From positions 77,810,001-77,874,000 of the forward strand of contig CM034546.1 in assembly GCA_020055645.1 (NCBI GenBank): 64,000 nucleotides of DNA, given 5' to 3'. Position numbers and translations under genes: made by a program. This stretch comes from Tomocerus qinae. Lineage: Eukaryota > Arthropoda > Collembola > Entomobryomorpha > Tomoceridae. Every line of letters starts with the position of its first letter. The stretch's first letter is position 1. The notes beneath the pieces were generated by a model, which was given only the letters and a program-made list of their open reading frames with translations, had not been told where the DNA came from and ran no database searches. Below, in pieces: positions 1 through 64,000 of this stretch.

Positions 1-3000
1 TTGAAGGAATACTCTCTCTCTGCCTGCTCTTGGTGATAGAATATTTCAGTTTCCTTGCTTTCACCATTCTTTTCCCGTTTCAAGAACACCCACGCAGTAT
101 CCTAACACAGTTATAAGTTCCTCTATTATTTCAACATTATACTCTATGATTATATTTCATTTAGTTTAGAATGCACCAGAGGGAAAGAGATGTCATTTTC
201 TTTAAAACGATAAAAATTAATAGTTACGCTAGTTGTGTCAGTATTTTTGAATAACATCGTGTTTCTTGAATTATTATTTTTGCAGTCATTAAGGGCTAGC
301 CGAATGTGTTTCCAAAAGTCTCGTTCCGGGTGATTTTTTAGAGGCACTGAAATGAAATCAGTTTCGTTCTAAGATATTGTGTCGAGGTTGAGGTTGAGAC
401 AAACGACTTATTTTATATTCAAACAAACCACAACCACCTACTTGGAAACCGATTGAGGATAAAAGGAAAGTAAAAAAAGAACGTACTTCCAGCAACAGGA
501 GCAGACGTTGTGACGTCTTGCCTGTTGTTGAAGTATTTCGTGTCGGTGAGATAATGTTTGATCGGAAAACATTTTTGATAAATTTTTTGGGGACTCTGAA
601 ACAAGCTGAACAAAATACACTTTCAATGTCATCCAAGATGACCGACTTCCAACGGTCGTCATCCGTCCATGCCGGCTGTTTGTAGCCGAGAGACGATTGA
701 AACAAATTGCATGATTCTACATCGTCTGGTTCAGCTGTCTTACACGTGTCTGCATAAATAGAAGGTCTAATCGTTTAACATGAATTTATGAGTAAATACC
801 ATTTATTACACTCGTTATACTACAAAATCAGTTTACTTCACCCCACCCTTGTACTAAATAATATTGTATGTGGTCATCAATACGATGTATATCTTTTTAA
901 CCCCTGAACGGTTTTTGATTTAAAATAGTATACATACCCGTCTGTCCCGTACATCTCCGGGCCTATAATTCTCAGTTTTCCGATTTTAAAATATGGGACA
1001 AAGTTTCAAAAACTGGACTTTTCCCAACATGAAAAAGTATTTTCGAAAATCTGTTCGGTCCAAATTAAAAAGATTATAAAACTACATTTTGGGGGCATAT
1101 TAAGCATTTTACCCCTGCTAAGTTTCAAAGGTCAACTTAGTCTTGTGACGAATTTCCCCATCTGAGGTATCAATCGAAAGCTAACAAGGACCCCTATGTC
1201 GCTATTAAGGGAATTATTTTGGCTAATAATGACCTCCTGAAGAATTTAAAGGTCATAAATTGCATAATATTATATTTCATACACACCATTTTTCACCAAA
1301 ACCCGTTCAGGGGTTTAAAATATATTTTGCTTTCCTTTTACAGAGATAACTAATGACAGGGTTAAAACTCATTTTTTCCTGAAAGTTGTTTGTTCCTATT
1401 GCCATGTAGAGAGAAGGAAATGACATTTTGGAGGCCATAGGGATGACCATTTACCTATATAGCAAATAAAATCAGTCAATTAGAAAAGGGTTTGAAAAAA
1501 CTAAAGGGAAGTATATATTTCTAAATAGTTAATTAGTTAATCCCAAAATGTCAAAGTATAGGTAGTGGGTTTAGAGCTGTTAAAAGTTAATAAAGCATCA
1601 AATTATATCACCTTACCTGAGGCTTGAGGGAGTTGGATACAATTTTGTTCAGCCATATTGAAGTTGATGTCCATCTCAATGACATCGGGTATCGGTCTAT
1701 TCTTTCGCCTTGCCTTTGCTACGCGGTCAAAAATGACTTTATTTGTTACTGGATCCAATGGATATGCAAACACATTTTCTCCTGTCTCTTCGAACAACAC
1801 TTCCAACTCTGCGGCGAGCGTCAGCCCTTCTTTTATCTTGCCGTAGTATTCTTTTTGCTTATTGAGTGATGCTCTTCGAGCAACAGGGAGTTCCCGGGCA
1901 GCATTGTCATGTTCAGTAATTACTCTTGCTATTTTTCCACGCAACTCTGAGTAGTGATATGGCTCTTTTAGTAACTGCTCTCTATGCTCGAACTCCCGAT
2001 CCTTATAACCCCATACTAGTGACTGTATTCTTTTAAAATTTCTACTTGTTGTTCGCAAATCCTCAAATATTTGATTAGTTCGGTCTGGTGTGGCCTTGAA
2101 GTCCGCGTATATTCCAGTAGTGGCTGTAAAAACGTCTTTAATATGAGTCTGAATTGCAACCAGATTGTCTAACTTTGTCTTCTCTTTTCCTATTTTCCTC
2201 CGTTGGTTCATTAATTGACTTTTTCTTGCAGGAAGCGTAGCAGGGTCACTTATTTCGGTATCTAGTTTGGCGATGGTACTTGCCATGTCGGTCTGTTTCT
2301 GAGTAAGTTTTAGTACTAAAGGAGATGCAGTTCGGTCGACCATAAAATCTAAGTGCTTCGTATATAGAAGGTCGAGGGCATCTCTGCCTCTGCTCATACT
2401 GTAGTCAATGCCGTTGCGATTGGTCAAAGAGATACCTTCAGAACCACAGTGTTTGGGTTCTATTCGGATGGGGTAGTCGTTCATAAGAATTTCTCGAGCG
2501 AATTCTCTTGCTCTTTTCTGCTCTTCGGTATATCCTGATTCGTCGAGTTCTCCCGTTGCAGGGTTCACTTTCATTAAATTGCTGTATCCTAATTTACAAA
2601 AGGTTCCTTCAGTTGCAGAAGCAGGAGGAATCACAATCATTTTCTGATAGTCTTTGTGAAATAGGCAAGGATCTTCTCCGAAAATAATCAAAGATGTGGC
2701 GTTGACATACAACTTTTCTCGAGGATCCCAATAAGGTGCCATGAAAAGTTGCATCCACGGTTTGCGAAAATAATCGTCTGGGTTTCCCATCAGTTGGATC
2801 GCTTGTAGCTGGTAACGGGTGTAATTTAACTTCAGTAATTTGTTTTGTAAAGGCGTCACATATTATGTTATTTATTATATCGAGTGGAAATTCCATATTA
2901 TGCAATTAACCATTCAAACAGTTTCGGGCTACGGACTTTTGCACGACCTTCTTCAGCTTTCTACAGAGAATGCTCAGGAATTCCATCAACTGTGAAGGGA

Positions 3001-3873
3001 AAGATCGTGCTTGCGAGTAAAATTTTAGATATTTTTGCACCTTTACATTTCCTAGTCCTACCACATATTAATAATAATAATATATTAAATTGTACAAAGT
3101 TCCGCGGACGAGGCAATTGGCTCAAAAGTTGAAAAAGAAAAATTGTATGTTCATTTGTCAAACCGCCACCAAAAATTTCTAGCTGTGCCCGTGGCCTTAG
3201 AAAGAGATGTTTCTGTCTGTCAATAAGACATTATGTAAAATAATTTTTCGTTTTCCAATTAATGCTAACGTAGTCACTTAACGCTATCAGTTCTTGAATA
3301 TATACTCTGACATTTTGTCAGTGGACGTTATTATTGTATTATTATGCATTTATTTTCGAAATTCGACGGAATAACAAACTTTGTCGACGTTTTTATGTTA
3401 TTAATTAATGTAAATAAAGTTGGATTACCACTCGATGTGATTCCTTGTGTATGGCTGCACCTCCGGGTGGAACGTTATACATTTCACATTTGTGGTTATA
3501 GATCTGCATTATAGGGGATTCGTAGACAAGGCCGAATGTTGTCGTGTTGCTAAAATACAAGAACGCCCTGCGAATCCACCCAAAAATTTCAATTAGGAAT
3601 TAAGGATATATTATTATCAATTAAATCAACGAAAATATATCCGTACGGTCCGTTGATGCAGATGTAGACGTTGACAAGTGTTCCGAGATTATAGAAACGG
3701 ACAAATTTGGGGTCTGCAGGAAATACTATTTGCCTTCCCCCTTGACCACCCTGGAAAACCATTACGTAGGGTTTATATAACTGACTTGCATCACATAAAC
3801 CGGAGTATGTTGCACCCAATTCCTTAAATAGAATTGTGAACACGAATATTATTATGTGCACAAAAACTTTCAT
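1..3873 (-). pseudogene. Copy A of unrecognised seven-exon secreted-protein gene (partial, frameshifted)
   Basis: Exons read right to left: exon 1 3873-3647 (signal peptide), exon 2 3567-3429, exon 3 2808-1617, exon 4 749-487, exon 5 346-228 and part of exon 6 101-1; the rest lies left of the window. Exon borders have GT/AG sites matching copy B (9926-15678), and exons 2, 3 and 5 have exactly the same lengths as in B (139, 1192, 119 nt). By eye, exon 3 is about 70% identical in protein to B, so this is the older paralogue. Exon 4 has two extra codons and lacks four bases (GTAT) near 560, which shifts the frame after residues NVFR; the reading frame resumes as KHYLTDTKYFNNRQDV in another frame. 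I do not recognise the family. The gene could still be expressed in truncated form, but the four-base loss points to a pseudogene. Confidence 0.7.
901..1314. mobile_element. piggyBac-like MITE in intron 3 of copy A
   Basis: TTAA followed by CCCCTGAACGG on the left and CCGTTCAGGGGT followed by TTAA on the right form inverted ends. A TTAA target with ends reading TTAACCC is the piggyBac signature. There is no coding capacity in 414 bp. The matching intron of copy B lacks it, so it entered after A and B split, or was lost from B. Confidence 0.5.
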
Positions 3874-4260
3874 TTTTCTTCTATCGTAACTTCACAATTT
3901 CAAATTAGCTTCAATTTCGGAACTCACAAACATTTGTGTCATTCTCACTCTTTGGTAAATATGCCAACTGAAATAATAGCCTTAGTATAATCTAATAGAA
4001 AAATAATTAAGTGGAATGAATGGCTAGATAGATATTTACTTAAAGGGTCAGTGACATTTTATTATCCAATGTTTATTATTAGAGCTGTGTTACAAAATTA
4101 CCATCCTTTGTGCTCCAAACAATCCCATTATAGTGGTATTATATACACGACACGACCTTAATAATTTGAACAAAGACGTTAATGCTGGCATATAAAGAAT
4201 TATAATTCGTTTTATGCAACATTTTCATTAACAATTTAGTAGACAAATGAGGAGACAAAT
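3874..4260 (-). promoter_or_regulatory. Upstream region conserved between copies A, B and C
   Basis: The sequence just upstream of exon 1 is shared by all three copies (also about 15679-16060 and 46460-46882), including blocks such as GGTCAGTGACA and the AATTATAATTCGTTT stretch. Conservation upstream of the start codon while introns have diverged suggests a promoter or 5' UTR. No core element can be pinned down by eye. Confidence 0.3.
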
Positions 4261-5782
4261 GTTTTTAGGCTACTATTTTGGGGCAACTAGTTCCGAGACT
4301 GGATTTTGGAGACCCAAGGACCCATTCGCCTAAAATACGCTAAAAATTGAGGCGAAATGACCGTTCTGGTAAAAATTTTCTGTCATTACAGATTTTTAAT
4401 TTTCCAGCTTGAGAAGTATATTATTTAGTATCTTGTATTTCTAGTGATTCAGATTTCATTTCACCTAATATTATTTAGAAATCCTACATTCAAACAAAAT
4501 ATTTCATCATCTCTGATATCAAATGTTTTCATCATGCGTAATATATTATTTGCATAGTAAACTGATGGTAGCTTATTCTAGTTTACAGCTGCATTTTACA
4601 TATGCAAAACCCGTGACGTAATGTGTCCTGTGTCCTGATTGCACAATATACCATTTTCACTCCTACCGTATCTGCCCCAGAACTACACTTTAGGTAGCCT
4701 TGGCTGTGTTAAACAATTCGGATTTTTTAAGTTCGCTCCTATCTGTATGTGAAACTACACCATCGTCCCCTGCTGTAACCTATAAATAGTCTAATTTTCA
4801 GATGAAGTTTTCATGTGCCGTCTCGATTACATAACAACGGTTTTATTAGTTTATATAGATAGGTAAATGAAAGGTGATCTATCCAATTCTATTTTCAAAT
4901 GTTATGTAATCGAGAAGGCTCATCGTCATCTCGGTGGTCCAAAGTCCAAAACAAAATATTTCTACTCTTGGTTTTTAAGCATGAAAAAAATAAAGCTTTA
5001 AACTCCACATTGCCAATTTAAAATAGCGAAATTAAAGCATTTTTATCGTCCGAAGTAAATCAGTCGTTTCAGGTCGTTAATGAATTTTTTCATGAGTTGA
5101 TTTGCATAAGGAACTCGCTTCCGCATTACCTAAAACACTATAGACGGAAGAATAAAATTTTGCAATAAATAAGAAATTTTCGTGTTAAATTGCGATTTTA
5201 AACATGGGAATTTGGCCTTTAGCTTCCTCATTTTTAATGATTGCAATTGATCACTGAATTTTTATTACCTATAACCTATGTTGTTGCAAATTTTGTTGTC
5301 TTTCCAATGGGGGTTATCTTATTTTTGTAGCAGCTTCTGTTAAGGAGTTGAAGGGCTTTAACCGTTTTCATGTATTTATCAAACATTATGTCATTATGTG
5401 TCATTATAATAAATGTTGTCATATAGGGACAGCAGCAATTACTGTTGGTAATTTTGGTAATCAATGTTTGTTTGTCATCTTTGTCAAGCTTTATGAAGCA
5501 TATTCAGACAACCTATATATTTTGTTAGTTTTTTGCCCTAGTCACCAGGTATTATTGTAAGTATTAAGATTTTAAGGATAATTACATATCATTATTCCAT
5601 TCCGATGCCGATAATTAAATAAAGAACCTTCCCAAATCTAGAATTGCACTTTACACTAAGGAACTCTAGATACAGTCGTTTCGTTGTTCTTGGATGATTT
5701 TTACTTTACGTTGATATGCATCACAAAAGCAAAATATTTTTCTGTTTCAAAACATTTTTGACTTGAAATAATTATTTGTAAA
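4261..5782. other. Intergenic, no gene seen
   Basis: AT-rich sequence between copy A and the chemoreceptor. Only short open frames without recognisable motifs are present. A short inverted pair (CTCGATTACATAA near 4823 and TTATGTAATCGAG near 4902) could form a hairpin. This stretch lies outside the inverted duplication. Confidence 0.4.
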
Positions 5783-7125
5783 ATGTTTTTGTCAATGTGT
5801 AGCATTGTGTGTGAAATAATTTGTGCTCAACTTTGCATTCCTTATAATTGGAACAGAAAATTGCTGGTATTCAAATCAAAATCTACAAAATTTATATACA
5901 TTTGGTATTTAAATGTCGCATTTCAGTGCTTCCAAACGGCTGTATTATACGTCAGGTTTTACATTTCTTTGCGTTCCCCAACAACGAAAACATTTTATTT
6001 ACTCATTCATTTCCTTTGGATGAATGGCCATACACTATTCACAGTTCTTCAAGTGAATACCTTCATTAACCGGATTTTAATTCTCGACTGTGTCAACCAG
6101 CTAATTAAATTTTCTCTTAAAGGTATAAAAACCCTCCGTCCAAAACCAAGTATATTAATAGTAATAATAATTATAATACAAAAAATATAATTTGTAATTG
6201 CATCTTTTAATGGATTTTGATAAAATTATGGCATTTAATTTTCAGTGACTCCACTTTTGGATCCGCGTTCCATTGCAAAACTAAAATTAATATTTGCTTT
6301 CTTCGTCATCAACCTTTTACCAATTATTCCTTTTGCGGTGGCAATTTTTATTAAATTTAGCAATGGAAGTCACTACATGTATTCTTTACTACTTCCAAGT
6401 AGAAGCATTATTCTTTTCATAATTTTTGCTATATTCGAAACTATTGTGGCAGGATGGAATGGAGTTTTGTTTTTCTGGAATGTCATCTTTCATATAAGCT
6501 ATCTGTTCTATTCGGTTTCATATCTACAAATACTCAGGTGGGTATGTCAATAATGTCAAACTTATATACTAATATCATTTTAAAAATAAAACCACAATTT
6601 ATGTCGAATTTCGAAAGTGATGTAAGAAAAGGATAATGGAATGATTGTTTAATGTGTAGAACCAAAATAAAGAGGTGTGACAAAACAGAATTTGTGAAAT
6701 CCTACCGACACCTTCAAGTTCTTCATAGTAGATACACTGAATGCCATACAAATATTTTTATGCCACTTCACAAGTTTACTCTAGTTTTCACTATTGTAAC
6801 GAGCAATTACGCAGTTGTCTCTTTACATAAAGACCCCACCACTGAGTTATGGAATTATGCCATTCTCATATTGGCTTCCATTTTGTTTCTTGGATACCTG
6901 ATTCTGTTTTGTAACATGACAGGTAAAATATTTGAACTCTCCAAAAGATTCCAGAAACACTGTTTATTCGTTGACGATAACAAAAAACTGGCAGAGGCAA
7001 TGTATCGATCCTGCATACCTATGAAAGTTGATGTGGGCTCACTCTACCCATTCAGACGACTGACAGTAATTAAGGTCCTTGCCGCAATCCTTCTGTGGAC
7101 AGCTCGTCTATGTATCATTAAGTAA
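5783..7125 (+). CDS. Gustatory/odorant-type 7TM chemoreceptor, three exons
   Basis: Joining 5783-6122, 6246-6537 and 6660-7125 through GT-AG introns gives 1098 nt and 365 residues in one open frame. Phases match: K|V across intron 1 and R|T across intron 2. The protein is hydrophobic, with several membrane segments (for example LIFAFFVINLLPIIPFAV, SIILFIIFAIFETIV and AILILASILFLGYLILF). It ends in a loop with RSCIPMKVDVGSLYPFRRL and a final helix, the layout of the C-terminal signature of insect Gr/Or receptors. The length fits that superfamily (about 350-450). These are ligand-gated channels of sensory neurons in insects; the ligand here is unknown. The start may lie slightly upstream, since the first Met begins inside a hydrophobic stretch. 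A truncated inverted copy lies at 61684-62486. Confidence 0.65.
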
Positions 7126-8355
7126 TTAACAGAATGGATTGTAAATGAATGAATGGGGGAACGTCAGTGAACAATATCCGAGAGCATAGAACACTTTGAT
7201 TAAAACAAATTGATATGTACAGACATTTATTATTACCTTGCTATTATTTTGGTTTCCGCTTCAACGCCTCGAGTCGCATATCGCATATATTTGGTGGTCA
7301 TCATTAGTCATCAAGGAAATCAATTACTGAAGTCATTAACCAAATTTGTCGCTATTACAAGACACTACAATTTTGTCAACTAAGAGTTACCTAGGTACTT
7401 TTGCAGGTCGATAACAAACAAATATTTCGTTCTTATCATGTCTGCATGTCTAACCATGTAGGCTAAAGTACTTACAATTACTGTGTAATAATTATACATA
7501 TTTACGCATTATGATATTGTATTAATTGACCATTGCCGTTGATAATGGATTAAATGTCTGTCTGTGTAAGTGTGTATCTTAAAACTATGTGAAACGGATT
7601 TTTAGAAATTTTGACCTTATAACATCGTTTAAAATATAAAATACTGGGCATTATTATATTTAAGGGTGATATTTATGAACATGACTATCCAAACCAACAT
7701 ATTGTAAAATCAGAGTTTGGTATGGTAATTTTTTAACAGACAGCAGACGAACGGACGCAGAGCGTGGCAAAGTGGCAATCCATATAGGCTAGTTTTATTA
7801 CTTTTCCTTAAGCTGGTTAAAGCTAAATGTATTTAACCGAAAATATTTGCGAAGCTGACTACGTTTAGTGCTTTAGTAAATTATTACTTTGTGAAGACAC
7901 ACAAGTAGAAGCATAATTATTTGCTGTGCGTAACAGGTTTGTGCCTTCTTCATTTCATTTTCGATAAAGAGCAATACAAAAGCTAAATGTTCTATAAATA
8001 AAAAAGAAGCAGACCTTGGAATTCCGCTTGCATTTATGCATGTCTACGTGCTAGGTTGCTAACTATATAGATTTCCCACTAATCTTCTTATTTTACCAGC
8101 CCATCTTCAAGTATCTTTTCCACGGTATGCGTCTAATTTTGCAACACCTAAGCTGTTGAGCGCCTTTTGGTTGATCAGTTGATCATTTAATTTCTGCTGT
8201 TTAAATCTGTCATTTTACAAATACGATATATGTACGCACTCACACCTTGAACTGTATAAATCTTTAATAAAACACGAATTTCAGTCGGTTTATAATTTTA
8301 TAAAACACCTGCTTTTAGATTATTGTAGGTTCTAATTGGTTATCCTCTTCGGAAG
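7126..8355. other. Intergenic, shared with right arm, no gene seen
   Basis: About 1.2 kb of AT-rich sequence, mirrored at about 60473-61683 with few differences. It presumably includes the 3' UTR of the chemoreceptor and the promoter of the LRAT gene. No open frame of note. Confidence 0.4.
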
Positions 8356-8814
8356 ATGCCGAAACCAAAAACTGAATACCAACGAGCTTCAGATCTTTTG
8401 AAGATCATAGACGAGTTGGACATTGTGGAATTTAATCGAACAACTTATTCACATTTCGCCTTATATATTTCTGATGGATTGTGTGTGCATGTTCTAGGAC
8501 CGGATAAAAAGGATAACGACAAGTCTTATGGAACTAAGTCAGCCGAATATCTCATTAAAATTGCCAAAGGAGACCTAGTTCGTGTAAATAACGGGATATA
8601 CACTGCAGCCCTTCTCAGAGTTAAACCGAGACCGAGAAAGGAGTGCATTGACAAAGCTTCCGCTGGTCTTACAGACGAAAACGGTGAATTAAAAGTTGGG
8701 AAGACAATTAAAGTCAAATACGATCTTATTAGCGACAATAACTGTGAAGGTTATGCTACATATTGGAAATACAATCATAAATCCGGATGGAGTGCACAAG
8801 CGCAAGTATTATAA
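8356..8814 (+). CDS. LRAT-domain acyltransferase-like protein (NlpC/P60 fold)
   Basis: The 152-residue open frame carries the LRAT/PLAAT layout: a first His in YSHFALYISDG (H33), a second in CVHVLGPDK (H45), and a Cys in DNNCEGYATYWKYN (C130) standing for the family's NCEHF motif. These are the expected catalytic triad positions. The family transfers acyl groups from phospholipids or hydrolyses them; animal members are membrane-associated lipid enzymes. No C-terminal membrane helix is visible, unlike many vertebrate PLAATs. The inverted copy at 59990-60472 is also open but reads eight residues further, because of small differences after ...AQAQVL. A decayed copy is at 20816-20945. The start ATG sits in a context conserved in both arms. 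The specific substrate cannot be inferred. Confidence 0.75.
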   Translation: MPKPKTEYQRASDLLKIIDELDIVEFNRTTYSHFALYISDGLCVHVLGPDKKDNDKSYGTKSAEYLIKIAKGDLVRVNNGIYTAALLRVKPRPRKECIDKASAGLTDENGELKVGKTIKVKYDLISDNNCEGYATYWKYNHKSGWSAQAQVL

Positions 8815-8895
8815 TTACACTCATTCCTTTAAATTAAACATTATTTAGCAGTTTAAGTTCATTTATTCATATTTTACAGCTATTGAAGAATTTGA

Positions 8896-9159
8896 ATGCA
8901 TTTTATGAATTTTAAGGCTGTAGCAATGGTTGGAGTGGGGCATGTCGGATACTTGGCAAATACTACCCGACGAATTTGCGAGAATTCAAAAGCAGGATGG
9001 GAATCTTTGTACAATGAGGCTCCTCCGGAACTCAAGCCGGTGGCTTTGGTAGCTACCGTACCTGTAGATGCAGTTAGAAAAACAGCTAAAGCTACATCTG
9101 CAACCGTTAATTTTATTTCAGGAGCAGTAAGATCGGCTTTTGAATTTACTAAATTATAA
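8896..9159 (+). CDS. Small 87-residue hydrophobic/amphipathic protein, unrecognised
   Basis: This open frame starts MHFMNFKAVAMVGVGHVGYLA and contains alanine/valine-rich segments (KPVALVATVPVDAV, ATSATVNFISGAV). I do not recognise it. It follows the LRAT stop by about 80 bases, which could suggest a second LRAT exon, but a TGA immediately before the first ATG closes that frame. The inverted copy at 59665-59931 is open, with small in-frame length changes, and two broken fragments exist at 16426-16624 and 45920-46125. Conservation of the frame between arms, with in-frame indels only, supports a real protein. It may be membrane-active or structural; function unknown. Confidence 0.5.
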   Translation: MHFMNFKAVAMVGVGHVGYLANTTRRICENSKAGWESLYNEAPPELKPVALVATVPVDAVRKTAKATSATVNFISGAVRSAFEFTKL

Positions 9160-9925
9160 TAAACTAAATTTACACAAACAAGGCTGTATTTCACAAAAGT
9201 TAATTCAATTCAATTGTAAGTTGTAGCTTTAATTTTATGTTTGATGTTAATAAATTTAAACAATGTTGCAAAGTAGTAGTTAGTTATAAACATTAAACAT
9301 TTACCTTTGTTTTCACTAGGACTAATAAAATGTATGTGTTTATACATACTTTATATAATAGCAGGTTAACATTTTTCGGTGGCAGCCTGAAAATGTATAT
9401 TACGTATTTGATACCTTAAGGAACGTATAGTCTTTCGTTCGTTCGTCTTACTGACTGCAAAAAAAGCATCTACAATTACTTATATTATACTATTTCTCCG
9501 CCATTTAAAGTTAATGTATTCACTCAGGCATCGAAAATTTTTGGCAATTTTGTTACTGCATGATATTATCATGGTAATTGAATTATGCTCCGCCCACTTT
9601 CTGAAATTCCGTCCTGTTAACAACGTTACTGTAGAAAATCCGGATAAAACAGACTGGTTGCTATTATAAAATGTTCATATGCGATCTTAATTTTTTGCAT
9701 TTACAGTTTTTAAATAATTTTGTCATCAAAAACTTATTTAAAAAAATTTAACTACACATTTTTATTATTTGTTTCCATTTTTTAAAAATCGAAGCTTCGA
9801 AATATATCCCGACGTACAATAACGTTGTATGCTTCTATATCGACTACAAACTTATTATTCTGTTAAATTTATTAAATTATCTGATGTTGTTTGACCTTCT
9901 TGAATTGCAATGACCTTAAAATTTA
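9160..9925. other. Convergent intergenic region, no gene seen
   Basis: This holds the presumed 3' ends of the small ORF (plus) and copy B (minus). The mirrored region at 58830-59664 is about 70 bp longer and differs most around 58950-59300. AT-rich, with no open frame of note. Confidence 0.4.
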
Positions 9926-12900
9926 TTAGGAGTTGTAGACATCTGGTTTTCCTGCAAATTTTCCGTTGATGAAGTAGTTGTGTTCCAGACCTCCATTGAC
10001 GAGGATACATCTAAGTGGGCGGAATTCGACTCTGCTGGATTGGATGAAACTAGATTCCATGCAACGATTGAGCCAAATGTCCGCATCCGAGCTATGCTTG
10101 TATTCCCCGAGGATCCAATTGAAGACTTTATTGTCTTTCCTGCTCACCCTGTTGACACCAATGATACTGTTTTAAGTATGGTAGCTAGACTAGCCGAAGT
10201 ACAAGAGGGTCATCACTTATATTTATTCCCTATGCCAGCTTCACACATTTCAACTTCGTCAAGCCATAATAAAATTTACTGGGAGCTTGGGTAACTTCAA
10301 ACATTTGAAAATCATGCAACATTTTCTACAAATGAGTTACAACGTAGCAATAACATAATTGGTTATCCACCAGATATCTCTAAGAGGAATGACAAAGTCC
10401 TCAGTGTACATGGAGTAGAATCGGGAAGTGATGAGCGGGACTTTGGTCTCATAGATCGGCATGCAGAGTCCAAGGACCGTAGCGAACATTTTGTACTGCC
10501 AGTCGATGACCCAATTGAAGGAATATTCTCTCTCTGCTTGCTCTTGGTGATAGAATATTTCAGTTTCCTTGCTTTCACCATTCTTTTCCCGTTTCAAGAA
10601 CACCCACGCAGTATCCTAACACATTTATAAAATCCACAATTATTTCAACCTTATACTCTATAATACTCTATGGTAATATTCCATTTAGTTTTGAACGCAT
10701 GAAATAAAAATAACAGGGAAAGTGCTGTCAATTTACTTAAAACGATTTAAAAAAAATTACGCTAGTTGTGTCGGTATTTTTGAATAGCAGCATGTTTCTT
10801 GATTTATTTTTTATACAGTCATTAAGGGCCAGTCGGATGTGTTTCCAAAAGTCTCGTTCCGGGTGATTTTTTAAAGGCGCTGAAATGAAATCAGTCTGGC
10901 TCATTGAATATTGGGTCGAGCAGGTTGGGACAAGTAGATCCAACCAAATAATCTAATTGCAGACCGATTTAGAGGATAAAAGGAAAGTAAAAAAGAACGT
11001 ACTTCCAGCAACAGGAGCAGGCGTGGTGACGTCTTGCCTGTTGTTGAAGTATTTCGTGTCGGTGAGGTAATGTTTGAATACTCGGAAAACGTTTTTGATA
11101 AACTTTTTGGGGACTCTGAAACAAGCTGAAGAAAATACACTTTCGATGTCATCCAAGATTGCTGACTTCCAACGGTCGTGGTCCGTCCATGCCGGCTGTT
11201 TGTAGCCTAGAGACGATTGAAACAAATTGCAATCCTCCTCTGGTTCAACTTTCGTACATGTTTCTGCATAAATAGAAGTTCCGATCGATAAAAATAGATT
11301 TTAAGATCGCTTTTTATTAGAAGTTAGAGTGCATATCTTAACCTAAAAATAGAGGGGGAGGGATATTTATCAGGCCTCACGATATCATAACTCAGACTAG
11401 ACTGAGAGGCAGTACCGTATTTCGAAAATGAAACAAATACCCTAAAATGAAATAAAATCGCGCAAAGCGAGAATGTTTTTGGTATTTTGAGAAAAAACTC
11501 TTGTTTTTGGTTTTCGGAGGTGCATTTGTCCCCTATGCATCCCTCAATAAAGCTTGCTGAAAAAGGATATTTGTGGTCATACTTTCTAAACGGTAACAAC
11601 AGTCAGAAAGACGATACTAGCGTAGTCGATCAAATGTCAAATGAGCCTAGAATTAAATTAGTATCAAGATAGGACATCCTATTAAAAGATATTGTATTAA
11701 AAATAAAATTGTAAATTGAATTTATGTTATATCATTTGAATGGGATGTCCAGTCTTAATAATAAATTAAACTAGGTTTAATTATAATTAAGTAAAATTAA
11801 GTTGCTTATCAGACTACTTTTAATTGATGATGTTAGTATCATCTCTCAAGTTACCGTTGAGTAATTATCATGTAATTATGAATGACCACAGATATCCCTC
11901 TCAGTTTGATATCCCTTTCGGTCTACCACATATGTATGGATCATTAATTAGATATTCTTATCTGACAATTGGCTAGCTTTTATCTCTGTCTTATTCAATT
12001 TTTGGAAATTAGAAAAAAATAATATAAACTTTTATTTTTATATTACCAACCTTATTCTTTGAAGTATTCCTTTCAAATTATATAATAATATAATAACATA
12101 TTACCTATCCTGAATCGAATTTTTAAAACAATTTTCTTGTTTTATATTTTCAACAACCTTATCAAGGTTCTTGGGTTTTGAACTTTACGACATGCGACAT
12201 CCATAAAAATGACACAAAGAATTTCGAAAAGGTATTTATTAAGAATTAAATTATATCACCTGAGGCTTGAGGGAGTGGGGTACAATTTAGATCAGCGGTA
12301 TTGAAAATTTTATCCATCTCAATGACACCGGGTATCGGTCTATTCTTTCGTTTTGCCTTTGTTACACGGTCAAAAATGACTTTATGCGTTACTGGATGCA
12401 ATGGATATGCAAACGGATTTTCTCCTGTTTCTTCGATCAACACTTCCAATTCTGCGGCGACCGTCAGTGCTTCTTTTATTTTGTCGTAATATTCTTTCGT
12501 CTTCATTATTGCTGCTCTTCGAGCAGCAGGAAGATCACGGGCATAATTGTTATGTTGAGCAATTTCATATGCTATATTTCGTTGCAACTCTGAGTAGTGA
12601 TATGGCTCTTTTAGCAACAGCTGTCTATAACGTAATTCCTCTCTCCTTGTAACCCACATTCTATCTTGTTTATAATCATATACTTTACGTGTTTTTGACA
12701 AATCTTCATCTATTTGTTTGATTCGGTCTGTTTTCCCGGTTATGTCCGCGAAGATTCCCGTCGTCGATGCGAAAATATCTTTAATATGAGTCTGAATAGC
12801 AACCAGATTGTCCAATTTTGTCTTTTCTTTAATTATATTCTTCCGTTGATTTTTTAATTGACTTTTTCTACCAGGAAGCGTGGTAGGGTCATTTATTTCG

Positions 12901-15678
12901 GAATCCATTTTGGAGAGGGCATTTCCCATATCGATCTGTTTTTGAGCTATTTTAAGCACCAAAGGAGATGCCGTTCGGTCGACCATAAAATCTAAGTGCT
13001 TCGTATATAGAAAGTTGAGGTCATTTTCGCCTCTTTTCAAACTGAAATAAATACCGTTGTTCTCGGTCCAATAAATACCGTGAGCACCACAGTGTTCCGA
13101 TTCTATTCGGATGGGGTGGTTGTTCATAAGAATTTCTCGTGCATATTCTCTTTCTATTTTCTGCTCTTCGGTATATCCTGATTCGTCGAGTTCCCCCGTT
13201 GTAGGGTTTACTTTCATTAGATTGCTATATCCCAACTTACAATAGGCTCCTTCAGTTGCAATAGCAGGAGGAAAAACCAGTATTTTTTGGAAGTCTTTGT
13301 GAAACATGCAAGGGTCGTCTCCGAAAATAATCAATGATGTGGCATTGACAAACAACTTTTCTCGAGGGTCCCAGTAAGGAGCCATGAAAAGTTGCATCCA
13401 CGGTTTGCGATAATAATCGTCTGGGTTTCCCATCAGCTGGATCGCCTGTAGCTGATCACAGGGGCAAATTTTACTTTGTTAATTAGTTATTTAAAACGTC
13501 AAAAATATTATATAATTTGAGTTCTAAGACCATTCCATAATATATAAAATTAACAATTGGGCTAAACGGTCGACTTGTGCACCTTCTTTCATTTCCCTAC
13601 AGAGAAAGTTCTGAAATTTTAGCACTGTACAGATAAATGTGAAGCAAAAGGTCGTGTCATCATTTAAGACATCATTGCAAATGAGCTTATTGGTGATCAG
13701 AACTAGGGCATCCAGTCTCGGGTAGTTTTGGCCAGTCCCGGGAAATGAGACTTCCCGGGAATTTCCCGGGAAATTCCCGAGACTGAAGAATTCCTACATT
13801 TAGCACTAAAAATTTCCAAATTTTTATTTAAAAATGGTGAATATTTTATTTATTTTAATGCCGTCAACAAAACTTGGATTAAAATTTTTATTGCAATAAT
13901 GTGACTAGCCTTTAATGCAATAAATTTCAATTTATACCTATGAATTTATTCCAGAAACGAAAAAAGAAGTCTCACTTATCCAGCTGGTTCTGTTGGCGTG
14001 TTGTATACTCTAAATGACATTTCAGAAGCACGACTAGGCACATACTAAATACGCTACGCTACGGCTACCACCTATGGCATACTATCTAATACTAATCGTC
14101 GGGTGTTAGATGTGTATTAGTTAGATCATTAGATAAAATTATCATGTCTTGTGGGTAGAAAACTGGTAGAAATGCCATTGAATATAATGTTTCTGCTCTT
14201 CTAGGACTAATTCTTAAATAAATATTTAAATTAATAGCTATAATATAAGACTGTGATCATTCTAAAGAGATTTTGAATTCTTTTTTGTCATTATTATCGA
14301 TGTCAAATAAAATTTCATTGGCTGGGTTTGCTTACGTGATGCAGTCAGTATTTTCTCGGTTTCAAAGAAATAGGATATTAGGGGAAGGGGGTCCTTCTTA
14401 AATTTTCACTGTGCTTTTGAGTCATTTAAATTTGCTAAAAGTTAAATGGCTTTTAAGATTTGTAATTGACTGGCAAGGTAAACCTAGAATTCGATGGAAC
14501 GGATTAGCTGTCTTGTTTAGTAAATACACCCTAATTGGAAAATTGTGTTAGACATATTTAAATATTTCAATAAAGGTTTGACAATTAATAAATAAAATAA
14601 TATTGGGAGTAGAAACATAAGTTACTAATAATACCTTTCACACTCACATGCTAATAGTCTATAGCGTAAATATTTTCAAAACCAATTTTTATGAAAAATA
14701 TTGTTCTCTAAAATGTTTAAATTAAGTTTTTGAGTCAGTTAGGCTACTATCAATATGGTACTGTTTCCTTGAATCAGTAAATTTTAAAATGCAAACCCCT
14801 TAGGTGGGCAAATAATCCAAATTTTACAGAATTTCTTGTTAATTATTCCTCATTAACATCGAATATTGAAATTCTAGATATTGTGAGCTATTTCTTATTC
14901 TTATGTAAATATTTTGGCCCCCATTAAAGCTCATCATGATGTGTGTTTTGGCCCGTAGACCAGTATCAAAATCATAGCCCATCATAAACAAATAGATTAA
15001 GTATATAGTAAAAGCAGTTAAGCGCATAAACATAGTAAAATAGCACAAAGTATGTTTCTGTACTTTATTTCAGATCGGAATGTGCAGTGTTTGAGTTACC
15101 AGGTCCAGAATTTTATCATCATGTTCAAAGTTAGATTTTGGTGTTTATGAAAAAAACCGAAAGACTAAGCCAAACTTTTTACTTCTGTAGAGTAAATATT
15201 TTGATATTATTGTTAATGTAAATAAAGTTAAATTACCACTCGATGTGATTTGTTGTGCATGGCTGCACTTCCGGGTGGAACGTTGTACATTTCACATTTG
15301 TGATTATAGACCTGCATCATGGGGGTTTCGTAAACAAGACCATGGGTTGTCGTGTTGCTAAAGTACAGGAATGCCCTACGAATCCGCTTTTCAATTAAGA
15401 ATATTCTAATATTTAAATCAAAGAAAAATATTTCCTTACGGTCCGTGGATGCAAATGTAGACATTGACAAGTGTTCCAACATTATAGAAACGAAGAAAAT
15501 TTGGGTCTGCAGGAAATACCATTTGCCTTCCCCCTTGACCACCCTGGAAAACCATTACGTAGGGTTTGTATACCTCAGTCAGGGGGTTTGCATCGCAAAC
15601 ATCGGAGTATGACTGTTGACTTGCACCCAATCCTTCAAATAGTATTTTGAAAAGGAAAATGTACACAAGAACTTCCAT
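9926..15678 (-). CDS. Copy B of unrecognised seven-exon secreted protein, 805 residues, intact
   Basis: Exons on the minus strand: 15678-15440, 15375-15237, 13451-12260, 11263-11003, 10879-10761, 10615-10371 and 10148-9926. All six introns are GT-AG and every phase agrees, giving 2418 nt including the stop. Residues 1-20 look like a signal peptide (MEVLVYIFLFKILFEGLGAS). Exons 1-2 form a small Cys-containing N-terminal region (residues 1-126, YKPYVMVFQGGQGGRQMVF). Exon 3 (127-523) is a large domain starting LQAIQLMGNPDDYYRKPWMQ, with a charged, probably coiled-coil stretch from about residue 293. Exons 4-7 form a C-terminal region rich in aromatic residues with scattered Cys (WVIDWQYKMF; NGGLEHNYFINGKFAGKP). 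I do not recognise the family. Copies A and C are broken, so B is probably the functional member in view. Intron 2 is 1785 bp and holds a possible alternative first exon. Confidence 0.75.
13726..13787. repeat. Short GC-rich hairpin repeat
   Basis: CAGTCTCGGG and CCCGAGACTG bracket a run of CCCGGGAA units within intron 2 of copy B. It can fold on itself almost completely. It lies in a block of about 1.1 kb (13.7-14.9 kb) that is private to copy B; the equivalent place in copy C holds about 140 bp of unrelated sequence. Confidence 0.4.
14839..15048 (-). CDS. Possible alternative first exon or embedded small secreted ORF in intron 2 of copy B
   Basis: A 69-residue open frame starts with a hydrophobic leader (LTAFTIYLIYLFMMGYDF) followed by THIMMSFNGGQNIYIRIR, which echoes YVMVFQGGQGGRQMVF of exon 1. 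It might be a duplicated first exon used by an alternative promoter, or a decayed paralogue. The copy-C counterpart (about 47460-47600) keeps the leader but becomes frameshifted. The resemblance is weak and by eye only. Confidence 0.25.
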   Translation of the reverse strand: MCYFTMFMRLTAFTIYLIYLFMMGYDFDTGLRAKTHIMMSFNGGQNIYIRIRNSSQYLEFQYSMLMRNN

Positions 15679-16136
15679 AGTCTTTCTATTACAACTTTAC
15701 AACTTAAAATCAGCTTCGGAACTTTTAAACCTTTGTTATCATTTTCACATTGGTAAATATGGCTACTATAGGCTAAAAATAGGTCTAGTATAATCTAATA
15801 GAAAAATGAGTAGAATGAATGCCAATAGATATTTACTTGAGGGGTCAGTGACACTTTATTAGCCTACTTTGTTATAGCTAATACCTATGTTACAAAATTA
15901 CCATTCTTTATGCTTCAAACAATCACATTACAATGATAATATTATTTACATGACACGGTCTTATTAATTTGAACAAGGGTGTTAATTCTGACATAAAAAG
16001 AGTTATAATTCGTTTGCTTTATTGAAGATGTTGCAGGAAACGTATTATAATAATTCATTGCAAAAAATTCCGATGAATGATGGAGATGAAAATAATTCAG
16101 TCTACCAATTTATGGCAACTAGTCCTGAGACTGAAT

Positions 16137-16300
16137 CAGGCACGTATCCAGGAATTTGATAAAGAGAGGGCACACCAAAATATATTGGTAAAATTGTGAT
16201 AATTATTTTTGTATATTTAACCTTTTTTGACAAAACAATCGCCTTTTTCTGTGAATTTAGTGGGGGCGGGCTCCAGCTTCCCTTCTGGATACGTGTCTAG
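16137..16300. mobile_element. hAT-type MITE (left-arm copy)
   Basis: Ends CAGGCACGTATCC and GGATACGTGTCTAG are inverted repeats flanked by imperfect ACTGAAT/ACTGGAT. The same family is at 24894-25080 (perfect 8-bp duplication) and in the right arm near 46249-46410. Presence in both arms dates this insertion before the duplication. Confidence 0.55.
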
Positions 16301-16425
16301 ACTGGATACAGCGGGAACTAAAAGACCCATTCGCAGGAATTTCGCGAAAAATTTAACATTTTAATGAATATTATTCAGCCGTTTAAGTTCATTAACTTAT
16401 ATTTTACTGCTATTTAAGAATTTTA

Positions 16426-16624
16426 ATGGATTTTATGAATTTAAAGGTTGTAGCAATGGTTGGAGTAGGGAATATCGGATACTTGGCAAATACTATCCGT
16501 CGAATTTGTGAGACTTCTAAGGCAAGATCGATGGGAATCTTTGTACAATGAGGCTCCTCCGGCACTCAAGCCGATGGCTTTGGTAGATACCGTGTGCATA
16601 GTGCGTACCTGCTTTAGTCGCTTT
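16426..16624 (+). pseudogene. Fragment of the small 87-residue ORF
   Basis: The start MDFMNLKVVAMVGVGNIGYLA and on to RRICETSKA matches 8896-9159, then a four-base insertion (ATCG) breaks the frame. Sequence matching the parent continues to the GCGTACCTGCTTTAGTCGC stretch. The mirrored fragment is at 45920-46125. Confidence 0.65.
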
Positions 16625-16709
16625 TGATGCATGCAGATAATAATATATTTTATATAGTTCTCTATTTATAGTGTTTCAATGGGCTTAGTCTACTCACCGC
16701 GCACGCACC

Positions 16710-17985
16710 GGTCTCATGGCGATGATAGCGCATATTCCACAGACAAGTGGTACGGAGTACGCCAACAGCTTTGTTTGCTTCTGAATTGATGATCTCAAGA
16801 CGTCTGTAGAGGGCTAGTGCCTTTTTTGGATTTTTATTCAGATATCCTTTGACTTTCGAAACATATTCGTCGTCATTTGTTCCATTCAGAACCGTGAGCC
16901 AATACTCGGTGATGTTGAGATAGATTATCCCGAATATGCAGGTGAAGACGAGGGTGCACTAGACAATGCAGCCAATGTAAATGCAAACAAAGAAAATCAA
17001 AATCTTAATGTAGACTTGATAATCTTCATACAGTCAAGGGAGGTGGTCTATGACAAATCTTTGGAGGGGATCCACAGGTGCAGCCACCGAAAGAAGAGCT
17101 CCACAAATTGCTGAAAGGATTGTTCCAGGAAGCATATGTATTTCAGCAGTTTTTCGTACTTCCGAATTTTTTCCTCCATTTGGTTCTCTTCATTGACAAT
17201 CCTATAGCCAAATCTTTAAATAATAGTCGAGAAATGATTAATCTGTGGTATTACATATTTATTACACTTATTAATTCATCAGATTTACAAAAACTTAATG
17301 GTAAGGTCAGCAGCCTAAAAGGCCTTTTGTATGTAAATTGTGGTAGCCAAAAGTGTGTGGTAGGGTTTAGTAAAAGACATTCAGGCAAAAAAGTAATTCA
17401 TTCAGAAATAACCCCTCTGAATAAATTGGGTAAATATAGGTTCACGAAGAAATCTAGCTAATATTGAATTATATCAATTGTTCCCCACAATGAAACCGAT
17501 GTTTATCACAATTCATTTGACGAATCATTCAAAACGGTCATTGAAAACTTTTGTTAACGAATGGAAAAAGCCCGAGTAAAAATACCATGTATTGTAACTA
17601 GTAATTATTATAGCAGTGACTCACCTTTCATTGCTTTGTCATGGAAAATCGTTTTCCTTTCGATCTGATTCAGGTACACGAGGTTGACGCAATTCAACAT
17701 GATGGAAACCAGAAGGATGAGATAGTAGAAAATGTACAGGACGACTTGGTAAAATTTGAAATTGTCGTCAGGGTGAAACAATTCCACCAAAAGTCTGCCT
17801 GTACAATAGAGCAGAACAAAAGATCCAAAAATCTGCACAGAGATATTATGGAACTGGGCCAATTTGTTTGAATTCTTGTAGATGTAGAATGTGGCTTTGC
17901 CGTAATGAAAAAGTGAAATTATAAAAATATTTTCGTAAAAGTAGAAATAATCTTCAATTGCTTTAAAAGCTTCACTTGTAGCCAT
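16710..17985 (-). pseudogene. Decayed 7TM chemoreceptor
   Basis: The first exon 17985-17625 is open (MATSEAFKAIEDYFYFYENI onward, with four hydrophobic stretches) and ends at a good donor, AAAG|GTGAGT. Downstream coding remains in broken pieces: one frame reads NQMEEKIRKYEKLLKYICFL then stops near 17055; another reads LYEDYQVYIKILIFFVCIYI, meets TAG where Trp is expected near 16970, and continues CTLVFTCIFGIIYLN...EYWLTVLNGTN to RYHRH near 16720. Order and composition match Gr/Or C-terminal halves. The frame changes and stops make this a pseudogene unless bases are wrong. The inner breakpoint of the inverted duplication falls at its last recognisable exon. Confidence 0.6.
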
Positions 17986-18425
17986 CTTATCTTACAATAC
18001 CGACTACCGATTGTCGACTAACATCGTCAGGCAATAGGAATGACAAATAATTTAATTTATAATATTCGTATGGCCTTCAGCCTTCTCATTTTCGATGTGA
18101 ATGTTTTATGAATAATATTATATGAATGGGAACTTATTTTGTACAGGGAGCTCAACAAGTCTTTTAATGGCTTTGATGGTTCGAAGTTCGAATACGTAAA
18201 GCTAATAAATACAAGATTACGGTGGATGGAATATGATGGGTGGTTAAAATTGGACAAAATCTATTTCTTCCATGACAAAAGTAGACAAAATCAGTTTCTT
18301 CCTGGACAAAAGCGGAGAAAACTAATTTCACCCTGGACAGTATTAGGTATTAGTCATTTCGTTTGGACAATATACAACTATACAACCCTGCTGTAATGTA
18401 AATTACTTTTATGGAGCATTGATAC

Positions 18426-19005
18426 CAGTGTACAAAATTTACCCCTTTTTGGTTTTTTTACTATCACAGTGTGGTAAAAATGCACTTAATGGTAAAAATG
18501 CATTTAATGCCAAAAGTGATAAATTTTAGCGATTGATGAATCAGCTTTAATACATACACACAAGACTCGCTAAACTATTGGTTTTAAAACTTAATTTCCT
18601 ATGAATTATTTTCAATTAGCCCATTAATTAATCAAATTAATCCTATTTATTTGATTGTTTACTGAAAGTTATAAAAGCAATATTACTAAAGCCAAGAATA
18701 ATACATTTGGTATCGCAAATTTAAAATTTATGAGTGTGGCAATATTGCAATTAATTTTTCAATCGGCAAATAAAAGGGTGATTAGTGCCCCCCAACTGTT
18801 GAATCCAACCCTGATGGATGAACACTTATAAATATGTGTCAACAATCATCAGCAGATACGCTATTTCATAGTCTGGCACCGAAATTTAAATAAAACTATT
18901 TGTTACCATTGATACCATTTACCACAGTACTTTATGGATGGTGGTATTTACTATTAAATACCATTAAAAACCACTTACCACTGGTAAATCGTATTATGTA
19001 CACTG
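18426..19005. mobile_element. hAT-type TIR element, 580 bp
   Basis: CAGTGTACAAAATTTACC on the left and GGTAAATCGTATTATGTACACTG on the right form imperfect inverted ends, flanked by a perfect 8-bp duplication ATTGATAC (18418-18425 and 19006-19013). The interior has repeated GGTAAAAATGCA-like units and no transposase frame. Non-autonomous. Confidence 0.7.
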
Positions 19006-19084
19006 ATTGATACATGCGGTTAATTTTACGAGAAACAATTACACACACTGTGCTACTTGCTACTATGTGCGTGCGTCAGGGCGT

Positions 19085-19160
19085 ACAGGTCTGTCTAGTG
19101 GTCTAAACAGCCGCTTCTCAGGCTGAGGTCTGGAGTTCGAATCTCTGGAGCGCCTAAGGT
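19085..19160 (+). repeat. tRNA-like head of a possible SINE
   Basis: TAGTGGTCTAA resembles a pol III A box, and GAGTTCGAATC, about 40 bases on, resembles a B box (GGTTCGAATCC). The acceptor and anticodon stems do not close as a proper tRNA. The following 500 bases are unusually GC-rich for this window, consistent with a tRNA-derived SINE or a fragment of a longer retroelement. No target duplication was found. Confidence 0.35.
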
Positions 19161-19886
19161 CTTAAAGGTAGTAGTCTGGAGCAGGGAGAAGCTGTCATTT
19201 CGTTATTCGTTATTAGCATTGATTTGCCTATCTTAGTGACAATATGATTATCTATCAATGCCCTATCTGTAGTGTATAGGTCGTCTGTTGGTCTGTATAC
19301 GTGCTACGAGTTCTACCTAGCACAAGTCTGGACATTGGACAATGGGATGCACAGATGCACATGAGGTAATAAGGTGGGTTGAAGTTGACTGCCATAAGTG
19401 ATTTGAAGGTGGTCACTGGCGGTCGGCTTACATGTCCCGGTCCCTCTCTGCCTGCTCACCAGATCGAGTTGCGGGACAGTGTTGAGTCGTTCCGTCTCAT
19501 GGTTCAGTAATCTTCACCAAGTCTCTTCGTGTAAGTCTGTACCCTTAGTAAAGTTGTTCCGGGAGTCACTGCAAGTAAGCTCTCGCGGCTTCAGCGGTAG
19601 CATAGCTATACTAATCAATAGTAGTAGCCGCGCTCTCCCCTTAACACACACTCACACATGTCGTGCGTCAATTATTTTATTAGCAATCCCACCTAGCCCC
19701 TGGGTCTTAGTGTATTGATTACAAGATTGAAAGATAGCATTTCCCATGTTTAAGCTGGCAAAGAGTAGGATCTCGCCCCAACGTGTTTTGTAACATTATT
19801 TTATAGCTCATAATCACATTAAGGGTTCAGAATGGATGATGCCTAGATGATGCCTATAGCCGTAATATTATGAATACGTTGCAATA

Positions 19887-20641
19887 GCTCCCGTATTGGA
19901 CTAGCTCCCCTATTGTAATAGCTCCCCGTTGGACTAGCTCCCTATTGTAATAGCTCTCCGTTGGACCTGCTCCCTATTACATTAGCTCCCCTTTTAGACC
20001 TGCTCCCGGCATGGGAAATGAGGAGAAACGGCAGAATGAAAATCGAAGCTACAAAATTTAGCAACTTGAGATGTGATTACAATAAATTATATTGGAAAAC
20101 AGTTCCATGAATCACATACATTCAATTATTATTTGGATGTACTAATAATAAATACCGAAAGTGCTGCACAAAAGCAATAAATATTTGCTGTTATAGCCCC
20201 CGCCTAAATTGTTAGTAAAGGAAAGGACTGGGGTAAGGAAAAATGGTATAAACGAGATCGGTCACTACTATTAATTACTTGAACAACCAAAAGTGACAGT
20301 TTAAATCCCACCAGTTTTTTTTGCATACCGCTCCTGTCATTCTACTGAAACTTTTTTGAAACAGTAAATGGACAAACAATTGTTTACTTCAAGTACAGGT
20401 AAACAGTTTACAGACATCAGGAGTTTCCCATTACAATATTGGAATCCCATAGTTTCATCAATCATTCCCATTCCGTTCCACCTCCACGTATTAAGTTACA
20501 CTTAAGGTTTATAGTTCGATATTCGTTCTGCCGTTTCTTCTCATTCTCATATCGGGAGCAGGTCCAACGGGGAGCTATTACAATAGGGAGCTAGTCCAAC
20601 GGGGAGCTATTACAATAGGGGAGCTAGTCCAATACGGGAGC
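19887..20641. mobile_element. TIR element of 755 bp with repeat-built ends
   Basis: The two ends are inverted copies of about 130 bp made of short units (GGGGAGCTATTACAATAGGG and variants), flanked by TA. The inner part of each end matches through CTGCCGTTTCTTCTCATT and its complement. No coding sequence. Ends built of tandem units resemble small foldback elements; TA flanks suggest a Tc1/mariner-type mobiliser. Confidence 0.55.
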
Positions 20642-20815
20642 TAATGTGTTGATACCAATATTATCAGATAGATTAATCAAATTATATTATAATCTATTTA
20701 AGTAAACGTGGTTCAACTAAAACCCTAGGGAAAATTCCATTTCATAATTTATTTACAGACAGGCCTTGCTGATCAGTTTAAGTATTAAAAAATCCCAGAT
20801 TTTCTTTTTCTTGAA

Positions 20816-20945
20816 AGATGACAATGACTGAGTATAAACGAGCTTAGATGTTTTAAAGATAATAGACGATTTGAACATTGTACATTCAATTTAATTGGAC
20901 AATTTATTCACATTTCGGCTTGTATGACAATGAATGTCCATATTG
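20816..20945 (+). pseudogene. Decayed LRAT gene fragment
   Basis: Nucleotides encoding TEYKRA, then a stretch similar to LLKIIDELDIVEFN, then YSHFGLYDNE follow the order of the N-terminal half of the LRAT gene at 8356, with several stops between. It ends before the region of the catalytic Cys. It shows that LRAT copies once extended into the middle block. Confidence 0.6.
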
Positions 20946-21215
20946 TATCTTGTCTACGACGGTTTTGGCTGGTTCATGGAAATCGCTTTACAGGCATTTC
21001 GTGTTTTGGATGATTTTTGCTTTTACGATACCCCATTCTGTTGATATTGCCTATTTTAATGAAACGAAAAAACTGATAATTCATTTTCGAAATTCTGTCA
21101 CTTCTTTTTGCCAACATGTTGAATCTTTTGTCGACCACTTGTCATTTAATTTTTTGATATGCCACAATTAGTCAAGCAGCCATTTTTCTTAATTTTACTC
21201 CCACTCTAATCCACA

Positions 21216-21361
21216 CATAACCGGCTTTTTTACATTTTAGCCAGGAGGCCATTTTATCCGGATAAAATGGATAGTAGCTAAAATGGTCAAATTTACATGT
21301 GTTTTCATTTTAGCCTGGATAAAACCATTTTAGCCACTTGCCGGTGGCTAGTCAAACACTG
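21216..21361. mobile_element. hAT-type MITE, 146 bp
   Basis: Flanked by the perfect 8-bp duplication AATCCACA (21208-21215 and 21362-21369). The right end reads GCCGGTGGCTAGTCAAACACTG, related to the end of the 45597-45845 element. The left end appears to have lost its outermost bases. The interior is made of CATTTTAGCC-type inverted units. Confidence 0.65.
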
Positions 21362-22337
21362 AATCCACATTCTAAAATCAATACAATAATTGTTCATACA
21401 CAATGATATTCTGGTGAAACTGTGCACCAGCCGTAAACAATGGCTTTGCAAAAAATTGGCATGCTCGGATGATTAATACTTTAAATTACAGTACCTGGCA
21501 TTCAAATAATAATTTTACCCCGTCATGAATCCAACCAACATAATTTTCTCTCGAATTGAGTGTTTAATTCAATGGGAATAATTTATAACGGTACGAAAGG
21601 AATGACGGTGAAAAAATAAAATTTCGAATGAGAAATGCCCATTGTTAAGTTAAGATTAACTCTTACTTTACTAGATCACACAGTTGCAACTGTGCAACTA
21701 ATTGCACGTTCTTTGTATTATATTGAGTGATACCACACGCAAAGTGAATACCTAATACGTAAGTATCCTAGAGTTGAACCGAGATATTTTTGACATTTAC
21801 CAAAATAGATTTCGCGTTGCAGAAACTCGGCTAACTTTTGTGTGAACATGTAGATTTCGAAATTGAGAAAACTAGTGGTTTTCATTTAAATACTGAAATA
21901 CTGGTTATTTATACCATTCTAATGAACTTATTGTCTCACTCCCATTCTGTAGAACAAATGAAGTATGAAAACGGAAGCATTATGCTTCAAAGTTTTTTTT
22001 ACCCTATTTCGATCCCAAGAGAGGACGGAAAAATGGTTTTCGGTGGGGTCGATGTTTTAAAAACAATATATAATCGTGCGAAAATTTTTGTTGATTTGAG
22101 AAAAAATTTTGTTTTTCTTGAATGTCGGGTGGAGTCCAGGCACATAATATGACACACTTCTCCGTCCGTCTAATGTCGAGTGTCGTTCCAAAGAAATAAA
22201 CCTTGAATTATAATTTCATCATTTCCTTGACTATGGAAATTGTACCTGAGTGAGGAGTCATAAAGCAACCGATTGATCTTTCACCTAGAGTTTTGTTTGG
22301 AACCTTGAAGAAACGCATTCCTTTTACAATAGGCTTA

Positions 22338-22427
22338 ATGCATTTTTTGTTTTGTGTACGAAATAGCCTTACTGCACTACTTGTTTAATGCACTAAGGCT
22401 ATTTCGTACACAAAACAAAAAATGCAT
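22338..22427. repeat. Perfect 34-bp inverted repeat (hairpin)
   Basis: 22338-22371 and 22394-22427 are exact reverse complements (ATGCATTTTTTGTTTTGTG onward) separated by 22 bases. It would form a strong cruciform or RNA stem. No duplication flanks it. It may be a MITE remnant or a structured 5' element upstream of the ionotropic receptor. Confidence 0.6.
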
Positions 22428-22939
22428 TTGAGGCTATTATGAAAGTCATAATTTTTTAAACAGTGTAATATACTTTTTTCAAAACAAAAACATTTCAAAA
22501 TCATTTCGAAGAAAACATTCCAAGAACAAAAACATATTATTCAAAACTTCGTTTAAAAACGAGTAGAAGTTTTGTCTGTATTGTATTCAAATTCAAAATA
22601 TTGAACTCTGCTTACTTGTCCTATTTCCTTCCTATTTTAACGAACAGGTGCAAGATAAAGAAAAAATACATCGTTTGCACGTACAGTTGCATGTCGTGTA
22701 TGTAATTTTATTTGTATTCTATTGAAGAATATATTATTATATCTACCAATCTATCTGTGAGGATTCTATAAATATTTGGCTTGCCCACTTCATTATTGAC
22801 CTTAGTAGATGACCTTGAATTAAAATGTACGCGCCTACTACTTAACGAACCCAAATTATTTACCTTGTAGAAATGAAAATCCGTTTTAATGCAGTAGGAG
22901 CATAATGATCACCAGTGTATAAAAATTTACTCTGAGAAT

Positions 22940-24748
22940 ATGATGACCTGTGACTTGCATTGTGTGTGTAGTGTTTTCTTATTTTACAAAATAGTGGTAA
23001 CCACTGCTATTAACTTAGAGTTGAATGGCTTTGAAAACTGCTACTTCTTCTTACATTTTTCAAATTCTTCTTCGGAAGACCTGAATAAATTTATTTTCAA
23101 AAATGGGGAGAGAAAATATCAACAATTTATTGTGGCCAATGAAGAAATTGTAAGAAAAGACAAATTAGTGAATAAATGTGCACTATTTATTATCTGGAAA
23201 CTAGATGCTAGTTTATTTCTGTACGAATACGTTAACAGTCTAGGAGTAGAAGATGAAAGTTTCGTCATCGTGGTCGCAAGGGAAGATCTCAAAGTGAGTT
23301 CAGGAATGAAATTCAGTGGAAATTTGGAAAGAGGATGGACAAAAAAGATTTTCGTAGTCTCCAAAAATGTCAGTAATTCAACTTCTGTTTGGATGCCAAG
23401 TTTCTGGAAAAAGGAAGGATGGAAGAAAATAGCAATGCCAATAAATGTAGTCCTTTCGTATGATTTACTGAATTTACAATGGAAAACGCAATATAAAAGA
23501 ATGGAGGGGAGGAGTGTATTCATCTGTAAGGAATCGTGGTGGAAAAATTCCTTGGAATTAATTGAATGTCTAAGAGATACACATCGTCACCTGGTGAGTT
23601 GTTATGGTGCACACAGAGTTCTTGCGAATTTGGCAAAAGAATTTAATTTTACAGTGGACAACCTTTTAGTTTGGCAGCAAAAGTGCGACCAGATAACTGA
23701 CGTTGCAATAACAGTAGATATTTATGTCTATCAATTCACAATCGAACATTTCGTTTATGCGAACAAATTCCAGAATTTACTGTATTGCGAAGCAACAAAT
23801 GAATTGCACTCGTCTGTGAAATGGCTGGAATGGTTCCAACCTTTCGTTAATCAAACTTGGATTTTCATAATCACGTTATTTCTAATCTCCAGTTTTCTCT
23901 TTCCTCTTCAAAATCGTGGCAAGTTCTCCTTGAAAACATTTTTCCTTGAGGTGTTCACAAATTTTGCAGAATTAATCAAGCAATTTCGGCTTTCTAAACA
24001 GAAAAAGTGGAATATTTTACTCACAGCTGGTGCTATTGTCTTAACAACAGTATACGAAACAATTATCACAAGCTTTTTAATAGCCCCACCTGCCAAAAAA
24101 ATTTTCAAGGACCTACCAGAACTTTTGGATGGAGGATACAAAATTCTTTTTGATGTATACGGTCCAGGCGATTATTATAAGGAAATATTTTCAAGATATA
24201 ATATGTCTGATAGAATAGCTGACAGTTTTATTTTGTATGCTCCAGAGCTTAGCTGGAACGATGCTCTAATGCTTCCAGCGAATTTGTCTCTGAAAGGTGC
24301 ATTTGGCATTGAAGATCATTTCTTGGCTTGGGCGAAAGTTGAGATACAATTTAAAAGTTATTACAAAAATCCTCCTGCTGTTCGATGTCACCATGTTACC
24401 AAACAATTTTTTCAATTTACAAAAGGATGGAAATTTAACGGAGCATTGACAAAAACTTTCCACAAAATGATGTCAATCTTTTTCCAAGAAGGGTTATTTT
24501 CGTTTTGGTTCGGCATTAGCTACTGGAACCATAATTTTGGTCCAAATGTACATAAAGAAAATGTGGAATGGAGAGAAAAGCAACCAGCACCCTTGAAATT
24601 AAATTTGTGGTTTAATTCAGTAATTTACATTTGGAGTCTGTTGTTAGCAATTAGTACAGCCGCCTTTGTAGGGGAAATTATTGCTCGACGAAAGGGAAAT
24701 ATCATTAATTATTGGTATCTTTGGTTCAACTTTCGAAAAAATCCTTAA
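22940..24748 (+). CDS. Divergent ionotropic receptor (IR)-like protein, single exon
   Basis: An uninterrupted 602-residue frame. After a signal-peptide-like start (about residues 1-25) comes a ligand-binding-like half with HRHLVSCYGAHRVLANLAKE and FNFTV near residues 220-240. Then follow a first membrane helix WIFIITLFLISSFLFPL (about 306-325), a second hydrophobic segment ILLTAGAIVLTTVYETIITS (about 357-380) before an S2-like region, and a last helix SVIYIWSLLLAISTAAFVGE (about 560-582). This S1-TM1-pore-TM2-S2-TM3 layout is that of insect divergent IRs. The canonical R, T and D/E glutamate-binding residues are not evident, as in most divergent IRs. Intronless IRs are common in insect expansions. 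Likely a chemosensory cation channel; ligand unknown. Confidence 0.65.
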   Translation: MMTCDLHCVCSVFLFYKIVVTTAINLELNGFENCYFFLHFSNSSSEDLNKFIFKNGERKYQQFIVANEEIVRKDKLVNKCALFIIWKLDASLFLYEYVNSLGVEDESFVIVVAREDLKVSSGMKFSGNLERGWTKKIFVVSKNVSNSTSVWMPSFWKKEGWKKIAMPINVVLSYDLLNLQWKTQYKRMEGRSVFICKESWWKNSLELIECLRDTHRHLVSCYGAHRVLANLAKEFNFTVDNLLVWQQKCDQITDVAITVDIYVYQFTIEHFVYANKFQNLLYCEATNELHSSVKWLEWFQPFVNQTWIFIITLFLISSFLFPLQNRGKFSLKTFFLEVFTNFAELIKQFRLSKQKKWNILLTAGAIVLTTVYETIITSFLIAPPAKKIFKDLPELLDGGYKILFDVYGPGDYYKEIFSRYNMSDRIADSFILYAPELSWNDALMLPANLSLKGAFGIEDHFLAWAKVEIQFKSYYKNPPAVRCHHVTKQFFQFTKGWKFNGALTKTFHKMMSIFFQEGLFSFWFGISYWNHNFGPNVHKENVEWREKQPAPLKLNLWFNSVIYIWSLLLAISTAAFVGEIIARRKGNIINYWYLWFNFRKNP

Positions 24749-26300
24749 CTGTATTATTCTACTTTTTATTGCATAAAAATGCAGTCGCAAGTTGTTGTCC
24801 TAATTAATTAACAGAAGAAATCGATTAAATGATTTAGAGAAATCCTCTCTCAAATTTTTTTAAGAACTACGGAATATATATACTACTATTATCCAAGCAA
24901 GTATCCCGAGGGGGGGGGGGCCGGGCCCTCTTAAATTTCCAGTAAAAGACGATATTTTTGTCAAAAAAGGTACAAACGCCAAAAAAATTTCGCGCAAATA
25001 ATATTTATGTCTTTATTTAACTAATATAATATTTTGGTGATTTGGTGCCCCCCTTGGTCAAATTCCTAGATACGTGCTTGCTATTATCTATTATACAGTA
25101 GCAGAGTAGCAGCTATATTATACTTAAGCTATATGTTGTTAACAATATGACAATGTACAACTATACACATGCACGAGTAAATAGACTATAAGTCTTAGGT
25201 CAATATAGTCAATCAATATTACCATTTAGGGCCATTATTGTAATAAACAATTGCACAATGTTTTCATATTAATTGACTTAAAACACAGCATGGTGGAACT
25301 GGAGATATCATAACAATCATGCTATCACGTCAATTAATTTCTATATTTTGAAATTATGTTATTTTGCCCATTTTCGATATCCAAGATGTGAATCTTTCTC
25401 AATAAATCTTTTTATTGCATTTTGAAATTGTGTGTGTGTAAAATCATTCCGAGATAAACCTATTTCAACCATAAGGAATTTAATTTAAAATAGTTCGAAT
25501 ATGCCAAAAGCATTCTAAAAACATGAAACTATTTGTATATAATGGAGAACATAAACAAAATAGGGTCAAAAATTTAGTTCGCACCTAATCAATAGGAAAA
25601 CTTGGAAAAACCTTTATGGCATTTCAACACATCAAAATCAATTTTAAATTACCCAGACGATCAGATGAAAATGACTATGACTCCCCAAAATATTGAGTGC
25701 ACATTTAAGTTTTAAATGCACTCATGCACTGTGAATACTAATAACATGTTTCGGTGTTTTTTTGTGATAACGAATACATTTACTTTGTCGTCAAAATTCC
25801 TACCAAGGGCCAAGGAAAACAAATCACGCTGCAATAATTTGGGCCAAATCTGCTTATCGATCCTATTCCGCCATTGATGAGAACAGACAATAATTATTAC
25901 AGTACTATATTCTTACAGACACAAAGTAAAAAAAATGGTGGAATACAATAGGGAAAAGTCTATACCCTGGCCCTATCCTATATTCAAGAAAAATGAAAAT
26001 GTTTTCTCAAATTATGCAATGCAAGTGAACTTAACTGCAACATTTGTATATATGTAGTTTTTCTAGCTTTCGATTTCAATTTATCAATTTTAATTTTATT
26101 GCAAAATTATGTTTACATGTCCTTTTATTCTCCAACAAGGGAGACTTCATCATATGCCAAAAGCAAAACAAATGCTGACACATTTTTCTAATGTTGGATG
26201 GATACACATTTTTCAAGAAAAAAGTAAACATGCTAATTAAATGCAGGTTTAAAAAAGAGGAAAATGTCAACGTTATTGCACTGGGATGTGAAGAAATATT
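24749..26300. other. Intergenic with one MITE, no gene seen
   Basis: Between the convergent IR and CHK-kinase genes. It contains the MITE at 24894-25080 and AT-rich sequence. Short open frames near 26076-26270 overlap the kinase 3' flank and show nothing recognisable. Confidence 0.4.
24894..25080. mobile_element. hAT-type MITE, 187 bp, with perfect 8-bp duplication
   Basis: Ends CAAGCAAGTATCC and GATACGTGCTTG are inverted and flanked by CTATTATC on both sides (24886-24893 and 25081-25088). A run of twelve G lies near the left end. Same family as 16137-16300 and the element near 46249-46410. Confidence 0.75.
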
Positions 26301-27569
26301 TTATAAGACATTCATTTCCGTAAATTCATTGATAATGTCCACCAGTCTTTTCTTCGCTTTTTCACTGTTTTTAAAAGCAATTGGGCAAAAGGTTTTAAAG
26401 CCTTCAAATACGTCAACGGCTGGAATAAGTTGGAGTTCATCATCACCAAGTTCAATTTTTGTATCTTCGGAATCCTTCTCCTCCTGTAGCGGAAATATGC
26501 CTAAATGGAAAGGGACAGCAAAAACTGTAAACGCCAAGGCAGAGACAAGATTTTCATAAAACTCTGCGGTAAATTTTTCGCGGGTAAAATATTGGGGATG
26601 TTGAGTTCCAATGAGCCGCAATTCCTGGATGAAAGCCTCATAGTAAATATCCAGGATGTTTCTCAAATGTTCCTTGCGGAATTCAGGGGAAGTGCTCGTG
26701 AAAATGAAATAGTACAAGTCTTCATAAATACTTCCAAAGTGACAATGTTGATAATCTATGAATTTGACATCCAATGGTTTCTGGGTTTCTTGGGAATATT
26801 TAAACAAGGCATTATTTGTCCACAGATCTCCGTGACAGAGAACACTGAGGTATTTCCCATCTTTGGCAAGTTTGTTAGGCACAATTATATTTTCGACCGT
26901 ACGAGAACAAATGGCGTCCATTTTATTTGCCTGATCAACACTAATTCTATCTTTGATAAAGCCAATAACATCCTGACACACCTTACTGTAATTATACCAG
27001 TGAGGATTCGTTGGTTCACTCTTTGCTTTATAAAAATGTAGTCGAAAAATAGACAGATCGAAAGCTTCGTGATTTCCTTCTTGAAGATAATAATATCCTT
27101 TTGCGTGGAATGCGCCCAGTTGTTGCATTATCATTTTGGTTTCATCAAAACTAAGTCCAGGATACTTTTCTTGCATTTTGTAGCCCAAGGAGCGCAAATC
27201 TTCCAAAACAATGAAGTCTGTTTTCCCATCGTTGAGGCAGTCGTACATCTTTGGGATTGGAAGCGGGGACTTGCACAGTTTTTCTATTCCTGGGGCAATT
27301 ATCTTGTACAACATATTTTCTCTCTCGAACAATTTGAAGTGGGAGAAGAAGCTGAATAGCATAAAGTCTTCACTTGGGCCTCCTTTGTACACTACGTGGT
27401 AGGTGGTTCCTGATTTCGTTTTAATGACAATAGGTTTAATAGTACCCATAACACCACCTCCAGAATCTCCAGAATAACTGAACTCTTCAACAGGTTCTTT
27501 CACTAAGCCTTCGAAGAAAGATTTGTCCGTCAATCTTCGCTCCACTAAAGCCTTCAGTGTTATCGCCAT
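26301..27569 (-). CDS. Ecdysteroid-kinase-like (CHK kinase-like) protein
   Basis: A 422-residue single-exon frame with the aminoglycoside-phosphotransferase-type kinase layout of the EcKinase/DUF1679 family. A candidate ATP-binding Lys is in YHVVYKGG (about K62), with VLEDL (about 121-125), the catalytic loop VLCHGDLWTNN (HGD about 246-248) and the metal-binding FIDYQHCHFGS (D about 272). The family length is about 400-430, so it is complete. In insects members phosphorylate ecdysteroids or, as a broad expansion, are thought to act in detoxification by phosphorylation; the substrate here cannot be told. The start at 27569 gives MAITLKALVERRL with no better upstream Met. Cytosolic, as no signal peptide is seen. 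Confidence 0.85.
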   Translation of the reverse strand: MAITLKALVERRLTDKSFFEGLVKEPVEEFSYSGDSGGGVMGTIKPIVIKTKSGTTYHVVYKGGPSEDFMLFSFFSHFKLFERENMLYKIIAPGIEKLCKSPLPIPKMYDCLNDGKTDFIVLEDLRSLGYKMQEKYPGLSFDETKMIMQQLGAFHAKGYYYLQEGNHEAFDLSIFRLHFYKAKSEPTNPHWYNYSKVCQDVIGFIKDRISVDQANKMDAICSRTVENIIVPNKLAKDGKYLSVLCHGDLWTNNALFKYSQETQKPLDVKFIDYQHCHFGSIYEDLYYFIFTSTSPEFRKEHLRNILDIYYEAFIQELRLIGTQHPQYFTREKFTAEFYENLVSALAFTVFAVPFHLGIFPLQEEKDSEDTKIELGDDELQLIPAVDVFEGFKTFCPIAFKNSEKAKKRLVDIINEFTEMNVL

Positions 27570-29133
27570 GGCAGATGAAATCTAATAACAGTAAACGTAA
27601 TGACAATTATGCGTAATTAGAAACCAAACAATGGTCATTTCGGATTTTTGTAAAGTTCAAAATTTTCTATTAAATTTTAATATCAATACCTATTTATGAA
27701 ATTTGTTTCCCTTTTGAAATCCCTTTTGTTGAAATATGCCTTCACTGCAATTTGTATACTCTCTGCAGACTCTGCACCAACTCTGCACTCACTCGAATCG
27801 AAGTTCACTCGACTCGTCTCATTAAGCAATCACTTGTTCAGTAAAAATGATAAAAGGTACAGTATATATCGCACACAGATTGTGTGTATGCATATATAAT
27901 ATATTTATTATATTATGTCCTTATCTGTCATCTGAATTATAATAGAAACTGAACCAGTACCTGACCAGCAAGCAACAATAAGTATACTGCACTCTTATAG
28001 TACATTAATATTGCTGTGTAGTTAAGTTAGTAAATAGTCGAGCCAGTGAATGCCGATTGGAATAACAAATACCTATCAGCTTTAGGTTGGTGTCCATTTA
28101 CCCTTCATAAATGTTACGTGTAAGTAAACACAATGACCTTGGCAGGTTTTGGACATTGGACTATATAGGTCAATAATTTTAGGTTAACACTTTTCTATGC
28201 CTGTTTGTTTACGATCAATCTATTGCAGTTAGCATATACTGATGATACGTGCACTGATAGACAAGAGTTTTAATTGGCAGGAAAGTCTACATTTTGCCAT
28301 GTATTAGGTAGGTGCTGGAACAGGCACGTAAGTCTATGTCATAAATGGATTTCGGCTAGTATGTACTTAAATACCACATTCACTACTTAGTGACATAGCC
28401 TGTACAACAGAAATTCCAATTTTCACAAACATGACCTTTGACCTCTTTATAAGGTCTTCTATTGCAAAAATAGTTACATATTTGGCCTTCATTTCATCTT
28501 TAGCTTCTGAACGACACCTTACATCGACATTTTTCGATGAAAAATAAAATTTGACCTTTGACATCTCGTAGAGGTCAACAATTTTGAGATATTTTCCCCA
28601 TAAAAACCATAACTTTACAAGGGCTTTATTTTTAATCGGGCAGAATTTAGATTGAACAATTCCTTATATGAAAAACTGCCTATTTCAAAATTTATTTCGT
28701 AATTTTGAAAGTAAAGAAATTCAAATTTTTCACAAATTCAAAAACCAACCCGAGATACTGCGATTGTTGATTTCTGTTCCAAGTTTCATCCAAATTAGGC
28801 ATACAGAAAATGTTTTTCTGCCCGCTAGCCAAAATATTTTGGGTTCGTTTTCCTTTCTGAGCAGGCAGGCGGAAAGCTGACTGCTCGTGCCCGATAACTT
28901 GGTTAGTGCGGCCAAAAATTAAGGACTGCCCGTTAACTACCGTTAGTTTTTAGAATGTTTGTTTTCTTTCTTTTTCAAAAAATTGAAGCGAGTAAATTTT
29001 TTTTGTGTCCGCATTTGATAATAAATATTCTGTTAAGGCGGGCAGCGCTTCGCACTGCTGGTCCGTTTTCATAAAATTTCCGATTTTTTGGTGATATTTC
29101 CCATAGGCCTTGAAATACTGAAAAATTTTTTTG

Positions 29134-29388
29134 GGTTGGATTTAGGCATCGGGATCTCGTTGCCCCAAGCCGCCAAGCGTAGTGAAAAGTAGTGCACGTG
29201 CACTATATTGGGGGCAAAAAATGCAATTTATTGGGGCAAAGGGGGTAACGAATTCAATAGATTAGAAGGTACATTAGAAGCACTTGGGGCAACAACGGAG
29301 GGAATAAATTAAGGTAGTAGGTTAAGAGGCCAAACTTGAAGAAACGGAGGCAATTGGGGCAACCAGATCCCGCTGCCTAAATCCAGCC
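29134..29388. mobile_element. MITE-like element with inverted ends, 255 bp
   Basis: GGATTTAGGCATCGGGATCT on the left pairs with AGATCCCGCTGCCTAAATCC on the right, with few mismatches; GTTGCCCCAA extends the left arm and TTGGGGCAAC the right. No coding. No clear flanking duplication was found. Confidence 0.45.
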
Positions 29389-30083
29389 TTTTTGACCAAA
29401 GTTGTTAGTTCACAACACTAAATTACACAGATAAAATAAAATGCTTAACTAAAAATGTCAACTGAAGACCCATTTTTTTCATTTTCCTATAGCAAATAAT
29501 TTCTACTTTAATTTCTACTGTCTATCGTTCGTGTCATTAATCATTATTCGTTTGCTTGCAAACGGTCCCTAATGGGGCTCCATTTAGCACATAGGGACTC
29601 CCTACACAATGAGCCAAATGATTTTACAAGCTTCGCGCTGTTAAAAACTGCGGTAGGTTCAATTCAGAATAAGAAAACAGAGATATTCGTGGAAGTTCTA
29701 TTATAAATTCGTCATTAACTTTGAAAAATATTATTTCTTTTTAAAGTGTACGTCTTTTTATATAAATTTTTGGTTTCCGACAAGAATTCCGAACCGATCA
29801 CAGGATAATTCGTGTCGAAATTTAAAAACAGTTAACAGGAAGAACCGTACATATATGTAATGTGTAAGTAAAAAATTTGAAAGTAAATACAAAAATACAT
29901 AATAAATGTTAAATGAATAGTTGATATTATGTTCTAAGGGTTATGTACTAATGTAGGCGTAAAATAATGTAGTAAAATGTCAATATGTGTCATTAACGTC
30001 GATAACCAATTAAGGGTGTGACTCTCAAGCTCAACTCTTGGCCACTTACTTAAAATTTAAATGTTAAAACTTAATCGCACTTT

Positions 30084-30985
30084 CAGTCAGGGAGTTAGCT
30101 CTTTCCCTGGCTCTTTTATAGCCAGATTTGGCTCCAAAAAAGGAGCTAGTTCTAGCTCCTTAAGCGCTAATATTGGCTCTGTTTTTTGAAACCCACGAAG
30201 GAAACTAAAACTACTTTTCCGTCCGAAACTGGACGGTTGGTAGTGAAGCTACCCGACATTTGACAAAATTAGCAAAGAAAGCATGCATCTATCTACCCAC
30301 AGTGTTAACCTAATGAGAAAGAGGATTGTTATAATTCTTCATTCTTTCCGATTTTCGATATACCACCTCCTTTACTCAGGCCACACCCCCCCCCCAATAG
30401 TCGAAAAGCAAGGTTGAAACTACTCCGAAACTACTCGACCGATTCGAATCATTATTATTGATATAGTGAGAAAATTGTAACTTGAGTCACACAGTACTGG
30501 GCCTCTAGTTTTATATAATTATTTTAAATTGCGTTAAGAAAATATTCGTCATATTGCATAGTTTTCTGCATTTTGTACTACACCATATTTATACTGTCGG
30601 CTGCGTACACGATACAGCTTTCGTGTCCGGCCCAATCTCCTTTGTTTAATTTTTCTGAGATGTGATCTGAAAGAGTTGGTTGTAGAATGCATTCTATTAT
30701 AGGAACCAAAAAGTCCATCGGTGAAAAGATAGATTTTGACACGCTCTTTCCAATGGTGATGGTTAGAATGAAATCGGTCGTTGGCTTTTTTGGCTCTGGA
30801 GGTTTTGGTGAAATAATTTGATAGAAGAGCTACTTTCAGCGCCTTAGGAGCTACAATTTTGTGTAAAAAGAGCCAGTTCTGGCTCCAGAAGCCCATATTA
30901 GCGCCATAAGAGCTAGATCCAGCTCCTTTTTTAGGAGCTAAATCTGGCTACAAAAGAGCCAGGGAAAGAGCTAACTCCCTGACTG
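30084..30985. mobile_element. TIR element of 902 bp with GAGCT-repeat ends
   Basis: CAGTCAGGGAGTTAGCTC and its complement begin inverted ends of roughly 100 bp containing repeated AGGAGCTA/TAGCTCC units. Flanking bases share ACTTT. An open frame inside (30549-30896, minus) shows no transposase motif. Likely non-autonomous, superfamily undecided. Confidence 0.55.
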
Positions 30986-32135
30986 ACTTTCCGTAAACTT
31001 TGCATCATTCATTCACCATTCAAAAAATAATGCACTTTGGGTTGTTGACTTATTGATGACTATTGAATATTATGGATTTTTTTCGGTCATTAACAAATGT
31101 TTTTATTTGATATAGTACAGTATGTGACTGGTTTCATTGACAAGCAAAATTACATCTAATCACTTCCATTATTTTACAACGAGGAAATGTTATGTGGTCA
31201 TTCGACTCCCATAAACCGCAGTCATTTAGAAGAAAACGGATTTACTTGTTTGTCATTTGTAAGTCTTACAATTTTCATCAAATCTTATATAGACAAAAAT
31301 AATACAAAACTTTTTTTTAAAGGAAGATGGCTAGATAATTATTGATTTGTGAGAATTGTAGAAAGTGGTTGCTATAAATATTTTTGATTAGAAGCTGTTG
31401 GATAATACTCGCATAGTTTGTCTGCCTGTGTTAAAACTAGATTAAAACTAAAACTAGGTGGGTTGTGAAATAAATACTTAAAATAAGGATTTGGAAGGAT
31501 AAGCATCCTGAACCATAATACTGCATTAGCATATAGGGCAAACATCTGACGATGTCTCAGAAAAAATAAGCTACCTACGTTGAAGCTAAACAATTGAGCA
31601 ACCATAATATTATTATGTTTTATGTATATAATATATATTTTTCTGTAATTTTAATTGATAATTGAAAGGGTTTGGAGGAAAGTACAAATCCAGCTCTTTT
31701 ATTTAAAATCGAGCCAGAAAATTAGTTATAATCGTGTAACATATCCACGCAGTTTTCATTATTTGTGATATGTCCTACGCTATATTTTGAACGCTGTGGT
31801 CTGAGAGCATGAGTGATGGATTGATGGATACATTTTTGTAGACTAGATAAACTTTAGTTGCTGTCTAAAAATTATATAATACTTTTTGTTATTGGAATTG
31901 ATGATTAATGATGTAACATCAGGTTAATTAACTTGTAATAGGATTGCTGAGAAAATCGACAGCGTCAGTTTCAACTTCTACTTGCTCTTTGTTATTTGCA
32001 ATCCGTTATTGTCGTGCTGTATATCCGCTGCTGAGCCTACCTGCAATTCTGAATATTATCTTCTCCAAACAAGTTAATCCTTTTGGTTCAAGAAGTTCAC
32101 TTCGCTTTGAAGTGGCTCTGTAAAGCATTGCAGTC

Positions 32136-34112
32136 ATGAAAGTTCATATATATGTTTTCGGGCTTGCCCTCTTTATGCAATCATTGTGGACAGTTTCTTC
32201 AGATGGTCTAGCTCCACTAACGAAGTTGTCTGGTAAAGACATAACTGGAGAAGTATTTGGAAACGGGGAGCGAAGGGCAAACGTTTTCCCGACTGCATAT
32301 GGCGACTTCAACTCGGACAAGCTGACTGACATGGTCACTACGACCCGAAATATGTCATCAGTTGTAATCTATCTTGGATACGAAGAAGCTCCCCTGTTAA
32401 GAAGAGCTATATCTTGTGATATACAAACAAGCGAACATAGGGGATCGGTCCATATTGTCGGAGTTGGTCTTGGAGACTTTACGGGCGATGGATTGATGGA
32501 TGTCCTTGTTTCGTTTATTCATCCTGGAAAAGAAGACCTAACCCGTGTTATAGTTTTCCAAGGAACTGGCAACGACATAATGTGCAACTCGGAAAATGAA
32601 GTAGAAAATACAATCGATATGATTCAAGAACCACTCATCCTGGACCTTAATGGAGACATGGTTATGGATTTACTGGGAGAAGTTTGGGAAACCGAAAATG
32701 GAACCAAAAAGGAAAAGCGTATGATATGGATTTTCGAACCCACCATCGGTAAACCAATATTTTCAAATCAAACATTTGTCGTGGGAAAGGACAAACTAAC
32801 TAAAGTAAGACCAATGGTAAATGTCTCTTCTAATGCTTTTGTGGACGTAAATGGAGATATGATACCCGAATTAGTTATTATGGCAGACGACAAGCTAAAC
32901 GACAAGCCTAATGATGCGACAAAAAGGTACGTTATCGAATACTACAACATTCAGAGAAATCCGGAGAACCAGGAAATATATTTCACAGAAGCTCAACCTC
33001 CGGTTCTACTTGATCCAAAAAATGAGACACAATTATATGGGCAACCTATTTTTATGGATTTAAATCAAGATGGTAGGCTCTTTCATCTGATTCCGTTTTG
33101 CACAAAAAAAGCATGCTCTAGTTCAAGAGACCAAGGAATCAAAGCCATTTATGGTAGAAATGTCACTACATTGCCACTCGGATTTAAAGATCATTGGAGC
33201 TTTTTCCAAAAACGACATGACCGCGGGTGGGACACTCACTACGCCAGAACAATCACCTTACGAGCTGGGGATTACAATTTGGATGGCTTTCCAGATCTCA
33301 TTGGAGTTGTCGAGAATCCTGGAAAAAATGTCTACGAAACAAATGCTGTAATTTTTGAAAATGTTCCCTGCCTTCCTGACGCAAATCAAAACCCGTGTAA
33401 TTTGTCAAGAACATTTAGAATAAACTATGAAGTTCTGCAGCAATATAGTCAAGTTGCATTGGCTACTTTCTATGACATATTTGAAGATGGCCTAATAGAT
33501 GTCATAATTGTGAGAAGAACAAACAATGATACAGCTCCAGATAAAGATGAATATGAAGTTCGATCTTTTCAAAACAGTCCCGACTACGACGCCAACTTTA
33601 TGAAAGTCATGGTGCTTTCAGGGTCCAAGTGCCTTAAATGTCCGAAAACAGAAATTCCATATGGAAATATTCTTCCCGGTCCTGTCATAAGCTACAAGAC
33701 CACTACTCAAGCTGGAAATTCTCAAGTGGCAGTTGCAGCCCAATTCTATCGAAGTTCGCACATGGCTATGGATTTGCCATGCACCATTTTCGGAATTGGC
33801 CATTCTCCGAACTTTGTAGAGACTCTCCATGTGAATATTGGAAGTTCATATTCTATGCTAAATGCCAGTCACGTTTGGCCTCAAATTATTCCAAATTCAC
33901 AAATAATTGTGGTACCTTCGCCATTAGATCGGCCAAAGCAATGGAAGGCTAAACTATTCCTGACACCCAGTAAAGCTGTTCTCAATACATTCGGAGTCTT
34001 AGTTGGATTTTGTCTGTTTGTCACTTCGTTAGTCCTCGCCTTACAATATAAAGAGCGAAGGGAGGACAGAAAAGAAAAATTAAACGAAGCAAGACAATTT
34101 CATATGATGTAG
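32136..34112 (+). CDS. ITFG1: ITFG1 / T-cell immunomodulatory protein (TIP, LINKIN) homologue
   Basis: A 658-residue single-exon frame. A signal peptide (MKVHIYVFGLALFMQSLWTV) leads into FG-GAP-like repeats with calcium-loop motifs: GDFNSDKLTD (about 56-65), GDFTGDGLMDVL, DLNGDMVMDLL, DVNGDMIPEL, DLNQDGR, GDYNLDGFPDL and YDIFEDGLIDV. A C-terminal membrane helix (FGVLVGFCLFVTSLVLAL) and a short basic tail (KERREDRKEK) follow. This is the type I membrane layout of ITFG1 (about 610 residues in vertebrates), an alpha-integrin-like adhesion protein linked to tubulin and AAA ATPases in LINKIN studies. It is notable that no intron interrupts it. The first Met fits the signal peptide. Assignment is firm from repeat order and tail. 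Confidence 0.88.
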   Translation: MKVHIYVFGLALFMQSLWTVSSDGLAPLTKLSGKDITGEVFGNGERRANVFPTAYGDFNSDKLTDMVTTTRNMSSVVIYLGYEEAPLLRRAISCDIQTSEHRGSVHIVGVGLGDFTGDGLMDVLVSFIHPGKEDLTRVIVFQGTGNDIMCNSENEVENTIDMIQEPLILDLNGDMVMDLLGEVWETENGTKKEKRMIWIFEPTIGKPIFSNQTFVVGKDKLTKVRPMVNVSSNAFVDVNGDMIPELVIMADDKLNDKPNDATKRYVIEYYNIQRNPENQEIYFTEAQPPVLLDPKNETQLYGQPIFMDLNQDGRLFHLIPFCTKKACSSSRDQGIKAIYGRNVTTLPLGFKDHWSFFQKRHDRGWDTHYARTITLRAGDYNLDGFPDLIGVVENPGKNVYETNAVIFENVPCLPDANQNPCNLSRTFRINYEVLQQYSQVALATFYDIFEDGLIDVIIVRRTNNDTAPDKDEYEVRSFQNSPDYDANFMKVMVLSGSKCLKCPKTEIPYGNILPGPVISYKTTTQAGNSQVAVAAQFYRSSHMAMDLPCTIFGIGHSPNFVETLHVNIGSSYSMLNASHVWPQIIPNSQIIVVPSPLDRPKQWKAKLFLTPSKAVLNTFGVLVGFCLFVTSLVLALQYKERREDRKEKLNEARQFHMM

Positions 34113-36068
34113 AAAGTGATACTGTATGAAACTAAACATGTCTGTGACTTAATAGTATGTACCTAATATGTACTTATACTTTAATTGCTATCATCTGTAC
34201 ATACATAGATGCATACATACCAACAAATCATTGTTCACGGACCACTTAACTGAAATCAAAAATTATCACCTTTGTTCCCAAATCTCTTTTTATGTGCTTG
34301 TAAATTTAACCCACTAATTTCAACCTTTTCTTGTGATCGGTAAGATATATTACAGATGCATTATCTTATATCATAACTTCTTTGATACCTAAAATTTTAA
34401 AAAGTATTTGTTAATGGCCTAGGCCTACAAAATCTTGGTAGTTTGGCCTTGGGCCATGTGTTTGTTATTTCATGGTATTACAGGGAGGGACATTTAATGC
34501 CTAATCTCGCATTTTGTTATTTTGAACCACAGTCCAAAGGACAATAAATGTACGTACATAAGTATATACCACATACATTCTCTGAAATAGTCAAAGTCAA
34601 AAAAACTAAAACTAACTTGTAACATTATAACGTAGTTTAGGAAATCCATTTCAAAGATTATGGCAGTGAAAGATTTATGAAAGTTTTATATCTATGTAGT
34701 CGGTATTCGAGAAAAAGTCGTTTTGTGTCTATGCATTTATTTACATTTTATAGTTCTATATCTAAATCTAGTGATAATGGATGCTTATCTAACTTACCTT
34801 CTTACTTAGATTGTTGATCGAAGGAAAGAATTTTCAATGACAAGAAAGGGCAAAATGATCAAAATTCATGAAGCTTAGAGTTGCTAGCTCGTGACCCGTA
34901 GTCATGGATAAGAGGTTTTAAATATTTGTAACAATCACAGTTGAACTTCATAAAATGTTTCACTGAAATAATATTATTGTATTACCACACATATAAATAA
35001 TAATATTGAATATTATGATCTTTACTATTTACTTATACCATACAGGGTGAGTAGCACAGAATGAAATAAGAAAAAAAGACCACGAAAAATAATCCATTTT
35101 AAATAGATGCGTGGGATTTTTTGTTCGCATTTCAGTTCAGTGTTCTAGACCATTCTATGTGTATGTATAAAAGTATTTAAAAAGCTGACTGGTTAATTTA
35201 TTAGTTGAAGTTAACGTGTAAGTTCGAAGGTTGTTTTTCTAGGGTGTAAATGTTGTGATAAGATCATAAGAAAATGGTAAAAGTGTTTATTTATAATAGA
35301 AATTGGCAAATTGGGAGGAATGCGAATAATGTAGGAATTCTCAATCAGTGACTTCCTAATACTGATACCAATGCCAACAATAATTATTGTATTGTTTAAG
35401 TTCTCTTGTGATAATAAGTATGGGACTGCGATTGATGATGACATAATTAATAATGTTATATTTACTGAATTTACAAAGATTATCGCCCAACATCCTAATG
35501 GTAATTCCATTGAAAATTTTGCCAACTTCTTAAGAAAAAGTAAATATATTATGGTGAAAGCTCGTATGGAGTTGGTTCATCAATTCGATTCACAGAAAAT
35601 TAATCTTGTTGGGCGGAAATCTTGTCAGCTGTATGTACGGTGAAATACAATTTATTATTAGTGCAGGATTGTAAGTAATAAACAATTAAACCAAGTAATA
35701 AACGGAAATATAATAATAATAAGAGTTTATCCAAAAAATATAGTTCATGTTTTAATTAATTTTCTGCTTTTGTATGTATACATTGGTTCATTGATCTCCT
35801 TAATATCAAAGAAAACAAGTTATAGTTTGCATTGAATTTCAAAACCTTTGCCCTAGTCTTGGAGCAGTTCACAGTTTTGCACATTAGAACACTACTTAAT
35901 ATATCTCTTCAACCTCTACTTCTTAGTCACCCACATTTATAATTTCTTTGCTATTTCCTTGAATATATTAAATGAGTACTTCTAGGTTTTGGCAAATGTA
36001 ACTTTATTTTACTGGCATAAAACATAGTTGTTAAATAGCGCACTGCAGATACAATTACATTTGGCATT
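34113..36068. other. Intergenic, no gene supported
   Basis: Between ITFG1 and the GNAT 3' end. A 90-residue frame at 35371-35643 (plus) and an antisense frame at 35211-35525 overlap; neither shows a motif. AT-rich. Confidence 0.35.
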
Positions 36069-36678
36069 TTAATTAGTACCATTTAGTTGGGGAACAGTAG
36101 TTAAGTCATAGTAGTATTGAATGGCGTCAATGTATCCAAGTCCTTTTAAATTGCCAGCATTTGGAAGTCTTCCGATTTCTCTGAACCCAAAGCGCTCCCA
36201 TAATTTCAAAGATGCGACGTTAGTAACATAGACTAGATTGAACACACTAGCCTTGTAGCCCAGGTCACTTGCTACTCTCAGAAATTTTGGAACCATGTAT
36301 GTTGCTATTCCTTCCCCTTGGCATGTTTTCTTCACCATGAATCCCGCATTGCATATATGAGAACTTCTTCCCTGGATAATTTGGCTTCACGTAAAACGAA
36401 CCTAAAACTTCTCCCGTTTTTTCATCTCGGACAACAAAAGCATCAAATGACAGGTACATCTGACGAAACTCTTGCTCCGTTTCAACTGATTCGTAAGGAT
36501 AGGTTTGCCCTTCGTCAACTACATCCTTAAAAATGTTATGCAACTCAGCAATGTCGGATTCTTTAAAACAATCAAATATAATCTCTCGTCCTGTTTTATT
36601 CAGCGTTTCATGTTGTGGCAAATAAGGAAGTGGTTTACGTTCCACCTTTTTGACAACACGTAAGCCATTTTCCTGGAA
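36069..36678 (-). CDS. GNAT N-acetyltransferase of fungal Mpr1-like type, frameshifted
   Basis: Read leftwards, the first part carries ENGLRVVKKVERKPLPYLPQ, then VVDEGQTYPYESVETEQEFR, YLSFDAFVVRDEKTGEVLGS and FYVKPNYPGKKFS. In the next frame it continues HICNAGFMVKKTCQGEGIAT, YKASVFNLVYVTNVASLKLW, then ERFGFREIGRLPNAGNLKG, to a stop at 36069. The two parts meet near 36358, where one missing base (TCA-AT for TCACAT) explains the break. SHICNAGF, the Q-G-x-G-I/A acetyl-CoA loop and FNLVYVTNVAS match, from memory, the yeast Mpr1/azetidine-carboxylate acetyltransferase type. The piece seems to be a second exon: an AG acceptor sits at about 36679 and no ATG is in frame. It is either a recent pseudogene or has a base error. 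Confidence 0.6.
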
Positions 36679-39600
36679 GACAAAGATTCCATTTAAAAGT
36701 TTTCGCCAAACAATTATATTGAACCATAATCACCGTTAAAATACAATTTATTTCAGTAACTGTATATTTTTGGTATTGTTAAAATAATTTAAATTAATTT
36801 TTTTTATAACATTCACAAAATATTTTTCTGCTTTGAAAACATGTGAATTAAATTAATCAAATTCTTATTTTATTACTTACCTTGCTTTGTTGTGTGTATG
36901 TACGACGATGACGATCTGTAAATTATTGAATCTAATGTAGTAATAAATGCTCTTTACTAATTCTTTCCAGCCACTTTATCATTAAAGATATGTTACGACA
37001 AGGTGAAGGTTAAGGTCACTTTAGAATGAAAGAACGTGAACTCGTCATGCAGGGTTAGAAGTTGTGGGAAAACATGGAATAAATAAGAATGTAGTGTAAT
37101 TAGTAATATTTCATAAAGAACATTTTGTTCTTATACAAGTTTGTATTTATAAATATCATGTAGTAATAGTAATATTATGTCGTGGTTAATAATACGATAT
37201 TGTCTTATCATTATCAAATTTATGCATACCTATGCAAGTACACAGCGCACTACTATATAATTTTTGGTCTAACTGCTTTCAGGATTTGCCAATCCCTAAT
37301 TAAGTCTTTACCCTTTGGTTCAAAAATTCTAAGAATGAATTTCTCGAAAACCTGAAACTTTTTAAATATTTAAACATAAAATATTTAACATATTTTAACA
37401 TTTTAACATATCAATTTTTTTTATTTTTCTTGGAACATTTTACAACAAAATAAAAACGTTGGTATTATTTAAGTTTAAAACATAACACATTTCAATCTCT
37501 TTTTATGGTGTGCTAATAACCCAACTATAGGGTCTTTCAATTTTAGTAATTGCAGTAATTGCGGCGTGATGTACATTTCCTTTACTATACATAATATTAT
37601 TGTACTTGTGACCGAGGTTCTCGTTACAGCCTTATAAATAGCAAACTGCCTTATGCCTTTAAATAAATAGAAAATCCTGAAGAACTTGCGCTGGTATATT
37701 TATCATTATAATAATTTGGCTTAGCATCTTACATTGAACATAATGCAATAACATAGTGCAATAATACTTACCGTAAATATCGATAGATTTATAAAATGTT
37801 ATTTAATTTAATGATGTATTCTTCTTATAAAAATAATTGGCATAATATTCTTATTATATAATACCGTTTTAATGGTTATACAAAGTAACATATTAAACAT
37901 AGTAAAGCAAAAATGACATCATTTAGTGTGGTCATTCCTTGTATGTATAGAATGTCTCATGTAACGTGTCATGAATGAACTAACTGTAGCTGCTAACTTG
38001 AGTCGTAGTTATATGCATGGTATAGTTTTGGCTAGGGTATTCATGCACTGAGAAATAAATGACTAGGCCAATTTATTTTTCAACTGTGGTAGTGTTATTG
38101 GCAGCCCATCCCTAACTTTCCGATTGTCACATAACATGGAGAAATAAATATATGATAAGTTGAGCAATGCTAACTCTAACCACGTTGTTTTGTGTTATCT
38201 TTCTTCTACGCTATAGATGTAGAAGTGCAGTGGAACAGATATATTGAAGCACATTCGATTCTTTTCATACATTATACCATGGCACATAAATGATGACTGT
38301 ATTATAATATTTTATTAAGATAGGTATATCGAAATTATACGAGAAAAGAAATGTTTGTTAAATAAAGGTCAGTTGTATAACGCCGAAACAGTAATTAAAT
38401 TGTCTTAAATAAACTGACATAGAAAATACAGTTTATAGATCGATTTCGACTGTGCTATTAATATTTGTTACCATTGTAACCATTGCTTTACATTGTAATC
38501 AATACAAAAGGTTATTACATGCTATTACTAGTATTATTTATTTCATCTTACTAGTAGCTTCTAAAATGAATGTCAAAATTCCTCTAGTATCCACTGGGTG
38601 ACAAAGAACAGGAGAAATATTTATACTCATAAGTATTAAATAAAAGTTTATTTATCCAATTTTTTGAACAATAAATATAGTATGCTTAACATTACAATGT
38701 AAACATACTAAATTATCATGCCTGCTACAATGTAGAAAACCATTTTTATCATGACCGCGACTTAAGTGGTGTGCAACACCGCTTTATAGGAATGCCTGCC
38801 TGATCTGTCTGTCTGTCTGTCTGTTAGCATGATAACTCAAAAACGGTTTGAGACAATCAACTCTAACTTACTGTACGTGATATAGTAGAGCTGAAAAGTG
38901 AGGTCGAGTTTGAAAATGAAATAAATTGTACACACCCTATGCCTGTGGGCGTGGTCCAAAAATTAAAAATTGGTGTAATTTTAGTTATTGACATTGTAGA
39001 ACGTCATGAGGTAGCTCGTTCGAAAAGTTTAGTCGTTAGGCCATGTCAATGTCGTCACACGTGACAAAAGGTCGAAGGTCATTGAAAAAATTTAATAAAA
39101 ACGTCATGTAACGTCAGATAATCAGTTCAAACTTTTTATGCAATTTCACACCACTTTTTTACATCCATTTGAACATGGTTTATTAACTTCAAAAAATCGG
39201 GCTTTCATGCCTATTTTAAAATCTTGATAGATTTTGAATTCAAAATCGTCTTTCTGAAATAAAATTCGTTCAAAATTATCTACCTCCCTTAAAAAATAAA
39301 ATTGAAATTCAGAGGGAGTCAGACCGAAGACTAACGTATAAACTGATATCGGTTCAATTAGAGTAGTACTATATGTATGAATAGTATGTAATTGAAACTT
39401 TTGTGAAGCAAAAGCCAAAACTTTTGTGCATGAACTTTAAACTAAATGATTACATAACTGAATATAAATACATAACATTTGTACAGATAAGTAGATTTAG
39501 ATGATGAGTAGATATGAAGTGCATACCAATTAAGAAGCACCTGTTTAGCAACATTTTTCGATTTGACAGCTGGAAAGATGAAGGTTGGTTAAATCAGTCA

Positions 39601-40628
39601 TTAGTCATTTTACTATTGTAAATATAAAACAGTGCATACTATATAATATTATAAGTATATTGTAACATAAGGGTAATTGTGTTAGTAAACACCAACACAA
39701 CAGCATCAGAATGATGTGTAGTAATTAGGTTTGTAGTAAAGTGCCTTTTTATTCTTTCAATGTCAATTTCACCTCCAACATACGAGTAAAGGTGTCCAGT
39801 AGTAGTAATGTGCGTAGTAGACAATAGTATTAGATCTTCCAAGTTGAGAATTTTTTTCCGGCATTGGCAGCTCAGATTATGAAATGTGAAGCACGTTCTT
39901 TTTCTTTTACCGTCTTGTCTCAAGTTTTTCTGACATGAAAAATTCCTGATATCATTTTTCCATTGTAACACCAACTTAGGTATGTACAAAATTAATACTT
40001 ATTATATGTAAATAACTTTAGTGGTGAAAAATCTATCTGAGGCCTTGTGATGGAAAGTTCCCATGCATATTTCAATACATTATCATAAATATTACTATAT
40101 TTCGTTTACTTTTTAATGCAATGGGATATTATTTTCTCTATATCCTAATTTTTGCTGCGTCTTTGCATATAGTTCATAGATAATTATTAAGACTTCATAA
40201 GTTATAACTAAGACTTAAGTAAAGACACATTTGAATGATGTAATGGTGTATCTGTGCAGGTTGGCTATTGTATGTAGTGCAAAATAGCCAATAAAAAGTT
40301 AGTCAATGACAAGGGGAATTCCGTCGTTATATTAAACACACAGAGATGAATTGCTTTTCTTTTGTACTTATGGCTTGATGTAAATGAATTGCCCACCACC
40401 ACACACACTTAAGTATATGCAGATAAAATTGCAAAAACACTTCACGCTTATTTTTAACAAAACCGAACTCTGTAGCATAGATTATCTCACGGCACCGTCC
40501 AGACACACATTCAGTATTTTCAGCTATTATATACCTATCTTCCCTGTGCAACGAAGAGCAGTTGCCATTGTGAATTTACTGGACAAACACACTTAAGTGT
40601 AATATTTCAGTTTGCGAATTTAGGAACA
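36679..40628. other. Non-coding AT-rich stretch
   Basis: About 3.9 kb between GNAT and P450. A putative donor (minus strand) near 36882 may belong to a 5' exon of the GNAT gene. A (CTGT)n microsatellite lies at 38809-38827. Short open frames at 39146-39418 and 39639-39989 have no motif. I see no other gene. Confidence 0.35.
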
Positions 40629-42920
40629 ATGTTTGCTATATTGATAACGGCACTTATAGGTGCCTTGGTTTTATATACGTATATTATAAATACTAAACTA
40701 AAAAATTTCCCCCGAGGTAAATTCCTCTCAATTATCATTTTTTTAATTTTTCAATATTATTTAAGATTAAATTCCCGTTTGGTTGAACAGGGCCGTTAAG
40801 CTTGCCAGTCATTGGAAGCCTCTACATTTTAGGAACCGAACCTCATAAAACTCTCACCAAAATGAAAAAGAAATATGGACATGTTGTCAGAATTGATTTT
40901 GGATCCTACCCGTAATTAAAAAATTATCTGATACTAATTTTAGTGCCTAATTTGAAACTAACTAATTTGAAAAATTTTCCAAATGAAATTTTTTAACCAT
41001 TTTCAGTGGAATTGTTTTGAATGACCACAAAGCAATTAAAGAAGCGTTAAATATGCCTGCATTTCATTTTCGTCCTGACTATAAAGTTTTTGCACAAATT
41101 CGAAATGGGGCTAATGAAGGTATTCAGTTTAAAATGCAGACTCAACTCTAAATTTATTATGAATCACTTTTTATTTTATTTTAGGAACTATTTTCTCAAA
41201 TGGGAAAGTCTGGGAAGAACAAAGGAAGTTCATTTTTGACTATTTAAGAATCATGAGGAAAGACAAAAATGCATTTGAAGTTTTAATATTGAATGAACTG
41301 GAATACATTAAAAAACATTTAGATAACCAATTAGGGAAACCTTTTCAAACCAAGAATTTCTTTAACACTACGGCTATTGCACCAATGTGGTCTGTCTTAA
41401 CAGGGACAACCGCTAATCCTGAAAACCCCCAGTTCCGAAACTGTGTAGATTTAATGACAAGGTAAGCATCTTTGACGTTACGTCCTTGTGTTTTATGAAA
41501 ATATGTATGGTATGGCAATAGTACTCGAAAACATTAATCTCCATGTAATAAAGTAACCGCAGCAGGTATTAGGACCGCAGGTTAACTAACCTCGTAAAAT
41601 TTAGTTAGTTTAATTTATATCAGGTTAGGTTAGAAAAAATCTGCAAAGTTAAATTGCATGCGGTTCTAATATCTGCGGTTAATTTACTTAAGTTCTATAT
41701 ATCTGAAAATTTACGGATTACTGCTGAAAATTTCTTCCTGCTAATTTTTGCAATTTTTTATTAAATTTTTATCAGAATAGCCGAAAAATTTTCGACCGCC
41801 GGAGCCGTTTATTTTATGCCAACCGTGTGTAAGCTATTTCCAGATGCAACAGGTTGGACTGATGTTGTGGACAGCGCGACACAAAATATAGATTTTGTGA
41901 AAAATCTACTGCGACCTTTCGTATCATCGTATTCAGGAGAGAGTCTGCCGAACAACCTAATTGAAGAATTTTTGTACAAAATTAAAAATACTGAAGAACC
42001 TGAGTCAAGTTTCTTTGGAAAAACAGGAGGTATACCTATATACCTTATTTTATTGTATAATAATTATGATCACATTTGGTGAATTTTAAAAAGGTACTTA
42101 AATAATATTTAAACCCATGGGTGATGTAGAGAACAATATGGTCGCGAGTATATGGGATATTCTTCTGGCTGGAACAGAAACAGTTTCAACTTCACTTGTT
42201 TGGTTCATTAATTTGATTGCTTACAATCCAGACGCACAGCGCAAAATGCAACTGGAGATCCAAAAAGTACTTGGTGGTCGATTACCTTGTTTGGAAGATC
42301 GTGCTAAGTAATTTGAATTTATGTCGTAATAAACCATTCAATTGTCAATAGATTTAGTAAGAATATAATTAAATTTCGTTGATTTGTAATTGATAAACTA
42401 ATTGTCGTGTATCGTTATCAAGAGATACATTAACGTGACATGTATGTTTCCTCTTTACAGTTTACCGTACATAGAGGCGACTGTTCATGAAGTATTACGA
42501 TGCTCAGCATTATCTCCCTTATCAAGCCCTCGTGCAACAGGCGCTGATGTTTATTTCCGGGGCTACTTTATTCCCAAAGGAACAATAGTTGTTCCAAATC
42601 TCTTCGAAGCTTTGAACGATCCCAACTTGTGGGAGGATCCTGAGTCTTTTATGCCGGAGAGATTTATGAGTAAAGATGGTACTACCTTTCTTAAGGAAAA
42701 AACAATGAATACCAAATTTGTATTTGGGTTTGGAAAACGAGGCTGTCCTGGAGGATCTTTAGCTAAGGACCAAATATTTTTAATAACGACAGGATTACTT
42801 CAAAGATACAACTTTACATTAGATCCAAGTGTTAAGGGTAAACTTGAAGCACATTTAGGGGGAACTATGGCTCCCATTTACAAGCCAATTATTGTTACTA
42901 AAAGAACAGAAGTTTTATAA
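40629..42920 (+). CDS. Cytochrome P450, seven exons, probably clan 2
   Basis: Exons 40629-40716, 40791-40911, 41007-41119, 41185-41461, 41776-42029, 42130-42307 and 42461-42920 join through GT-AG introns with matching phases into 496 residues. An N-terminal membrane anchor (FAILITALIGALVLYTYII) is followed by FPRGPLSLPVIGS, the helix-C WEEQR, the helix-I AGTETVST, helix-K EVLR, the PERF block (PERFMS) and the haem loop FGFGKRGCPG. All key residues are present, including the haem Cys. The length is typical. The exon 6 start rests on the acceptor GTGATGTAG|AG, which gives ENNMVASIWDILLAGTE as expected. It would be an ER-bound monooxygenase acting on xenobiotics or endogenous lipids; the substrate is not predictable. 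No neighbouring paralogue is in the window. Confidence 0.9.
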
Positions 42921-43624
42921 TCTTTTTTACTTTCAAAACTAACAACTACAAAAACAGCGAAAATTTAAAAGCATTGTTAATCTATAAGATAATCAAATCT
43001 TAGATAAAGCAATAAATTTACCTATCTATGTATGTCTGGAAGGGAGATTCTTAAAAGCATAATAATATGCAGAGTGTACAGAGACATTGATTTTTTTGAA
43101 TTGCTGAACGATTTACAAGTGCGTGTGTAAGAATGGAATTGATATACCTCCTCGCACTCACTTTTTTATCTTAAGCCAAGCAAGTTTTTGTAGAGAAATG
43201 TTTGAATTAAATAAAGCTGTGACCAACATACGAAGTTATATAAAAGACAAGGGCTAGTTTTTTGACACTTTGAATATCAAGAGTAGATTGCATAATGCAT
43301 AATGCATAAGCATGTATATTCTTTAACTTACAGATATTATTTTTTTAAGATTCTTATAGGGTGATTATTTCATAGATAGTTCATTTGGCGTACCTCAACT
43401 TTATATTATTAGCCAAAGATATCTACTTTCTTCTTAATGCTCATAATTTGTTGTCTGTAAAAACAGGATCCATTATTTTGATATGTAAAACACGTGTCAT
43501 TTATTTCTAATTAATTTATACTATGTAGTCCGACAATGTTTTTGAACCGCATAATATTATTATTTATTAGTTCCACGTTCACGATTTCTCTTTTCATTAG
43601 AAACACAATGGATCATATTTTATA

Positions 43625-43771
43625 ATGTTCCATTGCAATAGGCTTATCTTCAACGAAAACTTCGAGTCGAGCAAATGAACGTAGGAGGTCAAACTGCAAC
43701 AATTGGACTTCACACGTTGATGCTCCGATTGTTGAGCTTTCGTTGAAGATAAGCCAATTGTAATGGAACAT
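43625..43771. repeat. Inverted repeat, about 33-bp arms, 80-base loop
   Basis: Left arm GTTCCATTGCAATAGGCTTA continuing through TCTTCAACGAAA pairs with TTTCGTTGAAGATAAGCC continuing through AATTGTAATGGAAC, with one or two mismatches. No coding content. Confidence 0.55.
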
Positions 43772-44468
43772 GTCGCACTTTAAGGTATTGATTGGTATTG
43801 GATCCATTTGATGCATTTGGTGTTACGTGTCTTGAAATGATCTCTCCATGCATGGAAAATGAGTGAATAGCGATATAAAATTTAAAGTTAGAGTTACAGT
43901 GTTTATCGATTTATATCGATTTATCAACTTCAACTTTGAAGACAACTGGGTAATACAAAAAAACGTGGGCCAATTCCTGACATTTGCTCACGACATTTTG
44001 GTGTAGTTTGTCAAATGTTTCCGCTATTAAAATTTCACCAAAAATTGACAAAATCAAAGTATAGTTGTAAATAAACGTCGTTCGAATTTTTGTGTTGGTT
44101 GATACTTATAGTGTAACCTTTCATCTTAGATTTATAAGCAACAATGTAAACAATAATAAACATTAATAAACTCAATCTTCGAACTTCGAAGAAGTTCAAT
44201 GCGTATACTGCTATAAGGTCTAGTTCAATGCGTAAACAGTATACTCTATATTTTAATTATGTTACGTTATCATTATCAGATATTATACTTTAAGTGTTCT
44301 CATCTACCACGGTTAACTGTGGGAAAGGGAAACTTGAGACGTTGAGACTATCACAATAGGTATAAAATGTTTCAAGTTCGGTTTAATTGCCCTAATTGCT
44401 CTCAGTCAATTTTCATGGTACTCACATAATAATCATACGTCGGAATTTTATTTATTTAAAATCGCAAA

Positions 44469-44898
44469 AAAGGGGATGGCACCAGTCTTATGGAGTTCAT
44501 GGACCGACAGATCTGAATAGGATTAATATATGTTGTAGCCCTATTTTTTCTGACCAAAAGTCATTATTGTCAAAATTCAATATGGGCTACCGTTTTCGAG
44601 ATATCTGTGGTCAAAAACTGCCTTTTTAACCTTAGGGGAGCAATCCGGCAGCCGAAACCCGCAGATTTATTACCTGCCAACCATAGTTATTATAACAATA
44701 ATCTGCGGGTTTCGGCTGCCGGATTGCTCCCCTAACGTTAAAAAGGCAGTTTTTGACCACAGATATCTCGAAAACGGTAGCCCATATTGAATTTTGACAA
44801 TAATGACTTTTGGTCAGAAAAAATAGGGCTACAACATATATTAATCCTATTCAGATCTGTCGGTCCATGAACTCCATAAGACTGGTGCCATCCCCTTT
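44469..44898. repeat. Near-perfect palindrome, about 199-bp arms
   Basis: 44469-44667 and 44700-44898 are almost exact reverse complements (starting AAAGGGGATGGCACCAG) with a 32-base loop. The structure would extrude as a cruciform and stop sequencing polymerases. It may be a foldback MITE, though no flanking duplication is clear. It lies 0.4 kb before the assembly gap. Confidence 0.75.
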
Positions 44899-45311
44899 AC
44901 TAAAAAATGGTAAAAATTTTTCATAAAATTTTACCAAAAATGGCAAAAAATTTTTAATAAAAAAAAAATTTTTATAAAAATTTACCAACATGGCAAAAAT
45001 TTTCTCTTAACAGTTTTTTTGATTTCGGCAAAATATTATCTATAATATAACATTGAAAAATCAAAAGCCAGAAACTCTACCTACCTAAATAATCAGGTGG
45101 TACATAAGAACTGCATGTATTATATCATTTCATTATTGCACATTTAATCTTCAATTTTAAAATCCAAACTTAACATCTTAAAACATATATTGCAATATTA
45201 AAATGTTGTCCAAGCTAGCCATCTTAAAATCATATAAATTTTAATATTAAAATTTAATCTTAAACTTAATATCGAATCTTAACTTCTTAAATTCCAGACC
45301 AATTTAAAATC

Positions 45312-45411
45312 NNNNNNNNNNNNNNNNNNNNNNNNNNNNNNNNNNNNNNNNNNNNNNNNNNNNNNNNNNNNNNNNNNNNNNNNNNNNNNNNNNNNNNNNN
45401 NNNNNNNNNNN
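45312..45411. other. Assembly gap, 100 N
   Basis: Exactly 100 N, the usual placeholder for a gap of unknown size. Distance, order and orientation of everything to its right rest on scaffolding. The right arm of the inverted duplication starts about 160 bp beyond it. Confidence 0.99.
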
Positions 45412-45596
45412 CTTAATAATTTATTGAAAATATTCACAATATAAAACATTTGTTAGTAGACCGGAAACATCAAATGGCAACCCAACCTTTGCTCTATATA
45501 CTTCCCGGATTCCCCTCCAGGGTGTTAGAAAACATAATTTGTTTGTTAGGCAAGTTATGCGGCAAGGTGCCATTAATGAGACCGGTGCGCGGTGAG

Positions 45597-45845
45597 CAGA
45601 GTTCAGTTTTAGCCGGCTAAAACTTCATTTGCCCACCCACCCGGGTAAAAGGGGCAAAGTGGGTAGTAGGCAAAAGGGGCAAAATTACCTAATATTCAAA
45701 ATTTTGCGCCAATTTTTACATCCTTTAGTGTATCTATAGCCCCATTTTGACTTTTGCCCCTTTTGCCCACTAGCCACCTATCAATTTACCCGCCCACTAG
45801 CCACTTTTGCCCCCTAGCCACTACCCACCGGCTAGTTGAACTCTG
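45597..45845. mobile_element. hAT-type MITE, 249 bp, absent from the left arm
   Basis: Ends CAGAGTTCAGTTTTAGCCGG and the complement of CAGAGTTCAACTAGCCGG are flanked by GCGGTGAG on both sides (45589-45596 and 45846-45853). The left arm has a single copy of this octamer (complement at 16693-16700) with no insert, so the empty site is known. GC-rich and non-coding inside. Confidence 0.8.
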
Positions 45846-45919
45846 GCGGTGAGTAGACTAAGCACCATTGAAACACTCTAAATAGAGAACTATAAAATAT
45901 ATTATTAACTGCATGCATC

Positions 45920-46125
45920 GAAAGCGACTACAGCAGGTACGCACTACGCACACGGTATCTACCAAAGCCATCGGGGCTTGAGTGCCGGAGGAGCCTTATT
46001 GTACAAAGATTCCCATCGATCATGCCCATGCCTTAGAAGTCTCACAAATTCGACGGGTATTTTTCAAGTATCCGACATTCCTCACTCCAACCATTGTCAT
46101 ATAGCCTTAAAATCATAAAATACAT
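45920..46125 (-). pseudogene. Fragment of the small 87-residue ORF (right arm)
   Basis: Counterpart of 16426-16624, starting at the ATG at 46125. It contains further small indels (for example CTATATGACAATGG for GTAGCAATGG), so it has decayed independently since duplication. Confidence 0.55.
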
Positions 46126-46248
46126 TCAATTCTTCAATAGCTGTAAAATATAAGCAAATGAACTTAAACTGCTGAATAATATTCATTAAAATGTTAAATT
46201 TTTCTCGAAATTCCTGCGAATGGGTCTTTTAGTCCCCGATATCCAGTC

Positions 46249-46410
46249 TAGACACGTGTCCAGAAGGGAAGCTGGGGCCCGCCCCCACTAAATTCCCAGA
46301 AAAAGGCGATTTTTCCCATCAAAAAGATTAAATATACAAAAAAATTTATCATAATTTTACCAATATATTTTGGTGTGCCCCCTCTGATCAGATTCCTGGA
46401 TACTTGCCTG
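46249..46410. mobile_element. hAT-type MITE (right-arm copy)
   Basis: Ends TAGACACGTGTCCAG and GGATACTTGCCTG are inverted, and ATCCAGTC flanks the element at 46241-46248 and 46411-46418. It is orthologous to 16137-16300 in the left arm. Confidence 0.6.
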
Positions 46411-47748
46411 ATCCAGTCTCAGGAAAAGTATATAGTTGCCATAAATTGGTAGTCTGAATTATTTTCATCTCCATCATTCATCGGAATTTTTTGCAATGAA
46501 TTATTATAACAATGTTTCCTGCAACATCTTCAATACAGCAAACGAATTATAACTCTTTTTATTTCAGAATTAACACCCTTGTTCAAGTTAATAAGACCGT
46601 GTCATGTAAATAATATCATTATAATGTGATTGTTTGAAGCACATAAAGAATGGTAATTATGTAACATAAGTAGCTATAACAAAGTAGGCTAATTAAGTGT
46701 CACTGACCCCTTTAAGTAAATATCTATTGGCACTCATTCTTGCTCAATTGTTTTTTCTATTTGATACTAGACCTATTTTTAGCCTTTACTATATAGGCAT
46801 ATTTACCACAGTGTGAAAATAATAACAAAGGTTTAAAAGTTCCGAAGCTGATTTTAAGTTGAAGTTGTAATATAAGAAAACTATGAAAGTTCTTGTGTCG
46901 ATTTTTGTATTCAAAATACTATTTGAGGGATTGGGTGCAAGTCGACAGCCATACTCCGATGTTTGCGATGCAAACCCCCTGACTGAGGTATACAAACCCT
47001 ACGTAATGGCTTTCCAGGGTGGTCAAGGGGAAGGCAAATGGTATTTCCTGAAGACCCAAATTTTCTTCGTTTCTATAATGTTGGAACACTTGTCAACGTC
47101 TTCGTTTGCATCCACGGACCGTAAGGAAATATTTTTCTTTGATTTAATTATTAGAATATTCTTAATTGAAAAGCGGATTCATAGGGCATTCCTGTACTTC
47201 AGCAACACGACAACCCATGGTCTTGTTTACGAAACCCCCATGATGCAGGTATATGATCACAAATGTGAAATGTACAACGTTCCACCCGGAAGTGCAGCCA
47301 TGCACAACAAATCACATCGAGTGGTACTTTAATTTTATTTACATTAACAATAATATCAAATATCTACTCTACAGAAGTAAAAAGTTTGGCTTAGTCTTTC
47401 GGTTTTTTCATTAAATAAAAAAATGATGATAAAATTCTGCACATTCCGATCTGAAATAAAGCGCAGAAACAAACTTTGTGCTATTTTACTATGTTTAAGC
47501 ACTTTACTGCTTTTACTATATACTTTATCTATTTGTTTAAGATGGGTGATGATTTTGATACTAACTCGTTCTAACAAACGGGACTCAAGGAGAATTTCAA
47601 GTATTACAAATTTCCAAGTTAATTATTCATCATTTCAATGTGAAATGAATATTAAAGTAAAATATCGTGGCAGCTATTTTTCGTGTATATTAATTTGGGA
47701 ATGTTCTGATCACCAATAAGCTCATTCGGATTTTTGTACATGTGGTAA

Positions 47749-49318
47749 GTAGTAGTAGTAGTAAGTATTTATTGATCGTTTCTTATACACACAATCAAAC
47801 ATTTCATTACATCAAATTAAGTATGCCAATTAAGTATTAATAACTAACCTAGAAAATATTACCCATCTGGTCCACATAAATTCACAACCCTCGCATAAGT
47901 TCCACACAGTATTAGAACAATGCTTGGTCGTCCAACCAGCTACTCTCTCCATATAGTCCTACTCCTCTCCCACTATCACCCATGTCTATACAAAATAGAG
48001 ATTACTACCTCCCATAGACTAAAACATGTCCCTGTACAATAAGACTGCTAATGCTATTGAGATTTAGCTGCAACTTCCTTATTGGTTCCTACCCAAAGCC
48101 TCGGCCTTCTGCTTTAGGCCTTGTCCAACACACACACACAACACACTACACAGTTTAGATGGGGGAACAGTGGCGGTGTCCCACAGAACCGTCAGTCACC
48201 TTAACTAACAGCCTAAAATAGCCAATCACATGCATAAACTCTATTGTTTATTTGATTAGCACTTCTAACACTTCTGTGGGTCGCCTCTGATACGCAATTA
48301 ACCAACTGCAAGGCTCGTTTCCTGCTTCTAGTCTATATACTAGGTACTATAATATAATTCTGTGTTCCTACCCCATATCCGCAGATAAATCGCAGTACCC
48401 AGGGTAATACTAGGTATTAGCCATACAGTCCATACCACAAGTTAGAAGCAGGCATGCAGCCCGTGATTGGGTTTTATTCCCCAATAATGACCCCTGTCAA
48501 TAACTCTTACACCAACAGTAGCATTTGCTTCTGTATGTCCCCAAGTATTTGTAAAAAACGCACTATACCCAATACAGTAAAGTCCCTATGCAGAATAAGC
48601 AATAAATAATGTAGACATGATAATAATATTGTATAGATAGTTGTACTAAACCTTTTACAGATGTTACGCCTGCACTGTGCACTCGTGCACAAGCGGATTC
48701 CCAGAATTAGCTTTACGAGTATACAGAATGGTGATAATGTGCCAATTTCTATTTAGTAGTATAAACTGTGTCAGAGTGATTGGGCCTTACGTTGACGATG
48801 ATTATTAGTGTCACACTGCTTGATATCGGCTGGAGATTGGAACGTTAGCATAGAGTCAGGACAGTCAGGGCCAACACAGGAAAGACTAGTAAGAAAAGTC
48901 CTACTAATCTGGTGGAGACGTAGATACAGAGTAGTACACGCAGGTCTTGAGAAGGTCGTCTTATCTGCTGATCTGCATATCGCCAGAGCTTCGAACCGCT
49001 GCCAGACCCGATTAGCATCCATGGCCTCCCTCCCTCTACGTCCAAGAAATTCCTTTCACAGCACAGTAAATGTTGATTCAGCCGGGCTTCTGCACACACA
49101 AAACACCGATTTCGGGCATGTAGCCCCACTTTTGCGCACTGAATGTTGTCACAGTAGTAAGGACCCCTTCACCCTGAGCACAGCACTACTTTTTGGGTCG
49201 AAAAGAGCCTAAAATTAAGCCGAAAATTTCAAAAATACGCAGAGCATGACAAGAACATGACTGCTTGCTTAGACAGCTAATCTGGGAATTGTATATGGTC
49301 TTGTATAGGAATTGAATC
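47749..49318 (-). mobile_element. Retroelement-like insertion, 1570 bp, 14-bp target duplication
   Basis: TGTACATGTGGTAA occurs at 47735-47748 and 49319-49332, bracketing sequence absent from copy B. The left end, read on the minus strand, finishes AATAAATACTTACTACTACT, like the 3' tail of a non-LTR element. A long variable-length duplication fits target-primed reverse transcription. Open frames near 48771-49129 (minus) are Cys-rich but unrecognised, and no reverse transcriptase is visible, so this is a truncated LINE or a long SINE. Confidence 0.55.
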
Positions 49319-50336
49319 TGTACATGTGGTAAAAGGTGCAATGATCTTGTCTTAAATGATGAACACACGACCTTTTGCTTTACAGTTTTCTGTACAGTGC
49401 TAAAATTTCTGAACTATCACTGTAGGGAAATGAAAGAAGGTGCAAAAGTCGACCGTAGCCTAATAGTTAATTTTGTATATTATGGAATGGTCTTAGAACT
49501 CAAATTATATAATATTTTTGACGTTTTAAATAACTAATTAACAAAGTAAAATTTGCCCCTGTGATCAGCTACAGGCGATACAGCTGATGGGGAACCCAAA
49601 CGATTATTACCGCAAACCGTGGATGCAACTTTTCATGGCTCCTTATTGGGACCCTCGAGAAAAGTTGTATGTCAATGCCACATCATTGATTATTTTCGGA
49701 GAGGACCCTTGCATGTTTCACAAAGACTACCAAAAAATACTGGTTTTTCCTCCTGCTATTGCAACTGAAGGAGACTGTAAATTGGGATATAGCAATCTAA
49801 TGAAAGTAAACCCTACAACGGGGGAACTCGACGAATCAGGATATACCGAAGAGCAGAAAATAGAAAGAGAATATGCACGAGAAATTCTTATGAACAACCA
49901 CCCCATCCGAATAGAATCGAAACACTGTGGTGCTCACGGTATTTATTGGACCGAGAACAATTCTATTTATTTAAGTTTGAAAAGAGGCGAAAATGACCTC
50001 AACTTTCTATATACGAAGCACTTAGATTTTATGGTCGACCGAACGGCATCTCCTTTGGTGCTTAAAATAGCTCAAAAACAGACCGATATGGGAAATGCCC
50101 TCTCCAAAATGGATTCCGAAATAAATGACCCTGCCACGCTTCCTGGTAGAAAAAGTCGATTAAAAAATCAACGGAAGAATATAATTAAAGAAAAGACAAA
50201 ATTGGACAATCTGGTTGCAATTCAGACTCACATTAAAGATGTTTTCGCATCGACGACGGGGATCTTCGCGGACATAACCGGGAAAACAGACCGAATCAAG
50301 CAAACACAGGAAGATATATCAAAAACACGTAAAGTA

Positions 50337-51814
50337 TCACTACTATTAGATAAACGGCAAAAGTCAGTCACGTGACAATTCCGTTTGTATGTTTGTACTT
50401 CTGTGTGTTGATTTGACGTAATTCTAAAACGCAGCCAAGCACATATTAACACACATAATGAGGCAAATTCCAACACGTCCAAAGCAGCACAATTGCTGGC
50501 ACTACACAATTATGCACTGCGCAGTCTATAGTCTCCTACGACTTATAAGGCACAAAAAAATTCATAACAGGAACAATGCATGCATTCTGTATGAAAATGT
50601 TTCCGTGCACTCAAGATTGCTATTACTTCATGTGCGGGAAAATTCAATTTGGCCATTTACATTGATGTTTTGAATTTTGAATTGGTTTAATAAAAGTTAG
50701 ATTCCCAAAAAAGTGAGTCAAATTTCGATTCTGTAAAGCAAATTTTCCACCGTTTAAGGTTGCTCATCACGCCTGCATAGCAACCGCATGGGCCTATCTA
50801 AATGCGTGTTAAAAAGTGCTTTACACCAAGAAAGCTTGGCTCCTTCCTCCCGAAGATTACGGCCGATTTTTATGAGACTTACATTTTTGGAATCCTGGAC
50901 TATCGGGGAACACAGGAGGGCGAATGGACTTTTGATATTATTGCTTTAAATGGTGCAAAAAAATCAACATTGTATAAAAACTAAAACTGATTCACGTTTT
51001 TTGGAATTCGATTTTTTTTAAAGCATTTAAAGCAATAATATCAAAAGTCCATCCGCCCTCCTGTGTTCCCCGATAGTCCAGGATTCCAAAAATGTAAGTC
51101 TCATAAAAATCGGCCGTAATCTTCGGGAGGAATAAAGCTTGGTTTAAAGCATTTTTTAGCACGCATTTAGATAGGCCCATGCGGTTGCTATGCAGGCGTG
51201 ATGAGCAACCTTAAGGCAGTGGTGCAGATTTCAAAAGACTGTTTTTGCCACAAATAGGGACGCTGCTGCTAGGTAACCAGCAAAAATTATCATAGAGGGT
51301 AAATGGGAATCGCGAAAATTCGTACTATTTTTGGGAAAGTCCTAAAGGATCTGAGATTACTGGTCCTACACCCACGTAGTAAGTGTAAAAAAGATTCTTC
51401 AAAACTTATTCTAGAGGTTTTACTTTGAAAACTTCCCATTTTTATCTCTGGCTTGAAGATATCATCGTTTGAAACTTGAAATTGATACATATTTCTGTAT
51501 TTGTATTTTGTGATCCGTTTCTTCCAATCAAAGACAAAATTGTGAAATTTTTAAAATATACCCTCTAGAATAAGTTCCGATGAATCTTTATTGAATTTAC
51601 TTTATGGGTGTTGGATCAGTAATCTCGGATCCTTTAGCACTTTTTCAAAAAAAGTTAATGAGGAATAGTCAAGAGAGCATTTACGTTTGTATGCACCAGG
51701 ACTTTAAGCTCCCGATACCTCAGATTTGGACATCTCAGATGATCATCAAAATACATGTAAAAATTGATTTACAACTCTTGGAATTCTGTCTAAAGTTCTT
51801 AGCCGATTTTCTTG
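50337..51814 (+). mobile_element. Helitron-like insertion in exon 3 of copy C
   Basis: Relative to copy B, the insert sits exactly between A (50336) and T (51815) with no duplication. The exon pieces sum to 1185 nt, which equals 1192 minus the 3-bp and 4-bp losses seen elsewhere. It starts TCACTACTATTAGATAAACG, close to the TCTCTACTA-type start of animal Helitrons. The 3' end reads TTTTCTTG rather than CTRR and lacks an obvious terminal hairpin, so the call is tentative. Two internal inverted repeats (50755-51214, and roughly 51.3-51.7 kb) look like nested elements. No Rep/helicase gene. Confidence 0.45.
50755..51214. repeat. Palindrome inside the Helitron-like insertion
   Basis: 50755-50952 and 51024-51214 are near-perfect reverse complements (TAAGGTTGCTCATCACGCCT outward) around a loop of about 70 bases. 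The open frames they contain (50802-50984 plus; 50992-51180 minus) are mirror images and not genes. Confidence 0.7.
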
Positions 51815-53980
51815 TATGATTATAAACAGGATAGAATGTGGGTTACAAAGAAAGAAGAATTACGTTATAGACAGCTATTGCTAAAAGAGCCATATCACTA
51901 CTCTGAGTTACAACGAAAAATAGCAAATGAAATTGGTGACCATGACATGCCCGTGATCTCCCTGCTGCCCGAACAGCAGCAATAACTAAGACGAAAGAAT
52001 ATTACGACAAAATAAAAGAAGCACTGACGGTCGCCGCAGAATTTAGAGTGTTGTTCGAAGAAACGGGGGAAAATCCTTTTGCATATCCATTGCATCCAGT
52101 AACGCATAAAGTCATTTTTGACCGCGTTACAAAGGCAAAGCGAAAGAATAGACCGATACCCGGTGTCATTGAGATGGATAAAATTTTCAATACCGCCGAT
52201 CTAAATTGTACCCCACTCCCTCAAGCCTCAGGTAATATAATTTAATTCTTAATAAATTGTATCAATAAGGTATCTTCAATATAGTCAGAGAAATACCTTT
52301 TCGAAATTCTTTGTGTCATTTTTATGGATGTCGCATGTCGTGAAGTTCAAAACCCAAGAACCTTGATAATGTTGTTGAAAATATAAAACAAGAAAATTGT
52401 TTTAAAAAGTCGATTCAGGATAGGTAATATTTTATTATATTATTATATAATTTGAAAGGAATATTTCAAAGAATAAGGTTGGTAATATAAAAGTTTATAT
52501 TATTTTTTTTCAAATTTCCAAAAATTAAATAAGACAGAGATAAAAGCTAGCCAATTGTCAGATAAGAATAAATATCTGTGTTCATTCATAATTACATGAT
52601 AATTACTAAACGGTAACTTGAGAGATGATACTAACATCATCAATTAAAAGTAGTCTGGTAAGCAACTTAATTTAATTTAATTATAATTAAACCTAGTTTA
52701 ATTAATTATTAAGATTGGACATCCCATTCAAATGATATAACATAAACTCACTTTACAATTTTATTTTTAATACAATATCTTTTAATAGGATGTCCTATCT
52801 TAATACTAATTTAATTGTAGGCTCATTTGACATTTGATCGACTACGCTAGTATCGTCTTTCTGACCGTTGTTACCGTTTAGAAAGTATGACCACAGATAT
52901 CCTTTTCAGCAAGCTTTATTGAGGGATGCATAGGGGACAAATGCACCTCCGAAAACCAAAAAAAAAGAGTTTTTTCTCAAAATACCAAAAACATTCGCGC
53001 TTTGCGCGATTTTATTTCATTTTAGGGTATTTTTGTTTCATTTTCGAAATACGGTACTGCCTCTCAGCCTAGTCTGAGCTATGATATCCCTGTGAGGCCT
53101 CATAAATATCCCCCCCACTCTATTCTTGCTACATTTTAGGTTAAGATATGCACTCTAACTTATAATAAAAAGAGATCTTAAAATCTATTTTTATCGATCG
53201 GAACTTCTATTTATGCAGACACATGTACGAAAGGGGTACTAGAAATTAGCTTACGCCGAATAGAAAATAGCACACGCCGAAGTGGAAAATAGCCGAAGCC
53301 GAAGTAAAATTTTAGCCCACGCCGAATAGAAGTTAGCCTACACCGAAGCATCTGCGCCGAAGCCGAAGGAAAATAGCCGAAGCCGAAGTGGAAATTAGCA
53401 TAGCATAAGTTGGTTGAAATTGGCCGACGCCGAATGGAAAATTGTCGACGCCAAAGCAAAAGTTAGAAATTGTCGGCGCCGAAGTAAAACTAGACCTGCC
53501 GACGCCGAATAGAACACAGCCGATGCCGAAGTGGAAAATAGCCGAAGCCGAAGTGGAATTTAGCCGAAGCCGAATAGAAATTAGCCGACGCCGACGTGGA
53601 AATTAGCCGAAACCGACGTGGAAAATAACCGAAGCCTAAGTGGAAATTAGCATACGCCGATGCCGAAGGATAATTTGCCGAAGTTGTGGTGTAAATGTCA
53701 TCGCCGAAGCCGAGTAGAAGACAGCCGACGCCGAAGTGGAAAATAGCCGAAGCCGAAGTGGAATTTAGCCGAAGCCGAATAGAAATTAGCCGACGCCGAC
53801 GTGGAAATTGGCCGAAGCCGAAGTGGAAAATAGCCGAAGCCGAAGTGGAAATCAGCCGAAGCCGAAATAATATATCTATGTTCCTACAAAATCATATGTA
53901 ATGTCGGTATTTATGATGTCAGGATGGTATTTTTGCATCTATATATGCATGTAGTATGTATGTATGCATAGATGTATGTA

Positions 53981-54163
53981 CAGGGTTGCGCAAAAATAAC
54001 TGGGCCATAAGGATTATACATAGCAGTGTGCAAAAATACATTAGAATACAATCCAGAATTGCCATGGTTTCTGGTACCAGAATCTAAGTTGTATTGCTTA
54101 CTGACAATGCATAATCCCCTATGGCCCAGTTCTGTTATGCCCAGTTATTTTTGCGCAACCCTG
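53981..54163. mobile_element. Tc1/mariner-type MITE in left foldback arm, 183 bp
   Basis: CAGGGTTGCGCAAAAATAAC and its complement form the ends, flanked by TA. Its mirror copy is at 56526-56708. The interior is non-coding; the open frame across it is the same in both copies because the copies are identical or nearly so. Confidence 0.75.
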
Positions 54164-54978
54164 TATGTAATATGTATGTATGCATGGATGTATATATGTA
54201 GTATGTATGTATGCGTGGATGTATATATGTAATATGTATGTATGCATGGATGTATACATAAAGTATGTATGTATGCGTGGATGTATATATGTAATATGTA
54301 TGTATGCATGGATGTATACATAAAGTATGTATGTATGCATGGATGTATACATAAAGTATGTATGTATGCATGGATGTAGTATGTATGTATTCATGGATGT
54401 ATACATAAAGTATGTATGTATGCATGGATGTAGTATGTATGTATGCATGGATGTAGTATGTATGTATGCATGGATGTAGTATGTATGTATGCATGAATGT
54501 AGTATGTATGTATGCAAGGATGTATACATAAAGTATGTATGTATGCATGGATGTAGTCTATTATTATGTAACCAAATATACTACAACTTAAGATAACATA
54601 ATCTTTTCAATAACACCAATAACAAATTTCACCATTAAAATTGTTGACACTTACTGTTACTTAAAGAATGTTAATTTTTGTCATTCTTCTAATAAATTGA
54701 TTGCTGATAACGTTTAGAAAAAAACCAAAAAACTTTATTTAACATTACACTATTATGGATATCATATACATTCATTTTAGACCACTATATTAACTGGAGT
54801 TAGTAATCTAAAATTGAATGTCACAACTATATCTACACACAAACTACATATACATGTACCTACTACATACATACATACAAACACACATACTCTATATATA
54901 CATCCATGCAAACATGCATACTACATACATCTAACCATGCATAAATACATATTACATGTACACATGCATGCATACATA

Positions 54979-55809
54979 CAGTGTGTCCCAAAATGAATGA
55001 CTCACACTTTGACCCTAAATAACTTCCAAACGGTTTAACATATTCAAACGAAATAAACACCATTCGAAAGACCAAGCGAAAACTTAGAAATGAAGAACTA
55101 TCAATAATAACAAAAAACTAGAACTAGGTAAAAAGTTGCTTGGACGAAAAAAGGTGAATTCGTACTTTCGTAAATGACTTAATGCCAATTTGATCTCTAA
55201 TAACATTTAAATTATTAGGTTTAGGAAAAAGAGAATAGCGGAGATGAAAAGAGCGTGCGATTTTGAGTAAAATCCAAAGGTTTTTAAATGTAAAAGTAAA
55301 AACACAATATTTTGGAATGTGACCTGCAAAAAAGAGTAAAAATCAATTAGGACTTTTTGCAAAGACAGATTAAAATTCGATTTTGTAAGAAAAGCCATCA
55401 GGGCAGTTGGGAGTCGTTTTTGGATGGTTTTTCGAGTTCTTAGATCTTATTGCACGTGATTCAATACGAATCTAAAATAATGAATAATCGTAGAACTTAA
55501 AATTAACCTCGCCGTGCTATGAACTGCTGCATGCTAGACTTGGTTTTGACTCTAGGATACTGTCTCGGGATTGTTAGGCCATTCTCTTTTGATGGACCTT
55601 GAAACATTAAATTATGTAGGGGTGACCGATCCGGGATGCAACCAAATCGGAAAAACCATCCAAAACTCATTTCATGCCAACTCCATCAGTTAGCTCATTT
55701 CTAAGTTTTCGCTTGGTCTTTCGAATGGTGTTTATTTCGTTTGAATATGTTAAACCGTTTGGAAGTTATTTAGGGTTAAAGTGTGAGTCATTCATTTTGG
55801 GACACGCTG
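54979..55809. mobile_element. Tc1/mariner-type TIR element in the foldback loop, 831 bp
   Basis: CAGTGTGTCCCAAAATGAAT and the complement of CAGCGTGTCCCAAAATGAAT begin inverted ends of about 115 bp, flanked by TA. The interior, about 600 bp, has no transposase frame. It lies at the centre of the foldback element, inserted in the CATACATA repeat. Confidence 0.7.
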
Positions 55810-56525
55810 TACATACTAAATGTATACATCCATGTATACATACATATTACATATATACATCCATGCATACATACATACTACATCCATGCATAAGTACATA
55901 TTACATATATACATCCATGCATACATACATATTATATGTATACATCCATGCATACATACATATTATATTTATACATCCATGCACACATACATACTTTATG
56001 TATACATCCATGCATACATACATACTTCATCTATGCATACATACATACTTTATGTATACATCCATGCATACATACATACTTTATGTATACATCCATGCAT
56101 ACATACATACTTTATGTATACATCCATGCATACATACATACTTCATCTATGCATACATACATACTTCATCCATGCATACATACATACTTTATGTATACAT
56201 CCATGCATACATACATACTTCATCCATGCATACATACATACTACATCCATGCATACATACATACTTTATGTATACATCCATGAATACATACATACTACAT
56301 CCATGCATACATACATACTTTATGTATACATCCATGCATACATACATACTTCATCTATGCATACATACATACTTCATCCATGCATACATACATACTTTAT
56401 GTATACATCCATGCATACATACATACTTTATGTATACATCCATGCATACATACATATTACATATATACATCCACGCATACATACATACTACATATATACA
56501 TCCATGCATACATACATATTACATA

Positions 56526-56708
56526 CAGGGTTGCGCAAAAATAACTGGGCATAACAGAACTGGGCCATAGGGGATTATGCATTGTCAGTAAGCAATACAA
56601 CTTAGATTCTGGTACCAGAAACCATGGCAATTCTGGATTGTATTCTAATGTATTTTTGCACACTGCTATGTATAATCCTTATGGCCCAGTTATTTTTGCG
56701 CAACCCTG
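56526..56708. mobile_element. Tc1/mariner-type MITE in right foldback arm, 183 bp
   Basis: Reverse complement of 53981-54163, with the same length, same ends and same flanking spacer, at the mirrored position of the opposite arm. Confidence 0.75.
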
Positions 56709-58265
56709 TACATACATCTATGCATACATACATACTACATGCATATATAGATGCAAAAATACCATCCTGACATCATAAATACCGACATTACATATGATTT
56801 TGTAGGAACATAGATATATTATTTCGGCTTCGGCTGATTTCCACTTCGGCTTCGGCTATTTTCCACTTCGGCTTCGGCTGTGTTCTATTCGGCTTCGGCG
56901 ATGACATTTACACCACAACTTCGGCAAATTATCCTTCGGCATCGGCGTATGCTAATTTCCACTTAGGCTTCGGTTATTTTCCACGTCGGTTTCGGCTAAT
57001 TTCCACGTCGGCGTCGGCTAATTTCTATTCGGCTTAGGCTAAATTCCACTTCGGCTTCGGCTATTTTCCACTTCGGCATCGGCTGTGTTCTATTCGGCGT
57101 CGGCAGGTCTAGTTTTACTTCGGCGCCGACAATTTCTAACTTTTGCTTTGGCGTCGGCAATTTTCCATTCGGCGTCGGCCAATTTCAACCAACTTATGCT
57201 ATGCTAATTTCCACTTCGGCTTCGGCTATTTTCCTTCGGCTTCGGCGCAGATGCTTCGGTGTAGGCTAACTTCTATTCGGCGTGGGCTAAAATTTTACTT
57301 CGGCTTCGGCTATTTTCCACTTCGGCGTGTGCTATTTTCTATTCGGCGTAAGCTAATTTCTAGTACCCGTACGAAAGTTGAACCAGAAGAGGATTGCAAT
57401 TTGTTTCAATCGTCTCTAGGCTACAAACAGCCGGCATGGACGGACCACGACCGTTGGAAGTCAGCAATCTTGGATGACATTGAAAGCGTATTCTCTTCAG
57501 CTTGTTTCAGAGTCCCCATAAAGTTTATCAAAAACGTTTTCCGAGTATTCAAACATTACCTCACCAATACGAAATACTTCAACAATAGGCAAGACGTCAC
57601 CACGCCTGCTCCTGTTGCTGGAAGTACGTTCTGTTATTACTTTCCTTTTATCCTCTAAATCGGTCTGCAATTAGATTATTTGGTTGGATCTACTTGTCCC
57701 AACCTGCTCGACCCAATATTTTAAGAGCCAGATTGATTTCATTTCAGCGCCTTTAAAAAATCACCCCGAACGAGACTTTTGGAAACACATCCGACTGGCC
57801 CTTAATGACTGCATAAAAAATAAGTCAAGAAACATGCTGCTATTCAAAAATACCGACACAACTAGCGTAATTTTTTTAAATCGTTTTAAGTAAATTCACT
57901 TTCACTGTTACTTTATAAATGTGTTAGGATACTGCCTGGGTGTTCTTGAAACGGGACAAGAATGGTGAAAGCGAGGAAACTGAAATATTCTATCACCAAG
58001 AGCAAGCAGAGAGAGAGCATTCCTTCAATTGGGTAATCGACTGGCAGTACAAAATGTTCGCTACGGTCCTTGGACTCTGCATGCCGATCTACGAGACCAA
58101 AGTCCCGCTCATCACTTCCCGATTCTATTCCATGTACACTGAGGATTTTGTCATTCCTCTCAGAGATATCTGGTAGGTAACCAATTATGTTATTGCTACG
58201 TTTTAACTCATTTGTAGAAAATGTTGCATGATTTTCAAATGTTTGAAGTTGCCCAAGTTCCCTGT

Positions 58266-58486
58266 AAATTTTATCATAAGCTCCCAGTAAATTTTATTAT
58301 ACGCTCCCAGTAAATTTTATTATAAGCTCCCAGTAAATTTTATTATAAGCTCCCAGTAAATTTTATTATAAGTTCCCAGTAAATTTTATTATAAGCTCCC
58401 AGTAAATTTTATTATAAGCTCCCAGTAAATTTTATTATAAGCTCCCAGTAAATTTTATTATAAGCTCCCAGTAAATTTTATTATGG
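58266..58486 (+). repeat. 23-bp minisatellite in intron 6 of copy C
   Basis: About nine units of GCTCCCAGTAAATTTTATTA plus TAA, with a diverged tenth at the left edge. The left arm has a single unit (complement near 10274-10296), so the array expanded after duplication. Confidence 0.85.
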
Positions 58487-59664
58487 CTTGATGAAGTTGA
58501 AATGTGTGAAGCTGGCATAGGGAATAAATATAAGTGAAGTGATTATCCTCTAGTACTTCGTTAAGTCTAGCTACCATACTTAAAACAGTATCATTGGTGT
58601 CAACAGGGTAAACAGGAAAGACAATAAAATCTTCAATTGGATCCTCGGGGAATACAAGCATAGCTCGGACGCCGACATTTGGCTCAATCGGTGCATGGAA
58701 TCTAGTTTCATCCAATCCGGTAGAGTCGAATTCCGCCCACTTAGATGCATCCTCGTCAATGGAGGTCTGGAACACAACTACTTCATCAATGGAAAGTTTG
58801 CAGGAAAACCAGATGTCTACAACTCCTAATAAATTTCAAGGTCATTGCAATTCAAGAAGGTCAACATCAGATAATTAAATAAATTTAACAGAATAATAAG
58901 TTTGTAGTCGATATAGAAGCATACAACGGTATTGTACGTCGGGATCTTCTTCGAAGCCATCAACCCTTTTTACTTCAGAAATCAGAACAAAATTGAACGG
59001 TGGTATTTTTGATTAATGAATATTTTACCAGTTTTCAGGCATCAAACGTTTTTCACTATAAAAGCATTTCGTTTCTGTCGATTAAAATCATCAATGTTGA
59101 AACATTAATGCAGACACACTAAATATTATATATGCACTAAATATACACTAAATAAATATAAATAAATAAATAAATATATTTACCTATATAATATATTATA
59201 TTCATTTACTAATATATACTAATAAACTTATGTAGTTGCACTAATTGGATTTATTTTTAAAAAATGGAAACAAATAAAAGTGTGGAGTTAACTTTTTAAA
59301 ATACGTTTTTGATGACAAAATTATTTAAAAACTGTAAATGCAAAAAACAAAGATCGCCAATGAACATTTTATAATAGCAACCAGGCTGTTTTATCCGGAT
59401 TTTTTACAGCAACGTTGTTAATAGGACGGAATTTCAGAAAGTGGGCAGAACAAGATTCGATTAACCTATAATGCAATAACAAAATTGCCAAAAATGTTCG
59501 ATGCCTGAGTAAATAAGGTAAATTTTTAATGTTTATAAGTACTTCGCAACATTGTTTAAATTTATTAGCATCAGACATGTTATTAAAGCTACAACTTACA
59601 ACTGAATTGAATTAACTTTTGTGAATTACAGCCTTGTTTGTTTAAATGTAGTTTCTTTATCTTA

Positions 59665-59931
59665 CTAAAAATCAAAAACCGATCTTACTGCTCCTGAAAT
59701 AAAATTAACGGTTGCAGATGTAGCTTTAGCTGTAATTCTAACTGCATCTACAGCGACTACAGCAGGTACGGTAGCTACCAAAGCCACCGGTTTGAGTACC
59801 GGAGGAGCCTCATTGTACAAAGATTCCCATCCTGCCTTTGAAGTCTCGCAAATTCGTCGGGTAGTATTTGCCAAGTATCCGACATGCCCCACTCCAACCA
59901 TTGCTACAGCCTTAAAATTTATAAAATGCAT
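59665..59931 (-). CDS. Small 88-residue protein, right-arm copy
   Basis: Paralogue of 8896-9159. It starts MHFINFKAVAMVGVGHVGYLA and is open to ...AVRSVFDF. Relative to the left copy it has a few extra residues (VPAVVAVDAV for VPVDAV), in frame. As on the left, a TGA directly precedes the first ATG. Function unknown. Retention of the frame while the neighbouring copy C and the chemoreceptor have broken suggests selection or recent duplication. Confidence 0.5.
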   Translation of the reverse strand: MHFINFKAVAMVGVGHVGYLANTTRRICETSKAGWESLYNEAPPVLKPVALVATVPAVVAVDAVRITAKATSATVNFISGAVRSVFDF

Positions 59932-59989
59932 TCAAATTCTGCAATAGCTGTAAAATATAAGTGAATGGACTTAAACTGATAAATAAAAT

Positions 59990-60472
59990 TTAATTTAAAG
60001 GAATTATGTAGTTATATAATACTTGAGCTTGTGCACTCCATCCGGATTTATGATTGTATTTCCAATATGTAGCATAACCTTCACAATTATTGTCGCTAAT
60101 GAGATCGTATTTGACTTTCATTGTCTTCCCAACTACCAATTCACCGTTTTCGTCTGTAAGACCAGCGAAAGCTTTGTCAATGCACTCCTTTCTCGGCCTC
60201 GGTTTAACTCCGAGAAGGTCAGCAGTGTATATTCCGTTATTTACACGAACTAGGTCTCCTTTGGCAATTTTAATGAGATATTCGGCTGATTTAGTTCCAT
60301 AAGACTTGTCGTTATCATTTTTATCCGGTCCTAGAACGTGCACACACAACCCGTCAGAAATATATAAGGCGAAATGTGAATAAGTTGTTCGATTAAATTC
60401 CACAATGTCCAACTCGTCTATGATCTTCAAAAGATCTGAAGCTCGTTGGTATTCAGTTTTTGGTTTCGGCAT
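59990..60472 (-). CDS. LRAT-domain acyltransferase-like protein, right-arm copy, 160 residues
   Basis: Paralogue of 8356-8814 with the same catalytic set: H33 in YSHFALYISDG, H45 in CVHVLGPDK and C130 in DNNCEGYATY. Replacements include KKDNDK to KNDNDK, AALLRV to ADLLGV and LKVGKTI to LVVGKTM. After SAQAQVL it reads on with YNYIIPLN before stopping, because of base changes at the left copy's stop. The promoter side up to the chemoreceptor is conserved with the left arm, so both may be expressed. Substrate unknown. Confidence 0.72.
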   Translation of the reverse strand: MPKPKTEYQRASDLLKIIDELDIVEFNRTTYSHFALYISDGLCVHVLGPDKNDNDKSYGTKSAEYLIKIAKGDLVRVNNGIYTADLLGVKPRPRKECIDKAFAGLTDENGELVVGKTMKVKYDLISDNNCEGYATYWKYNHKSGWSAQAQVLYNYIIPLN

Positions 60473-61683
60473 CTTCCGAAGAGGATAACCAATTAGAACC
60501 TACAATAATCTAAAAGCAGGTGTTTTATAAACCGACTGAAATTCGTGTTTTATTAAAGATTTATACAGTTCAAGGTGTGAGTGCGTACATATATCGTATT
60601 TGTAAAATGGCAGATTTAAACAGCTGAAATTAAATGATCAACTGATCAACCAAAAGGCGCTCAACAGCTTAGGTGTTGCAAAATTAGACGCATACCGTGG
60701 AAAAGATACTTGAAGATGGGCTGGTAAAATAATAAGATTAGTGGGAAATCTATATAGTTAGCAACCTAGCACGTAGACATGCATAAATGCAAGCGGAATT
60801 CCAAGGTCTGCTTCTTTTTTATTTATAGAACATTTAGCTTTTGTATTGCTCTTTATCGAAAATGAAATGAAGCAGGCACAAACCTGTTACGCACAGCAAA
60901 TAATTATGCTTCTACTTGTGTGTCTTCACAAAGTAATAATAAATTACTAAAGCACTAAACGTAGTCAGCTTCGCAAATATTTTCGGTTAAATACATTTTA
61001 GCTTTAACCAGCTTAAGGAAAAGTAATAAAACTGGCCTATATGGATTGCCATTTTGCCAACGCTCTGCGTCCGTTCGTCTGCTGTCTATTAAAAAATTAC
61101 ATACCAAACTCTGATTTTACAATATGTTGGTTTGGATAACCATGTTCATATATATCACCCTTAAATATAATAATGCCCAGTATTTTATATTTTAAAAGAT
61201 GTTATAAGGTCAAAATTTCTAAAAATCCGTTTCACATAGTTTTAAGATACTCACTTACACAGACAGACATTTAATACATTATCAACGGCAATGGTCAATT
61301 AATACAATATCATAATGCGTAAATATGTATAATTATTACACAGTAATTATAAGTACTTTAGCCTACATGGTTAGACATGCAGACATTTTGACATGATAAG
61401 AACGAAATATTTGTTTGTTGTCGACCTGCAAAAGTAGTCTTGTAAGTGTCTTGTAATAGCGACAGATTTGGTTAATGACTTCAGTAATTGATTTCCTTGA
61501 TGACTAATGATGACCACCAAATATATGCGATATGCGACTCGAGGCGTAATTTGAAGCGGAAACCAAAATAATAGCAAGGTAATAAATGTCTGTACATATC
61601 AATTTGTTTTAATCAAAGTGTTCTATGCTCTCGGATGTTGTTCACTGACATTCCCCCATTCATTTAAAATCCATTCTGTTAAA

Positions 61684-62486
61684 TTACTTAATGATACATA
61701 GACGAGCTGTCCACAGAAGGATTGCGGCAAGGACCTTAATTACTGTCAGTCGTCTGAATGGGTAGAATGAGCCCACATCAACTTTCATAGGTATGCAGGA
61801 TCGATACATTGCCTCTGCCAGTTTTTTGCTATCGTTAACGAATAAACAGTGTTTCTGGAATCTTTTGGAGAGTTCAAATATTTTACCTGTCATGTTACAA
61901 AACAGAATCAGGTATCCAAGAAACAAAATGGAAGCCAATATGAGAATGGCATAATTCCATAACTCAGTGGTGGGGTCTTTATGTAAAGAGACAACTGCGT
62001 AATTGCTCGTTACAATAGTGAAAACTAGAGTAAACTTGTGAAGTGGCATAAAAATATGTGTATGGCATTCAGTGTATCTACTATGAAGAACTTGAAGGTG
62101 TCGGTAGGATTTCACAAATTCTGTTTTGTCACACCTCTTTATTTTGGTTCTACACATTAAACAATCATTAAATTTTAATTATATCAGTATCCTTTTCTTA
62201 CATCACTTTCGAAATTCGACATAAATTGTGGTTTTATTTTTCAAATGATATTAGTATATAGGTTTGACATTATTGACATACCCACCTGAGTATTTGTAGA
62301 TATGAAACCGAATAGAACAGATAGCTTATATGAAAGATGACATTCCAGAAAAACCAAACTCCATTCCATCCTGCCACAATAGTTTCGAATATAGCAAAAA
62401 TTATGAAAAGAATAATGCTTCTACTTGGAAGTAGTAAAGAATACATGTAGTGACTTCCATTGCTAAATTTAATAAAAATTGCCACC
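61684..62486 (-). pseudogene. Chemoreceptor copy truncated by the Polinton boundary
   Basis: Exon 3 (62149-61684) is open and nearly identical to 6660-7125. Exon 2 is present only as 62286-62486, exactly the 201 nt that correspond to 6337-6537. The upstream part of exon 2 and exon 1 are replaced by unrelated sequence from 62487. If the Polinton inserted into an existing gene, the missing part should lie beyond its other end, right of the window. In its present state it lacks the first membrane segments. Confidence 0.75.
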
Positions 62487-62659
62487 AGTAGTAATACAGA
62501 ATAAGGAATACTGCTGAAAACTCGAATAATGAAATCATGTATTTTCCCTCTGTGGCAATCCGTGCACTGCTTGAAGCGCACGGGTTGGCACGGGGGGCAC
62601 GGATGCACGAGAGGCACGGCGGGGAGGCAAAAAATTGGTTGGCGGCGAGTTTAAATGTG

Positions 62660-62770
62660 CGGTAAAATATATGACTATTAAATAAAATGTGTGATGATGA
62701 AATAAAATGTATGATGATGAAATAAAATGTGTGATGATGAAATAAAATGTATGATGGTGAAATAAAATAC
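62660..62770 (+). repeat. 20-bp tandem repeat near the Polinton end
   Basis: About five units of AAATAAAATGTGTGATGATG with GT/AT variation. Subterminal tandem repeats are common within Polinton terminal inverted repeats. Confidence 0.75.
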
Positions 62771-62817
62771 ACAAATGTTTTTTTGCCAATGAAGAGTTTA
62801 TTGATTTTTAAAGTTAA

Positions 62818-63300
62818 TTATTGTGAAGAAAGCAGAAGATATCTATTACAAAAATCTGTAGCATATATTTCTATTTCTTTAAGATTGGAATTGAAAATAT
62901 TCATAATATTGTTAAAACCGTTTTTTCCAAAGCTTCTGTATGTTAAGAATAAGAAACACAATTGACCGCAAATATTTGAAGATTCTTGTTGTGTAATAAA
63001 GGTCACACTAGTTTTCAATAATCCAGGTGGTTTGTCGACAGAATAATAATCTAAAGGTTTTGCAAACGAATCGTAGTATTCGTATATTCCTGGTTCTGGT
63101 AAATAGAATGCAATCCAATGTTTTCCAGGTTCATGGCGCTTATCTGTATTCATTACAATCGAAATTGGGAATAGATTGGGCGAAAAATCTATGTTATTTA
63201 ATTCATCTGCTGCGATAACATAGAAAGATTTCGCTTTGATTGGTACATTAATCTTTCGATATAAAGTGTCAAGCAAAGACAGTATTTTCTCCCCGTCCAT
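62818..63300 (-). CDS. Adenain-type cysteine protease of Polinton (PRO)
   Basis: A 160-residue frame with the Ulp1/adenain catalytic order: His in GKHWIAFYL (H61), Asp in YYDSF (D77), Gln in FITQQES (Q104/105) and Cys in NICGQLCFLFL (C111). Adenovirus and Polinton proteases use this His-Asp/Glu-Gln-Cys arrangement and are thought to process capsid proteins. It is slightly shorter than adenain (about 200). The start ATG is three bases downstream of the stop of the capsid-type gene in transcription order, so the two are probably one block. The frame is intact and all catalytic residues are present. Confidence 0.8.
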   Translation of the reverse strand: MDGEKILSLLDTLYRKINVPIKAKSFYVIAADELNNIDFSPNLFPISIVMNTDKRHEPGKHWIAFYLPEPGIYEYYDSFAKPLDYYSVDKPPGLLKTSVTFITQQESSNICGQLCFLFLTYRSFGKNGFNNIMNIFNSNLKEIEIYATDFCNRYLLLSSQ

Positions 63301-63303
63301 TTT

Positions 63304-64000
63304 TTAATTAGTTACAAAAACGTTACGGTCTTTATCTATTTCGATTAAACTTTGAAACTGCCCGTAAATGACAACGTTGACAGAGCTGGGGAGCGGTTTT
63401 GCAAATTTTAATTCCAATGTTATTTTTCCTTGTTTCGCTAATTGGAATCTACCGTTCTTATTCGATGGAAGTAAATCCAAAAGGTAAAGTACGTTTCCTT
63501 TGATATAATCACTACGAGTAATTCCAGGATCCTTGTCTCCAGCCTTGGTCAAAGTGTTATAACCCATCAAATATTGATCGTTTTCATAATCCAATTGGAG
63601 TTTTTGATATATCATTGGCTCATTATCTAGTAAAACAGAGACTGATGACAAGTCATAGTGTTTAAAGTTAAAAGGACTTTTGTTAAGATTTCCAGCGAAA
63701 GCGGAAGAGTCGACTAAACCAACAACGAGATATTCCGGAATTTCACCGCTGAAAACAGAGTCGCAAATTGAAGATAATTGTCTTTCTGGAATACTATAAG
63801 ATTTGCATTCTACTCTTCGGACAGGATATTTGGCACGTTGATTCCTGGCGAAGCTATTATTTTGACTGGTTAGTAATTGAGGATGCACAGTGATTTTTTT
63901 ACAATAAAATACAGCGCTTGCAATGCGTAGCTTGTATGTTTTTGTGGTAGATGGAGATGCTAAACATAGTGCCTCATTGTTACGACGTAAGGTTATATTC
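63304..64000 (-). CDS. Polinton capsid-type protein (F54H12.2-like), C-terminal part
   Basis: The frame is open from the window edge to the stop at 63304, at least 232 codons; the usual first start seen inside (GTG at 63888) is not the real one. The segment shows the C-terminal pattern of proteins annotated as F54H12.2-like in animals: YPVRRVECKSYSIPE, FNFKHYDLSSVSVLLDNE, GITRSDYIKGNVLYLLDLLP and a final NVVIYGQFQSLIEIDKDRNV. These are Polinton/adintovirus structural proteins, probably the double-jelly-roll major capsid protein, although the capsid role is from memory and was not checked by structure. No stop or frameshift is seen in this part. Confidence 0.65.
   Translation of the reverse strand, partial: NITLRRNNEALCLASPSTTKTYKLRIASAVFYCKKITVHPQLLTSQNNSFARNQRAKYPVRRVECKSYSIPERQLSSICDSVFSGEIPEYLVVGLVDSSAFAGNLNKSPFNFKHYDLSSVSVLLDNEPMIYQKLQLDYENDQYLMGYNTLTKAGDKDPGITRSDYIKGNVLYLLDLLPSNKNGRFQLAKQGKITLELKFAKPLPSSVNVVIYGQFQSLIEIDKDRNVFVTN

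What the first reader, a model, noticed from the sequence alone, without database searches (positions are those of the whole stretch)
53234..57368. Foldback (FB)-like transposon caught with its empty site in the paralogous exon
Seen: exact complementary ends, 9-bp duplication GTACGAAAG, tandem-repeat arms, and an empty orthologous site in copy B (11249-11257). 15 nt plus 246 nt of flanking exon equals 261 nt, the intact exon length, so the insertion is base-exact. Known: Drosophila FB elements have repeat-built long inverted arms and 9-bp duplications. This looks like a non-Drosophila FB-type family with a new repeat composition (GCCGAAGCCGAAGTGG and CATACATACATCCATG) and no coding capacity.
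Basis: partly seen in the sequence, partly recalled or inferred. Interest (0 to 1): 0.82.

Follow-up and report, generated by a model that had tools for sequence, protein, structure and literature searches.

The report
Foldback transposon family with self-copying arms
A 4.1-kb hairpin-shaped jumping element sits inside one copy of a duplicated animal gene; relatives in the same genome show that it is a real mobile family whose two arms copy each other, and one relative encloses a large block of satellite DNA.

Summary
Confirmed. A 4,135-bp element (53234-57368) with near-identical, repeat-built inverted arms and the 9-bp duplication GTACGAAAG interrupts an exon that is uninterrupted in two paralogues in the window. 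The host genome (334 Mb, arthropod-like) holds 109 matches (up to 3 mismatches) to its 25-bp terminus; reversed-pattern control 0. Of 35 pairs examined, 27 have exact 9- or 10-bp duplications, 4 have 9 bp with one mismatch, 4 none; mismatched flanks gave 0 exact of 1,190. So it is a real non-autonomous foldback family, not an assembly palindrome. Its transposase was not found; Mutator-like (MULE) is the likeliest source.

Arms of one element are mostly far more alike than arms of different elements, and foreign inserts are mirrored in both arms in three subfamilies. (2) Five copies carry a 146-bp satellite as one inverted array, from about one unit to about 445; the largest copy is 63 kb and keeps its 9-bp duplication. 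Whether arrays grew or shrank is not settled. Foldback MULEs and a foldback-linked satellite are known (Tm1, Muta1, Tetris): a new member of a known kind with unusually clear evidence on arm upkeep.

The parts
53225..53233 (+). left target-site duplication GTACGAAAG
   Evidence: single copy in paralogue B at 11249-11257 (-)
57369..57377 (+). right target-site duplication GTACGAAAG
53234..57368 (.). complete foldback element, 4,135 bp, no coding capacity seen
   Evidence: 109 related termini in the genome
53234..53866 (+). left outer arm: terminus GGGTACTAGAAAT, then ~22-bp tandem repeats (TAGCCGAAGCCGAAGTGGAAAT type)
56823..57368 (-). right outer arm, same structure; lacks an 87-bp repeat block present on the left
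53867..53980 (+). left arm spacer, 114 bp, identical to the right-arm copy; found whole or in part in the 13 other complete copies under 9 kb that were fetched
56709..56822 (-). right arm spacer
53981..54163 (+). nested 183-bp MITE-like element in the left arm (inverted ends CAGGGTTGCGCAAAAATAACTGGGC, TA duplication)
56526..56708 (-). the same nested element mirrored in the right arm, 183 of 183 identical
54164..54570 (+). left inner arm, ~31-bp tandem repeats
55811..56525 (-). right inner arm, ~31-bp tandem repeats
54571..54860 (.). central unique segment (also in the copy at C1:124.77 Mb, 86-90% identical)
54979..55810 (.). second nested inverted-repeat element in the loop (ends CAGTGTGTCCC / GGGACACGCTG, TA duplication), not mirrored
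   Evidence: ends read directly
53219..53233 (+). first 15 nt of the interrupted exon of gene copy A
57378..57622 (+). remaining 245 nt of the interrupted exon
11249..11257 (-). empty site in inverted paralogous copy B

Best explanation
The element is one copy of a non-autonomous foldback DNA transposon family. A transposase supplied in trans, most likely Mutator-like, recognises the GGGTACTAGAAAT terminus and perhaps the repeats behind it, and inserts the element with a 9- (sometimes 10-) bp target duplication. The two arms of each element overwrite each other by local copying (gene conversion or hairpin-templated repair), so an insertion in one arm can be mirrored into the other and lengthen both. 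SHOWN: mobile family, duplications, empty site, arms more alike within than between elements, mirrored foreign inserts. INFERRED: which transposase, and which molecular route copies the arms.
For: Family: 109 termini, control 0; 24 exact 9-bp, 3 exact 10-bp and 4 one-mismatch duplications among 35 pairs, against 0 exact (one 10-mer with a mismatch) in 1,190 wrong pairings. Arms, outer 267 bp of 16 elements: left-right differences sum to 10, against a mean of 94 and minimum of 50 in 10,000 random re-pairings. Mirrored foreign DNA: the 183-bp MITE here, 0 of 183 different; a 744-bp insert found at 98-100% at 10 places, the two arms of 5 elements, all 21 candidates scored, with left-right differences of 0, 6 and 2 of 744 in the three elements aligned against 8-11 between them; a fragment of another MULE family in both arms of C1:13.23 Mb, 1 of 626 different between arms but 31-34 of 617-624 from the three genomic copies aligned. 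MULE: duplication length and repeat-built arms fit the descriptions in PMC5225508, PMC3169594 and PMC6446971 (passages); the genome holds 59 PF10551 matches, open frames up to 489 aa.
Against: No transposase found: none of 59 PF10551 and none of 19 PF12762 (Merlin-type) matches lies in a paired span, so the superfamily is open; Merlin, recalled as giving 8-9-bp duplications, is present in the genome. By my count, 21 of 32 arms are strictly nearest to their own partner, 6 tie and 5 are nearer to another element, both arms of the 63-kb copy among them. Over the outer 500 bp (15 elements) the 63-kb copy's arms differ at 31 of 500, C1:29.05 at 9 of 456 with 88 gap columns, the window copy at 5 of 500 (partly alignment across a repeat indel). 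Assembly polishing could make arms look too alike.
Confidence: 0.85

Rival explanations
1. Assembly artefact: a hairpin or inverted read misjoined into the gene.
For: Near-perfect palindromes are a classic artefact (general knowledge); the window has a 100-N gap at 45312-45411.
Against: Duplication plus two uninterrupted paralogues; 27 of 35 pairs with their own exact duplications.
Confidence: 0.01
2. Same mobile family, but mobilised by another superfamily with 9-bp duplications (Merlin, P-like or unknown).
For: No MULE transposase with these ends found; Merlin-type domains exist in this genome (19 matches).
Against: The 27 exact duplications are 9 or 10 bp, none 8; repeat-built arms with 8-10-bp duplications are described for MULEs in a nematode and a mosquito. 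No Merlin-type match within 600 kb of a paired span.
Confidence: 0.2
3. Arms are alike because each new copy is rebuilt as a fresh hairpin during transposition or replication (template switch), not because of continuing conversion.
For: Explains low within-element divergence, the palindrome at C1:13.23 Mb (99.0% self-complementary end to end) and mirrored inserts equally well.
Against: In the 744-bp-insert subfamily the mirrored insert is shared by five elements, yet arms differ less within than between the three aligned; rebuilding would have to recur in each lineage. Not excluded.
Confidence: 0.3
4. Precise excision from copy B rather than insertion into copy A.
For: A MULE can excise precisely (Muta1 in yeast, PMC5225508 passage).
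Against: The more diverged paralogue C is also uninterrupted.
Confidence: 0.05

Closest known systems
Tm1, Mutator/Foldback family of root-knot nematodes (PMC3169594, passages seen)
   Same: composite repeat-built inverted arms, mostly 9-bp (8-10) duplications, non-coding members, nested elements inside
   Different: Tm1 has transposase-bearing members, asymmetric 7-bp end motifs and ~14-bp repeats, arms on average 93% identical; here no transposase found, symmetric ends, ~22- and ~31-bp repeats
Muta1 and other Aedes aegypti MULEs (PMC5225508, passages seen)
   Same: short terminal motif followed by subterminal tandem repeats, 8-9-bp duplications, many non-autonomous derivatives; Muta1 is called a type 2 Foldback element
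   Different: 145-bp arms and a 504-aa transposase there; here arms of hundreds to thousands of bp and no transposase
Tetris of Drosophila virilis (PMC4079207, passages and section 10 seen)
   Same: non-coding foldback, 8-10-bp duplications, tandem repeats in the arms, link to satellite arrays
   Different: its satellite derives from the arm's own 220-bp repeats; here a 146-bp satellite lies next to a 744-bp insert in one subfamily, and arrays of the same unit exist without listed family termini
Drosophila FB and FB-flanked giant transposing elements (recalled; the giant ones in a passage of PMC6431247)
   Same: long repeat-built inverted arms, 9-bp duplications (recalled)
   Different: no sequence comparison made; the 63-kb copy here has family termini only at its two ends, so it is not a segment between two complete copies
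Rehavkus (PMC6446971, passages seen)
   Same: 9-bp duplications, a minisatellite beside one end, insect and annelid hosts
   Different: has a transposase with a PHD finger and 26-400-bp arms; no sequence test made

Membership tests
Foldback (structural class of DNA transposons) | long inverted arms built of tandem repeats | tested here: met
Foldback (structural class of DNA transposons) | target-site duplication of near-constant length | tested here: met
   27 of 35 pairs exact 9 or 10 bp, 4 with one mismatch, 4 without
Foldback (structural class of DNA transposons) | dispersed copies with the same ends and variable middle | tested here: met
   109 termini; 35 paired spans of 351 bp to 63,180 bp; interiors differ
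Mutator-like superfamily (MULE) | 8-11-bp duplication | tested here: met
   range from a PMC6446971 passage
Mutator-like superfamily (MULE) | MULE transposase in an element with the same termini | tested here: not met
   none of 59 PF10551 matches in the 35 paired spans. 25 ORFs from family copies were scanned with Pfam without a transposase over its cut-off. Interiors of 14 of 35 pairs were not fetched and of 5 only in part; a diverged transposase could be missed. Not filed as a proven MULE
Drosophila FB family proper | sequence homology of arms to FB | not tested
Rehavkus | transposase with PHD finger | not tested
   no transposase-coding copy found to test

The most novel reading that the evidence does not exclude
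Foldback elements act as palindrome machines: arm-to-arm copying turns an insertion in one arm into longer arms, and in one subfamily this has taken up a satellite that now forms a ~59-kb inverted array inside a single unit with intact ends and a 9-bp duplication, so that satellite DNA can be spread as the cargo of a hairpin transposon.
Probability: 0.3. Interest if true: 0.75.

Novelty: new member of a known kind. Interest (0 to 1): 0.5.

Why it matters
How foldback arms stay identical and become long is mostly inferred from structure. Here one genome holds many copies, with foreign inserts as internal markers that are best explained by copying from arm to arm. Five elements of one subfamily carry between about one and about 445 units of the same satellite, a natural series for studying how transposons and satellites exchange sequence. 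The window copy is an example of such an element interrupting a gene copy.

Tried and rejected
Transposase: PF10551 over the genome gave 59 matches, none in the 35 paired spans; the 15 MULE loci held (about 1.5 kb each side) have no family terminus (12-mer, one mismatch allowed) and no GCCGAAG. An ORF in copy C1:13.23 Mb that I took for a transposase N-terminus belongs to a different MULE family nested in both arms. That protein fragment also has a weak match inside the paired copy C2:39.56 Mb (E 5.5e-4), whose interior was not fetched. PF12762 (Merlin type): 19 matches, none in a paired span.

Arm divergence against element length: Spearman 0.33, p 0.23; no distance effect claimed.

'Satellite born in the element': I first read the copy-number series as growth. 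speaks against a simple version. Units within the 63-kb array agree at 95.7-96.2%, about as much as units of different elements, while the adjoining 744-bp insert differs by only 8-11 of 744 between three elements. This suggests that array diversity is older than these copies; some shorter arrays are more uniform (97-99% within an arm of C1:71.05 and C5:18.89). Growth and loss cannot be told apart. Arrays of the same unit lie without listed family termini at C3:17.55, C1:118.83, C5:19.47, C1:99.36, C5:9.51, C1:57.25 and C3:51.22-51.34 Mb (38 of 120 candidates scored, list cut).

Viral contigs: the 16-bp terminus had 2 matches; the one looked at shows no such repeats, probably chance; two other patterns had none. 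Rfam: no match at gathering score. No tRNA found.

Host: only 'arthropod-like', from EcKL, LRAT, ITFG1 and P450 genes; a springtail was a guess and one paper search did not settle it.

Full report
What is there. Positions 53234-57368 hold a 4,135-bp element with inverted arms. The outer arm starts with GGGTACTAGAAAT and runs into degenerate ~22-bp repeats; then a 114-bp spacer, a 183-bp MITE-like element with TA duplication, and ~31-bp TATG-type repeats; the middle holds a ~290-bp unique segment and a second nested inverted-repeat element of 832 bp. The first 211 bp are exactly complementary to the last 211. Outer arms match at 539 of 546 aligned positions with one 87-bp indel; the next 410 bp match at 410 of 410; further in, the 31-bp repeats match at 371 of 384 with three indels. 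The flanking gene copies A and B differ at 3.0-3.6% of positions.

Insertion. GTACGAAAG lies directly on both sides. In paralogue B (inverted, 11249-11257) and paralogue C the exon is uninterrupted. Insertion into A is the simplest reading because the more diverged C also lacks the element.

It is a family. The genome holding the window (334,443,149 bases, 115 contigs; window at C1:77810001-77874000) gave 164 matches to the first 267 bp, 41 of the listed ones full-length by my count (40 of 136 candidates scored). A 25-base terminus pattern with up to 3 mismatches gave 56 forward and 53 reverse places; the reversed pattern gave 0 and 0. From the 100 places listed I paired convergent neighbours by hand: 35 pairs including the window; 30 listed termini stayed unpaired. 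Flanks (scored): 24 exact 9-bp duplications, 3 exact 10-bp, 4 with one mismatch in 9, 4 none. Pairing each left flank with another element's right flank gave 0 exact in 1,190 (one 10-mer with a mismatch). The 24 nine-base duplications are A+T-rich without a strong consensus (A or G at position 3 in 21 of 24). Spans run from 351 bp to 63,180 bp.

No transposase. Fetched were 15 whole copies besides the window (13 under 9 kb, the 13.5-kb and the 63-kb one) and five more without 800 bp at each end; the interiors of 14 of 35 pairs were not fetched. The ORFs seen are minisatellite frames, short frames without a Pfam family over its cut-off, and LINE-type ORFs in two copies, with reverse-transcriptase domains (C1:55.47 and C1:137.25 Mb). 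PF10551 found 59 MULE matches in the genome and PF12762 19 Merlin-type ones; none lies in any of the 35 spans. MULE remains the best guess from duplication length and arm structure, at about 0.75.

Arms copy each other. In 16 elements the left and right outer 267 bp differ by a median of 0 (maximum 4, the 63-kb copy); arms of different elements by a median of 6 (range 0-14). The sum over true pairs is 10; random re-pairing gives a mean of 94 and never below 50 in 10,000. By my count, 21 of 32 arms are strictly nearest to their own partner, 6 tie, and 5 are nearer to another element. Over the outer 500 bp (15 elements) seven show 0 differences, seven 1-9, and the 63-kb copy 31 of 500. If arms had only diverged since the family began, within-element differences should be at least as large as between-element ones.

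Foreign inserts as markers. (a) The 183-bp MITE is in both arms here, 0 of 183 different; in the related copy C1:124.77 Mb it is whole or nearly so in the left arm, while the right arm matches the left only up to bp 742, which is 18 bp into it, so a mirrored insert can also be lost. (b) A 744-bp insert was found at 98-100% at 10 places: both arms of five elements (C1:86.23, C1:71.05, C1:59.03, C5:18.89, C4:11.51 Mb); all 21 candidates were scored and the other 11 are partial at 70-87%. In the three elements aligned, arms differ at 0, 6 and 2 of 744; between elements 8-11. (c) Copy C1:13.23 Mb, 99.0% self-complementary end to end, has a fragment of another MULE family in both arms: 1 of 626 different between arms, 31-34 of 617-624 (with 20-45 gap columns) against three genomic copies. 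Independent insertions at mirrored sites are a poor explanation; one arm was copied from the other. The route (gene conversion, hairpin-templated repair, rebuilding at transposition) is not resolved. The loop element in the window is not mirrored, as expected for something outside the arms.

Satellite cargo. The five elements with the 744-bp insert also carry a 146-bp tandem unit (with 38-bp spacings in the largest), + in the left half and - in the right, with a single switch. Unit matches +/-: about 1/0.35 (3.7 kb), 6/7 (5.4 kb), 13/7 (8.7 kb), 11/19 (7.7 kb), about 95/350 (63 kb). All five have exact 9-bp duplications. The 63-kb copy has family termini only at its two ends and a 100-N gap inside. 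Direction of change is not established, and the same unit forms arrays elsewhere without listed termini.

Known relatives. Foldback MULEs with about 9-bp duplications and repeat-built arms are known from a nematode (Tm1, PMC3169594, passages) and a mosquito (Muta1, PMC5225508, passages); Tetris of Drosophila virilis (PMC4079207, passages and section 10) already links a foldback to a satellite, and a review counts it among satellites grown from internal arrays (PMC12628747, passages); arthropod MULE arms of 13-1,193 bp are surveyed in PMC13359780 (abstract and results section). The kind is known; this family, its mirrored foreign inserts and its 63-kb member are what is added.

Caveats. Arm identity could be raised by assembly polishing, though elements about 99% alike keep their differences. 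Superfamily is inferred. Host unnamed. Counts are from one assembly.

Noticed in passing
window 50337-51814: A 1,478-bp insertion in another exon of gene copy A, running TC...CTTG between A and T with no duplication, with the empty site in copy B: Helitron-like (hallmarks recalled). It contains palindromes at 50754-51214 and 51324-51655.
   Followed up: partly
window 44469-44898: A 430-bp near-perfect palindrome (outer 162 bp perfect), MITE- or foldback-like; no relation to the main element seen.
   Followed up: no
window 1-4212, 10515-16700, 45846-57912: Three copies of an unknown gene region; A and B belong to an inverted duplication (6337-16700 against 45846-62486, 88-96% identical in the blocks found) whose spacer has a 100-N gap at 45312-45411, so a flipped haplotype cannot be excluded.
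   Followed up: partly
genome C1 against C2-C5: 81 of 100 listed family termini lie on C1, which is 140.5 of 334.4 Mb; C2 (71.8 Mb) has 2. Chromosome bias, reason unknown.
   Followed up: no
genome C3:51217209-51335865: Matches to the 146-bp satellite spread over about 118 kb, all listed ones on the minus strand, about 0.2 Mb from the end of C3; and inverted arrays in the opposite order (- then +) at C1:118.83, C3:17.55 and C5:19.47 Mb without listed family termini.
   Followed up: partly
loci L039, L041, L045, L046: Inverted repeats of 122-155 bp around PF10551 matches, i.e. other MULE families; in L046 they are 100% identical and the open frame is 430 aa, so possibly recently active.
   Followed up: no
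genome C1:55467892-55481389: Convergent family termini with arms identical over 1,104 bp but no target duplication, with LINE-type ORFs between them; may be a recombinant.
   Followed up: no
window 62818-63303 (-): A 161-aa ORF that reminded me of adenain-type cysteine proteases of Maverick elements (recalled); no Pfam match at E 0.001.
   Followed up: no
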